Shown piece by piece: positions 1 to 39,151 of a stretch of DNA of 39,151 nt. Below the pieces are notes generated by a model that was given only the letters and a program-made list of their open reading frames with translations, was not told the origin of the DNA and did no database searches. Position 1 is the first letter of the stretch. Each line of letters opens with the position of its first letter. Location of the stretch: NCBI GenBank assembly GCA_905235525.1, contig CAJOLW010000016.1, positions 1-39,151 of the forward strand, read 5' to 3'. Made by a program: the position numbers and the translations under genes. The DNA comes from an uncultured Bacteroidaceae bacterium. GTDB lineage: Bacteria; Bacteroidota; Bacteroidia; Bacteroidales; Bacteroidaceae.

Positions 1-808
1 TCGCCATCCCAGACGGCGTAGGTGAAGAGGGTGATCCACTCGCCGAGGATGAGGAGACGGGTCTCGCGGCTGAGCATGAGGTCGAGTTCGATGTGGCGAT
101 GGCCGAAGATGAAGTAGTTGACTTCTGGATGGGTCTTGAGATAGTCTTTGGCAAAGAGGACAAGGCCCTCCTTGTCTTCGCCCTGATAGGGGGTCTCACC
201 ATTGTTGGGGGCACTCTCGTAACCGACCAGTTTGGTGTCGTTCTTGAAGCCGTCTTTGGTCATCACGCGCCCCTCCTCGTCTGGCTGTAGGCAGCCGTTT
301 GTGCGTTTCATGCGTGAATGTTTTGCCCAGTTAAGCCCGAAGTTCATGAACCAGTGGGGGTGAATCCAACGTGCCATCTTTTGCAAGGTCTTGTTGCGGA
401 AGCACCAGAACATGAAGTGGGTTGATTTGCCCTCCTCGTAAAGTCCGTCGCCATGAGCGAGATAGAAGATCCCCTGATGTCGAGGGTGCAGGGCTGACGG
501 TGAAGAATCACGCCACATTCCTTCTCCAAGTAGTCGCCCATCCACATGTCGTGATTGCCCGTGAAGTAGTGCACCTCTACTCCTAAATCAGTCAGTTCGC
601 TGATTTTGCCGAGGAAACGGGTGTAGCCTTTGGGCACGACCTCTTTGTACTCAAACCAGAAGTCGAACATGTCGCCCAGCATATAGACGGCTTCTGCCTT
701 CTCCTTGATTTTGTCGAGGAAGTTGACAAGACGGCGTTCTTGGGTGCGTCGGTGCTCGATGGCACGGCTACCCAGATGGGCATCGCTGATAAAGTAGATA
801 TTCTTCAT
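1..808 (-). pseudogene. lpxH: LpxH-like UDP-2,3-diacylglucosamine diphosphatase, frameshifted and cut by the window edge
   Basis: A calcineurin-like metallophosphoesterase, most likely the lipid A enzyme that hydrolyses UDP-2,3-diacylglucosamine to lipid X at the inner membrane. Metal-binding motifs run in order: SDAHLG near residue 8, GDMFDFWFEY near 45, GNHDMW near 84, then AHGDGLYEEG and FGHRHIELD. The first three are in the frame that starts at 808. The last two are in another frame, reached by adding one G to the run of four (CCCC on the plus strand, 471-474). Without that base the protein ends as a 154-residue product with an unrelated tail. The second frame stays open to position 1, so the C-terminus lies outside the window. 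LpxH is normally essential, so a sequencing error is at least as likely as a true pseudogene. The family is clear; the lipid A role is inferred. Confidence 0.8.
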
Positions 809-991
809 GTTTGGCAGTTATATTAGGAGTTAAAGGAGTTAGAAGGAGTTAAAGCCGAATGTTAGGGTTATAGAGTTTAGGGCTGAGGGTATAGAGACGA
901 GAGTCGCCCAGCGCATGGGCTGGCAGAGTATCGGCCTTTAACTTCTGAGCGGAGCGATAACTCCTCTAACTCCCTTAACTCCTTGATTTTA
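809..991. repeat. Intergenic repeats between the LpxH-like and DUF59 genes
   Basis: No gene is seen. The stretch holds degenerate direct repeats of AGGAGTTAAA/AGGAGTTAGA at 819-858 and their reverse complements (AACTCC units) at 959-985, so the two groups could form a large hairpin. At 902-923 there is a 22-bp sequence, with core GCCCAGCGCATGGGC, that recurs perfectly at 30256-30277; its arms GCCCA/TGGGC can pair. I see no clear TAnnTTTG promoter here. Confidence 0.6.
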
Positions 992-1420
992 TCACATAAA
1001 TCCTAAGTCGAGTTTGGCTTCTTCACTCATCATGTCCTTGTTCCATTCTGGCTCAAAGACCACGTTGACATTGACAGTCTTCACGTCGGGGATGCCTTCG
1101 AGTTTCTGCTGAATGTCCTCCAAGATGAAGTCGGCAGCAGGGCAGTTGGGGGCGGTGAAGGTCATGTCGATGTCGATGTCGAAGCCCTCAAGCCCCTTCC
1201 CAGCCTCCCCCAGGGGGGAGGAGTCCCCTTCGGATTGCTGGTCGTTTGTTTGCAGTCCGGATGGCTTCATCCCCCCTTGGGGGGACAGGAGGGGGGCTTT
1301 GTTTTCCTTCACATCTATCTTATAGATCATGCCGAGATCCCACACGTTGACGGGGATTTCGGGGTCGAACACCGTCTTCAGGTATTCGACGGTCTTTTCT
1401 TCTACTTCGTATTTGGTCAT
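992..1420 (-). CDS. DUF59/MIP18-family Fe-S assembly protein with an in-frame insertion
   Basis: A small protein of the MIP18/SufT-like (DUF59) family, which helps mature or target iron-sulfur clusters in the cytoplasm. The N-terminal half (FDPEIPVNVWDLGMIYKI, residues 18-35) and the C-terminal half with MTFTAPNCPAADF, including the conserved Cys, match the family. The family is usually about 100 residues; this protein has 142. The excess is a low-complexity stretch at about residues 40-78 (with PLLSPQGGMKPS and SSPLGEAGKG) encoded by a GC-rich palindromic repeat that keeps the reading frame. It lies downstream of radC on the same strand, separated by a strong hairpin. Family assignment is firm; the exact client is unknown. 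Confidence 0.85.
   Translation of the reverse strand: MTKYEVEEKTVEYLKTVFDPEIPVNVWDLGMIYKIDVKENKAPLLSPQGGMKPSGLQTNDQQSEGDSSPLGEAGKGLEGFDIDIDMTFTAPNCPAADFILEDIQQKLEGIPDVKTVNVNVVFEPEWNKDMMSEEAKLDLGFM
1190..1299. repeat. GC-rich palindromic element inserted in frame in the DUF59 gene
   Basis: About 110 bp bounded by AAGCCCC (1190-1196) and GGGGCTT (1293-1299), a 7-bp terminal inverted repeat. Inside are two palindromes, CCTCCCCCAGGGGGGAGG near 1205 and CCCCCCTTGGGGGG at 1271-1284. The segment 1271-1300 is about 90% identical to 35165-35194 inside the phosphopantetheinyl transferase gene. It encodes the residues that make the DUF59 protein longer than its family. Confidence 0.7.
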
Positions 1421-1474
1421 ATTCTTTGTAGTTCTACTTGTTTCGGCAGATGTGCCTGCTTGGGGTGTTGGTGC

Positions 1475-1537
1475 CGTACCCGAGGGGTACGCCTTGCCGT
1501 AGTCGAGGGGTACACCTCATCGTACCCCTCGGGTACG
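1475..1537. other. Strong hairpin between radC and the DUF59 gene
   Basis: A perfect 17-bp inverted repeat, CGTACCCGAGGGGTACG at 1475-1491 and its reverse complement at 1521-1537, encloses a 29-nt loop that holds a third partial copy (CGAGGGGTAC, 1504-1513). It lies between two minus-strand genes with no T-run on either side, so it may stabilise or process RNA rather than terminate. Confidence 0.6.
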
Positions 1538-1572
1538 TTCTTATGGAGCAGTTATCTTTGTCGTTCTTTTTG

Positions 1573-2265
1573 TTAAAGTTTACCGTTTTCGGAGAAACTG
1601 TAGTATTCTCCCTCTGTCACGATGACGTGGTCCACCATTCGCAGGTTGATGGCCTGTGCCGCCCGATTGAGGCGCTGGGTCAGTTCCTCGTCGTAGCGAC
1701 TGGGGCGCAGGTTGCCGCTGGGATGGTTGTGAACAAAGATGAAAGAAGTGGCATCGTGACGTAGTGCCTCTTTGAGTACCATTCTTACATCCACAGACGT
1801 CTCGGTCAGTCCTCCTGCACTGATTCTTACGCAGTTGATGAGGCGGGCGAAGTTGTTCAGCAGTAGCACCCAACTTTCCTCGTGGGTGAGGTCTTGTATG
1901 AGTGGATTCATGTATTGCAGTACATCTGCACTGGTGCGAAACTGTTGAATGGCGTGGCTGTCTTCCATCATGCGGCGTTTGCCTATTTCGGCGGCGGCGA
2001 TGATGGTGAGTGCTTTGGCTTCGCCGATGCCGTTGTAACGTAGCAAGTCCTGAAGGGTCATGTGGTTGAGCCCTCTGAGGGTGTCGCCACAATCGTGGAG
2101 CACTTCCTGCATCAGTTCCACCGCAGACTTCTTGGTGGTGCCCCCTCCGATGAGGATGGCGAGCAGTTCTGCATTGGTGAGTGCTTCCGCCCCTTTTGCC
2201 ATGAGTTTCTCGCGTGGACGGTCTTCTTCCGCCCAGTGCTTGATGGATGTATGTTGCTCAATCAT
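1573..2265 (-). CDS. radC: RadC-family JAMM-domain protein
   Basis: A 230-residue RadC family protein. Known members have an N-terminal helix-hairpin-helix-like domain and a C-terminal JAMM (MPN+) metallopeptidase-like fold; the exact biochemical role is unsettled despite the DNA-repair label. The helical part includes ALTNAELLAILIGGG and YNGIGEAKA. The metal site HNHPSGNLRPSRYDEELT is intact (HxHP and S-x2-D pattern). A longer reading frame exists upstream, but the start at 2265 (MIEQHTSIKHW) is preferred. It matches the family length, and its ATGATTGA overlaps the stop codon of the upstream glycosyltransferase gene by 8 nt, which is typical of translational coupling. Confidence 0.93.
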   Translation of the reverse strand: MIEQHTSIKHWAEEDRPREKLMAKGAEALTNAELLAILIGGGTTKKSAVELMQEVLHDCGDTLRGLNHMTLQDLLRYNGIGEAKALTIIAAAEIGKRRMMEDSHAIQQFRTSADVLQYMNPLIQDLTHEESWVLLLNNFARLINCVRISAGGLTETSVDVRMVLKEALRHDATSFIFVHNHPSGNLRPSRYDEELTQRLNRAAQAINLRMVDHVIVTEGEYYSFSENGKL

Positions 2266-3325
2266 AGAAGTTCTTTTCAAATGCTGTAAATTCGTCCTTA
2301 CCTTGCACACAGCGCAACCACCAAGCCTTGAGGAAACCGAAGCCATAGCCCATCAACTGCACAAAGGCTGCCTCGACACTAAGGAAGCCAATCACCATGT
2401 TCTTGTTCTTGATGCTGGAATCAACGAAGATGAGCAGCATATAGAGAGCAATGGGCAGGAGGCAAAGGGCGTATGCGGGAATGAAGCCGCCATTGGGCAA
2501 CAGCAGTCCTGTGGCAGTCTGGTTGTAGTAGTCCCAAAGACGGAAGAACACGGCTCCTGCAATGAGCAACAGCACACCGACGGTGAAGACCATTGGCAGC
2601 AGATGCACCAGTTTCAGGGTGCCGGGATGCCGTTTGGTCAGGTTGATGCGGGCGATGCCGGAATTGAATACCTGCTTGAAGAATTTGTCCATGTCGGTTC
2701 TCCGCTTGTGCCAAACCCATGCATCGGGGAAGAGGCGAGAGGTGTAGCCTGCCTCCACAATGCGATAACTGAAGTCGATGTCTTCTCCGAAACGCATCTT
2801 GCTGAATCCGTGCAGTTTGAGATAGACATCCCGGCGCATGCCCATATTAAACGAACGGGGGTAGAACTTGTCCATCGCCCCTTTCTTCTTACCGCCACGA
2901 ATGCCGCCAGTGGTGAAGAAGGAGGTCATGCTGTAGGAGATGGCCTTCTGCACGTTGGTGAACGACTCGTGGGCGGCATCGGGACCTCCGAAAGCATCGC
3001 AAGGGTTTTCAGCCAACTCTTTCTCGATGGCAGCCAGATAGCCTTCAGGCAGCACACAGTCGCTGTCAAGAATCAGCACATACTCGCCCTTTGAGTGTTC
3101 CACACCATAGTTTCGGGCAGGGCCGGGGCCTCCGTTCTTCTTGGTGAGGTACTGGAGGGTCAGCCTGTCGGTGTATTTCTCCACCACTTCCTGACAAGGC
3201 ACACTTGACCCGTCTTCCACCACGACCACCTCAAAGTCCTTGACCGTCTGAAGGGTCAGGCTCTCCAGCAGTTCATCCACTTCGTCGGGACGATTATAGA
3301 CGGGTATGATGACAGAGTACTTCAT
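2258..3325 (-). CDS. Family 2 glycosyltransferase with C-terminal membrane helices
   Basis: A 355-residue GT-A fold glycosyltransferase that probably transfers a nucleotide-sugar residue to a lipid or cell-envelope polysaccharide at the inner membrane. The N-terminus MKYSVIIPVYNRPDEV is the typical GT2 nucleotide-binding start. LILDSDCVLP is the DxD-type metal site (about residue 91), and GEDIDFSYRI is the acceptor-site ED motif (about residue 185). After residue 240 there are two or three hydrophobic segments (VFTVGVLLLIAGAVFF, YALCLLPIALYMLLIF) that likely anchor it. It follows the PorT-like gene with a 2-nt gap and overlaps radC by 8 nt, so the three form an operon. The sugar and acceptor cannot be read from sequence. 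Confidence 0.88.
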   Translation of the reverse strand: MKYSVIIPVYNRPDEVDELLESLTLQTVKDFEVVVVEDGSSVPCQEVVEKYTDRLTLQYLTKKNGGPGPARNYGVEHSKGEYVLILDSDCVLPEGYLAAIEKELAENPCDAFGGPDAAHESFTNVQKAISYSMTSFFTTGGIRGGKKKGAMDKFYPRSFNMGMRRDVYLKLHGFSKMRFGEDIDFSYRIVEAGYTSRLFPDAWVWHKRRTDMDKFFKQVFNSGIARINLTKRHPGTLKLVHLLPMVFTVGVLLLIAGAVFFRLWDYYNQTATGLLLPNGGFIPAYALCLLPIALYMLLIFVDSSIKNKNMVIGFLSVEAAFVQLMGYGFGFLKAWWLRCVQGKDEFTAFEKNFYD

Positions 3326-3327
3326 CC

Positions 3328-4059
3328 TTATTCAAAATAGAACGTGAAAACAATCATCTTGCTCTTCGCTCTGTTGACTGATTGTGTGAAAACGAGGTCG
3401 GCATCCTCTCTGATGTCAGAACGGTTCTTGTTGATGACATTGGAGAGTCCGTACATGAACTTCACCTCGGGAATAAACTTGAAAAAGGGCAGGTAGAAGT
3501 CGCAACCGATGCCTGCTTCCAGATAGATGTCTGTCTGTTTGAGCAGGTATTGCTTCTGCTTCTTCACGGTGAGGTCGAGTGCAGGAGTGACACCTGCCAT
3601 CATGTAAGGGCGGTAGTTATTGAAACGTTCTGCCGCAAACTTTATATCAACAGGTATCGTGACGTAAGTCGATTTGATAGTCTGGAATTGCTTGTCACCA
3701 TTCAGTTCGTTGCGGAACGTGAGGTTCTTCGTGCCAAAGTGCATGGTGGGGATGATACGCAGACTGAGATTTTTCGTCAGGTAGAATTCGCCCAGAATGC
3801 CGACAGAGAAGCCCGGCTCATAGTTCGGTGTTTCGGCAAACCACTGATCGCCAGCCTCATTGACAAAACCGTTCTGTTCCAGTTCGATGTCCTGCAGGTG
3901 CATGCCTGCAAGGAAGCCATAGTGGAACAAGCGCTGGTCCACGTAGGGACGATTCATCACCTTCCTCTTCTGGGCATACGCCATCCCAGAAGGGGAGGGA
4001 AGAAGCATCATGAATGCCCACAGAACCCCTATTATATAACAATGTGTTGTTTTCATCAA
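3328..4059 (-). CDS. porT: PorT-like outer-membrane beta-barrel protein
   Basis: A 243-residue secreted protein predicted to be an outer-membrane beta-barrel. Residues 1-29 form a signal peptide ending at AYAQ. The rest alternates amphipathic strands (FHYGFLAGMHLQDIEL, LSLRIIPTMHFGTKNL, YVTIPVDIKFAAE) and ends with an aromatic residue near the C-terminus (MIVFTFYFE), as barrels do. Size and the conserved start FHYGFLAGM resemble PorT/SprT, a component of the type IX secretion system of Bacteroidota. It is first in the porT-GT2-radC operon; a possible promoter is the minus-strand half of the palindrome at 4184-4203. The barrel call is firm; the PorT identity is inferred and could instead be a generic PorT-family barrel. 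Confidence 0.7.
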   Translation of the reverse strand: MMKTTHCYIIGVLWAFMMLLPSPSGMAYAQKRKVMNRPYVDQRLFHYGFLAGMHLQDIELEQNGFVNEAGDQWFAETPNYEPGFSVGILGEFYLTKNLSLRIIPTMHFGTKNLTFRNELNGDKQFQTIKSTYVTIPVDIKFAAERFNNYRPYMMAGVTPALDLTVKKQKQYLLKQTDIYLEAGIGCDFYLPFFKFIPEVKFMYGLSNVINKNRSDIREDADLVFTQSVNRAKSKMIVFTFYFE

Positions 4060-4160
4060 CTTAATAAACGAGAAAAACCTTCATTTATTTTGTGGGAAAA
4101 AGAGTAAGTCGTGACTTTCACTCTGTGCCAGTTGCTTTTGCTCGGAAAAACTCAAATAAA

Positions 4161-4203
4161 TTTGGTTGTTCGCTCGCTTTGTCGTAACTTTGTGCAAAGT
4201 TAC
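4161..4203. promoter_or_regulatory. Divergent promoter pair sharing a palindromic -7 region
   Basis: For proC (plus), TTTG at 4161-4164 is followed by 20 nt and TAACTTTG at 4185-4192, the Bacteroidota sigma-ABfr pattern. The sequence 4184-4203 is an almost perfect palindrome made of GTAACTTTG and its complement with a TG centre. It therefore places a second TAACTTTG on the minus strand (4202-4195) facing the porT operon. The -33 element of the minus promoter is poor. Confidence 0.65.
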
Positions 4204-4232
4204 ATAATTTAATCGAAACGAACACAAGAAAA

Positions 4233-4997
4233 ATGAAACTTACTGTCATTGGCGCTGGCAATATGGGCGGCGCGCTCATCAAAGGGTGGGCAAAAAGTGG
4301 AAAGGTTGACAATATCACCGTTGCAGACAAGAATGAGGTACTTCTTGCCCAGTTCAAGAAGGAATACCCTGCACTCAACGTCACAACCGACAATGTGGAG
4401 GCAGTGAAGGATGCCGACATTGTTGTGCTCGTCGTGAAACCCTGGCTCATGAAGATGGTGTTGGCAGAGGTGAAGCATGTGCTCAACCTTGAGAAGCAGA
4501 TTATCGTGTCTGATGCAGCCAACTTCACCACAGGTATGCTGGCTGAGGAGTTGGGTGAGGAAGGTCAGTTCTTCTATGTCATCCCTAACATTGCGGCCAG
4601 CATGAGTTTCATTGCCAAGGCTCCGAGAGTAACTGACGAGAGCCTGAAAGCGGTGGAAGACCTCTATGCCCTTGACGGCGATACGCTTGTGGTGGGTGAG
4701 AATCTTGTCGGCCCAGGCATGATGATGGCATCGTGCGGCATTGCTTACGTGATGCGCTATATCCGTGCTCAAATGGAAGGCGGTTGTGAGATGGGTTTCT
4801 ATCCCCAGCAAGCCAAGCAGATTGCCCTTCAGACCATGCAGGGAGCCGTTTCTTTGCTTAAAGCGACAGGTTGGCATCCCGAAGAAGCCATCGATAAAGT
4901 CACCACTCCTGGCGGCGTGACCATCAAGGGACTCAACGAACTTGATCACGCAGGTTTCAATTCGGCAGAAGGCAGGGTTGAAATAAGTGAAGAGTGA
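4233..4997 (+). CDS. proC: Pyrroline-5-carboxylate reductase
   Basis: A 254-residue NAD(P)H-dependent reductase that makes proline from pyrroline-5-carboxylate, the last step of proline synthesis, in the cytoplasm. The N-terminal Rossmann motif GAGNMGGAL (residues 8-16) binds the cofactor. VVLVVKPW follows the nucleotide-binding half, PNIAASM holds the conserved proline-asparagine of the active site, and the C-terminal dimerisation domain carries the ProC signature VTTPGGVTIKGLNELDHAGF. After this signature, where the family normally ends with a short helix, the protein runs into EGRVEISEE encoded by the repeat that begins at 4985, so the stop codon lies inside the repeat. Activity is probably kept, since the catalytic and signature residues are present. 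Confidence 0.93.
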   Translation: MKLTVIGAGNMGGALIKGWAKSGKVDNITVADKNEVLLAQFKKEYPALNVTTDNVEAVKDADIVVLVVKPWLMKMVLAEVKHVLNLEKQIIVSDAANFTTGMLAEELGEEGQFFYVIPNIAASMSFIAKAPRVTDESLKAVEDLYALDGDTLVVGENLVGPGMMMASCGIAYVMRYIRAQMEGGCEMGFYPQQAKQIALQTMQGAVSLLKATGWHPEEAIDKVTTPGGVTIKGLNELDHAGFNSAEGRVEISEE

Positions 4998-5097
4998 AAA
5001 GTGAAGAGTGAAAAATCTAAATTACTTTTGCAAACAAGGAACACGCCGCATGGCAGGTAACTTGGATTTTTCACTCTTCACTTTTCATTTTTCACTT
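4985..5097. repeat. 34-bp inverted repeat of GTGAAAAGTGAA type downstream of proC
   Basis: The left arm at 4985-5018 and the right arm at 5064-5097 are inverted copies differing at only about three positions, both built from AGTGAAAAGTGAAGAGTGAAAA units. The folded stem would act as a 3' stabiliser or terminator for proC. Shorter pieces of the same family occur at 7262-7292 (GGTAACTTAGATTTGTCACT) and near 34020. The proC stop codon (4995-4997) is inside the left arm. Confidence 0.75.
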
Positions 5098-5103
5098 ATT
5101 TTT

Positions 5104-5134
5104 TTTGTTGAATAAAAAAAAAATCCTACCTTTG
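5104..5134 (+). promoter_or_regulatory. Promoter of tRNA-Leu
   Basis: TTTG at 5104-5107, a 19-nt spacer rich in A, and TACCTTTG at 5127-5134 match the Bacteroidota housekeeping promoter. The tRNA begins 21 nt downstream of the -7 box. Confidence 0.75.
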
Positions 5135-5154
5135 CACCCGCATTTAGGAAAAAT

Positions 5155-5236
5155 GCCCAGATGGCGGAATTGGTAGACGCGTTGGTCTCAAACACCAATG
5201 GAGCAATCCGTGCCGGTTCGATCCCGGCTCTGGGTA
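5155..5236 (+). tRNA. tRNA-Leu (anticodon CAA)
   Basis: Acceptor arms GCCCAGA (5155-5161) and TCTGGGT (5229-5235) pair with one terminal G-U. The anticodon stem TTGGT/ACCAA holds the loop CTCAAAC, giving anticodon CAA, which reads UUG. The T arm GCCGG-TTCGATC-CCGGC is perfect. A short variable arm between the anticodon and T stems and the 82-nt length fit a class II leucine tRNA. CCA is not encoded. It has its own promoter and a terminator directly after it. Confidence 0.95.
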
Positions 5237-5241
5237 CTACG

Positions 5242-5283
5242 AAAGGACTTCTGTAAAAATGAATTTGCAGAAGTCCTTTTTTG
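5242..5283 (+). terminator. Rho-independent terminator after tRNA-Leu
   Basis: AAAGGACTTCTG (5242-5253) pairs with CAGAAGTCCTTT (5268-5279) and is followed by a T-run. It ends just before the start of the LolA-like gene at 5299. Confidence 0.88.
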
Positions 5284-5298
5284 TTCTATAAACAGAAA

Positions 5299-5914
5299 AT
5301 GATGAAGACAAGACTGATACTGGGTTTGATGTTGATGCTGTTCGTGTATGTCGTACAAGCACAAGAAACCGCTAACTCTCGTCAAGCACGCAAGATGTTT
5401 GACGAGGTCTATGAAAGGGTGTTTGGTGCTCAAGGTGCAACTCTGCATTATAAAGTGAATGTTGCCAACCTCTACAAGACAGAGGGTGCCATTTGGTACA
5501 AGGGGAAGAAAATACCTTTCCAAAAACAGTAAGGCTTGGAATGACGGCGTGACCTCCTATGTGGTGAAGGATGATAAGAAACGGGTGGAAATCTACAATA
5601 GCAATGACCCCAAGCAGAGCCGTTTCGGCGATGACTTTAAGTTTGAGCCCAACAACTACAACTACCATATCGCTTCCGATCCGAAGGGGTATCTACTTAC
5701 TCTCCGTTTGAAAAAGGGAATGAAAGGAATGAAGGAGATTCGTGCTTTGCTTGACAAGAAAACACACGATCCCCTCCATCTTCGTATCAAGGTCGCCTTC
5801 ATTTGGGCGAATGTAGATGTGTCCCAATTCAAGGCAGGAGGCATCACCGATGACACCTTCACCTTCCCTCGTAATCAATATAAGGATTATGAGGTGGTGG
5901 ATAAGAGGAAGTGA
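5299..5914 (+). pseudogene. LolA-like periplasmic lipoprotein chaperone, frameshifted
   Basis: A protein of about 205 residues with a signal peptide (MMKTRLILGLMLMLFVYVVQAQ), followed by the layout of Bacteroidota LolA-like proteins: an N-terminal helix (QARKMFDEVYERVF), then a curved sheet of strands such as ATLHYKVNVANLYKTEGAIWYKGKK and SYVVKDDKKRVEIYN. LolA carries lipoproteins from inner to outer membrane. The frame breaks in the A4 run at 5509-5512: removing one A joins KGKK to YLSKNSKAWNDG, and the second frame continues to TGA at 5912-5914. The total of 616 nt is 3n+1, which fits one inserted base. The start at 5299 is an ATG; an upstream TTG would fall in the terminator. The LolA assignment is moderate and the frameshift is clear. 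Confidence 0.7.
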
Positions 5915-5940
5915 AAAAACGGAAAAAGGAGTTAAATTTT

Positions 5941-7143
5941 TCACTTAGATACTTTTATTCCCTTATTCACAATAGCGCACACACACGAGTCGCTCCACAC
6001 GTTTTCTGCCGTTTCCACCATGTCGATGATGGTGAAGATGGGCAGGATGATGCCCATGATGCCGATGGGGGCACCAACGCCAGCCATGAGGGAGAGTGTG
6101 AGGAAGTAGCAGCCCATGGGCACACCAGCATTGCCGACGGCAGAAACGACAGCAATGAGAATCCACAGGAGCAAGGTGGAAAGGTCAAGTACAGTGCCTC
6201 CGTTCTGCATCACATAGAGCGAAGTGACAAGGATGAAAGCGGCACAGCCATTCATGTTGATGGTGGTGCAGATGGGCAGCACGAACCTTGCCACTTCTGG
6301 ACGCACCTTCTGACGTCCTTCTGCTGACTGCATCGTGACGGGTAATGTTGCAGCACTACTCTTAGTGAAGAGAGCCATCAGTACGGCTGGTGACATGGCT
6401 TTCAGCACTTTCCATGGATTCAGTCCTCTTATCAGCAGGAAGAGAGGCAACACCACGAAGAACTGGATGAGGTTGCCACCGAGGATGACACCCACATATT
6501 GTCCCAACGAACCGATTGCCACCCCTGCTGACATTTGGGCGGAGAGTTGTGCGGCGAATGCCACAATACCCAAAGGCAGTGTCCAGATGAGGGCACGGAT
6601 GAGGGTGTAGAGCAGTTCTTGCAGCCCCAAGATGCCTTTAATAAGCACTTGCACGTTCTCGCTCTTCTTGATGAATGCCAGTGCCAGTCCCACGGCGGCA
6701 CTGATGAGCAGGATGCTGAGTACGTTGCCTTTAGCGAAGGGTTCCACTACATTGTTGGGGATGACGCTGAGGATGTGGTCATAGTAGGTGAGTTCTCCCA
6801 AATTCTCTGGTACGTCTGTTTGACCAGTCGTCACTACTTCAGCAGGCAGGTTCTCAGGACTGATGATAAGATACAGCACAAGACCCACAAGGGCTGCAGC
6901 AATGGTGGTCATGAGGGTGTAAGTGATGGTGTGCAGGAAAATTTTTCCCGTCTCCTTCTTTCCTCCTAAAGATGAGAGTGTGGTGATGATTGCCAAGGCG
7001 ATGGTGGGCACTGCCACAAACTGGAAGAGCCTTGTATAGGCGGTGGCGATGAAGCCCAGCAGTCCGTCGATCCACTCAATGCCTAACCAACCGAGCACTG
7101 CACCCACGATGAGTGCGCTTGTCCAAATGATGATATTCTTCAT
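5941..7143 (-). CDS. Dicarboxylate/amino acid:cation symporter (DAACS family)
   Basis: A 400-residue inner-membrane Na+- or H+-coupled symporter of the GltPh/GltT/SstT family for dicarboxylates or amino acids. Transport-core motifs are present: the Ser-rich re-entrant hairpin TKSSAATLPVT (about residue 260), the unwound TM7 signature TINMNGCA (about 292; NMDGT in classical members), GNAGVPMG in HP2 (about 340), and the TM8 substrate-binding segment DMVETAENVWSDSCV. The N-terminus has about six hydrophobic helices. In place of the TM8 Arg that binds the side-chain carboxylate of acidic substrates there is a Glu-Thr-Ala-Glu stretch, so a neutral amino acid such as Ser or Thr is plausible. It converges with the LolA-like gene and follows the TonB receptor with a 149-nt gap, so it may have its own promoter. 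Confidence 0.88.
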   Translation of the reverse strand: MKNIIIWTSALIVGAVLGWLGIEWIDGLLGFIATAYTRLFQFVAVPTIALAIITTLSSLGGKKETGKIFLHTITYTLMTTIAAALVGLVLYLIISPENLPAEVVTTGQTDVPENLGELTYYDHILSVIPNNVVEPFAKGNVLSILLISAAVGLALAFIKKSENVQVLIKGILGLQELLYTLIRALIWTLPLGIVAFAAQLSAQMSAGVAIGSLGQYVGVILGGNLIQFFVVLPLFLLIRGLNPWKVLKAMSPAVLMALFTKSSAATLPVTMQSAEGRQKVRPEVARFVLPICTTINMNGCAAFILVTSLYVMQNGGTVLDLSTLLLWILIAVVSAVGNAGVPMGCYFLTLSLMAGVGAPIGIMGIILPIFTIIDMVETAENVWSDSCVCAIVNKGIKVSK

Positions 7144-7292
7144 ATTCTTTGTAAAGTATAGAGTTTTAATTTAAGTAAGAATTAAGAGTTGGGAAAAAGA
7201 AATTTCGTGCTTAGAGAAGTTGACGTAGTGTACGCATTCCACATGACTCTTATTAACTTCGGTAACTTAGATTTGTCACTTTTCACTTATTT

Positions 7293-9260
7293 TTAAAGTT
7301 CCCATGCCAAGTTCACATACACGTTCCGTCCCTTCTGCGGAATGTCGCACCAGTCAGCATAGGTGGAATAGCGTTTGTCGAAGATGTTTTCGATACCTGC
7401 ACGGAAGGTGAGAGCAGTCTGACGGATGGGAAGTGTGTAGGTGGCGTTGAGGTTGGCGATAGCCCAAGGAGCCGTCTTTGTTTCGCCATATTTGGGAGCA
7501 TAGTCCGTCTGACGGGCATTGCCTCGCACTTCTACTCGGGTATGCAGTCGTTTCCATGCCACATCAATGCCTGATGTGTAGGCGAAAGGTGAGATGAAAG
7601 GCAACGGGTCGCTGTCGTCATCCCGTCCTGCTGCATAAGAGATCTTGCCGTTCCATGTAAGCCAGGGTAGGGCTTGCCACTGTGCATTGAGGGATGTGTT
7701 GATGATGGTGGCATGAGAGAGGTTGCCATACACCTTCACGCCCTCAGCATCCACCGTCATGGCGGAGAGACGGTTCTCAAACTGCCCGATGATGTAGTTG
7801 CTGAAGAAGAATGCATTGGCATCGGCTCCGAGAGAGAATGTAGTAGAAGGGCGCCATGTGACGGCTCCGTTCAGTTCGATGGCACTCTCGTTCTTGAGCC
7901 GTGGGTTACCGATGTAGTCGTACTGGTCGAAGGTGTTGTTCAGGTAGTAGCCATACGCCTCTGTCACCGTGGGGGCACGGCTTCCCCATCCTGTACCGAA
8001 GGAGAGTTGCCAGTGGGAGGGTTGCCACGTGTAGATGGCAGCGATGCGTCCCGTTGTCTGCACATAGTTGTCCTTCATGTCAGGGAAGAAGACGCGTAGG
8101 GCATGGTATCCCTCTTCGTCGTTGAGTTTCTGCCACTGTTGGGCAATCTTTGCCGACACTCTTACTGTCTGCTGATGGGGCAGGGCCACGAGGTCGGTGA
8201 GTGCCACGCCTGTGTTGAGTGTGCCCACATCGGGCCATGTGACCATGTACATGGGTGCTGCACCGCCTGGATACATCGTCATGTCGGCAAACAGACGGTT
8301 GTAGTAGAGGTCATAGTTCACCTGCACATCATGGCTTCCTTTTGAAGCGGTGAGCAGACTATAGAGTCCGCTCGTCCAACTCTTGCCGGGCATATCCATG
8401 TGAATGGCTACGTCAGGACGGGTGGTGTCGTCCATGATGTGGGTGATGTGGTTATAGTAGAGTTTCGTCTCCCATGTGTTGAACACAGGGTGGTCAAACT
8501 GATGGCGATAGGCGAGCGAAGTGATGAACGCCTCGGCTTTCGACACGTCCATGTTCAGAGCAGGGTAGCCCACATCGGTGGCTCGGTCGTAGATGAAAGT
8601 GCCCTCCAGCACATCCTGCTCCGTCACCCGGAAACCGAGATTGCTGAATGCGTTCACCTTTTGAAACTGTGAGAATGACACCTTCCTGCCACCGCCCTCC
8701 TTGTAGTTGTCGGCATGGCGGAAGAAGGCACCCCCGTTAGCATAGAACCTGTTTGATGAAGTGGAGGCATCCACCCCATACACCTGCACGTGTCCGTTCG
8801 TCTCATACCCCGTTGAGGCATTCAGGTGAAAGGCGTCTCCATTGAATCCCGCCTTTCTCAGTTTCAAGTCCAGACTGCCACCGATGTTGCCCGTCGATTG
8901 CGGATTGCCGTTCAGTCCTGAGTTGAGCAGGATACTTTGCAGGTTGCCGCTCTCCACATACGAAGTCACGGGATCCATCTTGTCGGTGCAGGCATAGAAA
9001 ATCTTCATGCCGTCTATAGTGGTGGACACTCGCTCTGTTTGCATATTGTTCACCACAGGCTCCCAAGCGTAGGAACCACGTCTCACCAGATTTACGTGCG
9101 ACAGTTCTGCCAGATGCTCGTCGATGCTTGCCACCTGACCTTTCGGAGAACGTTTCCTTCCTTCCCCTGCCACCGATACCACTACCACCTCGTCAATGAG
9201 GTGTGACGAGGTGGCAACGGAGTCAGTAGAGAGTAATATTGCTAATGCTAATGCAATCAT
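7293..9260 (-). CDS. TonB-dependent outer-membrane receptor, OprC/NosA-like (putative copper)
   Basis: A 655-residue TonB-dependent receptor with a short signal sequence, a possible TonB box (LIDEVVVVSVAG, residues 21-32), a plug domain (to about residue 135) and a C-terminal barrel ending in the aromatic strand NVYVNLAWEL. The plug holds C91-T-D-K-M95 followed by DPVTSYVE. A CxxxM motif at this place is the copper-binding signature of Pseudomonas OprC, which completes its site with an HxM on the barrel. Here a barrel segment at 287-290 reads HMDM, after IMDDTTRPD, with similar spacing (about 196 residues versus about 180). Copper, or a copper chelate, is therefore the best ligand guess. It starts 29 nt after the Met/His-rich lipoprotein and shares its operator-controlled promoter. 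Confidence 0.85.
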   Translation of the reverse strand: MIALALAILLSTDSVATSSHLIDEVVVVSVAGEGRKRSPKGQVASIDEHLAELSHVNLVRRGSYAWEPVVNNMQTERVSTTIDGMKIFYACTDKMDPVTSYVESGNLQSILLNSGLNGNPQSTGNIGGSLDLKLRKAGFNGDAFHLNASTGYETNGHVQVYGVDASTSSNRFYANGGAFFRHADNYKEGGGRKVSFSQFQKVNAFSNLGFRVTEQDVLEGTFIYDRATDVGYPALNMDVSKAEAFITSLAYRHQFDHPVFNTWETKLYYNHITHIMDDTTRPDVAIHMDMPGKSWTSGLYSLLTASKGSHDVQVNYDLYYNRLFADMTMYPGGAAPMYMVTWPDVGTLNTGVALTDLVALPHQQTVRVSAKIAQQWQKLNDEEGYHALRVFFPDMKDNYVQTTGRIAAIYTWQPSHWQLSFGTGWGSRAPTVTEAYGYYLNNTFDQYDYIGNPRLKNESAIELNGAVTWRPSTTFSLGADANAFFFSNYIIGQFENRLSAMTVDAEGVKVYGNLSHATIINTSLNAQWQALPWLTWNGKISYAAGRDDDSDPLPFISPFAYTSGIDVAWKRLHTRVEVRGNARQTDYAPKYGETKTAPWAIANLNATYTLPIRQTALTFRAGIENIFDKRYSTYADWCDIPQKGRNVYVNLAWEL

Positions 9261-9289
9261 GATGAAGTTTTTTGTTGTCTGTCGCTCAC

Positions 9290-10237
9290 TTAGAGTGTTA
9301 CATCCCAGAAGAGCGAACTGTATCCGTCTTTCAGGTCATCTCCTCCTGCCACGACATCTCCTTTGGTGTCCTTTACCGTCAGGTGGATGCGCCACAAGCC
9401 TGTCATGGTCAAGTTGATGATGCCTTGATAACTGCCGTCCTTTTGCCTGACGAGGGACGTGTTGTCGGGCGAGGTGTGGTTGCCCATGTCGGGCATGCGT
9501 GGGTCGATTTCAATGGTGAATTCCTCTTTTGCCAATCCAAAGGATGCAGTGCGATCCTCGCCCGGCACAGACACGTATGCCTCGATGGTGTTCTTACCCG
9601 TTTCGAAGTCTGTCGGATTGACGATGGAAAGGTAGTAGGTCTTGTCGTTCGCCTTGAACGACTTCACCCATTCCTGACCCTCAGGCAGGGCGTCCACCAT
9701 GATGGCGGTCTTCTCTACTTGTGCGGAACTTCCCAGCACTTCCACGTCATATGAAAGCACCCAATCGCCTGCTTCGCTTGTCGGCATGCTGAACGACACC
9801 CAGCCACGCTGCACAGCCAAATAACTATCGTTGAAACTTTCTATACCTTCTGAGGCAGGTGAACTGTGGTACATGTCCATCTTCACCATGTGCATGAGTG
9901 GTGTCAGGTTCTTGATATTGAATTTTTTAATATAATTACCCGAAATTTTCTTTGTGGCTACAAAGTAAATCTCGTTATACCCTGTATGGAAAGACCCTGA
10001 TTGGGAGTAAGCCCACACATTGTATTTCCCGTCCACCTCAATGGAGAGTTCAGGGATGATTTTAACTGTCTGCAAGAACTTGTACACCTGTAGTGCTTCT
10101 TCTGCCGAGCAGCAATCCACATCGTCCGTGATGGTTATACCGTCAATCACAATGCCATTTTCATCATCGTTACTGTTGCATGATGAGAGCCCCAGCGTTA
10201 CTGCCGCTAAAAACAATGCTAATACCTTTAGTTTCAT
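9290..10237 (-). CDS. Met/His-rich lipoprotein with YtkA/FixH-like C-terminal domain
   Basis: A 315-residue predicted lipoprotein; the lipobox LGLSSC places the lipidated Cys at residue 20. The start at 10237 is chosen because it gives this signal; a longer frame would add 17 unlikely residues. Two Met/His clusters stand out: LMHMVKMDMYH (114-124) and PRMPDMGNHTSP (247-258). The second lies in a segment ending INLTMTGLWRIHLTVKD, typical of YtkA/FixH-like beta-sandwich domains, which in several families bind copper. A CC pair lies at 42-43. It is the first gene of a two-gene unit with the OprC-like receptor. It likely hands metal to, or captures metal for, the receptor at the outer membrane. 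Metal binding is inferred from residue content and the neighbour. Confidence 0.78.
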   Translation of the reverse strand: MKLKVLALFLAAVTLGLSSCNSNDDENGIVIDGITITDDVDCCSAEEALQVYKFLQTVKIIPELSIEVDGKYNVWAYSQSGSFHTGYNEIYFVATKKISGNYIKKFNIKNLTPLMHMVKMDMYHSSPASEGIESFNDSYLAVQRGWVSFSMPTSEAGDWVLSYDVEVLGSSAQVEKTAIMVDALPEGQEWVKSFKANDKTYYLSIVNPTDFETGKNTIEAYVSVPGEDRTASFGLAKEEFTIEIDPRMPDMGNHTSPDNTSLVRQKDGSYQGIINLTMTGLWRIHLTVKDTKGDVVAGGDDLKDGYSSLFWDVTL

Positions 10238-10296
10238 TTTCTTTAAGTTTTTTGTCGTGAATATTTTCGTTATCGTTATCGATTCCATTTTCGGTG

Positions 10297-10365
10297 CAAA
10301 GGTACGGACATTTCATTACCCCCGAAATACCCTTCATGCGCTATTATTGTACCACAAACAGGGTA
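10297..10365 (-). promoter_or_regulatory. Promoter and double TACC-N8-GGTA operator (site A) of the lipoprotein-receptor unit
   Basis: Read on the minus strand: distal site TACCCTGTTTGTGGTA (10365-10350), proximal site TAGCGCATGAAGGGTA (10343-10328), 23 nt, then -7 box TACCTTTG (10304-10297). The two sites are 22 bp apart. No TTTG -33 element is present, as expected for an activator-dependent promoter. The operator fills the gap between the desulfidase stop codon (10372) and this promoter. Confidence 0.75.
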
Positions 10366-10371
10366 GGGGAC

Positions 10372-11643
10372 TTATTTCCCCCGCATAATATCCACAATCA
10401 CTCTTTCTGTTTCCACCATACCAGGTGAAGCGATAAGCCCCATGTTGCGCATGGTCTCTTCGGGAGTGTGACCGTTAATGCCGTGCTCTTTTTCGATACC
10501 TATACCTTGCAATGCCAGTGCTACTGACTGGTAGGCTGCATCCACTGCCACCACGCCCTTCATCGTGCATCCATGATTGCCTCCGTCGCAAATCATACCT
10601 GTGATGCTTGATGCCATGTTTTGAATGGTGAGAATGAGGTTCTTGAGCGAACCGCCTTTCAGCATTGTCAAACCGCATGCCATCCCTGTACCTGCTGCTA
10701 TGGCACATCCACAAAAGGCAGATAATTTACCTGAATACTCCTTGATGTACATGCACACCAGATAACTGAGTGCTGTGGCACGAAGCAGTTGCTCTTCTGT
10801 GTATCCGTTCACCTTCCATGAAGCATAGAGGGGAAGAGTGGCGATGATGCCATGTGCACCACTGCCCGTGATGCTCATGGCAGGACGTGACAATCCCAGT
10901 ACACGTGCCTCAATAGCGGCATTGCAGAGCAGGGATGCTGATGCTTGTTCGTCATCAGAGATGACACGTTCTCCGTTTCTTTTATATAAATAATGTGCAA
11001 ACGCCGTCCTTCGGTTCTTGAGTGCCTGTTCGAAGAGGGCAAGATTGAGTTCGTAAGCCTGACGGATGAAAAGAATCTCCTCCAGGGGGACACGCTGTAC
11101 ATAGTGGAGGAGTTGGCGAAGCGTGTAGCGATGGATGATGGGTGTCGGTCTTCCTTCGTCCTGCATGTAGGCATCTGCTTTCTCGAAAATGATCTGACCA
11201 TCTTTTGTGATTTGTGTGATATTGGTGTGTGCGTCGCGGATGGTTACGCAAGCCACTCCCTCATGCGTTGTCACTTCAGCAAAGATATAGATGCGGCTGC
11301 TGACTTCTCCCAACTCCACCTTCACCTTGCCTGCTTTCACAAGCGTGAGAGCCTTTTGGTTATGGTGAGGTTTTACCCCTTCCAGACACTCCAGCCCTTT
11401 GCTGGCATCGGCAACCACCCAGCCGAGGGCTGCTGCGTGTTCATTGCCCACTTCGTGGCTGTTAGGAATGCCGCAAGTGAAGGCATTCTTGTACATGCCG
11501 CTGTTTAGTACCAGGCGAATCTTTTTCAGTTCACCTGTTATATGTTCCTTCGCCTTTGCTACGGCAAAGGCAATCGCTCCGGGCTCCGTCACACCAAGGG
11601 CGGGGCGCATGTCACCTCGTATCAGTTTTGTCAGTTCCTTCAT
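10372..11643 (-). CDS. cyuA: L-cysteine desulfidase of the UPF0597/CyuA (YhaM) family
   Basis: A 423-residue cytoplasmic protein of the UPF0597 family, related to the serine dehydratase alpha chain. Members such as CyuA use a [4Fe-4S] cluster to split L-cysteine into sulfide, ammonia and pyruvate. Family marks are GVTEPGAIAFAVAKA (18-32), NSGMYKNAFTCGIPNS (about 48-63), SGKLSAFCGCAIAAGTGMACG (about 298-318), and TGMICDGGNHGCTMKG, which supply the cluster cysteines. It overlaps the NhaC-family transporter by 4 nt (ATGA), so import and breakdown of one amino acid are translationally coupled. The unit is driven by the operator at 13064-13110. A serine or other beta-eliminating activity is the alternative. 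Confidence 0.85.
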   Translation of the reverse strand: MKELTKLIRGDMRPALGVTEPGAIAFAVAKAKEHITGELKKIRLVLNSGMYKNAFTCGIPNSHEVGNEHAAALGWVVADASKGLECLEGVKPHHNQKALTLVKAGKVKVELGEVSSRIYIFAEVTTHEGVACVTIRDAHTNITQITKDGQIIFEKADAYMQDEGRPTPIIHRYTLRQLLHYVQRVPLEEILFIRQAYELNLALFEQALKNRRTAFAHYLYKRNGERVISDDEQASASLLCNAAIEARVLGLSRPAMSITGSGAHGIIATLPLYASWKVNGYTEEQLLRATALSYLVCMYIKEYSGKLSAFCGCAIAAGTGMACGLTMLKGGSLKNLILTIQNMASSITGMICDGGNHGCTMKGVVAVDAAYQSVALALQGIGIEKEHGINGHTPEETMRNMGLIASPGMVETERVIVDIMRGK

Positions 11644-13028
11644 TCGTGATGTTTTTTCTCTTTATCAAAATCTCTTTGATAACCAGTGAGACACACCACC
11701 AGCATCACCGCCAGCAATGCCCACGGATAGAATGCGGTGAAGAACACATCCGTTGCCTGAATCCCAATTCCACATCCCGAGGCCTCAATGCCTTTCTGCA
11801 ACAGCAGCACACAGCCACCATAGGGCAAGACGAACGGGAAGGTACAGATGACAGTGGCAAGGAGCGTCGCGCGGCGGTAGGGGTGCAGTCCGTGCTGTTT
11901 TCCGATGCTGTTGACAAATGGCGCAACGCAGATGTTGGCAATCGTGTTCACCGCTGCAATCAGGATGCCTGCCACTGCCACCAGAGAGAAAATGGTCAGT
12001 TCAGCACTTTTTGAGGAACGGATGAAATGGGCATTCAGGTTGTTGATGATGCCATCCATTCCTCCGCTACGTATGATGAGTCCCGACAGGGACACAACCA
12101 CCATCAGGAGAATACAAATGTTTGCCATGCCTCCAATACCCTCCACGATGGCACCATTCACTTTGCCGTTCTCCACGCAGATAAGGCTGCTCAGCGTGAA
12201 AAGGTTGAGTGTCAGTCCAATGCCAACGGCAACTGCCAGCCCCACTGCAAGGGCGATAAAAATATTGATTTTTCGGAAGGAAAGCAGGATGACCACCAAG
12301 GTGGGAATGAGCAAAGCCAATCCTTGTGGATGTTCGGATGTGTTGTCCAAAACAGTGATGGACGTGGTAATATGGAATCCACCTGCAATACCATAAGCAA
12401 TCAATGCCACAACCGATGCTGTCAGTACTAAAGGCAAGCGTTTCTTGACTGTTCCTCCAATGTCGGCACATCCTTTTCCATCAGCATATTCCTGTGTGGT
12501 GGCAGCAATCACCGCCGTATCTGATACCGGGGCAATACTGTCTCCCAGTGCAGCACCCGACAGGATGGCTCCCCCCAGCAAGGTGGGGGCTGCTCCCAAG
12601 GCGATGCCGGCAGGAAAGAGCGTCAGGCTCATGGCACTGATGGTGCCAAAGCCTGAACCTGTGGAAATGGCGAACAGACCTGAAAAGAGAAACACCACCA
12701 AGGTGAACCCCGTGGCATTGATGTGCAGTTGATGAGCCGCCCATATCAGCCCCTCCACAATGTGCCCCTCCTTCAGAATGTTACCATACACCCCCACGAT
12801 GAGCCACAGCAATGTGGCAGTCATGGCGGTTTTACTACCCATGAACTCAAAGACGGTTTCCCAATAAGTTCCCTTGTCTCTGGTAAGAAAAGCCCCTGTA
12901 AGTATGGCTAATATGCCGATGCCTACTAAAAGGTTGATGTCAACCGCTCCCATAAAAGAGAGACCAATGGCCGTTCCCACAAAAAGGGCGAACGGCACAA
13001 ATGAAACAACTGCTTTCCGAGTCATCAA
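11640..13028 (-). CDS. NhaC-family transporter, probable cysteine/amino-acid importer
   Basis: A 462-residue polytopic inner-membrane protein of the NhaC/ArsB-like ion transporter superfamily. It shows about 11-12 hydrophobic helices and the family motifs STGSGFGTISAMS (about 123), GAALGDSIAPVSDTAVIAATTQ (about 158-179), and NTIANICVAPFVNSIG (about 358). NhaC proteins are annotated as Na+/H+ antiporters, but many move amino acids or dicarboxylates. Here the 4-nt overlap with a cysteine desulfidase gene points to cysteine or cystine uptake. Its promoter carries a single perfect TACC-N8-GGTA site at the position used throughout the proposed regulon. The substrate is inferred only from context. 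Confidence 0.82.
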   Translation of the reverse strand: MMTRKAVVSFVPFALFVGTAIGLSFMGAVDINLLVGIGILAILTGAFLTRDKGTYWETVFEFMGSKTAMTATLLWLIVGVYGNILKEGHIVEGLIWAAHQLHINATGFTLVVFLFSGLFAISTGSGFGTISAMSLTLFPAGIALGAAPTLLGGAILSGAALGDSIAPVSDTAVIAATTQEYADGKGCADIGGTVKKRLPLVLTASVVALIAYGIAGGFHITTSITVLDNTSEHPQGLALLIPTLVVILLSFRKINIFIALAVGLAVAVGIGLTLNLFTLSSLICVENGKVNGAIVEGIGGMANICILLMVVVSLSGLIIRSGGMDGIINNLNAHFIRSSKSAELTIFSLVAVAGILIAAVNTIANICVAPFVNSIGKQHGLHPYRRATLLATVICTFPFVLPYGGCVLLLQKGIEASGCGIGIQATDVFFTAFYPWALLAVMLVVCLTGYQRDFDKEKKHHE

Positions 13029-13063
13029 ATTAAAATGTTACCTCTTGTTTCCTAAATCAGGTA

Positions 13064-13110
13064 CAAAGGTACGGTCTTTTCAGCAGTTGTAAAATACCTT
13101 TTTCATGGTA
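13064..13110 (-). promoter_or_regulatory. Promoter and TACC-N8-GGTA operator (site B) of the transporter-desulfidase unit
   Basis: On the minus strand: TACCATGAAAAAGGTA (13110-13095), 23 nt, then TACCTTTG (13071-13064). The site is perfect. There is no second copy 22 bp upstream, and no TTTG -33 element. Confidence 0.72.
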
Positions 13111-13130
13111 GATGGATGTCTCTCCTCTTT

Positions 13131-13360
13131 TCAATTCTTTTTCGGTTTTTCACCTTCTTTCAGTTTCCGTGCCTCATAGCCGGCTCTTAACAATTGGTTG
13201 ACGGTGATTTTATCGGCATCATACTCGATGGTGACGGTTTGTTGTTGAGGTTGTATGTACATCGTCCAGCCTTTGTGACTGAAGCGTGTCTGTCTGTGCC
13301 GAGACGAAAAGTCCCAATAGCCAGAAAGTTCCTGCCAAGAGATATCATGTGTTCATCCAT
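13131..13360 (-). pseudogene. Broken small secreted protein with an HMA-like C-terminal half
   Basis: No single frame covers this gene, but pieces of one are spread over frames. An ATG lies at 13356, followed after three codons by TGA; that frame then reads a clear signal peptide (YLLAGTFWLLGLFVSAQ) and TDTLQSQRLDDVH. A neighbouring frame continues MYIQPQQQTVTIEYDADKIT then VNQLLRAGYEARKLKEG, stopping at 13131. TVTIEYDADK plus a helix ending AGYEA is the second half of a heavy-metal-associated (MerP/Atx1-like) fold; the CxxC half is missing. A promoter-like TACCTTTG precedes it at 13384-13377. I read this as a decayed or deleted metal-chaperone gene. A small intact gene with frameshift errors is the alternative. 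Confidence 0.45.
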
Positions 13361-13376
13361 GTTGTGTTTGGTGCTA

Positions 13377-13384
13377 CAAAGGTA
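13377..13384 (-). promoter_or_regulatory. -7 box upstream of the broken HMA-like gene
   Basis: CAAAGGTA on the plus strand gives TACCTTTG on the minus strand, 17 nt before the possible start at 13360. No TTTG -33 and no TACC-N8-GGTA site is found at the spacing used by the neighbouring promoters. Confidence 0.45.
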
Positions 13385-13450
13385 CGACTTTTCTTGTAAT
13401 AGTTGAGGTAAATGTCTGTTAAAGAATGCTATCTGTATATTGAAAATATA

Positions 13451-13483
13451 AAAACAGGAGCGCTTCATCGCGAAGCACCCCTG
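13451..13483 (-). terminator. Terminator downstream of the small lipoprotein gene
   Basis: On the minus strand CAGGGGTGCTTC (13483-13472) pairs with GAAGCGCTCCTG (13466-13455), with two mismatches, and is followed by TTTT. The position, about 100 nt after the lipoprotein stop codon, fits the end of the susD-lipoprotein transcript. Confidence 0.72.
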
Positions 13484-13580
13484 CTCAAATTGATGAGTTC
13501 AAATTCGTCAGTTATTTTTTAATTATGGCATTTAATTGGTTTTATTAATCTATTCTAATTAATTTATTTGACTTATATAT

Positions 13581-14075
13581 CTATTTTTTCCCAGAGAAAG
13601 TGAGGATAATGTGTGACGAGGCGTGATTGAGCGTCAACTCGTAAGTCAATTGTTTGCTTTCAACATCAACATGACCGTCGAAATGGGCAGCAAATTCAAT
13701 GACATTGCCTCGACTTGATATAGATTTGATATTGTTGGGGTAATCTTCATTGAAAGTGCCATTATTGTTCAGTTTCACGGTGAGGTCGTAACCTGTATAA
13801 ACCAATGCGCTCTCGCTTTCCCCCAGAGCGTAAGACGGAGTTTGGATAGTCACCGTACCGTCGCCGTTGTCGGTCAATGTAACCTGAGCTTCAGGGTTGT
13901 TAGGGAAAGCGAATACATTATCGATACCGTCGTTGGTCAAATAGCCCGTATGAAGGCCTTTATAGATACCTGCGGTACTTCGTGGATTATCATCATCATC
14001 ATCGTTGCTGCACGATACAAGAGTTGTACCGAATAATGTGATTGCAGCCAAGATGATTGTTTTGAAATTTCTCAT
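13581..14075 (-). CDS. Small calycin-like lipoprotein
   Basis: A 164-residue predicted lipoprotein: signal MRNFKTIILAAITLFGTTLV followed by SCSNDDDDDN, with the lipidated Cys near residue 22 and an acidic linker that in Bacteroidota favours surface export. The remainder is all-beta, with short strands and turns (AQVTLTDNGDGTVTIQTPSY, NVIEFAAHFDGHV, QLTYELTLNH), resembling the calycin-like domain family of Bacteroidales. It follows susD at 131 nt, across a strong hairpin. In SUS-type loci an extra small lipoprotein of this kind often helps bind the ligand. No specific function can be assigned. Confidence 0.75.
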   Translation of the reverse strand: MRNFKTIILAAITLFGTTLVSCSNDDDDDNPRSTAGIYKGLHTGYLTNDGIDNVFAFPNNPEAQVTLTDNGDGTVTIQTPSYALGESESALVYTGYDLTVKLNNNGTFNEDYPNNIKSISSRGNVIEFAAHFDGHVDVESKQLTYELTLNHASSHIILTFSGKK

Positions 14076-14136
14076 GAAACGTCGTGTTTTTATTTTGTAT
14101 GTTAATAAATAATGTGTTGTTGTGAGGGTATAGTAA

Positions 14137-14173
14137 GGGCTGGCACATGAGTCTGTCTATGATGTGCCAGCCC
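14137..14173. terminator. Perfect 12-bp hairpin after susD
   Basis: GGGCTGGCACAT (14137-14148) and ATGTGCCAGCCC (14162-14173) pair perfectly with a 13-nt loop. There is no long T-run on the minus strand, so it may act as a partial terminator or processing site that lowers expression of the small lipoprotein relative to susD. Confidence 0.65.
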
Positions 14174-14206
14174 CTTATATAAAACGGAAATGATTGGTCT
14201 GTTTTG

Positions 14207-15877
14207 TTAATATCCAGGATTCTGTGGCACGATGTGGAGATCTTCGCCTGTCAAGCCTGTTGGAATAGGCTGGCGGTAGTGCTTACCACGTACGTTGTCA
14301 TATTTTGCATGCAGGTGCTTATAAACTTTGGCGAAGAATGCACTGACCTCGTTGCCGTCCTTACCTGTTTTGCCAGCCTCCTTGTAGGAGTTGTCGAAGT
14401 GCTTGTAAGTGGATACTTCCTTAACGGACTTGATGTAGTCCTTCCAACGATAATGGTTGATGAGGTCGAATTGCTCGTAGGTGAACTCGTAGTCCCATTC
14501 ACGCTTGATGACATCGAGGGTGAGGTCTGCAGCATTGACTGTGGCAATGCCAGCACGGGTGCGGAGTTGGTTGAAATCGTCAACAGCCTTGTCTGCCTGT
14601 CCGAGTTGTACGAGTGCCTCAGCCTTGGTGAGGAGTACTTCCGCATAGCGAATTTCGATACGGTCGATAGAGTTGTACTTGATTTCACCATCCTCAAACT
14701 CAGAACCTTCATAACTCTGATCGACACCCTTACCGTTGAGAGGTGTATAGATGGGTGAGTAGTAGGTGTATGTATTTTTGTCTCTTGAGTTGTAGAGTTC
14801 GATGAAGTAAGTCTTGGCAAGACGCTTGTCGTTGGGCTGCTCTTTGAACCAATTGTCATAGAGGTCGTCATCTGCCACTTCTGTGTGGTTGTCTTGAAAT
14901 CCATTGCCGAATTGACCGTTCTGGAATGGGAAAGTCCATGAGCAGTGGGTCTGGTGGTTGCCCTGTTCATCCTTGCCGTCACCATCGTGGGCAATGGTGA
15001 GCAGGTGCTCGTTGTACTTGCGCTTGTTGCTCTCATATTCGCGACCGAACAATTTAGCATAGTCCGGATCGAGGCCGAGTTTGCCGCTGGTGATGACTTT
15101 GTCGGCATATTCCACAGCCTTCTCTAGGCGTGCAGGTGTAGTGGTGAAAGCGGGGTCTGTCTGGCTGTTGGCAATAGCAGAAACTTCGCTCTGAGAGAGT
15201 GGATTGTCACCCCAGAAGAGGTAGGCGCGCGCCAAGAGTCCCTGCGCTGCCTGCTTGGAGGGGGTACGTGGATCGCCATCGTAGTCCTTCAGCAGTGATT
15301 CGGCTGCGGTCAAGTCGTTGATTACTTGTGTTAACACCTTGTCAATGCTCTGCCGTTCAGTGGTGCTGCCGCCTGCTTCAGTGAAAACAGGTACTTCGCC
15401 CCATAACTGTGCGAGTTTCAGATAAGCCAGACCACGGAGAAGTTTTGCCTTACCGATGGCTGCATTGTAGCCAGTCTGTGTCACCTTGCCAGACTTCTGG
15501 GCTTCGTTGATGGCAGCGATGTCCTCGTTCAGTTCTGTGATGCCAAGGAAGAGGTGGTTGAAGATTTTTACCTGATACCATGTGCCGGGTTCCTGTTCCA
15601 GACGGCTTACCACAGGCCCTGCTTCTCCTTCTTCACCCTCGAAAGAGATGAGTTTGTTGGTGGCACTCTCAATGATAAAAGTGAATGAAGAACTGAGTGG
15701 TTGCCAATGTGAATAGACTCCGTTGACCAACGAGAGGGCGCTGGCATCGTCAGTTATTACGTTCTCTTCTGTCACTTGGTTGTTACCAGTGTTGTCATCA
15801 TCATCACTTGAACAAGATGAGAATCCTGCCAAAAGTGTAGTTGCTGCAATGGCAGCGAGTAGTAAATTCTTTTTCAT
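14207..15877 (-). CDS. SusD/RagB-family outer-membrane lipoprotein
   Basis: A 556-residue SusD-like nutrient-binding lipoprotein that closes over the SusC channel at the cell surface. The lipobox LLAGFSSCSSDDDD puts the lipidated Cys at about residue 22, followed by an acidic surface-export signal. SusD hallmarks are present: the N-terminal TPR-like helices (ALSLVNGVYSHW; AAIGKAKLLRGLAYLKLAQLWGEVPVFTE) and the C-terminal block RIEIRYAEVLLTKAEALVQL with DFNQLRTRAGI and IKREWDYEFTYEQFDLINHYRW. It lies 158 nt after susC, unusually far, and that gap contains its own operator-controlled promoter. The ligand is unknown; the shared operator with cysK and the desulfidase unit suggests a sulfur-containing compound. 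Confidence 0.93.
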   Translation of the reverse strand: MKKNLLLAAIAATTLLAGFSSCSSDDDDNTGNNQVTEENVITDDASALSLVNGVYSHWQPLSSSFTFIIESATNKLISFEGEEGEAGPVVSRLEQEPGTWYQVKIFNHLFLGITELNEDIAAINEAQKSGKVTQTGYNAAIGKAKLLRGLAYLKLAQLWGEVPVFTEAGGSTTERQSIDKVLTQVINDLTAAESLLKDYDGDPRTPSKQAAQGLLARAYLFWGDNPLSQSEVSAIANSQTDPAFTTTPARLEKAVEYADKVITSGKLGLDPDYAKLFGREYESNKRKYNEHLLTIAHDGDGKDEQGNHQTHCSWTFPFQNGQFGNGFQDNHTEVADDDLYDNWFKEQPNDKRLAKTYFIELYNSRDKNTYTYYSPIYTPLNGKGVDQSYEGSEFEDGEIKYNSIDRIEIRYAEVLLTKAEALVQLGQADKAVDDFNQLRTRAGIATVNAADLTLDVIKREWDYEFTYEQFDLINHYRWKDYIKSVKEVSTYKHFDNSYKEAGKTGKDGNEVSAFFAKVYKHLHAKYDNVRGKHYRQPIPTGLTGEDLHIVPQNPGY

Positions 15878-15948
15878 TGTCGTGTTTGTTTTTAATTTAT
15901 ATTTCTGTGAATTTGTTTATTATATAGTTATTTCTCCTAATTTTGCTG

Positions 15949-16017
15949 CAAAGTTACGATGTTTTATCTATATGGGTAATCCCTTTTTGGGGGTATTTTG
16001 CTACCATATAAAGGGTA
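15949..16017 (-). promoter_or_regulatory. Promoter and double operator (site C) of susD
   Basis: On the minus strand: distal TACCCTTTATATGGTA (16017-16002), proximal TACCCCCAAAAAGGGA (15995-15980), 23 nt, then TAACTTTG (15956-15949). The sites are 22 bp apart. The arrangement copies sites A, D and E exactly. It means susD can be transcribed separately from susC. Confidence 0.75.
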
Positions 16018-16035
16018 TATAGATACTTAACGTTC

Positions 16036-19000
16036 TTAAAGAGAGAATGTTACACCAAATGTAAATGTGCGTGCAGAAGGGTAGGCTCCGCTATCTGTCC
16101 CACTGCTCACCTCAGGGTCATATCCTTTGTAGGGCGTAAGGGTGAAGAGGTTGGTGGCTGTGGCATAAATGCGGATGCCCACGGGAAATGTCTTGGGCAG
16201 ACGAGGTCGGTAACCAATAGTGAGATTGCGCAGTTTCAGATAAGAAGCACTCTGTACGTAACGGCTATCGATGTAGGAGAAGGGTCTGGTGTTGCTGGCA
16301 AGAGGGAGTGAGTTGCCGCCTTGCTCTGGAGTCCATGAGTTATTTACGGTGGAAAGCACGTTGTAGGAGTCGCCAGTCAGTTCCAGTCGTCGTCCCAAAG
16401 CGTTGTATAACTTCGCTCCATAACTGCCAGCGAAGGTGAGCGATGCGTCGAACTCGCGATACTGCAATTGAGTGGAGAAACCATAGGTGAGTTTGGGCTG
16501 TATGCTACCAAGGATTTGGCGGTCATTGCCATCAATTTTGTTGTCGTTGTTGGCATCTATGTATTTGATGTCACCTGCTTTAGGAGTGGCTCCGTTGATG
16601 GTGGGCAACTTGCTTACGTCCTCACCTTGCTGCACGATGCCGGCAAACTGTAAGCCGTAGAAGGAGCCGAGGGCTTCGCCCTTGCGAAGAATCTGCTGAC
16701 TGTCGAATCCTTGGATTACATTGTCAGTTGTGCCCATGTCGGTGATTTTGTTCTTATTGTGGGCGATGTTGGCTGAAGCCGTCCAGTTGAGGTGGCGACG
16801 CTTGAGCAGTGTACCGTTGACTGCAAACTCAATACCCTTGTTTTCCACGTTACCTACATTTTGGATCTGGCTGGTCACACCAGCGGCAAAGCCCATAGGG
16901 ACATCGAGCAACAAGTCGGATGTCTTTTTGTAGTAGAGGTCGAGTACGAAATTGAGTCTTCCGCCATAAAGTCCGAGGTCTGCTCCGAAGTTGTAACTGG
17001 CAGTGGTTTCCCACTTTAAGTCGTCGTTGACGGCGTTTTGTTTGCTGTAGGACGATGAACCAGCGTAAGAACCGGTGGAGTAGGAGGTGGTGAAAGCATA
17101 GTCACTGATTTCTTGATTGCCGACAACACCGCCAGTGAGTCTCACCTTTAGGTAATCCAGATTGCGTGCTCCTGCTAAAAAGGATTCCTTATCCACATTC
17201 CACGACAATCCGAGCGAGGGGAAGTAGCCCCAACGGTGATTCTTTGAGAATCTGCTGGAGTGGTCAGCACGGAAGGTGGCGGTGGCGTTGTAGCGGTCAA
17301 GCAGGGTGTAGTTCACACGAGCGATGATGCTGTTGAGGGTGGATTCCACGATGCCTGTCTGTGGCACGTAGATGTTGGCTCCGTCTCCCAGATTGTATTG
17401 TTTTAGAGTTTCGTTGGTGAAGTGGTTGGTGCGGATGGAACTGTAGGTTGAGGTAGTGTTCTGCTTAGTGTAACCAGCCAAGGCATCAACGTGATGATTG
17501 TCATTGATGTCTTTATTGTAAGTGAGGGTGTATTCTTGTTGCCAAGTGTCGGTCTGTCGGTTGCCTGTGCCTCCTATGCCTTGCGTGGCGAGACCGAGGG
17601 ATGTGTTGGCTCCCGAAAAGTAGTTTTGGGTGAGTTTCTCGCTATTGAGTCCCACAGCGGCTTTGAGGGTGAAGTCGTTCAGTTTGTAGGTGGCCCATAA
17701 GTTGCTGAGCAGATAGTTGTTCACGTTCTCTGCCACACTCTCTTTTAAGTCATAGACAGCGTTGACTGCATGTTCTCCGATGGCAAAGTAAGCATATTCG
17801 TAAGGATTGGTGAAATTGTATGAACCATCTGTTTTATAAACGGGCACGACAGGAGGCGTGAGCAGGGCATAGACAAAACTGTTGGTGATGCCTGCTGAGA
17901 AGGGTGAGGAGTTGAATACCTGTTCCTCGGTGGTGGTGAGTCCAGTCTGCTTAGAGCGTCCGTAGGTGGTGTTGACACCAAATTTGATGTTCTTTTGCAA
18001 CTCCCATTCTGTGTTGATGTGGAAGTTATAGCGTTGGAAGCCTGAGTTGAGGACGATACCGTCTTGGTCGGTGTAGTTGGCTGAGAAGGCGTATCGGCTT
18101 TTCTCTGTGCCACCGTTGATGGAGAGTTCGTGTTGCTGCTGAAGGGCGGTGCGGAGCACTTCGTCCTGCCAGTCAGTGCCTTTACCTAATGTGGCTATCT
18201 CGTCGTTGGTGTAGCCTCCCTTGTTCCCGAAGTATGTTTTCTGTAGTTGTGCCCATTCAGAGGCATTCATCAAATCGAGTTTTTTGGTCACATTGCTGAA
18301 TCCCAAGTTGTAGCCATAACTGATGTTGGCTTTCTTCTCACCTAACTTCCCTTTCTTAGTGGTGATGAGGATGACACCATTGGCGCCACGCGAGCCATAG
18401 ATGGCAGTGGCGGAAACGTCTTTCAGCACTTCAATGCTCTCGATGTCACTGGGGTTGATTGTGGCTAAAGGGTTGAGGCTGCTTTCTATGGCTCCAAGCC
18501 CGGTGCCACTACCATTGGCGTCCTTGAAGTAGATGAAGCCATCGACCACATAAAGTGGTTCGTTGCTGGCATTGACCGAGTTTCCGCCGCGGATGCGAAT
18601 ATTGCTGTCTGCTCCAGGCTGTCCGCTGGAGGCAGTGACGTTGAGGCCTGCCACTTGACCGCTCAGGGCACCGTCGAGTGTGGCAGCGGTGCTGTTCTCA
18701 AATACCTCGGCTTTCACCGTGGCCACCGAACCTGTCAACTGCGTGCGGCTCTGTGTACCATAGCCCACCACGACCACGTCGTCGAGGTAACTGCGTTTCT
18801 CGGTGAGTTTCACGTTGATGTCTTCCTCGTCGTCATAAACATTGACTGTCTGCGATTTGTAACCTGTGAAACTGATGTTCAACTTGACTGGCAGCGACTT
18901 CACGTCAATGGAGAAGTGGCCGTCAATGTCGGTGGTCACACCTTTTCCGTCACCATATTTTACAGTGGCTCCGATGATGCTCTCTCCTGATGCGGCATCT

Positions 19001-19089
19001 GTGATGGTGCCTTGCACTGTTTGCGCCCAAGCCGCAAAAGTGGAAGCGACGGTTAGTGCCGCCGCTAAAAACAATCTTTCCTTAATCAT
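16036..19089 (-). CDS. SusC/RagA-family TonB-linked outer-membrane transporter
   Basis: A 1017-residue SusC-like transporter. A signal peptide ending FAAWAQ is followed by the carboxypeptidase-regulatory-like domain (VQGTITDAASGESIIGATVK to about residue 95), the TonB box region DDVVVVGYGTQSR (about 100-112), a plug with IRGGNSVNASNEPLYVVDGF and SIEVLKDVSATAIYGSRGANGV, and a large barrel ending ARTFTFGVTFSL. It imports a ligand captured by SusD using TonB energy. It begins 85 nt after the periplasmic binding-protein gene, with which it probably shares a promoter, and susD follows under its own promoter. No carbohydrate-active enzyme is nearby, so a polysaccharide substrate is unlikely. Confidence 0.95.
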   Translation of the reverse strand: MIKERLFLAAALTVASTFAAWAQTVQGTITDAASGESIIGATVKYGDGKGVTTDIDGHFSIDVKSLPVKLNISFTGYKSQTVNVYDDEEDINVKLTEKRSYLDDVVVVGYGTQSRTQLTGSVATVKAEVFENSTAATLDGALSGQVAGLNVTASSGQPGADSNIRIRGGNSVNASNEPLYVVDGFIYFKDANGSGTGLGAIESSLNPLATINPSDIESIEVLKDVSATAIYGSRGANGVILITTKKGKLGEKKANISYGYNLGFSNVTKKLDLMNASEWAQLQKTYFGNKGGYTNDEIATLGKGTDWQDEVLRTALQQQHELSINGGTEKSRYAFSANYTDQDGIVLNSGFQRYNFHINTEWELQKNIKFGVNTTYGRSKQTGLTTTEEQVFNSSPFSAGITNSFVYALLTPPVVPVYKTDGSYNFTNPYEYAYFAIGEHAVNAVYDLKESVAENVNNYLLSNLWATYKLNDFTLKAAVGLNSEKLTQNYFSGANTSLGLATQGIGGTGNRQTDTWQQEYTLTYNKDINDNHHVDALAGYTKQNTTSTYSSIRTNHFTNETLKQYNLGDGANIYVPQTGIVESTLNSIIARVNYTLLDRYNATATFRADHSSRFSKNHRWGYFPSLGLSWNVDKESFLAGARNLDYLKVRLTGGVVGNQEISDYAFTTSYSTGSYAGSSSYSKQNAVNDDLKWETTASYNFGADLGLYGGRLNFVLDLYYKKTSDLLLDVPMGFAAGVTSQIQNVGNVENKGIEFAVNGTLLKRRHLNWTASANIAHNKNKITDMGTTDNVIQGFDSQQILRKGEALGSFYGLQFAGIVQQGEDVSKLPTINGATPKAGDIKYIDANNDNKIDGNDRQILGSIQPKLTYGFSTQLQYREFDASLTFAGSYGAKLYNALGRRLELTGDSYNVLSTVNNSWTPEQGGNSLPLASNTRPFSYIDSRYVQSASYLKLRNLTIGYRPRLPKTFPVGIRIYATATNLFTLTPYKGYDPEVSSGTDSGAYPSARTFTFGVTFSL

Positions 19090-19174
19090 GTTGTATGAAG
19101 TTTTTTGTATCTGATTTTAACCTTTAAATTGAACTTTTTACCTTTAATTTGATTCTTTAATTCTTTCAAGTTCT

Positions 19175-20080
19175 TTAATTGTTCTGTGCCAAGAGTCTCA
19201 ACTGGCTCTCCACCTCCTTGTTGGTCAGATGGAGGAACCCTGCAGCGTGGTTGTACTGTTGTCCGTCGCGGATAATCCACTGGAGGAACTGGTCGATGTC
19301 TGCATCGAAACTGTTGTAGGTGAAACCGATGTCTTCCACGGGAATGAGGTCGATGTCTTCGTTTTCAATCAGTTCAAGCGTCTCATCGAGGTTGCCGGAA
19401 CGCAGTGCCTCACGTTGGCTTGCCTTCACATTAAGGGGCAGGAGAGCGAGGTCGCTGCGGAGTGTGCGTGAAGAGAGGTCGTAGAGGTTGCTCAGTGCAT
19501 TGAAAGTGACCGAGGCCTTGTCTTCCTCTATGGCTGAGAGCAGGTAGAGGTCATCACCGGCAATGCGGTTGCCACGCAGGTCATCGATGGTGCGTCCGAA
19601 GTGAGAGGCGAAGATGCCTGACAGGGATGCCTTGCTACTACCCGAATACACCGTTAACTTGTCTTTCAGTTTGTTGCGCTTACCCTCCACTTCTTCCTCA
19701 TACTCCTCGTCAAGGTCTTCTGCTGTAAAAAAGAGGTTCTTGATGTCTTTACTTTTCCATTCTTTCTTTTGGATGTCATCCAGCAGAGGATTGCTTGTCG
19801 ATGTGACAGGCAGCAGAGCATAGCGACCCACGTAGGTCACGTTTACGCCCTCCTGATGGCTGTTTACCAATGTGAGGTCGGCATCCACATTCTTGCCACT
19901 TACCAAAGTAATCTGCACATTAGGATTCACAGCCTTATAACCCTCTATCCATTTTTCCACCAGGGTTTTGTTGGTCTTATTCACTTTCACTGTAATCACA
20001 CCATCGTTCTGTGCTGTTGCTGCACCTGCCGTTAATGCCACGGCTACTGCTATTGTTGTAAAAAAAGTCTTAATGTTCAT
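19175..20080 (-). CDS. Periplasmic solute-binding protein (PstS/ModA-like fold) paired with SusC
   Basis: A 301-residue secreted protein: signal peptide MNIKTFFTTIAVAVALTAGAATAQ, then a type II periplasmic-binding-protein layout. ITVKVNKTNKTLVEKWIEGY and NPNVQITLVSGKNVDADLTLVN form the first beta-alpha units, YALLPVTSTSNPLLDDI follows, and KLTVYSGSSKASLSGIFASHFGR is a Ser-rich phosphate/sulfate-type loop. There is no lipobox, so it is free in the periplasm. No ABC permease or ATPase gene is adjacent; instead it heads a unit with SusC and is driven by the triple operator at 20136-20225. It may receive the ligand delivered by SusCD or sense it. An oxyanion-like ligand is only an inference from the fold. 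Confidence 0.75.
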   Translation of the reverse strand: MNIKTFFTTIAVAVALTAGAATAQNDGVITVKVNKTNKTLVEKWIEGYKAVNPNVQITLVSGKNVDADLTLVNSHQEGVNVTYVGRYALLPVTSTSNPLLDDIQKKEWKSKDIKNLFFTAEDLDEEYEEEVEGKRNKLKDKLTVYSGSSKASLSGIFASHFGRTIDDLRGNRIAGDDLYLLSAIEEDKASVTFNALSNLYDLSSRTLRSDLALLPLNVKASQREALRSGNLDETLELIENEDIDLIPVEDIGFTYNSFDADIDQFLQWIIRDGQQYNHAAGFLHLTNKEVESQLRLLAQNN

Positions 20081-20135
20081 ATCTTTTATATTTAATATAT
20101 GTTTATAGTTTTGAGTTAATTCTCTAAATCCGCTG

Positions 20136-20225
20136 CAAAGGTACGGACTTTCTGTCGTCCTTGAAATCCCTTTGATGGGGTAGTCGAATACCTTAAATAT
20201 GGTATGCTTGGCCTTAAATATGGTA
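20136..20225 (-). promoter_or_regulatory. Promoter and triple operator (site D) of the binding protein-susC unit
   Basis: On the minus strand: third copy TACCATATTTAAGGCC (20225-20210), distal TACCATATTTAAGGTA (20204-20189), proximal TACCCCATCAAAGGGA (20182-20167), 23 nt, then TACCTTTG (20143-20136). The third copy arose by a 21-bp tandem duplication (20191-20211 and 20212-20232). The region is also upstream of the divergent response-regulator gene. Confidence 0.75.
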
Positions 20226-20291
20226 TGCTTGGAAAGAACTTCTATTTACAGTTATATACATAGATAAATTTTCTAAACAAAATGCTTTTTA

Positions 20292-20322
20292 TTGGTAAAA
20301 AGTGATAGTGTCTGTACCTTTG
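20292..20322 (+). promoter_or_regulatory. Promoter of the response-regulator gene
   Basis: TTG at 20292-20294, a 20-nt spacer and TACCTTTG at 20315-20322 form a standard Bacteroidota promoter with a proper -33 element, unlike the five operator promoters. It therefore should fire without the activator. The start codon is 57 nt downstream of the -7 box. Confidence 0.72.
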
Positions 20323-20378
20323 CACCGGGTTTGGAAATAAGGTTTCCTTCTAAACTCAAAACTTTACAATAAAGAACT

Positions 20379-21041
20379 ATGGACAAGAAACGTATCATCA
20401 TCGCAGATAATCAGGATATCACACGACTGGGACTGAAGACCTTGATACGTGTGGCATTGAAAGACGTAGAGGGATTGGAAGTGAAGGAACTTGGTCATAG
20501 AGCGGAGTTGATTGCCGAACTGAAGGAGGATCCTGACTCTGTGGTCATTATCGACTACACACTTTTCGATCTCGGTAGTCCCGACGAGTTGCTCAATCTA
20601 AGTGAACGGTTCCCCTTTGTGTCGTGGGTGCTCTTCTCTGCTGATTTAACCGAGCAACTGATGCGTCGGCTCAGTGTAGAACTCCAATTTAGCATGATTC
20701 TGAAGGACGATTCAGCGCAGGAAATCATTACGGCGCTGAAGTGTGCCGTTACGGGAGTCCGTTTCCTCTGTCATCAAGTGACCAATTTGCTGCTCACCCC
20801 TGCGCCCCAGCAGGGGGTGGCGGAGCGCGACCAGTTGACCTCTGCCGAGAAGGAAGTGTTGCGGCTTATTGCCCTGGGCAAGTCGGTGAAGGAGATTGCT
20901 GCCGAGCGAAGTTCGAGCATCCACACCATCACGACTCACAAGAAGAACATTTTCCGCAAGATCAATGTGAACACCATCTATGAGGCCACGAAGTATGCTC
21001 TGAGGGCTGGACTGGTGGAGATGGTGGAATACTATATTTAG
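20379..21041 (+). CDS. NarL/FixJ-family response regulator, proposed activator of the sulfur regulon
   Basis: A 220-residue two-domain transcription factor. The receiver (1-125) keeps D10 of the acidic pocket, the phospho-acceptor D59 in VVIIDYTLFDL, S87 and K109 (ILKDDS). The linker PAPQQGVAERD leads to a LuxR-type helix-turn-helix (about 153-213: LTSAEKEVLRLIALGKSVKE, then HTITTHKKNIFRKINV). No sensor kinase gene is in the window. Its gene is divergent from the binding protein-susC unit and 24 nt before the MetY-like gene, probably co-transcribed with it. TACC-N8-GGTA sites at five nearby promoters match the 7-2-7 inverted heptamers of NarL-family proteins, so it is the natural candidate to bind them. 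The family is firm; the regulon is inferred. Confidence 0.92.
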   Translation: MDKKRIIIADNQDITRLGLKTLIRVALKDVEGLEVKELGHRAELIAELKEDPDSVVIIDYTLFDLGSPDELLNLSERFPFVSWVLFSADLTEQLMRRLSVELQFSMILKDDSAQEIITALKCAVTGVRFLCHQVTNLLLTPAPQQGVAERDQLTSAEKEVLRLIALGKSVKEIAAERSSSIHTITTHKKNIFRKINVNTIYEATKYALRAGLVEMVEYYI

Positions 21042-21065
21042 ATGTAAAATGTGAATTGACAGTAG

Positions 21066-22238
21066 ATGAAAAAGTCAACGATAGCCATTCAAACAAGATA
21101 CCCTCTTCCCGATGCCTATGGAGCAGTGGGCATGCCGGTGTATCATACTGCAGCATACGAGTTTGCCACCGCCAAGGAGATGGCTGACGCTTTCTGCGGT
21201 CGGTCGGCGGCACCCAGTTATTCGAGGGTGACAAACCCTACCGTAACCCATTTTGAGGATCGTGTAAAGGCACTGACCGGTGCAGCCGACGTATTTGCCT
21301 TCTGCTCGGGCATGGCTGCTATCACCAACGCACTGCTGGCAGTGGTGGAACACGGGCAGAACATCGTCACTTCGCGCCATCTGTTCGGCAACACGGTGGG
21401 ACTCATCAACCGCACGTTGGCACGGCTTGGGGTGGAAGGGCGTTTTATCGATTTACTTGATCTTGATGCTGTCCGTCAGGCTGTGGATGACCACACGGCT
21501 TGCATCTTCCTCGAAATCATCACCAATCCCCAGATGGAAGTGGCTGACCTCGGAGCATTGGCTGAGATAGCCCACGGACATGGCATTCCTCTCATAGCCG
21601 ACACGACCATCATTCCTTTTACCCAATTCAGCGCCAAGGATTTAGGAGTGGATATAGAGGTGGTGAGCAGCACGAAGTACATCTCAGGTGGTGCCACTTC
21701 GCTGGGAGGACTGCTGATGGAATATGGTACCTTCCCGCAGGTGGCACAGCGCATCCGTGCCGAACTGCTCTACAACCTGGGCAGTTACATGGCGCCTCAT
21801 GCTGCCTACATGCAGACCTTGGGGCTGGAGACTCTTGATGCCCGCTATCGGGTGCAGGCACAGAACGCATTGAATTTGGCACAGCGTCTTGCCGAGGTGC
21901 CCCAGATTGTGCAGACCAATTACGTTGGTCTGAAAACCAACCCATTCTACACCTTGGCACAGAAACAGTTTGGCCCTACGGCTGGTGCCATGCTCACCAT
22001 TGACCTCAGCGACAAACAGGCGTGTTTTCACTTCATCGACCACCTCAAGTTGGTGAGGCGTGTGACGAACCTGTTCGACAACAAAACCCTTGCCATCCAT
22101 CCCTACAGCACGATATTTGGCCCTTTCAGCCGTTCTCAGAAACTGGCGATGGATGTGCTCGACACGACCATCCGACTCTCGGTGGGACTGGAGGATGTGG
22201 ACGACATCTACGAGGACATTGTGCAGGCTCTACCATGA
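21066..22238 (+). CDS. Cys/Met-metabolism PLP enzyme, MetY-like sulfhydrylase or gamma-lyase
   Basis: A 390-residue PLP-dependent enzyme of the Cys/Met metabolism family (cystathionine gamma-synthase, O-acetylhomoserine sulfhydrylase, methionine gamma-lyase). Visible marks: SYSRVTNPTV (51-60), CSGMAAI phosphate-binding segment (80-86), FLEIITNPQMEVADL (148-162), DTTIIPF (179-185; the PLP-contacting Asp), and SSTKYISGG with Schiff-base K204. Within the family it cannot be fixed from sequence alone; beside cysteine synthase and a sulfur-carrier system, O-acetylhomoserine sulfhydrylase is the best guess, making homocysteine from sulfide or a protein thiocarboxylate. The last codons and stop overlap a regulatory site that serves the next gene. 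Confidence 0.85.
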   Translation: MKKSTIAIQTRYPLPDAYGAVGMPVYHTAAYEFATAKEMADAFCGRSAAPSYSRVTNPTVTHFEDRVKALTGAADVFAFCSGMAAITNALLAVVEHGQNIVTSRHLFGNTVGLINRTLARLGVEGRFIDLLDLDAVRQAVDDHTACIFLEIITNPQMEVADLGALAEIAHGHGIPLIADTTIIPFTQFSAKDLGVDIEVVSSTKYISGGATSLGGLLMEYGTFPQVAQRIRAELLYNLGSYMAPHAAYMQTLGLETLDARYRVQAQNALNLAQRLAEVPQIVQTNYVGLKTNPFYTLAQKQFGPTAGAMLTIDLSDKQACFHFIDHLKLVRRVTNLFDNKTLAIHPYSTIFGPFSRSQKLAMDVLDTTIRLSVGLEDVDDIYEDIVQALP

Positions 22239-22299
22239 AAGTGGTAGCAGAATACCACAGGGAGGGGATTGTGTAGCAGGCTGGAAACCACGACCTTTG
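22231..22299 (+). promoter_or_regulatory. Promoter and double operator (site E) of cysK, overlapping the end of the upstream gene
   Basis: Plus strand: distal TACCATGAAAGTGGTA (22231-22246), proximal TACCACAGGGAGGGGA (22253-22268), 23 nt, then GACCTTTG (22292-22299). The 22-bp pitch and 23-nt gap are identical to those of the minus-strand sites. The distal site includes the stop codon of the MetY-like gene. The -7 box departs from TAnnTTTG in one base. Confidence 0.7.
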
Positions 22300-22303
22300 T
22301 AGC

Positions 22304-22357
22304 GAAAATGAAACGAAAACGTGGACGTGAACGAAAACGAAGACGTGAACGAAAACG
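22304..22357. repeat. 18-bp tandem repeat in the cysK leader
   Basis: GACGTGAACGAAAACG occurs at 22324-22339 and again at 22342-22357, an 18-bp period, with a weaker third copy before it (ending 22321). The purine-rich repeat lies in the predicted 5' untranslated region of cysK. Confidence 0.7.
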
Positions 22358-22382
22358 TAAATGACAAAAAACTTTTATCACT

Positions 22383-23318
22383 ATGGCAAGAAGAATCGCA
22401 AACAGTCTGGTGGAACTGATTGGAAAGACACCATTGCTGGAACTCTCGAAGACTGAAAAGAACGAAGGTCTTCGGGCGCGTGTGCTGGCTAAATTGGAGT
22501 ATCTGAACCCTGGGCGCAGCGTGAAAGACCGTGTGGCTCTGGCTCTGATTGAGAAGGCGGAGCGAGAGGGAGTCCTCTCCAAAAACACCGTCATCATTGA
22601 ACCTACGAGTGGCAACACGGGTGTGGGACTGGCTCTGGTGGCTGCCCAGCGTGGCTACAAACTCATCCTCACCATGCCCGACAGCATGAGCGTTGAGCGC
22701 CGTATTCTCCTGCGGAGCCTGGGCGCAAAACTGGTGCTGACGCCTGCTCATGAAGGTATGCCGGGTGCCATCCGCAAGGCGCAGGAACTGGCTGCCGAGA
22801 CGAATGCCTTCATCCCACAGCAGTTCGACAACGAGGCAAATCCGCAGATTCACCGCACCACGACGGCTCAGGAGATTTGGGCTGACACGGACGGGAAGGT
22901 GGACATCTTTGTGGCTGGTGTGGGCACCGGCGGCACCGTGACGGGTGTGGGCGAAGTGCTGAAGAAACTCAATCCGAAGGTGAAAGTGGTGGCTGTGGAG
23001 CCGTATGACTCTCCTGTCCTCTCGGGTGGGAAGCCCGGACCGCACAAGTTGCAGGGCATTGGAGCGGGCTTTGCTCCCAAGGTGCTGAACACGTCCATCT
23101 ACGATGAGATTTTCCGTGTGAAGAACCAGGATGCCTTTGTGGCAAGTCGCCAGTTGGCCAAGACCGAGGGCGTGCTGGTAGGCATCAGCAGTGGAGCGGC
23201 TGCCCATGCTGCCCTCCAGATAGCCAAACGCCCGGAGAATGCCGGCAAGACCATCGTGGTGCTCCTGCCCGACACGGGAGAACGGTATCTCAGCACGGCT
23301 CTCTTTACAGAAGAGTAA
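22383..23318 (+). CDS. cysK: Cysteine synthase (O-acetylserine sulfhydrylase)
   Basis: A 311-residue fold-type II PLP enzyme that makes cysteine from O-acetylserine and a sulfur donor in the cytoplasm. Motifs: NPGRSVKDR with PLP-binding K48, [11 protein letters not shown] (about 74-84; substrate loop), [14 protein letters not shown] (phosphate-binding loop, about 178-191), and GISSGAA near 266. The length is typical of CysK/CysM. No serine acetyltransferase gene is in the window. In actinobacteria, CysM-type enzymes take sulfur from the thiocarboxylate of the carrier CysO; the ThiS-like carrier directly downstream makes that route possible here. It has its own activator-type promoter and starts the operon that runs to the encapsulin cargo. 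Confidence 0.95.
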
Positions 23319-23392
23319 TCAAACGATATAATTCATTCATTCATAAATAAATGCCCTCGCACTGTGTGGGGGCAGATAAAAAACTTCATCAA

Positions 23393-23608
23393 ATGGCAAA
23401 GATTATTGTAAATGGAGAGGATCAGGAGATTCAACTCCCTGTCACTGTGGCAGATTTGATTAAGATTAACAAGGTATTGCAACCCGACATGGTGAGTGTG
23501 CAGGTGAACGAAGAGTTCGTTGACCGTGAGGATTTTGGCACGACTCAACTCAATGAGGGTGACGAGGTGGATTTCCTCTATTTCATGGGAGGTGGTGCTT
23601 ATGTTTGA
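23393..23608 (+). CDS. ThiS/MoaD-like sulfur carrier with a GGGAYV tail
   Basis: A 71-residue beta-grasp sulfur carrier (KIIVNGEDQEI, VTVADLIKINKV, NEEFVDREDF, LNEGDEVDFLYFMGGG). Such proteins are adenylated and sulfurylated on a C-terminal GG to become thiocarboxylates. Here the glycines are followed by Ala-Tyr-Val, so the tail must be cut before activation. Carriers with masked tails and a partner JAMM protease are known (QbsE/QbsD in Pseudomonas, HcyS/HcyD in Wolinella), and a JAMM gene lies four genes downstream. The start at 23393 gives the normal family length; the longer frame adds 14 residues. A GC-rich hairpin (23352-23374) lies just upstream. The ATG of the E1 gene overlaps its end by 8 nt. 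Confidence 0.88.
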   Translation: MAKIIVNGEDQEIQLPVTVADLIKINKVLQPDMVSVQVNEEFVDREDFGTTQLNEGDEVDFLYFMGGGAYV

Positions 23609-24410
23609 TTTCACAGAAGAAGAACTGAACCGCTATTCGCGCCACATCCTCTTGCAGGACGTGGGCGTGGAAGGTCAGGAGAAAATCCGCGATGGCAAGG
23701 TGCTCGTTGTGGGTGCAGGCGGTCTGGGTGCCCCTGTGGCCATGTATCTGGCTGCTGCTGGCGTGGGCACCATTGGCATTGTGGATGGCGATGTGGTGGA
23801 TTTGAGCAACTTGCAGCGTCAGATCATCCACACCACACCCGATGTGGATAAATGGAAGGTGGAGTCGGCCAAAGAGACCATCAACGCCATCAACCCCCAC
23901 GTGAAGGTGGTGACGCACCGAGAGTTTCTGATGGCAGACAATGCCCTCGACCTTGTGAAAGAGTATGACTTCATCATCGATGGCACGGACAACTTCCCCG
24001 TGAAGTTCCTCATCAACGATGCCTGTGTGATGGCTGGCAAACCTTTCAGCCACGGCGGCATCCTTCGTTTCGAGGGGCAGACCTTCACCCATGTGCCAGG
24101 CTCGGCATGTTATCGTTGCATGTTCAAGACACCTCCTCCACCAGGAGCCGTGCCCACATGTAGTCAGGCTGGCGTGTTAGGTGCCATTGCAGGTATGCTT
24201 GGCACCATTCAGGCGGCTGAGACACTGAAGTACCTGACAGGAGTAGGGGAGTTGCTGACCAACAAGTTGCTCACCTTCAATGCCAAGACCATGGACTTCC
24301 GCAAGATTAACGTGAAGAAGACCGACAAGTGTCCCATCTGCGGCGCGAACCCTACAATCACCGAATTGATTGATTACGAACAGGCTGCTTGCGACTTGAA
24401 GAGCCACTAA
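23601..24410 (+). CDS. ThiF/MoeB-family E1-like activating enzyme
   Basis: A 269-residue adenylating enzyme that activates the C-terminal Gly of a ThiS/MoaD-like carrier with ATP. The N-terminal RYSRHILLQDVGVEGQEKI (11-29) and the nucleotide-binding loop VVGAGGLGAP (37-46) are typical, as are DLSNLQRQI (67-75) and DGTDNF (127-132). Zinc ligands are C170-x2-C173 and C244-x2-C247; C187 in PTCSQAGVLG is the likely catalytic Cys. There is no C-terminal rhodanese domain, so sulfur must come from a separate donor, plausibly the DsrE, TusA or desulfurase encoded next. Start 23601 overlaps the carrier gene by 8 nt, which pairs enzyme and substrate. Confidence 0.92.
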   Translation: MFDFTEEELNRYSRHILLQDVGVEGQEKIRDGKVLVVGAGGLGAPVAMYLAAAGVGTIGIVDGDVVDLSNLQRQIIHTTPDVDKWKVESAKETINAINPHVKVVTHREFLMADNALDLVKEYDFIIDGTDNFPVKFLINDACVMAGKPFSHGGILRFEGQTFTHVPGSACYRCMFKTPPPPGAVPTCSQAGVLGAIAGMLGTIQAAETLKYLTGVGELLTNKLLTFNAKTMDFRKINVKKTDKCPICGANPTITELIDYEQAACDLKSH

Positions 24411-24426
24411 CACATCACAGACAAAC

Positions 24427-24906
24427 ATGGCAGAACAAAAGAAACTCTCTCTCATCGCCTTTTCTGGCGACTTCGACAAACTCACTGCTGTCTTCACCTT
24501 AGCGACAGGTGCGGCGGCTGTGGGCTATGAGGTGAACATCTTCTTCACCTTCTGGGGCTTGGATGCCATCAAGCAGAAGCGTGGCAGAAGTTTCATCGGT
24601 GGCAACTGGCTCACCAAACTCTTCGGCTTCATGATGGGTGGACTCAGCGTGGCTCCCAACAGCAAGTTCAACTTCTGTGGCATCGGCCCGCAAATCTTCC
24701 GCCACCTGATGCGGAAGAACAACGTGGCCACCCTCGAAGAACTGGTGGATGCCGCCAATGCCCTCGGCGTGAATCTCTACGCTTGCGAGATGGCGATGCA
24801 CGTGCTCGGACTGGAGAAGAAGGACTTCATCCACGAAGTGAAAGACGTGCTCGGCGTAGCCACCTTCCTCCAAATCAGCGAGGGAGGACAAACCCTGTTT
24901 ATATAA
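24427..24906 (+). CDS. DsrE-family (DsrE2-like) sulfurtransferase
   Basis: A 159-residue protein of the DsrE/DsrEFH superfamily, which relays persulfide sulfur between carriers. The N-terminus KLSLIAFSGDFDKLTAVFTLATGAAAVGYEVNIFFTFWGL is a Rossmann-like DsrE start and is also hydrophobic, as in the DsrE2 group, which may sit at the membrane. Candidate persulfide cysteines are C84 (NFCGIGPQ) and C120 (LYACEMAMHVLG); C120 matches the usual active-site position. The gene is 16 nt after the E1 gene. A DsrE-TusA pair is a known sulfur-trafficking unit. The direction of flow here is unknown. Confidence 0.85.
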   Translation: MAEQKKLSLIAFSGDFDKLTAVFTLATGAAAVGYEVNIFFTFWGLDAIKQKRGRSFIGGNWLTKLFGFMMGGLSVAPNSKFNFCGIGPQIFRHLMRKNNVATLEELVDAANALGVNLYACEMAMHVLGLEKKDFIHEVKDVLGVATFLQISEGGQTLFI

Positions 24907-24908
24907 TC

Positions 24909-24962
24909 AGACTAGCAAGGCTAGTAAGACTAGTAAGACTAGTAAGGCTAGCAAAACTAAAA
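24909..24962. repeat. 9-bp tandem repeat between dsrE and tusA
   Basis: Five consecutive 9-bp units of the type (A/G)CTAGTAAG plus two decayed A-rich units fill most of the 78-nt gap between the two genes. Each unit contains the palindrome CTAG. Such a repeat could change length and so alter the spacing in the operon. Confidence 0.8.
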
Positions 24963-24984
24963 AACTAAAAAAACAACAGCAACA

Positions 24985-25209
24985 ATGGCAGTACACACAC
25001 TTGACATAACGAAAGAACATTGTCCCATGACCTTCGTGAAGACAAAACTCAAGTTGGCGCAGATTGCAGCAGGCGATACACTCGAAGTCCTCTTGACCGA
25101 AGGCGAACCCCTTGAGAATGTGCCTCGCAGTGCAACGGAACAGGGGTACAACGTCCTTTCCATAGAACACGTAGAGGGAAATATACGTAAAGTAACGATA
25201 CAAAAATGA
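24985..25209 (+). CDS. tusA: TusA-family sulfur carrier protein
   Basis: A 74-residue TusA/SirA-like protein that accepts persulfide sulfur on a cysteine and passes it on. The active-site motif is C13-P-M (EHCPMTFVKTKLKL) with the usual following helix, then AAGDTLEVLLTEGEP and ENVPRSATEQGYNVL. The motif is CPM rather than CPxP, a variant seen in carriers outside tRNA thiolation. The stop overlaps the JAMM gene start by 4 nt (ATGA). With DsrE and the cysteine desulfurase in the same operon, it is a likely link between the compartment cargo and the biosynthetic carrier. Confidence 0.9.
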   Translation: MAVHTLDITKEHCPMTFVKTKLKLAQIAAGDTLEVLLTEGEPLENVPRSATEQGYNVLSIEHVEGNIRKVTIQK

Positions 25210-25604
25210 GCATAATCATTACAGAATCAGCCTACCAGTCTATCTTGGCTCAGGCACAGAAGGATGCTCCTATTGAGTCATGCGGCTACCTGCTTGGCAC
25301 TGACAATGATATCGCAACTGAGAACTTCCCCATGACGAATATCGACCACTCGGAGGAACACTTTCGTTTCGACCCCAAGGAGCAGTTTGCGGCCGTCAAG
25401 TATGCCCGCAGGAAGGGACTGAAAATCGTGGGCAACTGGCACAGCCATCCCGCTTCGCCATCCCGTCCGTCGGAGGAAGACAAGCGATTGGCATACGACC
25501 CCAATATCTTCTATTTCATTCTCTCTCTGGCAGCAGAGAAGCCTGTGCTCAACGCCTTCCGCATCGAAGGAGGCGAAGTGACGGAGAAAATACCATTGCG
25601 ATAA
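25206..25604 (+). CDS. JAMM (Mov34/MPN+) metallopeptidase, Mec+-like
   Basis: A 132-residue single-domain zinc peptidase. The full JAMM signature is present: E24 (PIESCGYLLG), H79-S-H81-P (GNWHSHPASPS), S89 and D92 (RPSEED). Stand-alone bacterial JAMM proteins beside sulfur carriers either release the product amino acid from the carrier (Mec+ in the CysO pathway) or remove residues after the carrier's GG (QbsD, HcyD). The carrier in this operon ends GGGAYV, so trimming AYV is a concrete predicted reaction. It overlaps tusA by 4 nt and precedes the encapsulin gene by 44 nt. Confidence 0.9.
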   Translation: MSIIITESAYQSILAQAQKDAPIESCGYLLGTDNDIATENFPMTNIDHSEEHFRFDPKEQFAAVKYARRKGLKIVGNWHSHPASPSRPSEEDKRLAYDPNIFYFILSLAAEKPVLNAFRIEGGEVTEKIPLR

Positions 25605-25648
25605 TAAAAAACGAAAACAATAAAGAAAACCTAAAAAATTAGCAAAAC

Positions 25649-27088
25649 ATGGCAGACAACAACATTCAGCGCAGCATCACGACTGCAACGGCTCGCAAAC
25701 TGGCGAACACCACCAAAACGCCCCCACAGATGGGCAGTATCACACCGAGACTTCTTCTCAAACTCCTTCCTTGGACACAGGTGGAAAGCGGCACCTATCG
25801 CGTGAACCGCACGAAGGTAGAACTGAAAAAGGCAGAACGGATTGAGATTCAGTACTACAACGGGGTTCCAAGTTTCACGGCAAAGAACCTGCGCGCCATT
25901 CCACTCTTCCAGAACATCGACGGAGAAATCGTGTCGCGCCTGGCACGCAACTTCATCCCTGTAGAGGTGGAGCGTGGCAAGAACCTCGTCACACAGGGCA
26001 AGGACAAGCAGCGTTTCTTCATTGTGGCAAGCGGACAGGCTGAAGTGATCAGCACTGGCACACACGGCGAGGAACTCCGTATCGCCCTGCTGGGTGCTGG
26101 CGAGTATTTCGGCGAGGCAGACTTGCTCAGTGCAGCCGACTCCACCGTGAGTGTGCGCTCCGTCACTGACTCGGTGTTCCTGGCACTCGACACACCTGTG
26201 CTGGAGTCACTTATTGAAGAGATTCCCGACTTCCGCAGCCAGTTCAACAATGCAGTGGACAAGCAACTGCGCCTCAAGGCTACCGTGAACGAGCATGGCG
26301 AGAAGCACATCGACCTCGTGAGCGGCCATGAGGAGGATAATGTCATTCCGGAAACATATATCGATTATGAGGAGAATCCAACCGAGTACTCGCTCAACAC
26401 CTTGCAGACGGTGGTGCGTGTGCACACTCGTGTCAGCGACCTCTACAACGCACCCTACAACCAGTTGGAGCAGCAACTGCGCCTCTCCATCGAGAGCATC
26501 AAGGAGCGTCAGGAATGGGAACTCATCAACAACAAGAAGTTTGGTCTGCTGGCACAGGCGGCTCCAGGCTACAAGGTGAGCGCGCGCTATGGGGCACCTA
26601 CACCCGACGATCTGGACGAACTCCTTTCTCTCGTATGGAAAGAGCCTGCTTTCTTCATCGCCAACCCACGTGCCATTGCCGCCTTCGAGCGTGAATGCAC
26701 CTGGCGCGGTGTGCCACCAGTGGCGATTGACCTCTTCGGCACGAAGGTCATCACCTGGCGTGGTGTGCCTATCATTCCATCAGACAAGGTGGAAGTGAAG
26801 GGTCAGTATCTGACCAACCGCGGCGTAGGTACCACCGAAATCATTCTCGTGCGTGTGGGTGAGAAAGAGCAGGGTGTGGTAGGTTTGCACCAGGCTGGTA
26901 TCCCCGGCGAGATTGCTCCAAGCCTTTCTGCCCGTCTGATGGGTCTCGACCAGTATGGTGTGGCAAGTTACCTGCTCACCAAGTACTTCAGCCTCGCTTC
27001 TCTCACCGACGATGCCATCGCCGTCCTCGAGAACGTAGAGGTAGGTTACTACCACGATTACCAGCATAGAAACAAAATTGAGAAATAA
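25649..27088 (+). CDS. Family 2 (SrpI-like) encapsulin shell protein with a cyclic-nucleotide-binding-like domain
   Basis: A 479-residue shell protein with the HK97 phage-capsid fold. Residues 1-80 are the N-terminal arm and start of the capsid domain. About 85-205 is a cNMP-binding-type beta-roll (LFQNIDGEIVSRLARNF; FIVASGQAEVIS; GAGEYFGEADLL). From about 250 to the end is the SrpI-type capsid core: NPRAIAAFERECTWRGVPPV, TWRGVPIIPSDKVEV, GTTEIILVRVGEKEQGVVGL, LTDDAIAVLENVEVGYYHDY. Shells with this extra domain are classed as family 2B. They assemble into icosahedral compartments around a cargo enzyme. The next gene, overlapping by 1 nt (TAATG), encodes a cysteine desulfurase, the best known family 2 cargo. 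The cNMP phosphate-binding loop lacks the usual Arg. Confidence 0.93.
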   Translation: MADNNIQRSITTATARKLANTTKTPPQMGSITPRLLLKLLPWTQVESGTYRVNRTKVELKKAERIEIQYYNGVPSFTAKNLRAIPLFQNIDGEIVSRLARNFIPVEVERGKNLVTQGKDKQRFFIVASGQAEVISTGTHGEELRIALLGAGEYFGEADLLSAADSTVSVRSVTDSVFLALDTPVLESLIEEIPDFRSQFNNAVDKQLRLKATVNEHGEKHIDLVSGHEEDNVIPETYIDYEENPTEYSLNTLQTVVRVHTRVSDLYNAPYNQLEQQLRLSIESIKERQEWELINNKKFGLLAQAAPGYKVSARYGAPTPDDLDELLSLVWKEPAFFIANPRAIAAFERECTWRGVPPVAIDLFGTKVITWRGVPIIPSDKVEVKGQYLTNRGVGTTEIILVRVGEKEQGVVGLHQAGIPGEIAPSLSARLMGLDQYGVASYLLTKYFSLASLTDDAIAVLENVEVGYYHDYQHRNKIEK

Positions 27089-28656
27089 TGTACTTGAACG
27101 AATTAGATAACTTTCACTTCGACCTTCCGAACCAGGGGACAGCACCACAGGTGGCTGCCCCTGTGGGAGGAGGGGGCGATGCGCCTCTGGTCGGCAGTGT
27201 GGAGGCTTATCCGCAGATAGGCAGCCTTAGTCCTGCCGACACGGAACTGTTCAAGGGCGTCATTGCCAAATACTTTACTGAGGATATATCTTCCTATGAG
27301 GCACCTTCACATGTCGTTCCTTCTGAAGGCGACGATGTGGAACCCTCAGAACGGCGTTGCCTGCTCAAAGACAACGGCTTCGGCATCGGCATTCCCGAGA
27401 CGGAGATAGTGAAGAACCTTCAGTATGAAGAGGCAGACACACTCAATCAGGAGGAGATTCGCAAGCAGTTCCCCATTCTGCACCAGAAGGTGAACGGCCA
27501 CGACCTGGTGTGGTTCGACAACGGAGCCACCACCCAGAAGCCCCTGCGTGTGATTGACGGATTGAGCCAATTCTACAAGACCGACTACTCCAACATCCAC
27601 CGAGGCGCACACACTCTGGCTGCCCGAAGCACCGACCAGTATGAGGCTGCCCGTGAGAAAGTGGCACGGTTCATCAATGCCCCCTCAAAGGAGAACATCC
27701 TCTTCGTGCGTGGCACCACCGAGGGCATCAACCTCGTGGCACATACTTTTGGACACAAGTTCCTGGAGGAAGGCGACAATGTCATCGTCTCCACCCTTGA
27801 CCACCACGCCAACATCGTGCCCTGGCAGCAGGTGTGCAAAGACCACAAGGCCGAACTCCGCGCCATCCCCATCGACAAGAACGGCGACCTCATCCTGAGT
27901 GAGTTTGAACGTCTCATCACTCCACGCACCAAGTTCGTGAGTGTGGGACACGTGAACAATACTTTCGGCACCATCAACGATGTGGAATCCATCATCCGTA
28001 CGGCTCACTCGCACAACATCCCTGTGCTCATCGACGGCGCACAGAGCATCGCCCACACCAAGGTGGACGTGCGGCGCCTCGACTGCGACTTCTTCGTCTT
28101 CTCGGGTCATAAGATTTATGGCCCATCGGGCATCGGAGCGGTCTATGGCAAGAAAGAATGGTTGGAACAGTTACCGCCTTGGCAAGGTGGTGGAAACATG
28201 ATTAAGGATGTAACCATCGAACGTACGGAGTTCAATGCACCTCCAGCACGTTTTGAGGCTGGTACACCTAATATAGCAGATGCTATCGGATTGGGCTATG
28301 CACTCGATTTTGTACAGAGTGTAGGCATTCACAATATCGAGCATCATGAACATGAACTCACCGAATATGCACGTCAGCAAATATCGCGCATTCCGGGCAT
28401 CACTATTATGGGCAACCCCAAGAAGCGTGTGAGCGTCATCTCGCTCGACATTCCTGGCATTCCAGCCCCACAGGTTGGTCAGTTGCTCGACAAAGAGGGT
28501 ATTGCAGTACGAGCAGGGCACCATTGCGCTCAGCCTGCCCTTCGTGCCCTTGGCTATGAAATGTCTGTGCGACCCACCTTTGCTGTGTATAATACGAAAG
28601 AAGAGATTGACCGTCTGGTCATTGCTCTTCAGAAAATCGTGTCAAATGGTGCATGA
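27088..28656 (+). CDS. sufS: Cysteine desulfurase (SufS/CsdA type) with N-terminal encapsulation extension
   Basis: A 522-residue enzyme that takes sulfur from L-cysteine as a persulfide, releasing alanine. Residues about 122-522 are a full SufS-type domain: FDNGATTQKP, TLDHHANIVPWQ, DGAQSIAH, Schiff-base K342 in SGHKIYGPSG, FEAGTPNIADAIG, and catalytic C480 in RAGHHCAQP. Before it lie about 120 extra residues rich in Pro, Gly and acidic residues, with helix-like pieces (SPADTELFKGVIAKYF; NGFGIGIPETEIVKNL). Ordinary SufS lacks this. In known desulfurase encapsulins such a disordered N-terminal segment directs cargo into the shell. The gene overlaps the shell gene by 1 nt and ends at a terminator, so it is last in the operon. 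Encapsulation is inferred. Confidence 0.93.
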   Translation: MYLNELDNFHFDLPNQGTAPQVAAPVGGGGDAPLVGSVEAYPQIGSLSPADTELFKGVIAKYFTEDISSYEAPSHVVPSEGDDVEPSERRCLLKDNGFGIGIPETEIVKNLQYEEADTLNQEEIRKQFPILHQKVNGHDLVWFDNGATTQKPLRVIDGLSQFYKTDYSNIHRGAHTLAARSTDQYEAAREKVARFINAPSKENILFVRGTTEGINLVAHTFGHKFLEEGDNVIVSTLDHHANIVPWQQVCKDHKAELRAIPIDKNGDLILSEFERLITPRTKFVSVGHVNNTFGTINDVESIIRTAHSHNIPVLIDGAQSIAHTKVDVRRLDCDFFVFSGHKIYGPSGIGAVYGKKEWLEQLPPWQGGGNMIKDVTIERTEFNAPPARFEAGTPNIADAIGLGYALDFVQSVGIHNIEHHEHELTEYARQQISRIPGITIMGNPKKRVSVISLDIPGIPAPQVGQLLDKEGIAVRAGHHCAQPALRALGYEMSVRPTFAVYNTKEEIDRLVIALQKIVSNGA

Positions 28657-28676
28657 CATGATGAAGTTTTTTGTCC

Positions 28677-28718
28677 GCCCTATGACTGTCTGTGAGGATG
28701 GCATAGGGCTTTTTTTTT
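28677..28718 (+). terminator. Terminator at the end of the sulfur operon
   Basis: GCCCTATG (28677-28684) pairs with CATAGGGC (28702-28709), followed by nine T. It sits between the convergent desulfurase and korC genes. Confidence 0.9.
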
Positions 28719-28721
28719 GTC

Positions 28722-29267
28722 TCAATTCATCTTCTGAATGAGTTGCATCCCTCTGCGGATGGCTTCCTCATTCATGGGGATGAGTTTGTGGTGGCGTTCT
28801 GGCAATGCCTTGTGGAGACCCTTCACCACATCTTCTACAGTGGCGATGGGACGCACCTTCAAGAAACCGCCGAGAACAAGCATGTTGAACACCTTCGAGT
28901 TACCTGTGCGGGCAGCCTCCTCCATGGCGTCGATGCGATAGACGTTGATGTCGTCGCGCTTAGGTGGCTGGATGATGGAATGTCCGTCATAGATGATGGT
29001 GCCACCAGGTTTCACTTGTGGCTCAAACTTCTCCAGAGAAGGTTGGTTGAGCACGATGGCGGTATCGTAAGCACTGACGATAGGGGAACTGACAATGTCA
29101 TCGCTGACGATGACCGTCACGTTGGCAGTACCACCACGCTGCTCTGGACCATAGGCAGGCATCCAACTCACTTCTTTGCCTTCCATGATGCCAGCATAGG
29201 CAAGGATCTTGCCCATTGAGAGGACGCCCTGTCCTCCAAAACCTGATATGATGATTTCTTCAGTCAT
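28722..29267 (-). CDS. korC: 2-oxoacid:ferredoxin oxidoreductase, gamma subunit
   Basis: A 181-residue gamma subunit of a KorDABC-type 2-oxoglutarate (or branched-chain 2-oxoacid) ferredoxin oxidoreductase, a cytoplasmic enzyme that decarboxylates a 2-oxoacid to acyl-CoA and reduces ferredoxin. The N-terminus IIISGFGGQGVLSMGKILAYAG and the segment YGPEQRGGTANVTV are family signatures (CoA-side domain), with VLNQPSLEKF and FNMLVLGGFL later. Last gene of the korDABC cluster. Its start codon is 3 nt from a palindromic element that supplies a purine-rich ribosome-binding region (GGGGAGGGGGTCTTT). Confidence 0.92.
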   Translation of the reverse strand: MTEEIIISGFGGQGVLSMGKILAYAGIMEGKEVSWMPAYGPEQRGGTANVTVIVSDDIVSSPIVSAYDTAIVLNQPSLEKFEPQVKPGGTIIYDGHSIIQPPKRDDINVYRIDAMEEAARTGNSKVFNMLVLGGFLKVRPIATVEDVVKGLHKALPERHHKLIPMNEEAIRRGMQLIQKMN

Positions 29268-29270
29268 AAA

Positions 29271-29451
29271 GACCCCCTCCCCGCTCCCCCTGCGAGGGGG
29301 AGAGTAGAATGTTGGTGGGGAGGATTCTACTTATTATTAATATTTATCTTTACTCTTTTCCGCCCTCTTTCAACCCTCTCTCAGCCTCTTCTGCCTTCTC
29401 TCCTATGGGGTAACTGCTCCCTCCCTCCATGGAGGGTGAGGGGAGGGTCTT
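29271..29451. repeat. MITE-like palindromic element between korB and korC
   Basis: About 181 bp with imperfect terminal inverted repeats (GACCCCCTCCCC at one end, GGGGAGGGTCTT at the other). Inside are the palindrome CTCCCCCTGCGAGGGGGAG and the inverted pair GTAGAAT/ATTCTAC. The first 70 bp are almost identical to 31652-31720. It fits exactly between the korB stop (29452) and 3 nt before the korC start (29267). It encodes no protein. Confidence 0.8.
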
Positions 29452-30217
29452 CTATTTTACTGTATTCTTCAAGTCTCCCAACGGATAATAAGGGAACATG
29501 TTATCCACCATCCACTGGTTGGCCTGTTCTGGAGTCATCTTCCAGCCGGAGGCACAGGTGGAGACAATCTCCACAAGCGAAGTGCCCCGTTTGTTGAGTG
29601 AGTTCTCAAATGCCTGACGAATCGCCTTCTTCGCTTTACGGATGTTCCGTGTTGACCGCCTGACGGGTCACGTAGCAGGTGCCTTCGAGGTTCACAGCCA
29701 AGTCGGTGATGTGGAGTGGGTATCCGTGCAGGTCAGCCTGACGGCCGTATGGACAAGTGGCAGTCTTCATGCCCATCAGGGTGGTGGGAGCCATTTGTCC
29801 GCCTGTCATGCCGTAGATGGCATTGTTGATGAAGATCATGGCGATGTTTTCACCACGGTTCAGGGCATGGATGGTCTCGCCTGTACCGATGCAAGCCATG
29901 TCGCCGTCGCCTTGATAGGTGAAGACGAGTTTGTTGGGCCAGAGTCGCTTGACGGCAGAGGCACAGGCTGGAGCACGTCCGTGACTGGCTTCAATCCAAT
30001 CCACATCCACATAGCGGTAGGCAAACACGGCACAGCCTACAGGACAGATGGCGATGGTGTCTTCCTCCATGCCCATCTCCTCGATGATTTCAGCCACCAG
30101 TTTATGCACCACGCCATGACTGCAGCCCGGGCAGTAGTGCATCGGCGTCTCGTTCATCAGCGTTGGCTTGCCATAGATTTTATTTTCAGGGGTTATGAGT
30201 TGTTCTTTTGTCAACAT
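29452..30217 (-). pseudogene. korB: 2-oxoacid:ferredoxin oxidoreductase beta (TPP) subunit, frameshifted
   Basis: The thiamine-diphosphate subunit, normally about 255 residues. The first 193 codons are intact: CPGCSHG (about 29-35) and CPVGC (58-62) with cluster and fold cysteines, the TPP site GDGDMACIGTGETIHALNR then FINNAIYGMTGGQMAPTT. After RQAVNT the frame shifts and stops at EHP. Removing one G from the GG at 29647-29648 (CC on plus) restores NIRKAKKAIRQAFENSLNKR, then SGWKMTPEQANQWMVDNM and the usual end FPYYPLGDLKNTVK, stopping at 29452. The total of 766 nt is 3n+1. The partner genes look intact, so sequencing error is a serious alternative to a true loss. Confidence 0.85.
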
Positions 30218-30255
30218 AATACTTTCAGTTTTATCGCCTTCGTTGGACAGAGAAT

Positions 30256-30277
30256 AGTCGCCCAGCGCATGGGCTGG
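30256..30277. repeat. 22-bp perfect repeat shared with 902-923
   Basis: The sequence around GCCCAGCGCATGGGC in the korA-korB gap matches 902-923 over 22 bp, in the same orientation, ending directly at the korA stop codon. Its arms GCCCA/TGGGC can pair. No function can be assigned. Confidence 0.75.
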
Positions 30278-31414
30278 TTATTTCATCCAGTAGCCCTTAG
30301 GCCAGTTGTTACTCATTCTTTCGCGTGCCATGCTCTTGAAGTCCTCGATGATTTCCATCGGGGAGGACACCATGCCGCCCGAGCGTCCGGAGTGGAACAC
30401 CGTGGCTTGACCTTCGGTGGCGAGGCGCACGTCGTTAATCATCTGACCCTCACACTGCTCCACGCAGAGGATGCTCTTGATACGCTCGGAGAGTTGGCCG
30501 AGGATCTTGTTGGGGAAGGGCCACAACGTCTTAGGACGCAGCATGCCAATCTTCACGCCTGTCTCGCGGAGCAAGTCGATGGCTTTCATGCTGATGCGTG
30601 ATGAGATGCCGTATGCCACGATGAGGTATTCGGTGTCGTCATCCACCTTGTAGAGTTCATAATCCACCTCTTCAGCCTCCACCTGACGGTACTTGGCAGC
30701 CATCTTCTGGTTGCGGTCCTCCATCACCTGCGGGTCGAACTCCAGCGTGGACATGAAGTTGTACTTGCGGTTCTTCAGGCCGATGCCGTTAGTAGCCCAA
30801 GGACACTGCTTCGCAATCTCCTCATCCGTGCGGCGTGGACGATAGGGGGGAAGTTCCACCTTCTCCATCATCTGGCCGAGCACACCGTCGGACAGCACGA
30901 TGACAGGCATGCGCCACTTGAAGGTCAACTCTGCAGCCTTACCCATGCAGTCTGCCATTTCCTGCACACTGTTGGGAGCGAGCACGATGATATTGTAGTC
31001 ACCGTTGCCACCGCCATACACAGCCTGGAAATAATCCGCCTGTCCGGGTTGGATGGTGCCAAGTCCGGGACCACCACGTCCCACGCTGACAATCACACCA
31101 GGCAACTCGTTACCAGCCATGTAACTCAGTCCCTCCTGCATCAGTGCGATGCCAGGCGACGAACTGGACGTGAACGCCAATTTACCCGTACAGCCTGCAC
31201 CATATAGCATATTGATGGATGCCAACTCGCTCTCCGCCTGAAGCACCACCATGCCGGTGGTCTCCCAAGGCTTGTCAGCAGCGAGTGTTTCCAACACTTC
31301 ACTTTGCGGGGTGATAGGATAGCCAAAGAAACCGTCATAACCGTAGCGGATAGCGGCTTTGGCAACCACCTCATTGCCTTTCAGCAATACAATGTCTTTC
31401 TGTCCGTTTTCCAT
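30278..31414 (-). CDS. korA: 2-oxoacid:ferredoxin oxidoreductase, alpha subunit
   Basis: A 378-residue alpha subunit carrying the pyrimidine-binding half of the active site. Family marks: GNEVVAKAAIRYGYDGFFGYPITPQSEVLE (near the N-terminus), QAESELASINMLYGAGCTGKLAFTSSSSPGIALMQEGLSYMAGNELPGVIV in pieces (about 58-108), and the C-terminal domain with VAYGISSRI and LRPKTLWPFP. The start at 31414 is chosen because ATG lies 2 nt after the korD stop and is preceded by a rare strong Shine-Dalgarno (GGAGGAG); a longer frame would overlap korD by over 60 nt. Substrate choice among 2-oxoglutarate and branched 2-oxoacids is not visible. Confidence 0.93.
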   Translation of the reverse strand: MENGQKDIVLLKGNEVVAKAAIRYGYDGFFGYPITPQSEVLETLAADKPWETTGMVVLQAESELASINMLYGAGCTGKLAFTSSSSPGIALMQEGLSYMAGNELPGVIVSVGRGGPGLGTIQPGQADYFQAVYGGGNGDYNIIVLAPNSVQEMADCMGKAAELTFKWRMPVIVLSDGVLGQMMEKVELPPYRPRRTDEEIAKQCPWATNGIGLKNRKYNFMSTLEFDPQVMEDRNQKMAAKYRQVEAEEVDYELYKVDDDTEYLIVAYGISSRISMKAIDLLRETGVKIGMLRPKTLWPFPNKILGQLSERIKSILCVEQCEGQMINDVRLATEGQATVFHSGRSGGMVSSPMEIIEDFKSMARERMSNNWPKGYWMK

Positions 31415-31416
31415 CT

Positions 31417-31647
31417 TTACTCCTCCTCTTTTTTTCTGTAAACCGTAATGCATCCGTCTGGACATACGATAGCGCAACTGGTGCAGCCGTTACACCGCTC
31501 CCAGTCCGTCTGCTCAGCATAGTTGTAGCCCTTGTGGTTGACGGTGCTGCTCAGTGTGACAAGATGTAATGGACATGCTATCGTGCAGAGGTTGCATCCT
31601 TTGCAACGCTCAATATCCACAACGATAGCGCCTCTCATTTTTGCCAT
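31417..31647 (-). CDS. korD: 2-oxoacid:ferredoxin oxidoreductase, ferredoxin-like delta subunit
   Basis: A 76-residue 2x[4Fe-4S] ferredoxin-type subunit. Two cluster motifs: CKGCNLCTIACP (15-26) and CNGCTSCAIVCP (52-63). It passes electrons from the TPP/cluster core to free ferredoxin. It is the first of the kor genes after the 59-residue protein, and its ATG lies 2 nt from the second palindromic element, which provides the purine-rich stretch before the start. Confidence 0.94.
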   Translation of the reverse strand: MAKMRGAIVVDIERCKGCNLCTIACPLHLVTLSSTVNHKGYNYAEQTDWERCNGCTSCAIVCPDGCITVYRKKEEE

Positions 31648-31649
31648 AT

Positions 31650-31834
31650 AGACCCCCTCCCCGCTCCCCCTGCGAGGGGGAGAGTAGAATGTTAGTGGGG
31701 AGGATTCTACTTCTTATTAATATTTATCTTTTTTACCTTTACTCTTTTTGTCCTCTTATCTCTTTCCCTCTCTTCTATCCTCTTACCTTTTGGTAACTAC
31801 TCCCTCCCTCACAGGGAGGGTGAGGGGAGGGTCT
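31650..31834. repeat. Second MITE-like palindromic element, upstream of korD
   Basis: About 185 bp, the same layout and orientation as 29271-29451: near-identical first 70 bp, a diverged T/C-rich middle, and a conserved end GGTGAGGGGAGGGTCTTC. It starts 2 nt before korD and ends exactly at the stop codon of the 59-residue protein gene (31835). Confidence 0.8.
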
Positions 31835-32014
31835 TCATGGATTATACTGATCCTTATGATAGAACTCCACAATGCTCATCGTCATCTTCCTCAGTTCCAC
31901 CGCCTCCGACCTCGGATTCATCCTGATAGCCTCACCATACGAATCCAGGCATACCTTCCAGTCCATCCTGGCGTATGCCTCCTTTCCCCTCGCTATCCAT
32001 TCCTGTTCCGTCAT
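31835..32014 (-). CDS. 59-residue TPR-like protein upstream of korD
   Basis: A short gene reading MTEQEWIARGKEAYARMDW then KVCLDSYGEAIRMNPRSEAV and ending FYHKDQYNP. The sequence forms two amphipathic helices of TPR type (A-x6-W/Y spacing, AIRMNP turn), that is, about one and a half tetratricopeptide units, enough for a protein-protein contact. It lies between the acyl-CoA synthetase gene (66-nt gap) and korD, in the same direction, so it probably belongs to the kor operon and may be an assembly or adaptor factor. The function is not known. Confidence 0.75.
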   Translation of the reverse strand: MTEQEWIARGKEAYARMDWKVCLDSYGEAIRMNPRSEAVELRKMTMSIVEFYHKDQYNP

Positions 32015-32080
32015 CTTTAACCCTAACCTCTCTTCTTTAGCAGTGTGCCTTACGGTTTTGCCGCAAGGGTCTCTCTTCCC

Positions 32081-33751
32081 TCACCCCTTCTTCGCGTCCT
32101 TCTCCCTAATCTCCACCCTTCGTATCTTTCCCGAGTGTGTCTTCGGCAACTCATCCACAAACTCCACCACACGAGGGTACTTATAAGGTGCAGTCGTTTT
32201 CTTCACATGGTCCTGCAACTCCTTCACCAAGTCCTCATTCGCTTTATTCTTCCATTCCTTTCCCAGCACAATCGTCGCCTTCACCACGATGCCGCGAATA
32301 TCATCTGGCACACCCGTGATAGCGCATTCCACAACGGCAGGGTGGGTCATCAGCGCACTCTCCACCTCAAACGGACCAATCCTGTAGCCACTCGACTTGA
32401 TTACATCATCCGCACGTCCCACAAACCAGAAGTAACCATCCTCATCCTTATATGCCAAGTCACCCGTGAAGTAGAAGCCGTCGTGCCAGGCCTTCCGCGT
32501 TGCCTCAAGGTTACGGTAATATTCGCAACACAAGCCAATAGGCTTCCTGCGGTCAGTGCGGATGGCAATCTGTCCCTCTTCGCCCACTTTCGCCTCCGTC
32601 AGGTCATCCTTCAGCAGGTGGATGTCATACTGTGGCATCGGTTTGCCCATCGACCCTGGCTTCGTCTTCATCCATGGCGTGGTGGCAATCAGGCAAGTTC
32701 CCTCACTCTGTCCAAACCCTTCTTTGATTTCCAGTCCGGTAATTTCCAGAAACTTATCATACACCGCCGAGTTCAGTGCCTCGCCAGCCGTCGTCACATG
32801 CTCTAATGAACTGAGGTCAAACCTGCTCAAGTCCTCGCGGATCATGAAGCGGTAAATCGTCGGAGGCGCACAGAAACTCGTGATGCGGTACTGTCCCACC
32901 TTCTCCAGAATGTCGGCAGCGCTGAACTTCTCGTGGTCATACACAAACAGCGTCGCTCCCGCAATCCACTGCCCGTATAACTTGCCCCACGTTGCCTTCG
33001 CCCAACCCGTGTCAGCCACCGTCAGGTGCAGACTGCCCATGTGCAGATCGTGCCAGTAGGCAGCCGTTCCGATATGACCCAATGGATAGGTGTGGTCATG
33101 AATCGCCATCTTAGGCTGACCGTTCGTGCCCGACGTGAAGTACATCAGCATATAATCTGATGATTTCGTCACACGCTCACCCTTGTATTCCTGCGCCACC
33201 TTCACACCAGCCTTGAAGTCATCCCATCCTTTCGGCACCACAGGGCCGATGCTGATACGGTGCTTCAGGGCAGGGAAATCAGCATGCGCTTCGTCCACGT
33301 GCTGCAGAATCTCCGGGTCGCCCGTCGCAATCAGCGCCTTCACGTTTGCCGCCTGCACACGATACACTATGTCCTTCTTCGTCAACAGGAACGATGCTGG
33401 AATCGCCACCGCGCCAATCTTGTGCAGTGCCAGCATCGTGAGCCAGAACTGGTAACGGCGCTTCATGATGAGCATCACGAAGTCACCCTTCCCGATGCCC
33501 AGCGAGCGAAGATAACTCGCTACCTTGTTCGATTCGCGACGTATGTCTGCAAAAGTGAAGCGGCGTTCAATCCCTTTGTCGTTGCACCACAGCAGCGCCA
33601 GACGGTCAGGCGTCTCCTCTGCCCACACGTCCATCACGTCGTAGGCAAAATTGAAGTTCTCGGGAATCACAAACTCAAAGTTCTTCTCGAAATCTTCCTG
33701 AGAATTGAAGGTTGACTTTTTCAGGAACCTGTCAAGCATTGTGTTGGTCAT
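32081..33751 (-). CDS. AMP-forming acyl-CoA synthetase
   Basis: A 556-residue ANL-superfamily ligase that activates a carboxylic acid with ATP and CoA in the cytoplasm. Core motifs: YFTSGTNGQPKMAIHDH (P-loop, A3; about 190-206), TTAGEAL (A4), GFGQSEGT (A5), GKPMPQYDI, YFTGDLAYKDEDGYFWFVGRADDVIKSSGYRIGP in pieces (A7-A8 hinge; about 425-458), and PKTHSGKIRR with the catalytic Lys (A10). Layout resembles medium-chain or acetoacetate/propionate-type enzymes more than canonical acetyl-CoA synthetase. Start 33751 (MTNTMLDRFL) is preferred over a longer frame because a promoter lies at 33823-33854. In front of korDABC, it may feed or use the acyl-CoA made by that enzyme. Confidence 0.92.
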   Translation of the reverse strand: MTNTMLDRFLKKSTFNSQEDFEKNFEFVIPENFNFAYDVMDVWAEETPDRLALLWCNDKGIERRFTFADIRRESNKVASYLRSLGIGKGDFVMLIMKRRYQFWLTMLALHKIGAVAIPASFLLTKKDIVYRVQAANVKALIATGDPEILQHVDEAHADFPALKHRISIGPVVPKGWDDFKAGVKVAQEYKGERVTKSSDYMLMYFTSGTNGQPKMAIHDHTYPLGHIGTAAYWHDLHMGSLHLTVADTGWAKATWGKLYGQWIAGATLFVYDHEKFSAADILEKVGQYRITSFCAPPTIYRFMIREDLSRFDLSSLEHVTTAGEALNSAVYDKFLEITGLEIKEGFGQSEGTCLIATTPWMKTKPGSMGKPMPQYDIHLLKDDLTEAKVGEEGQIAIRTDRRKPIGLCCEYYRNLEATRKAWHDGFYFTGDLAYKDEDGYFWFVGRADDVIKSSGYRIGPFEVESALMTHPAVVECAITGVPDDIRGIVVKATIVLGKEWKNKANEDLVKELQDHVKKTTAPYKYPRVVEFVDELPKTHSGKIRRVEIREKDAKKG

Positions 33752-33822
33752 ATCTCTTTCTATCTTTTTCTTTACTCCATGAAAAATGCACACTCCTTAA
33801 GATGTGTGCCCTTTTTCGACTT

Positions 33823-33854
33823 CAAAATTACAGACAAATCGGCGTATGAACAAA
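33823..33854 (-). promoter_or_regulatory. Promoter of the acyl-CoA synthetase-kor unit
   Basis: On the minus strand TTTG (33854-33851), 20-nt spacer, TAATTTTG (33830-33823): the Bacteroidota consensus with ideal spacing, 72 nt before the start codon. Confidence 0.7.
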
Positions 33855-33872
33855 TAAAAAACACATAAAAAT

Positions 33873-33915
33873 GAGCGTTTTACACACACACACACTTTGT
33901 GTGTAAAAATCGCTC
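33873..33915. other. CA/GT-rich hairpin in the divergent intergenic region
   Basis: GAGCG-TTTTACACACA and TGTGTGTAAAAAT-CGCTC form a long imperfect stem around a (CA)n tract, upstream of the acyl-CoA synthetase promoter. Tandem units of ACTCCTG/ACTCCTA follow at 33992-34022. No gene is seen in 33794-34041. Confidence 0.6.
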
Positions 33916-34029
33916 AAAAAAAATGCACACCGCAAAAAAAGATGTGCAAAGAGCGCGCGTTTTAGTCTAAACTTTTCACTTTTCCCCAAAAAACTCCTGA
34001 CTCCTGACTCCTAACTCCTAACTTTTCAC

Positions 34030-34037
34030 TATCTTTG
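34030..34037 (+). promoter_or_regulatory. -7 box directly before the K+ channel start
   Basis: TATCTTTG at 34030-34037 ends 4 nt before the ATG. Transcription from it would start at or within a few bases of the start codon, giving a leaderless or near-leaderless mRNA. No TTTG -33 is seen; the place is taken by ACTCCTA repeats. Confidence 0.55.
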
Positions 34038-34041
34038 CCCC

Positions 34042-34869
34042 ATGAAAAAGTTTTTTGCACTTCTCAAAGACAAACCGCGCCTCTACAACATCGTGTTCAA
34101 CGCCGATACACCAGCGGGTAAAGCATTCGACATCATCGTCATGGTGGCGATTGTCATCAGTCTTGCTATTGCCTTCATCGAGACCATGCCGGCTGTCGTC
34201 GGGCATTTCAAAGACGTACTCACTATCCTCGAGTATGTCCTCACCTTCTTCTTCACCCTCGAGTACATCCTCCGCCTCTACTGCTCGCCACGTCCCAAAG
34301 ACTATGCCTTCAGTTTCTTCGGCATCATCGACCTCGTGGCGACCCTCCCGCTCTACCTCTCCTTCATCCCCCTGCTCGCCTCCGCACGTTACTTCTTCAT
34401 CCTGCGTGTGTTCCGACTCATCCGCATTTTCCGCGTGCTCAAACTCTTCTCCTTCATCAACGAGGGATACCTCCTTCTTCAGAGCATTCGACTGAGTCTC
34501 CGTAAGATACTCGTCTATTTCCTCTTTGTCCTCATCCTTGTCACCATCCTCGGCACTCTCATGTTTATCGTTGAGGGCGGGCAGCCCGGCACCCAATTCA
34601 CCGACATCATGACCAGCATCTACTGGGCGATTGTCACCCTCACCACCGTCGGCTACGGCGACATCACCCCCGTCACCCCCGTCGGTCGCATCCTCTCCGG
34701 GCTCATCATGATTCTTGGCTACACCATCATCGCCGTTCCCACCGGCATCGTCTCTGCCACCATGATTGACGAGACCAAGAAGAAAGGCACCAACGGCCGC
34801 TGCCCCCGTTGCAACCAAAAAACCGACCTCAAAGCCAACTACTGCAAGCACTGCGGCGAACGATTGTGA
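34042..34869 (+). CDS. Voltage-gated potassium channel with C-terminal zinc ribbon
   Basis: A 275-residue inner-membrane six-helix potassium channel subunit. S1 to S3 cover about 28-112. S4 holds the regularly spaced arginines RYFFILRVFRLIRIFRVLK (116-134), the voltage sensor. S5, pore and S6 follow, with the selectivity filter TTVGYGD (201-207). After S6 comes a short tail ending in C254-x2-C257...C268-x2-C271, a zinc ribbon (RCPRCNQK, YCKHCGERL), instead of the RCK or cNMP domain common in bacterial channels. It begins a plus-strand pair with the phosphopantetheinyl transferase, 24 nt downstream. Potassium selectivity follows from the filter; what the ribbon senses is unknown. Confidence 0.93.
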   Translation: MKKFFALLKDKPRLYNIVFNADTPAGKAFDIIVMVAIVISLAIAFIETMPAVVGHFKDVLTILEYVLTFFFTLEYILRLYCSPRPKDYAFSFFGIIDLVATLPLYLSFIPLLASARYFFILRVFRLIRIFRVLKLFSFINEGYLLLQSIRLSLRKILVYFLFVLILVTILGTLMFIVEGGQPGTQFTDIMTSIYWAIVTLTTVGYGDITPVTPVGRILSGLIMILGYTIIAVPTGIVSATMIDETKKKGTNGRCPRCNQKTDLKANYCKHCGERL

Positions 34870-34893
34870 TCCCAGCATCCCACCCACACCGTC

Positions 34894-35529
34894 ATGCAAC
34901 AGCCCTACCACCTTTACATAAAAGACGACCTCGCCGCCATCACCGACGAAGCCCTCGCCCATGCCCTCGCCTCCCTCCCCCAATGGCGCCGCGCACAAGC
35001 CCTCCGCTTCAAGCATCGCCAGGGCCGCCTCGAATGCGCCTTCTCCTACCTCCTCCTCTGCCAAGCCCTCCGCGAAACCTACGGCATCACCCAGCAGCCC
35101 TCCTTCTCCCTCGGCGCCCACGGCAAACCCGAATTGCTCTTTCCCGACACCCCGTATGGTTCTTCCCCCCTTGGGGGGATAAGAGGGGGGCTTCACTTCA
35201 ACCTCTCCCACTGCCGTTCCGCCCTTGCCTGCGTCGTTTCCTCCCGTCCCGTCGGCATCGACGTCGAGTGCATCGGCCGTTACAACGAGTCCCTCGCCCG
35301 CCATGTCCTCTCCCCCGACGAGTTCGCCCTCGTCTCCTCCGCTCCCGACCCCCAAATCCCTTTCACTCGCCTCTGGACACAGAAAGAAGCCATCGTCAAA
35401 CTCACTGGTCGTGGCATCGACGACGACCTCTCCAACCTCCTCTTTAAATATAATAATGTATGTCTTCACACCGAAGACCACCTCGACAAAGGCTACATCC
35501 TCACCATCGCCACCTTTACCCCTCATTGA
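34894..35529 (+). CDS. Sfp-type 4'-phosphopantetheinyl transferase with an in-frame palindromic insertion
   Basis: A 211-residue enzyme that moves phosphopantetheine from CoA to a Ser of a carrier protein. Motifs: GAHGKPEL (about 73-80; CoA phosphate contact), HFNLSHC (about 101-107), VGIDVE (about 119-124; Mg2+ site) and FTRLWTQKEAIVKLTG (about 157-172). Between GKPELLF and HFNLSHC the family has only a few residues; here YGSSPLGGIRGGL intervenes, encoded by a GC-rich palindrome related to the one in the DUF59 gene. The insert falls in a surface loop near the CoA site but leaves all motifs intact. A carrier protein target is not encoded nearby. Confidence 0.9.
   Translation: MQQPYHLYIKDDLAAITDEALAHALASLPQWRRAQALRFKHRQGRLECAFSYLLLCQALRETYGITQQPSFSLGAHGKPELLFPDTPYGSSPLGGIRGGLHFNLSHCRSALACVVSSRPVGIDVECIGRYNESLARHVLSPDEFALVSSAPDPQIPFTRLWTQKEAIVKLTGRGIDDDLSNLLFKYNNVCLHTEDHLDKGYILTIATFTPH
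35165..35194. repeat. Palindromic element core inside the phosphopantetheinyl transferase gene
   Basis: CCCCCCTTGGGGGG (35165-35178) followed by a short spacer and AGGGGGGCTTC. About 27 of 30 bases match 1271-1300. The two host genes read it in opposite orientations, and each stays open. Confidence 0.7.
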
Positions 35530-36124
35530 TCGTCTTCGTGCGTGAAATATTATACGCTGTAAGGACGAAATATTTCGCGCACCGTGCGTGAAATGTGATG
35601 CGCACCGTGCCGACTTTAGTCCCTCGAACGAACTCCATTTACCCCATCTCATTTACTCCGCATTTACTTTGTTTTGTCCCCCTCCATCCCCGCGGGTTTC
35701 ACATTTTCCTTTTTCGTTATCGTTATCGTTTTCCTCATCCTTTTTCGTTGTCGTTTTCCTAATCCTTATTTTCCCTTCTTTATATGCATGATTTTGCCCC
35801 ATTTTGTTTCCAAAATGCCTTAAAATTGTCAAAAATAAAGAAAAAGTATCAAAATCTAAAAAAAAAGTTACCTATTTGTAGTGTTATGAAATATTAAAAG
35901 TGTAACTTTACCGCCGAAACAGTACGTGATGTGTTTTAATCACTGGCCAACGAGCACCACCCCCTCCAGAAAAAGGATGCCGTTGTCCGCCAACCAAAAC
36001 CAAGTTTACTAATCATACAAATACACATTAATTATAATAATACAGCCAAAACAAAGAAATCAAAATAACGTTTTTATAAACATTTTTTAATCAACATTAT
36101 TTATTAACTAAATCAATTTAGCTT
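35530..36124 (+). other. Long intergenic region with hairpins and a probable promoter/5' leader
   Basis: No gene is seen in these 595 bp. At 35538-35582, GTGCGTGAAATATT and AAATATTTCGCGCAC form an inverted repeat, and GTGCGTGAAATGTGATGCGCAC follows at 35584-35605; together they may end the channel-transferase transcript. C/T-rich stretches with CGTTATCGTT units lie at 35717-35760. At about 35901-35908, TAACTTTA resembles a -7 box, which would give the downstream gene an untranslated leader of over 200 nt containing a small hairpin (GTGAT/ATCAC near 35925). Confidence 0.5.
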
Positions 36125-39100
36125 ATGAACAAGATTACTAAATCTTTCTTGATGCTGCTTCTGTTAGGTGCGGGAGCGGTGTCAGCACAAGCGCAGGACG
36201 ATTGGTTCAATGATGAACTTTATCGGTTCAGACAGGAAAAGAAGAATGAAGGTGATCCCGGCTATGATGCGATCTTATCTAATAAGAGTAAGGTCACATT
36301 GTCTGCAGATCCTGCTGATGCGACCAACCAGTGCATTAAAGTGGTCGCTGCCCAAAATGCCACTGCCACTACTTCCCAACTCTGGATTAGAGGTGCAGAG
36401 GTAGGCGGAGAAGGCTTCGCTGAAGGTCAGGGATGCCGAATTACAATGCGTGTGAAGGCCGATGGTAATTATGAAGTTTCGACCACGGCTCACAGAAACT
36501 GGGGCTGGTTCACATCTGCTGGCTTCGGAAAAGTGAATGTGACAGAGGAATGGACAACGGTGTCATTACTATGTGTTGCTACAAACCAATCAGCAACCTT
36601 TACAGACTTGTGTCTCGACATGAGTTCTGCAGATGGTCCGAGAACTTTCTACATTGACGACATTCAGATTGTAAGAGGTTCTGCTTGGTATCTGAACAAC
36701 GAGTTCCACGCTAAGGACTATCTGGATCCGGATGCTAAATATGGTCCTGACACTGACAATCCATATCCGTCGGCTCGTTTTGTGTCTGATGCCGATGGTG
36801 GTTATGTAGAAGTTATTTCTAATGCTGGTGCTTCCAACCCATATGAAAGCCAACTTTGGATTGCTATCCCAGAGAAGTATGTCGGCTCAAACACCAAGAT
36901 GACCATGGAGGTTCAGGCTTCTAAGGCCATTACGGTTTCTGAAAGTTTCCAGGCAACAGCCACAGGCAAGGGATGGGGCTCAAGCGCTTCTCCAGGCTCT
37001 GGTCTCTCCTTCACAGTTGGTGAGTGGGTTCCAGTCACTCGTATCCTCAAGACCAAAGATGCCAAATCTGGTGCAGCTTCCGCTTGGGGTCCTGGTTATC
37101 CAGACCAGCAGGTTGACCAGTACTGCTTGGATCTCTCTGAAAGTACAGGTGACAAGGAAGCAATCACTTACAAGTTCAGAAACGTGAAGTTCGAGGACGC
37201 TGAAGAGTCTTGGACTGAAACAATGGCTTACCGCGTGAAGGTGACTCCGTTCACTCAGGATCCTGATGATGCGACTAAATGGATTAAGGGTGCCGACGAG
37301 AATTCCGCACCTGAGTACAGTTTCGGCACAGGCGGCGAGGAAGGTGGTTACTTCGAGGTGACCGCTGCGGGCAAGCACGGTAACCCTTACGATACCCAGT
37401 TCTTCTTCCAGATTGCTGACGTTGCTCCGGACAAGGCTCTGAAGGTGAACGAGACCGTGACGTTGTCGTTCAAGATTAAGGCTCTTCCAAATGACAATCT
37501 TGAAGAAGGCCAAGAGGTAGAGTTAGGTGGTGGCTTCCACAAGTCGTTTGACGGTGCTGGCTGGCTGAGCCCTGCTCCCGCATCTAAAATCAAGGTGGGT
37601 GAGTGGACGACCGTTGAACAGACCTTCGAGATTGCTAACGCTGATATCACGAACTACTCTATCGACCTTTCACAGGATGCGGCAGCCATCACTTACCAGA
37701 TTGACGAGGTGTCCGCTACATGGGAAGAGGCTCCGATTCTTGACTGGGTTGAGTTGATTCCTGCCGGTGACTGCGAAACTGAGGCAGAGCATGCATTTGT
37801 TGCTGCTAAGCAGATGCCAAAGGGTCAGTCTGATCCATGTGTAGTCAGCACCGTAGCAGGTGTTGGTGTAGAAGACGGCAATGGTATCGAAGTGGTTGCA
37901 GGTGATAAGGTGGCAAATCCATGGGACAGCCAGTTCTTTATTTACGAGCCATACGCTCTGCCAGGAGGCACAAAGATTATTGTCGAGTTCGACTGCAAGG
38001 CAGAAAATGAGGCTTCTGTAGGCACTCAGTCCCACAACGCTCCTGGTGACTACCTCCATTACGCTGCCATCGGCAATGTGGCGTTCACCACAGAGTGGAA
38101 GCACTTCAAGTATGAAGGTACGGTTGCCAGCCAATGTGATAACAACGGCACTGCACGTTTCCACTCTATCGCATTCAACCTGAATGACTTTGATAAAGCC
38201 AACACGTACTACTTCGACAATATCTCCTTCAAGGTGCCCGCAGGTACAATCGACGAAATTGATCCTGTTTACATTGATGACCTTGTTGACCCAGCCTCTC
38301 TTGACTGGTCTGACAACCTCCTCAAGAACGGTGACCTCGAGGGTGAGGACATGAGCGAGTTCGTTCTGAAGAACAACGATGTTGAGAACCCTGAGACTCT
38401 CCTTGCAGAGGCTAAGGTCGTTAAGGAATCTAACCAGATTCAGGTGAAGGTTGCTTCTCGCACTGAGGACGAAGGAGAGGTAGTGGGTAACGAGTGGGAT
38501 TCTCAACTCTGGCTCCGTCTGCCATACGCACTGCCTAAGGGTACGAAGTACTACCTCGCCTTCGACTACAACAGCAACAAGGTGGTTGACATTTCAACTC
38601 AGACTCACGGTGAACCAGGTGCTTACCTCTCAAGCACTGGTATCGGTAAGGTCACTACTGCTGCCGCAGTTCAGAGATTCGAAATTTATGCGACCGCAGA
38701 CGCTGACATGCGCTCTATCGCATTCAACCTTGCAGTTGCAGAGGCTGGTGCTACTTACAACTTCGACAACTTCGAGTTCAAGTTGGTGACAAGCGACATT
38801 GCTGCTGTTCAGGAGTTCACCACTACTTGGGATGCGACTTCTCTCTGGGCTGAGACTCTCGCTCTCAACGAGGCAGCATTCGCAGGCCGCAACATTGAGA
38901 CAGAAGGCTATACTGAGGAAAGCGTTAAGGCTCTGACCGACGCTATCGCTGCCGGTAAGGCTGAACTCGAAAACAAGGAGGCAGATGCAGAGTCTCTCAC
39001 CGCTGCTAAGAAGGCTATCGAGGACGCTATCGCAGGCCTTGAGGAGGCAGTTGTTCTTGAAGACACAGACCTGACAGCAGAGATGTTCTTCAATTGGGAT

Positions 39101-39151
39101 GGTGTTGACGCAACTGCAGTTAAGACTGGCAGTGCAGGTTGTGCTTACGAT
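36125..39151 (+). CDS. Large secreted protein with tandem beta-sandwich repeats (partial at the window end)
   Basis: An open frame of 1009 codons with no stop before the window ends. Residues 1-24 are a signal peptide (MNKITKSFLMLLLLGAGAVS, then AQAQ). Four or five repeats of about 160-190 residues follow, each with a motif like NPWDSQFF or NEWDSQLW (near residues 82, 241, 423, 601 and 793), a segment like YALPKGTKYYLAFDY, and an ending like HSIAFNLN...YYFDNISFK. The pattern resembles carbohydrate-binding jelly-roll (CBM4/9-like) modules. Near 925-980 is a helical FIVAR-like stretch (TEESVKALTDAIAAGKAELE). It is likely a cell-surface or secreted binding protein or the front of an enzyme; any catalytic or type IX sorting domain would lie outside the window. 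Confidence 0.8.
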   Translation, partial: MNKITKSFLMLLLLGAGAVSAQAQDDWFNDELYRFRQEKKNEGDPGYDAILSNKSKVTLSADPADATNQCIKVVAAQNATATTSQLWIRGAEVGGEGFAEGQGCRITMRVKADGNYEVSTTAHRNWGWFTSAGFGKVNVTEEWTTVSLLCVATNQSATFTDLCLDMSSADGPRTFYIDDIQIVRGSAWYLNNEFHAKDYLDPDAKYGPDTDNPYPSARFVSDADGGYVEVISNAGASNPYESQLWIAIPEKYVGSNTKMTMEVQASKAITVSESFQATATGKGWGSSASPGSGLSFTVGEWVPVTRILKTKDAKSGAASAWGPGYPDQQVDQYCLDLSESTGDKEAITYKFRNVKFEDAEESWTETMAYRVKVTPFTQDPDDATKWIKGADENSAPEYSFGTGGEEGGYFEVTAAGKHGNPYDTQFFFQIADVAPDKALKVNETVTLSFKIKALPNDNLEEGQEVELGGGFHKSFDGAGWLSPAPASKIKVGEWTTVEQTFEIANADITNYSIDLSQDAAAITYQIDEVSATWEEAPILDWVELIPAGDCETEAEHAFVAAKQMPKGQSDPCVVSTVAGVGVEDGNGIEVVAGDKVANPWDSQFFIYEPYALPGGTKIIVEFDCKAENEASVGTQSHNAPGDYLHYAAIGNVAFTTEWKHFKYEGTVASQCDNNGTARFHSIAFNLNDFDKANTYYFDNISFKVPAGTIDEIDPVYIDDLVDPASLDWSDNLLKNGDLEGEDMSEFVLKNNDVENPETLLAEAKVVKESNQIQVKVASRTEDEGEVVGNEWDSQLWLRLPYALPKGTKYYLAFDYNSNKVVDISTQTHGEPGAYLSSTGIGKVTTAAAVQRFEIYATADADMRSIAFNLAVAEAGATYNFDNFEFKLVTSDIAAVQEFTTTWDATSLWAETLALNEAAFAGRNIETEGYTEESVKALTDAIAAGKAELENKEADAESLTAAKKAIEDAIAGLEEAVVLEDTDLTAEMFFNWDGVDATAVKTGSAGCAYD

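Follow-up and report, generated by a model that had tools for sequence, protein, structure and literature searches.

A paired site at a fixed promoter position as the likely operator of an orphan NarL-type response regulator of sulfur and cysteine genes in Bacteroidales

Here, we analyzed a stretch of 39,151 nt from an uncultured Bacteroidaceae bacterium (contig CAJOLW010000016.1, assembly GCA_905235525.1; below, the window) and found that five of its promoters share an inverted repeat, TACC-N8-GGTA or a one-base variant, at one fixed distance from the −7 box. These repeats are likely the operators of the response regulator encoded at 20379-21041, with the five promoters forming the core of a regulon that an activator turns on to supply sulfur and cysteine. 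In this reading, binding by the regulator and its phosphorylation are inferred, as are activation, the operon structure, and the signal. The sites, their spacing and conservation, the genes associated with them, and their co-distribution with the regulator are shown by sequence, and it is because the paired site travels with the regulator gene that we regard this orphan as the likely switch for the sulfur and cysteine genes.

At all five promoters, the proximal site ends 23 nt from a TAnnTTTG-like box (Table 1), and at the four two-site promoters (A, C, D, and E) a second copy, perfect in every case, lies 22 bp further upstream, measured start to start. The −7 box reads TACCTTTG at A, B, and D and TAACTTTG at C, so that four of the five promoters match it fully; the box of promoter E, GACCTTTG, starts with G and has five of the six defined bases. 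The distal site of promoter E shares bases with the stop codon of the gene before it. The sequence-only reading that we followed up had described these promoters, their coordinates, the 23-nt offset, the second copy at 22 bp, and the perfect distal copies, and all of this held. Its statement that none has a TTTG −33 box is correct to the letter for the window and can be refined, as a degenerate element (A and D, TTTC; B, TTTT; C, TTAC; E, TTGT) precedes the −7 box by 19 nt. Among 36 aligned promoters, for which no start sites are mapped, this position reads TTTC in 20 and TTTG in 2; the alignment is no test of the geometry, because its members were chosen for it. The Bacteroidetes σABfr promoter is described as TAnnTTTG at −7 with TTTG near −33, and because the −33 box was not identifiable in Flavobacterium johnsoniae, its absence is only weak evidence (PMC7366714). 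The distances of 23 nt and 22 bp meet the fixed-position criterion of a class II/class I activator promoter; that transcription is activated is inferred.

Table 1. Positions of the promoters, the regulator, and neighboring genes in the window
Feature	Position	Strand	Basis or details
Promoter A	10297-10365	−	distal 10350-10365, proximal 10328-10343, −7 box 10297-10304; profile-scan E 6.7e-17; followed by YtkA-like lipoprotein, outer-membrane barrel, SDF symporter
Promoter B	13064-13110	−	single site 13095-13110, −7 box 13064-13071; profile-scan E 7.2e-6; followed by NhaC-like transporter, SDH_alpha (CyuA-like)
Promoter C	15949-16017	−	distal 16002-16017, proximal 15980-15995, −7 box 15949-15956; profile-scan E 1.6e-11; followed by SusD, small lipoprotein
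Promoter D	20136-20204	−	distal 20189-20204, proximal 20167-20182, −7 box 20136-20143; profile-scan E 1.9e-15; followed by binding protein, then SusC
Promoter E	22231-22299	+	distal 22231-22246, proximal 22253-22268, −7 box 22292-22299; profile-scan E 2.3e-11; followed by cysK, then sulfur-carrier/encapsulin genes
Probable own promoter of regulator	20292-20322	+	TTGG-N19-TACCTTTG, by eye
Orphan response regulator of NarL/VraR type, candidate for binding the sites	20379-21041	+	GerE domain, structure-family matches, conserved residues
SDF-family symporter	5941-7143	−	profile match
Outer-membrane receptor-like beta-barrel protein	7293-9260	−	PF14905, below cut-off
YtkA-like lipoprotein	9290-10288	−	profile match
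SDH_alpha family enzyme	10372-11643	−	PF03313 E 1.8e-51
NhaC-family transporter	11640-13028	−	profile matches
Small lipoprotein downstream of SusD	13581-14075	−	no Pfam match
SusD-type lipoprotein	14207-15877	−	profile match
SusC-type TonB receptor	16036-19089	−	profile match
Periplasmic binding protein, PstS-like fold	19175-20080	−	medium-confidence model, pLDDT 72; Foldseek best 4omb 3.7e-11
Cys/Met PLP enzyme (O-acetylhomoserine sulfhydrylase/Met gamma-lyase type)	21066-22238	+	adjoins regulator; below NCBIfam cut-offs of best models
Cysteine synthase CysK	22383-23318	+	TIGR01139, above cut-off
ThiS-like sulfur carrier, C-terminal GGGAYV	23393-23608	+	profile matches
MoeB/ThiF-like E1 enzyme	23601-24410	+	start codon picked by eye
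DsrE2-like sulfur carrier	24427-24906	+	NCBIfam below cut-off
TusA-like sulfurtransferase	24985-25209	+	profile match
JAB metallopeptidase	25206-25604	+	profile match
Family 2B encapsulin shell (cNMP domain + SrpI-like)	25649-27088	+	NF041163 555 bits vs cut-off 400; PF00027
SufS-type cysteine desulfurase, encapsulin-cargo-like	27088-28656	+	TIGR01979 sufS 553 vs cut-off 475

Such sites could be chance matches, or a few promoters of shared ancestry, and the bare repeat is indeed no rarity: the genome contains 109 copies of a reversed control pattern, which scored 38 against 56 in the test on 68 named regulator loci described below. Yet with one mismatch allowed the window holds 17 sites where 7.4 are expected, a number reached in none of 100 shuffles, and five of the 26 distinct perfect sites of the genome fall within a 12-kb span of the window, for which about 0.09 would be expected. 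Each of the five perfect window sites is followed, at 23 or 45 nt, by a box matching 5 or all 6 of the defined bases, whereas the other 21, read on both strands, have a 6/6 box in no case and a 5/6 box in one, its score equal to that of E. When the window and 20 regulator loci were scanned at offsets of 10 to 40 (repeat ≥7/8, box ≥5/6), offset 23 gave 32 matches in 11 of the 21 sequences and every other offset 0 to 5; the 32 include one site counted a second time in reverse orientation, and 23 of them have a second copy 22 bp upstream. A genome-wide profile scan, which the sequence-only reading had proposed as a check, ranked the five promoters first (model R1; order A, D, C, E, B; next match E 3.5e-5), although A, C, D, and E, unlike B, were in the training set. 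The genome box counts and the offset tests, whose peaks fall precisely on 23, 45, and 46 nt in two locus sets and before different genes, all but exclude chance, or shared ancestry of a few promoters, as the origin of the sites.

A single-genome curiosity can also be ruled out, because 13 of the 30 genera in the family sample yield motif matches at 1e-4; related Bacteroidaceae, many of them from the rumen, show the geometry again. Within the genus, every genome with the regulator at ≥75% identity (26/26, and 14/14 outside model training) has a motif match at E ≤ 5.5e-12, compared to none of the 13 genomes without the regulator at 1e-4 (p 5e-8). Part of this correlation amounts to the loss of one gene cluster, since all 13 also lack the gene for the binding protein. 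Of the 41 motif genomes outside the genus, 39 hold a regulator homologue (E < 1e-20), covering 12 other genera, against 84 of about 280 genomes overall (Fisher test run with 281, hardly changed). One of the 41, G028, was in the training set, homologues at this threshold span more than one subfamily, and none of these genome comparisons is corrected for relatedness.

We further considered 68 loci chosen by a regulator homologue (Bacteroides, Prevotellaceae, Muribaculaceae, and others), of which 29 carry a promoter at 23, 45, or 46 nt with a perfect site and a full box and 39 carry none of this type. From perfect site to full −7 box, the distance is 23 nt in 14 cases, 45 in 15, 46 in 4, and 18 in 8, with at most one case at any other value, and in several other genera the copies are 23 rather than 22 bp apart. 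The 33 genes behind the 23/45/46 promoters are cysK (13), sulfhydrylase-type genes (O-acetylhomoserine sulfhydrylase; 12), the regulator (3), mnmA (3), and others (2). Three Bacteroides-type matches (L091 to L093) precede genes without a clear sulfur role. Segatella was dropped as a motif bearer, as L135 and L145 hold a regulator homologue and no such promoter. Conservation of the spacing in other species, a further check named by the sequence-only reading, held, also before different genes, and its sulfur/cysteine theme holds in other genera. Its proposal that the regulator activates uptake, transporter-desulfidase, and cysK units according to sulfur or thiol status is supported, with binding, activation, and signal still inferred; what it missed is the spread to other families and, in unit E, the genes for sulfur carriers, encapsulin, and desulfurase.

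These comparisons bear on the possibility that another transcription factor binds the sites and that the response regulator is a mere neighbor or second target. In favor of this, there are no binding data for the regulator, two of the 41 motif genomes outside the genus (G039 and G145) have no homologue at 1e-20, G098 and G304 keep the site at a second cysK without a detected regulator, and, under strict filters, no motif match at 1e-4 was obtained for 45 of the 84 genomes outside the genus that carry a regulator homologue. Against it stand the co-occurrence across genera, including trans cases where regulator and motif-bearing cysK lie on separate contigs (G092, G056, G262, and G285), and the presence of sites directly before the regulator gene (L113, L119, L167, and G005) or before a regulator paralogue (G135 and G163). 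NarL-type dimers bind 7-2-7 operators, a layout that the window repeat fits. We therefore consider another factor unlikely.

The regulator itself meets the NarL/FixJ criteria for a GerE helix-turn-helix and for receiver residues. Its C-terminal LuxR-type helix-turn-helix matches PF00196 (GerE) at E 2.1e-14, above cut-off, and among solved structures it matches VraR (5hev, E 1.3e-14, aligned over the full length) and NarL (1a04, E 6e-10), the best full-length matches to solved members reaching only 39-58 bits. In 25 aligned sequences, the phosphorylation residues D10, D59, and K109 are invariant and N11 and S87 are kept in at least 90%. The receiver domain, too divergent, has no Pfam match at E 0.001, and a Pfam scan of 28 window proteins, a search confined to the window, showed no histidine kinase. 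The likeness to NarL and VraR covers the GerE domain, a receiver with conserved Asp, Ser, and Lys, and inverted repeats of 16 bp that could accommodate two 7-mers with 2 bp between them; the differences are that this regulator is an orphan in the window, that its targets are sulfur genes, and that the half-site is TACC instead of the full NarL heptamer. Dimer binding to the repeat is inferred from site layout and co-distribution.

Support for the main reading also comes from an unlinked second cysK, which has a perfect site in 15 of the 20 loci examined where the regulator is present (from 20 of the 25 non-own genomes with the regulator at ≥75%) and in 2 of 13 without it (p 0.001; 13 loci from 12 regulator-less genomes, the thirteenth, G321, lacking a cysK match). 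Its spacing of 49-51 nt is conserved and is neither 23 nor 45 nt, which our model does not explain. This spacing is one of three points for the view that the regulator binds but represses, or does both, the promoters being shut when sulfur is plentiful; the others are that the proximal site abuts the −33 position and that, in 8 loci, a divergent S41-protease gene has the site at 18 nt, where it covers part of that gene's −33 region. However, a strict 23-nt spacing with a second copy about two turns upstream, clear of the core promoter, is the style of an activator, and repressor sites usually tolerate more drift, so we judge repression improbable.

Promoter E heads a putative operon of cysK, ThiS, MoeB, TusA, JAB, encapsulin, and cysteine desulfurase genes. 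The same kinds of genes make up the ThiS/E1/JAB/cysteine-synthase operons for which sulfur transfer to cysteine was proposed (PMC1779556), to which unit E adds DsrE2, TusA, the encapsulin, and a neighboring regulator. A shell with a SufS-type cargo is shared with family 2 encapsulins that come with a cysteine desulfurase, and SrpI of Synechococcus is induced by sulfur starvation (PMC8049743, PMC8346489). In unit E, by contrast, the shell is of type 2B (cNMP domain), the gene row is headed by cysK under a fixed-spacing promoter, and the desulfurase misses the cargo model NF041166 (690 bits, cut-off 800). Among the other units, the SDH_alpha enzyme is taken to be a CyuA-type cysteine desulfidase, and the binding protein has no match in Pfam or NCBIfam; its PstS-like matches have a query TM of about 0.5-0.6, leaving the ligand unassigned. 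A relative of the SDF symporter adjoins the motif-bearing cysK in L086 and L087. CysB and CymR likewise control cysK and cystine and sulfur uptake, but these are LysR-type and Rrf2-type proteins, whereas the candidate here is a response regulator with two phased sites.

The regulon could also be real and its signal not sulfur status itself (e.g., redox, sulfide stress, or another nutrient), as suggested by the lack of a sensor kinase among the scanned window proteins and by targets that include SusCD and a PstS-like binding protein of unknown ligand. On the other hand, in the various genera most of the downstream genes are cysK, sulfhydrylase, mnmA, and ThiS/MoeB/JAB genes, and in co-culture of B. 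thetaiotaomicron with an H2S producer, cysK and one of two reported sulfhydrylase genes fall while the other rises (PMC11610557); we hold a different signal to be unlikely. The open-access literature searched yielded nothing specific on a regulator of Bacteroidales cysteine synthesis: a B. thetaiotaomicron sulfhydrylase gene appears in an iron-response table (PMC10434189), where the sections bearing on it do not mention LuxR, and the words "sulfur," "cysteine," and "response regulator" are absent from the main text of PMC10994844.

In the mechanism we favor, scarce sulfur or cysteine would turn the regulator on, probably through phosphorylation of D59 by an unlinked kinase. One dimer would occupy the strong distal repeat. 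The proximal repeat, which is weaker and has its end directly at the degenerate −33 element, would hold a second dimer that assists RNA polymerase, i.e., a class II dimer with a class I dimer behind it, 22 bp or about two helical turns upstream (22-23 bp overall). The regulator would then raise uptake (SusCD, binding protein, receptor, and symporters), cysteine handling (NhaC and the CyuA-like enzyme), cysteine synthesis by CysK with the ThiS/MoeB/JAB sulfur carrier, and an encapsulin-desulfurase store. Points against the main reading are the single site of promoter B, the G that begins the box of E, the Pfam-negative receiver, the roughly 50-nt spacing at the second cysK, the sites that G098 and G304 keep there, the matches L091 to L093, and the many genomes and loci in which a regulator is present but the motif or promoter was not detected, the genomes among them being left unexplained; no binding or expression data for the source organism lie behind it.

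A bolder reading, towards which we lean by a narrow margin, is that this orphan NarL-family protein is an undescribed master regulator of sulfur and cysteine in many Bacteroidales. In Bacteroides, Prevotellaceae, Muribaculaceae, Dysgonomonadaceae, and rumen Bacteroidaceae, the protein would read a promoter code made for two dimers, with 22-23 bp from site to site and 23 nt from there to the −7 box. Under its control would be cysK, the synthesis of homocysteine, and the thiolation of tRNA, joined in some lineages by sulfur uptake across the outer membrane and by an encapsulin organelle that stores sulfur. With a recognizable promoter code and a single candidate gene, the question of regulation becomes testable in a laboratory Bacteroides strain. 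Gut and rumen Bacteroidales share in intestinal sulfide and cysteine turnover, and the regulator is also a candidate switch for the encapsulin-desulfurase gene set.

Rereading the five promoters and scanning the window confirmed what the sequence-only reading had claimed for them: the TACC-N8-GGTA sites, their strands, the 23 nt from the proximal copy to the −7 box (TAnnTTTG), and the 22 bp between copies. B has a single site without a second copy; E has GACCTTTG instead of TAnnTTTG, and its distal site takes in the preceding gene's stop codon. A short tandem duplication (~21 bp, seen by eye) beside the D distal site yields an additional partial repeat. The whole genome (2,774,878 bases) contains 26 distinct perfect sites, five of them in the window; at the other 21, read as 20 stretches, a complete TAnnTTTG box is absent from both the 23- and the 45-nt position, and one site has a 5-of-6-base box, scoring equal to E. 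In the genome-wide scan that the same reading had proposed, R1, a sequence model of the promoters, ranked A, D, C, E, and B on top, and the next match (E value, 3.5e-5) precedes an unidentified gene. Because A, C, D, and E, but not B, were in the R1 training set, their ranking is partly built in.

Features of the window and of related loci
Feature	Position	Strand	Content or remark
Promoter of unit A	10297-10365	minus	YtkA-like lipoprotein, receptor-like barrel, SDF symporter
Promoter of unit B	13064-13110	minus	NhaC-like transporter, SDH_alpha protein
Promoter of unit C	15949-16017	minus	SusD, lipoprotein
Promoter of unit D	20136-20204	minus	PstS-fold binding protein, probably SusC
Tandem duplication	20190-20229
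Regulator	20379-21041	plus	orphan NarL/VraR-type response regulator
Promoter of unit E	22231-22299	plus	cysK, ThiS-like, MoeB-like, DsrE2, TusA, JAB, family 2B encapsulin, SufS-type desulfurase
ThiS-like gene	23393-23608
TusA-like gene	24985-25209
Oxidoreductase beta subunit	29260-30217
Own second cysK site	G000:C21:64757-64772 (L043)		49 nt from −7 box
18-nt S41-type set	L117, L121, L130, L136, L139, L143, L152, L154		family checked in L139 only
Double sites before paralogous regulator	L184, 1540; L185, 1978

Conservation of the spacing in related species, which that reading had also called for, held. In 20-kb stretches around 20 regulator homologues plus the window (repeat, ≥7 of 8 bases; box, ≥5 of 6), we found 32 matches at offset 23, one being the reverse reading of an already counted site, versus 0 to 5 at each offset of 10 to 22 and 24 to 40. 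These 32 come from 11 of the 21 sequences (window, L051 to L056, L059 to L061, and L064), and 23 have a second copy at 22 bp. Relaxed criteria added D-type promoters; L057 and L058, where, of the window genes, only those for the regulator and the binding protein were found; and one promoter upstream of cysK in L066, from another genus. L069 gave only a poor match, and no such promoter was seen in L062, L063, L065, L067, L068, or L070, relaxed criteria included. In an alignment of 36 promoters chosen for this geometry, the distal site TACC..GGTA is almost invariant, base 22 is A, and the proximal site is weaker (T..C......GGKA). The proximal site is followed by TT, most often TTTC (20/36; TTTG, 2/36), 19 nt ahead of TAnCTTTG, from which we conclude that a degenerate −33 element marks its end. 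Between there and the −7 box, the spacer (columns 39 to 61) bears a conserved GGG..GG.GAAATGTCCG; the role of its TTTCGGG and GAAATGTCCG blocks is unknown. Although no experiment shows binding and activation is inferred, the best reading is likely activation by two phased dimers, one at about −44, where it would lie against the −33 element, and a second two turns further back, at about −66; both positions presuppose a transcription start shortly after the box.

Within the genus, 26 of 45 genomes have a regulator of ≥75% identity, and all 26 carry the motif (E ≤ 5.5e-12), including the 14/14 not used for R1, versus best matches of 1.9e-4 or weaker in the 13 without a regulator (no match at 1e-20). 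Five genomes with a 57 to 58% homologue gave 1.6e-13, 1.0e-13 (G274, a training set member), 3.9e-7, 3.0e-6, and 1.0e-4; a genome whose regulator gene is partial gave 7.8e-5. The binding-protein gene, present in 28/45 genomes, is missing from all 13 regulator-less ones, so the correlation between motif and regulator is partly the loss of one gene cluster. We examined an unlinked second cysK, which keeps the target constant between genomes with and without the regulator: 15/20 loci with it have a perfect site upstream versus 2/13 without (p 0.001). The spacing there is different yet conserved, 49 to 51 nt from the −7 box (L043 and L201 to L220), roughly half a turn away from where a 45-nt site would lie; the activation model does not explain it, which counts against that model. 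G098 and G304 keep this site with no regulator detected, which counts against the regulator link.

Outside the genus, 41 genomes from 12 genera have a motif match at 1e-4, 39 of them with a regulator homologue (E < 1e-20) versus 84 of ~280 overall; 24/55 matches lie within 25 kb of a homologue. A contig scan (best 80 of at least 546 regulator matches considered) placed the window's relatives among Bacteroidaceae metagenome assemblies, many rumen-derived; the homologues come from Bacteroides, Segatella, Prevotella, Parabacteroides, Paludibacter, Dysgonomonas, Tannerellaceae, Muribaculaceae, and a soil Bacteroidetes. In 68 named loci outside the close group (L113 to L180), we counted 56 perfect sites, versus a mean of 18 (maximum, 25) in 10 base shuffles and 38 for the reversed pattern. 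Full −7 boxes occur at 23 nt (14 times), 45 nt (15), 46 nt (4), and 18 nt (8), and no more than once at any further offset between 5 and 70. The 18-nt boxes belong to a divergent S41-protease-like lipoprotein that shares the distal site. The 33 promoters at 23, 45, or 46 nt, spread over 29 loci, precede cysK (13), sulfhydrylase-type genes (12), the regulator (3), mnmA (3), a ResA/TlpA-like thiol protein (1), and an M20 peptidase (1); bearers include Bacteroides reticulotermitis, heparinolyticus, salyersiae, finegoldii, graminisolvens, and fluxus, along with Prevotellaceae, Muribaculaceae, Dysgonomonadaceae, Parabacteroides-labelled assemblies, and the soil genome. Several other genera have copies 23 rather than 22 bp apart, the 23 nt to the box unchanged. 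Against our reading, three Bacteroides-type matches lie ahead of genes that have no clear function in sulfur metabolism. Moreover, 45/84 regulator-bearing genomes have no match at 1e-4 and 39/68 loci, Segatella buccae and S. copri among them, no 23/45/46 promoter; at these thresholds, more than half of both lack such a promoter, which counts against our reading. Two Bacteroides-type genomes have the canonical double site immediately ahead of a paralogue (34% identity) of the response regulator, which suggests a cascade or self-control.

The regulator's DNA-binding domain alone reaches Pfam at 0.001, and the whole protein can be aligned with VraR and NarL. In 25 aligned sequences, D10, D59, and K109 never vary and N11 and S87 hardly do, from which we infer a working phospho-receiver as likely. 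A Pfam scan of 28 window proteins revealed no kinase. Each gene row is inferred from gene order to be a single transcript. Of the 11 loci L051 to L061, 8 preserve the order regulator, PLP enzyme, cysK, MoeB, DsrE, JAB, encapsulin, and SufS; in L056, L057, and L058 its later part is missing from the stretch read. The SDH_alpha protein we take to be a CyuA-type cysteine desulfidase. The ThiS-like protein ends in GGGAYV, so we infer that the JAB peptidase could free its GG end; its small gene and the TusA-like one, both within unit E, escape a long-ORF scan. Elsewhere, a 2-oxoacid:ferredoxin oxidoreductase beta subunit ends at 193 aa versus a 286-position family model, apparently cut short by a frameshift, decay, or an assembly error.

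In Bacteroides thetaiotaomicron grown with an H2S producer, cysK and one sulfhydrylase gene (−5.12 logFC) go down and another sulfhydrylase gene goes up (1.24 logFC) (PMC11610557); the relevant section names no regulator. The two decreases fit induction by sulfur shortage, the rise of the other gene notwithstanding. The SrpI encapsulin is induced by sulfur starvation (PMC8049743), which is consistent with the control proposed for the encapsulin of unit E. We found no prior description of the regulon in the open-access literature searched; subscription papers and regulon databases were outside that scope, and an earlier prediction is possible. Within this scope, the inferred regulon is new, and its regulator is of a known kind.
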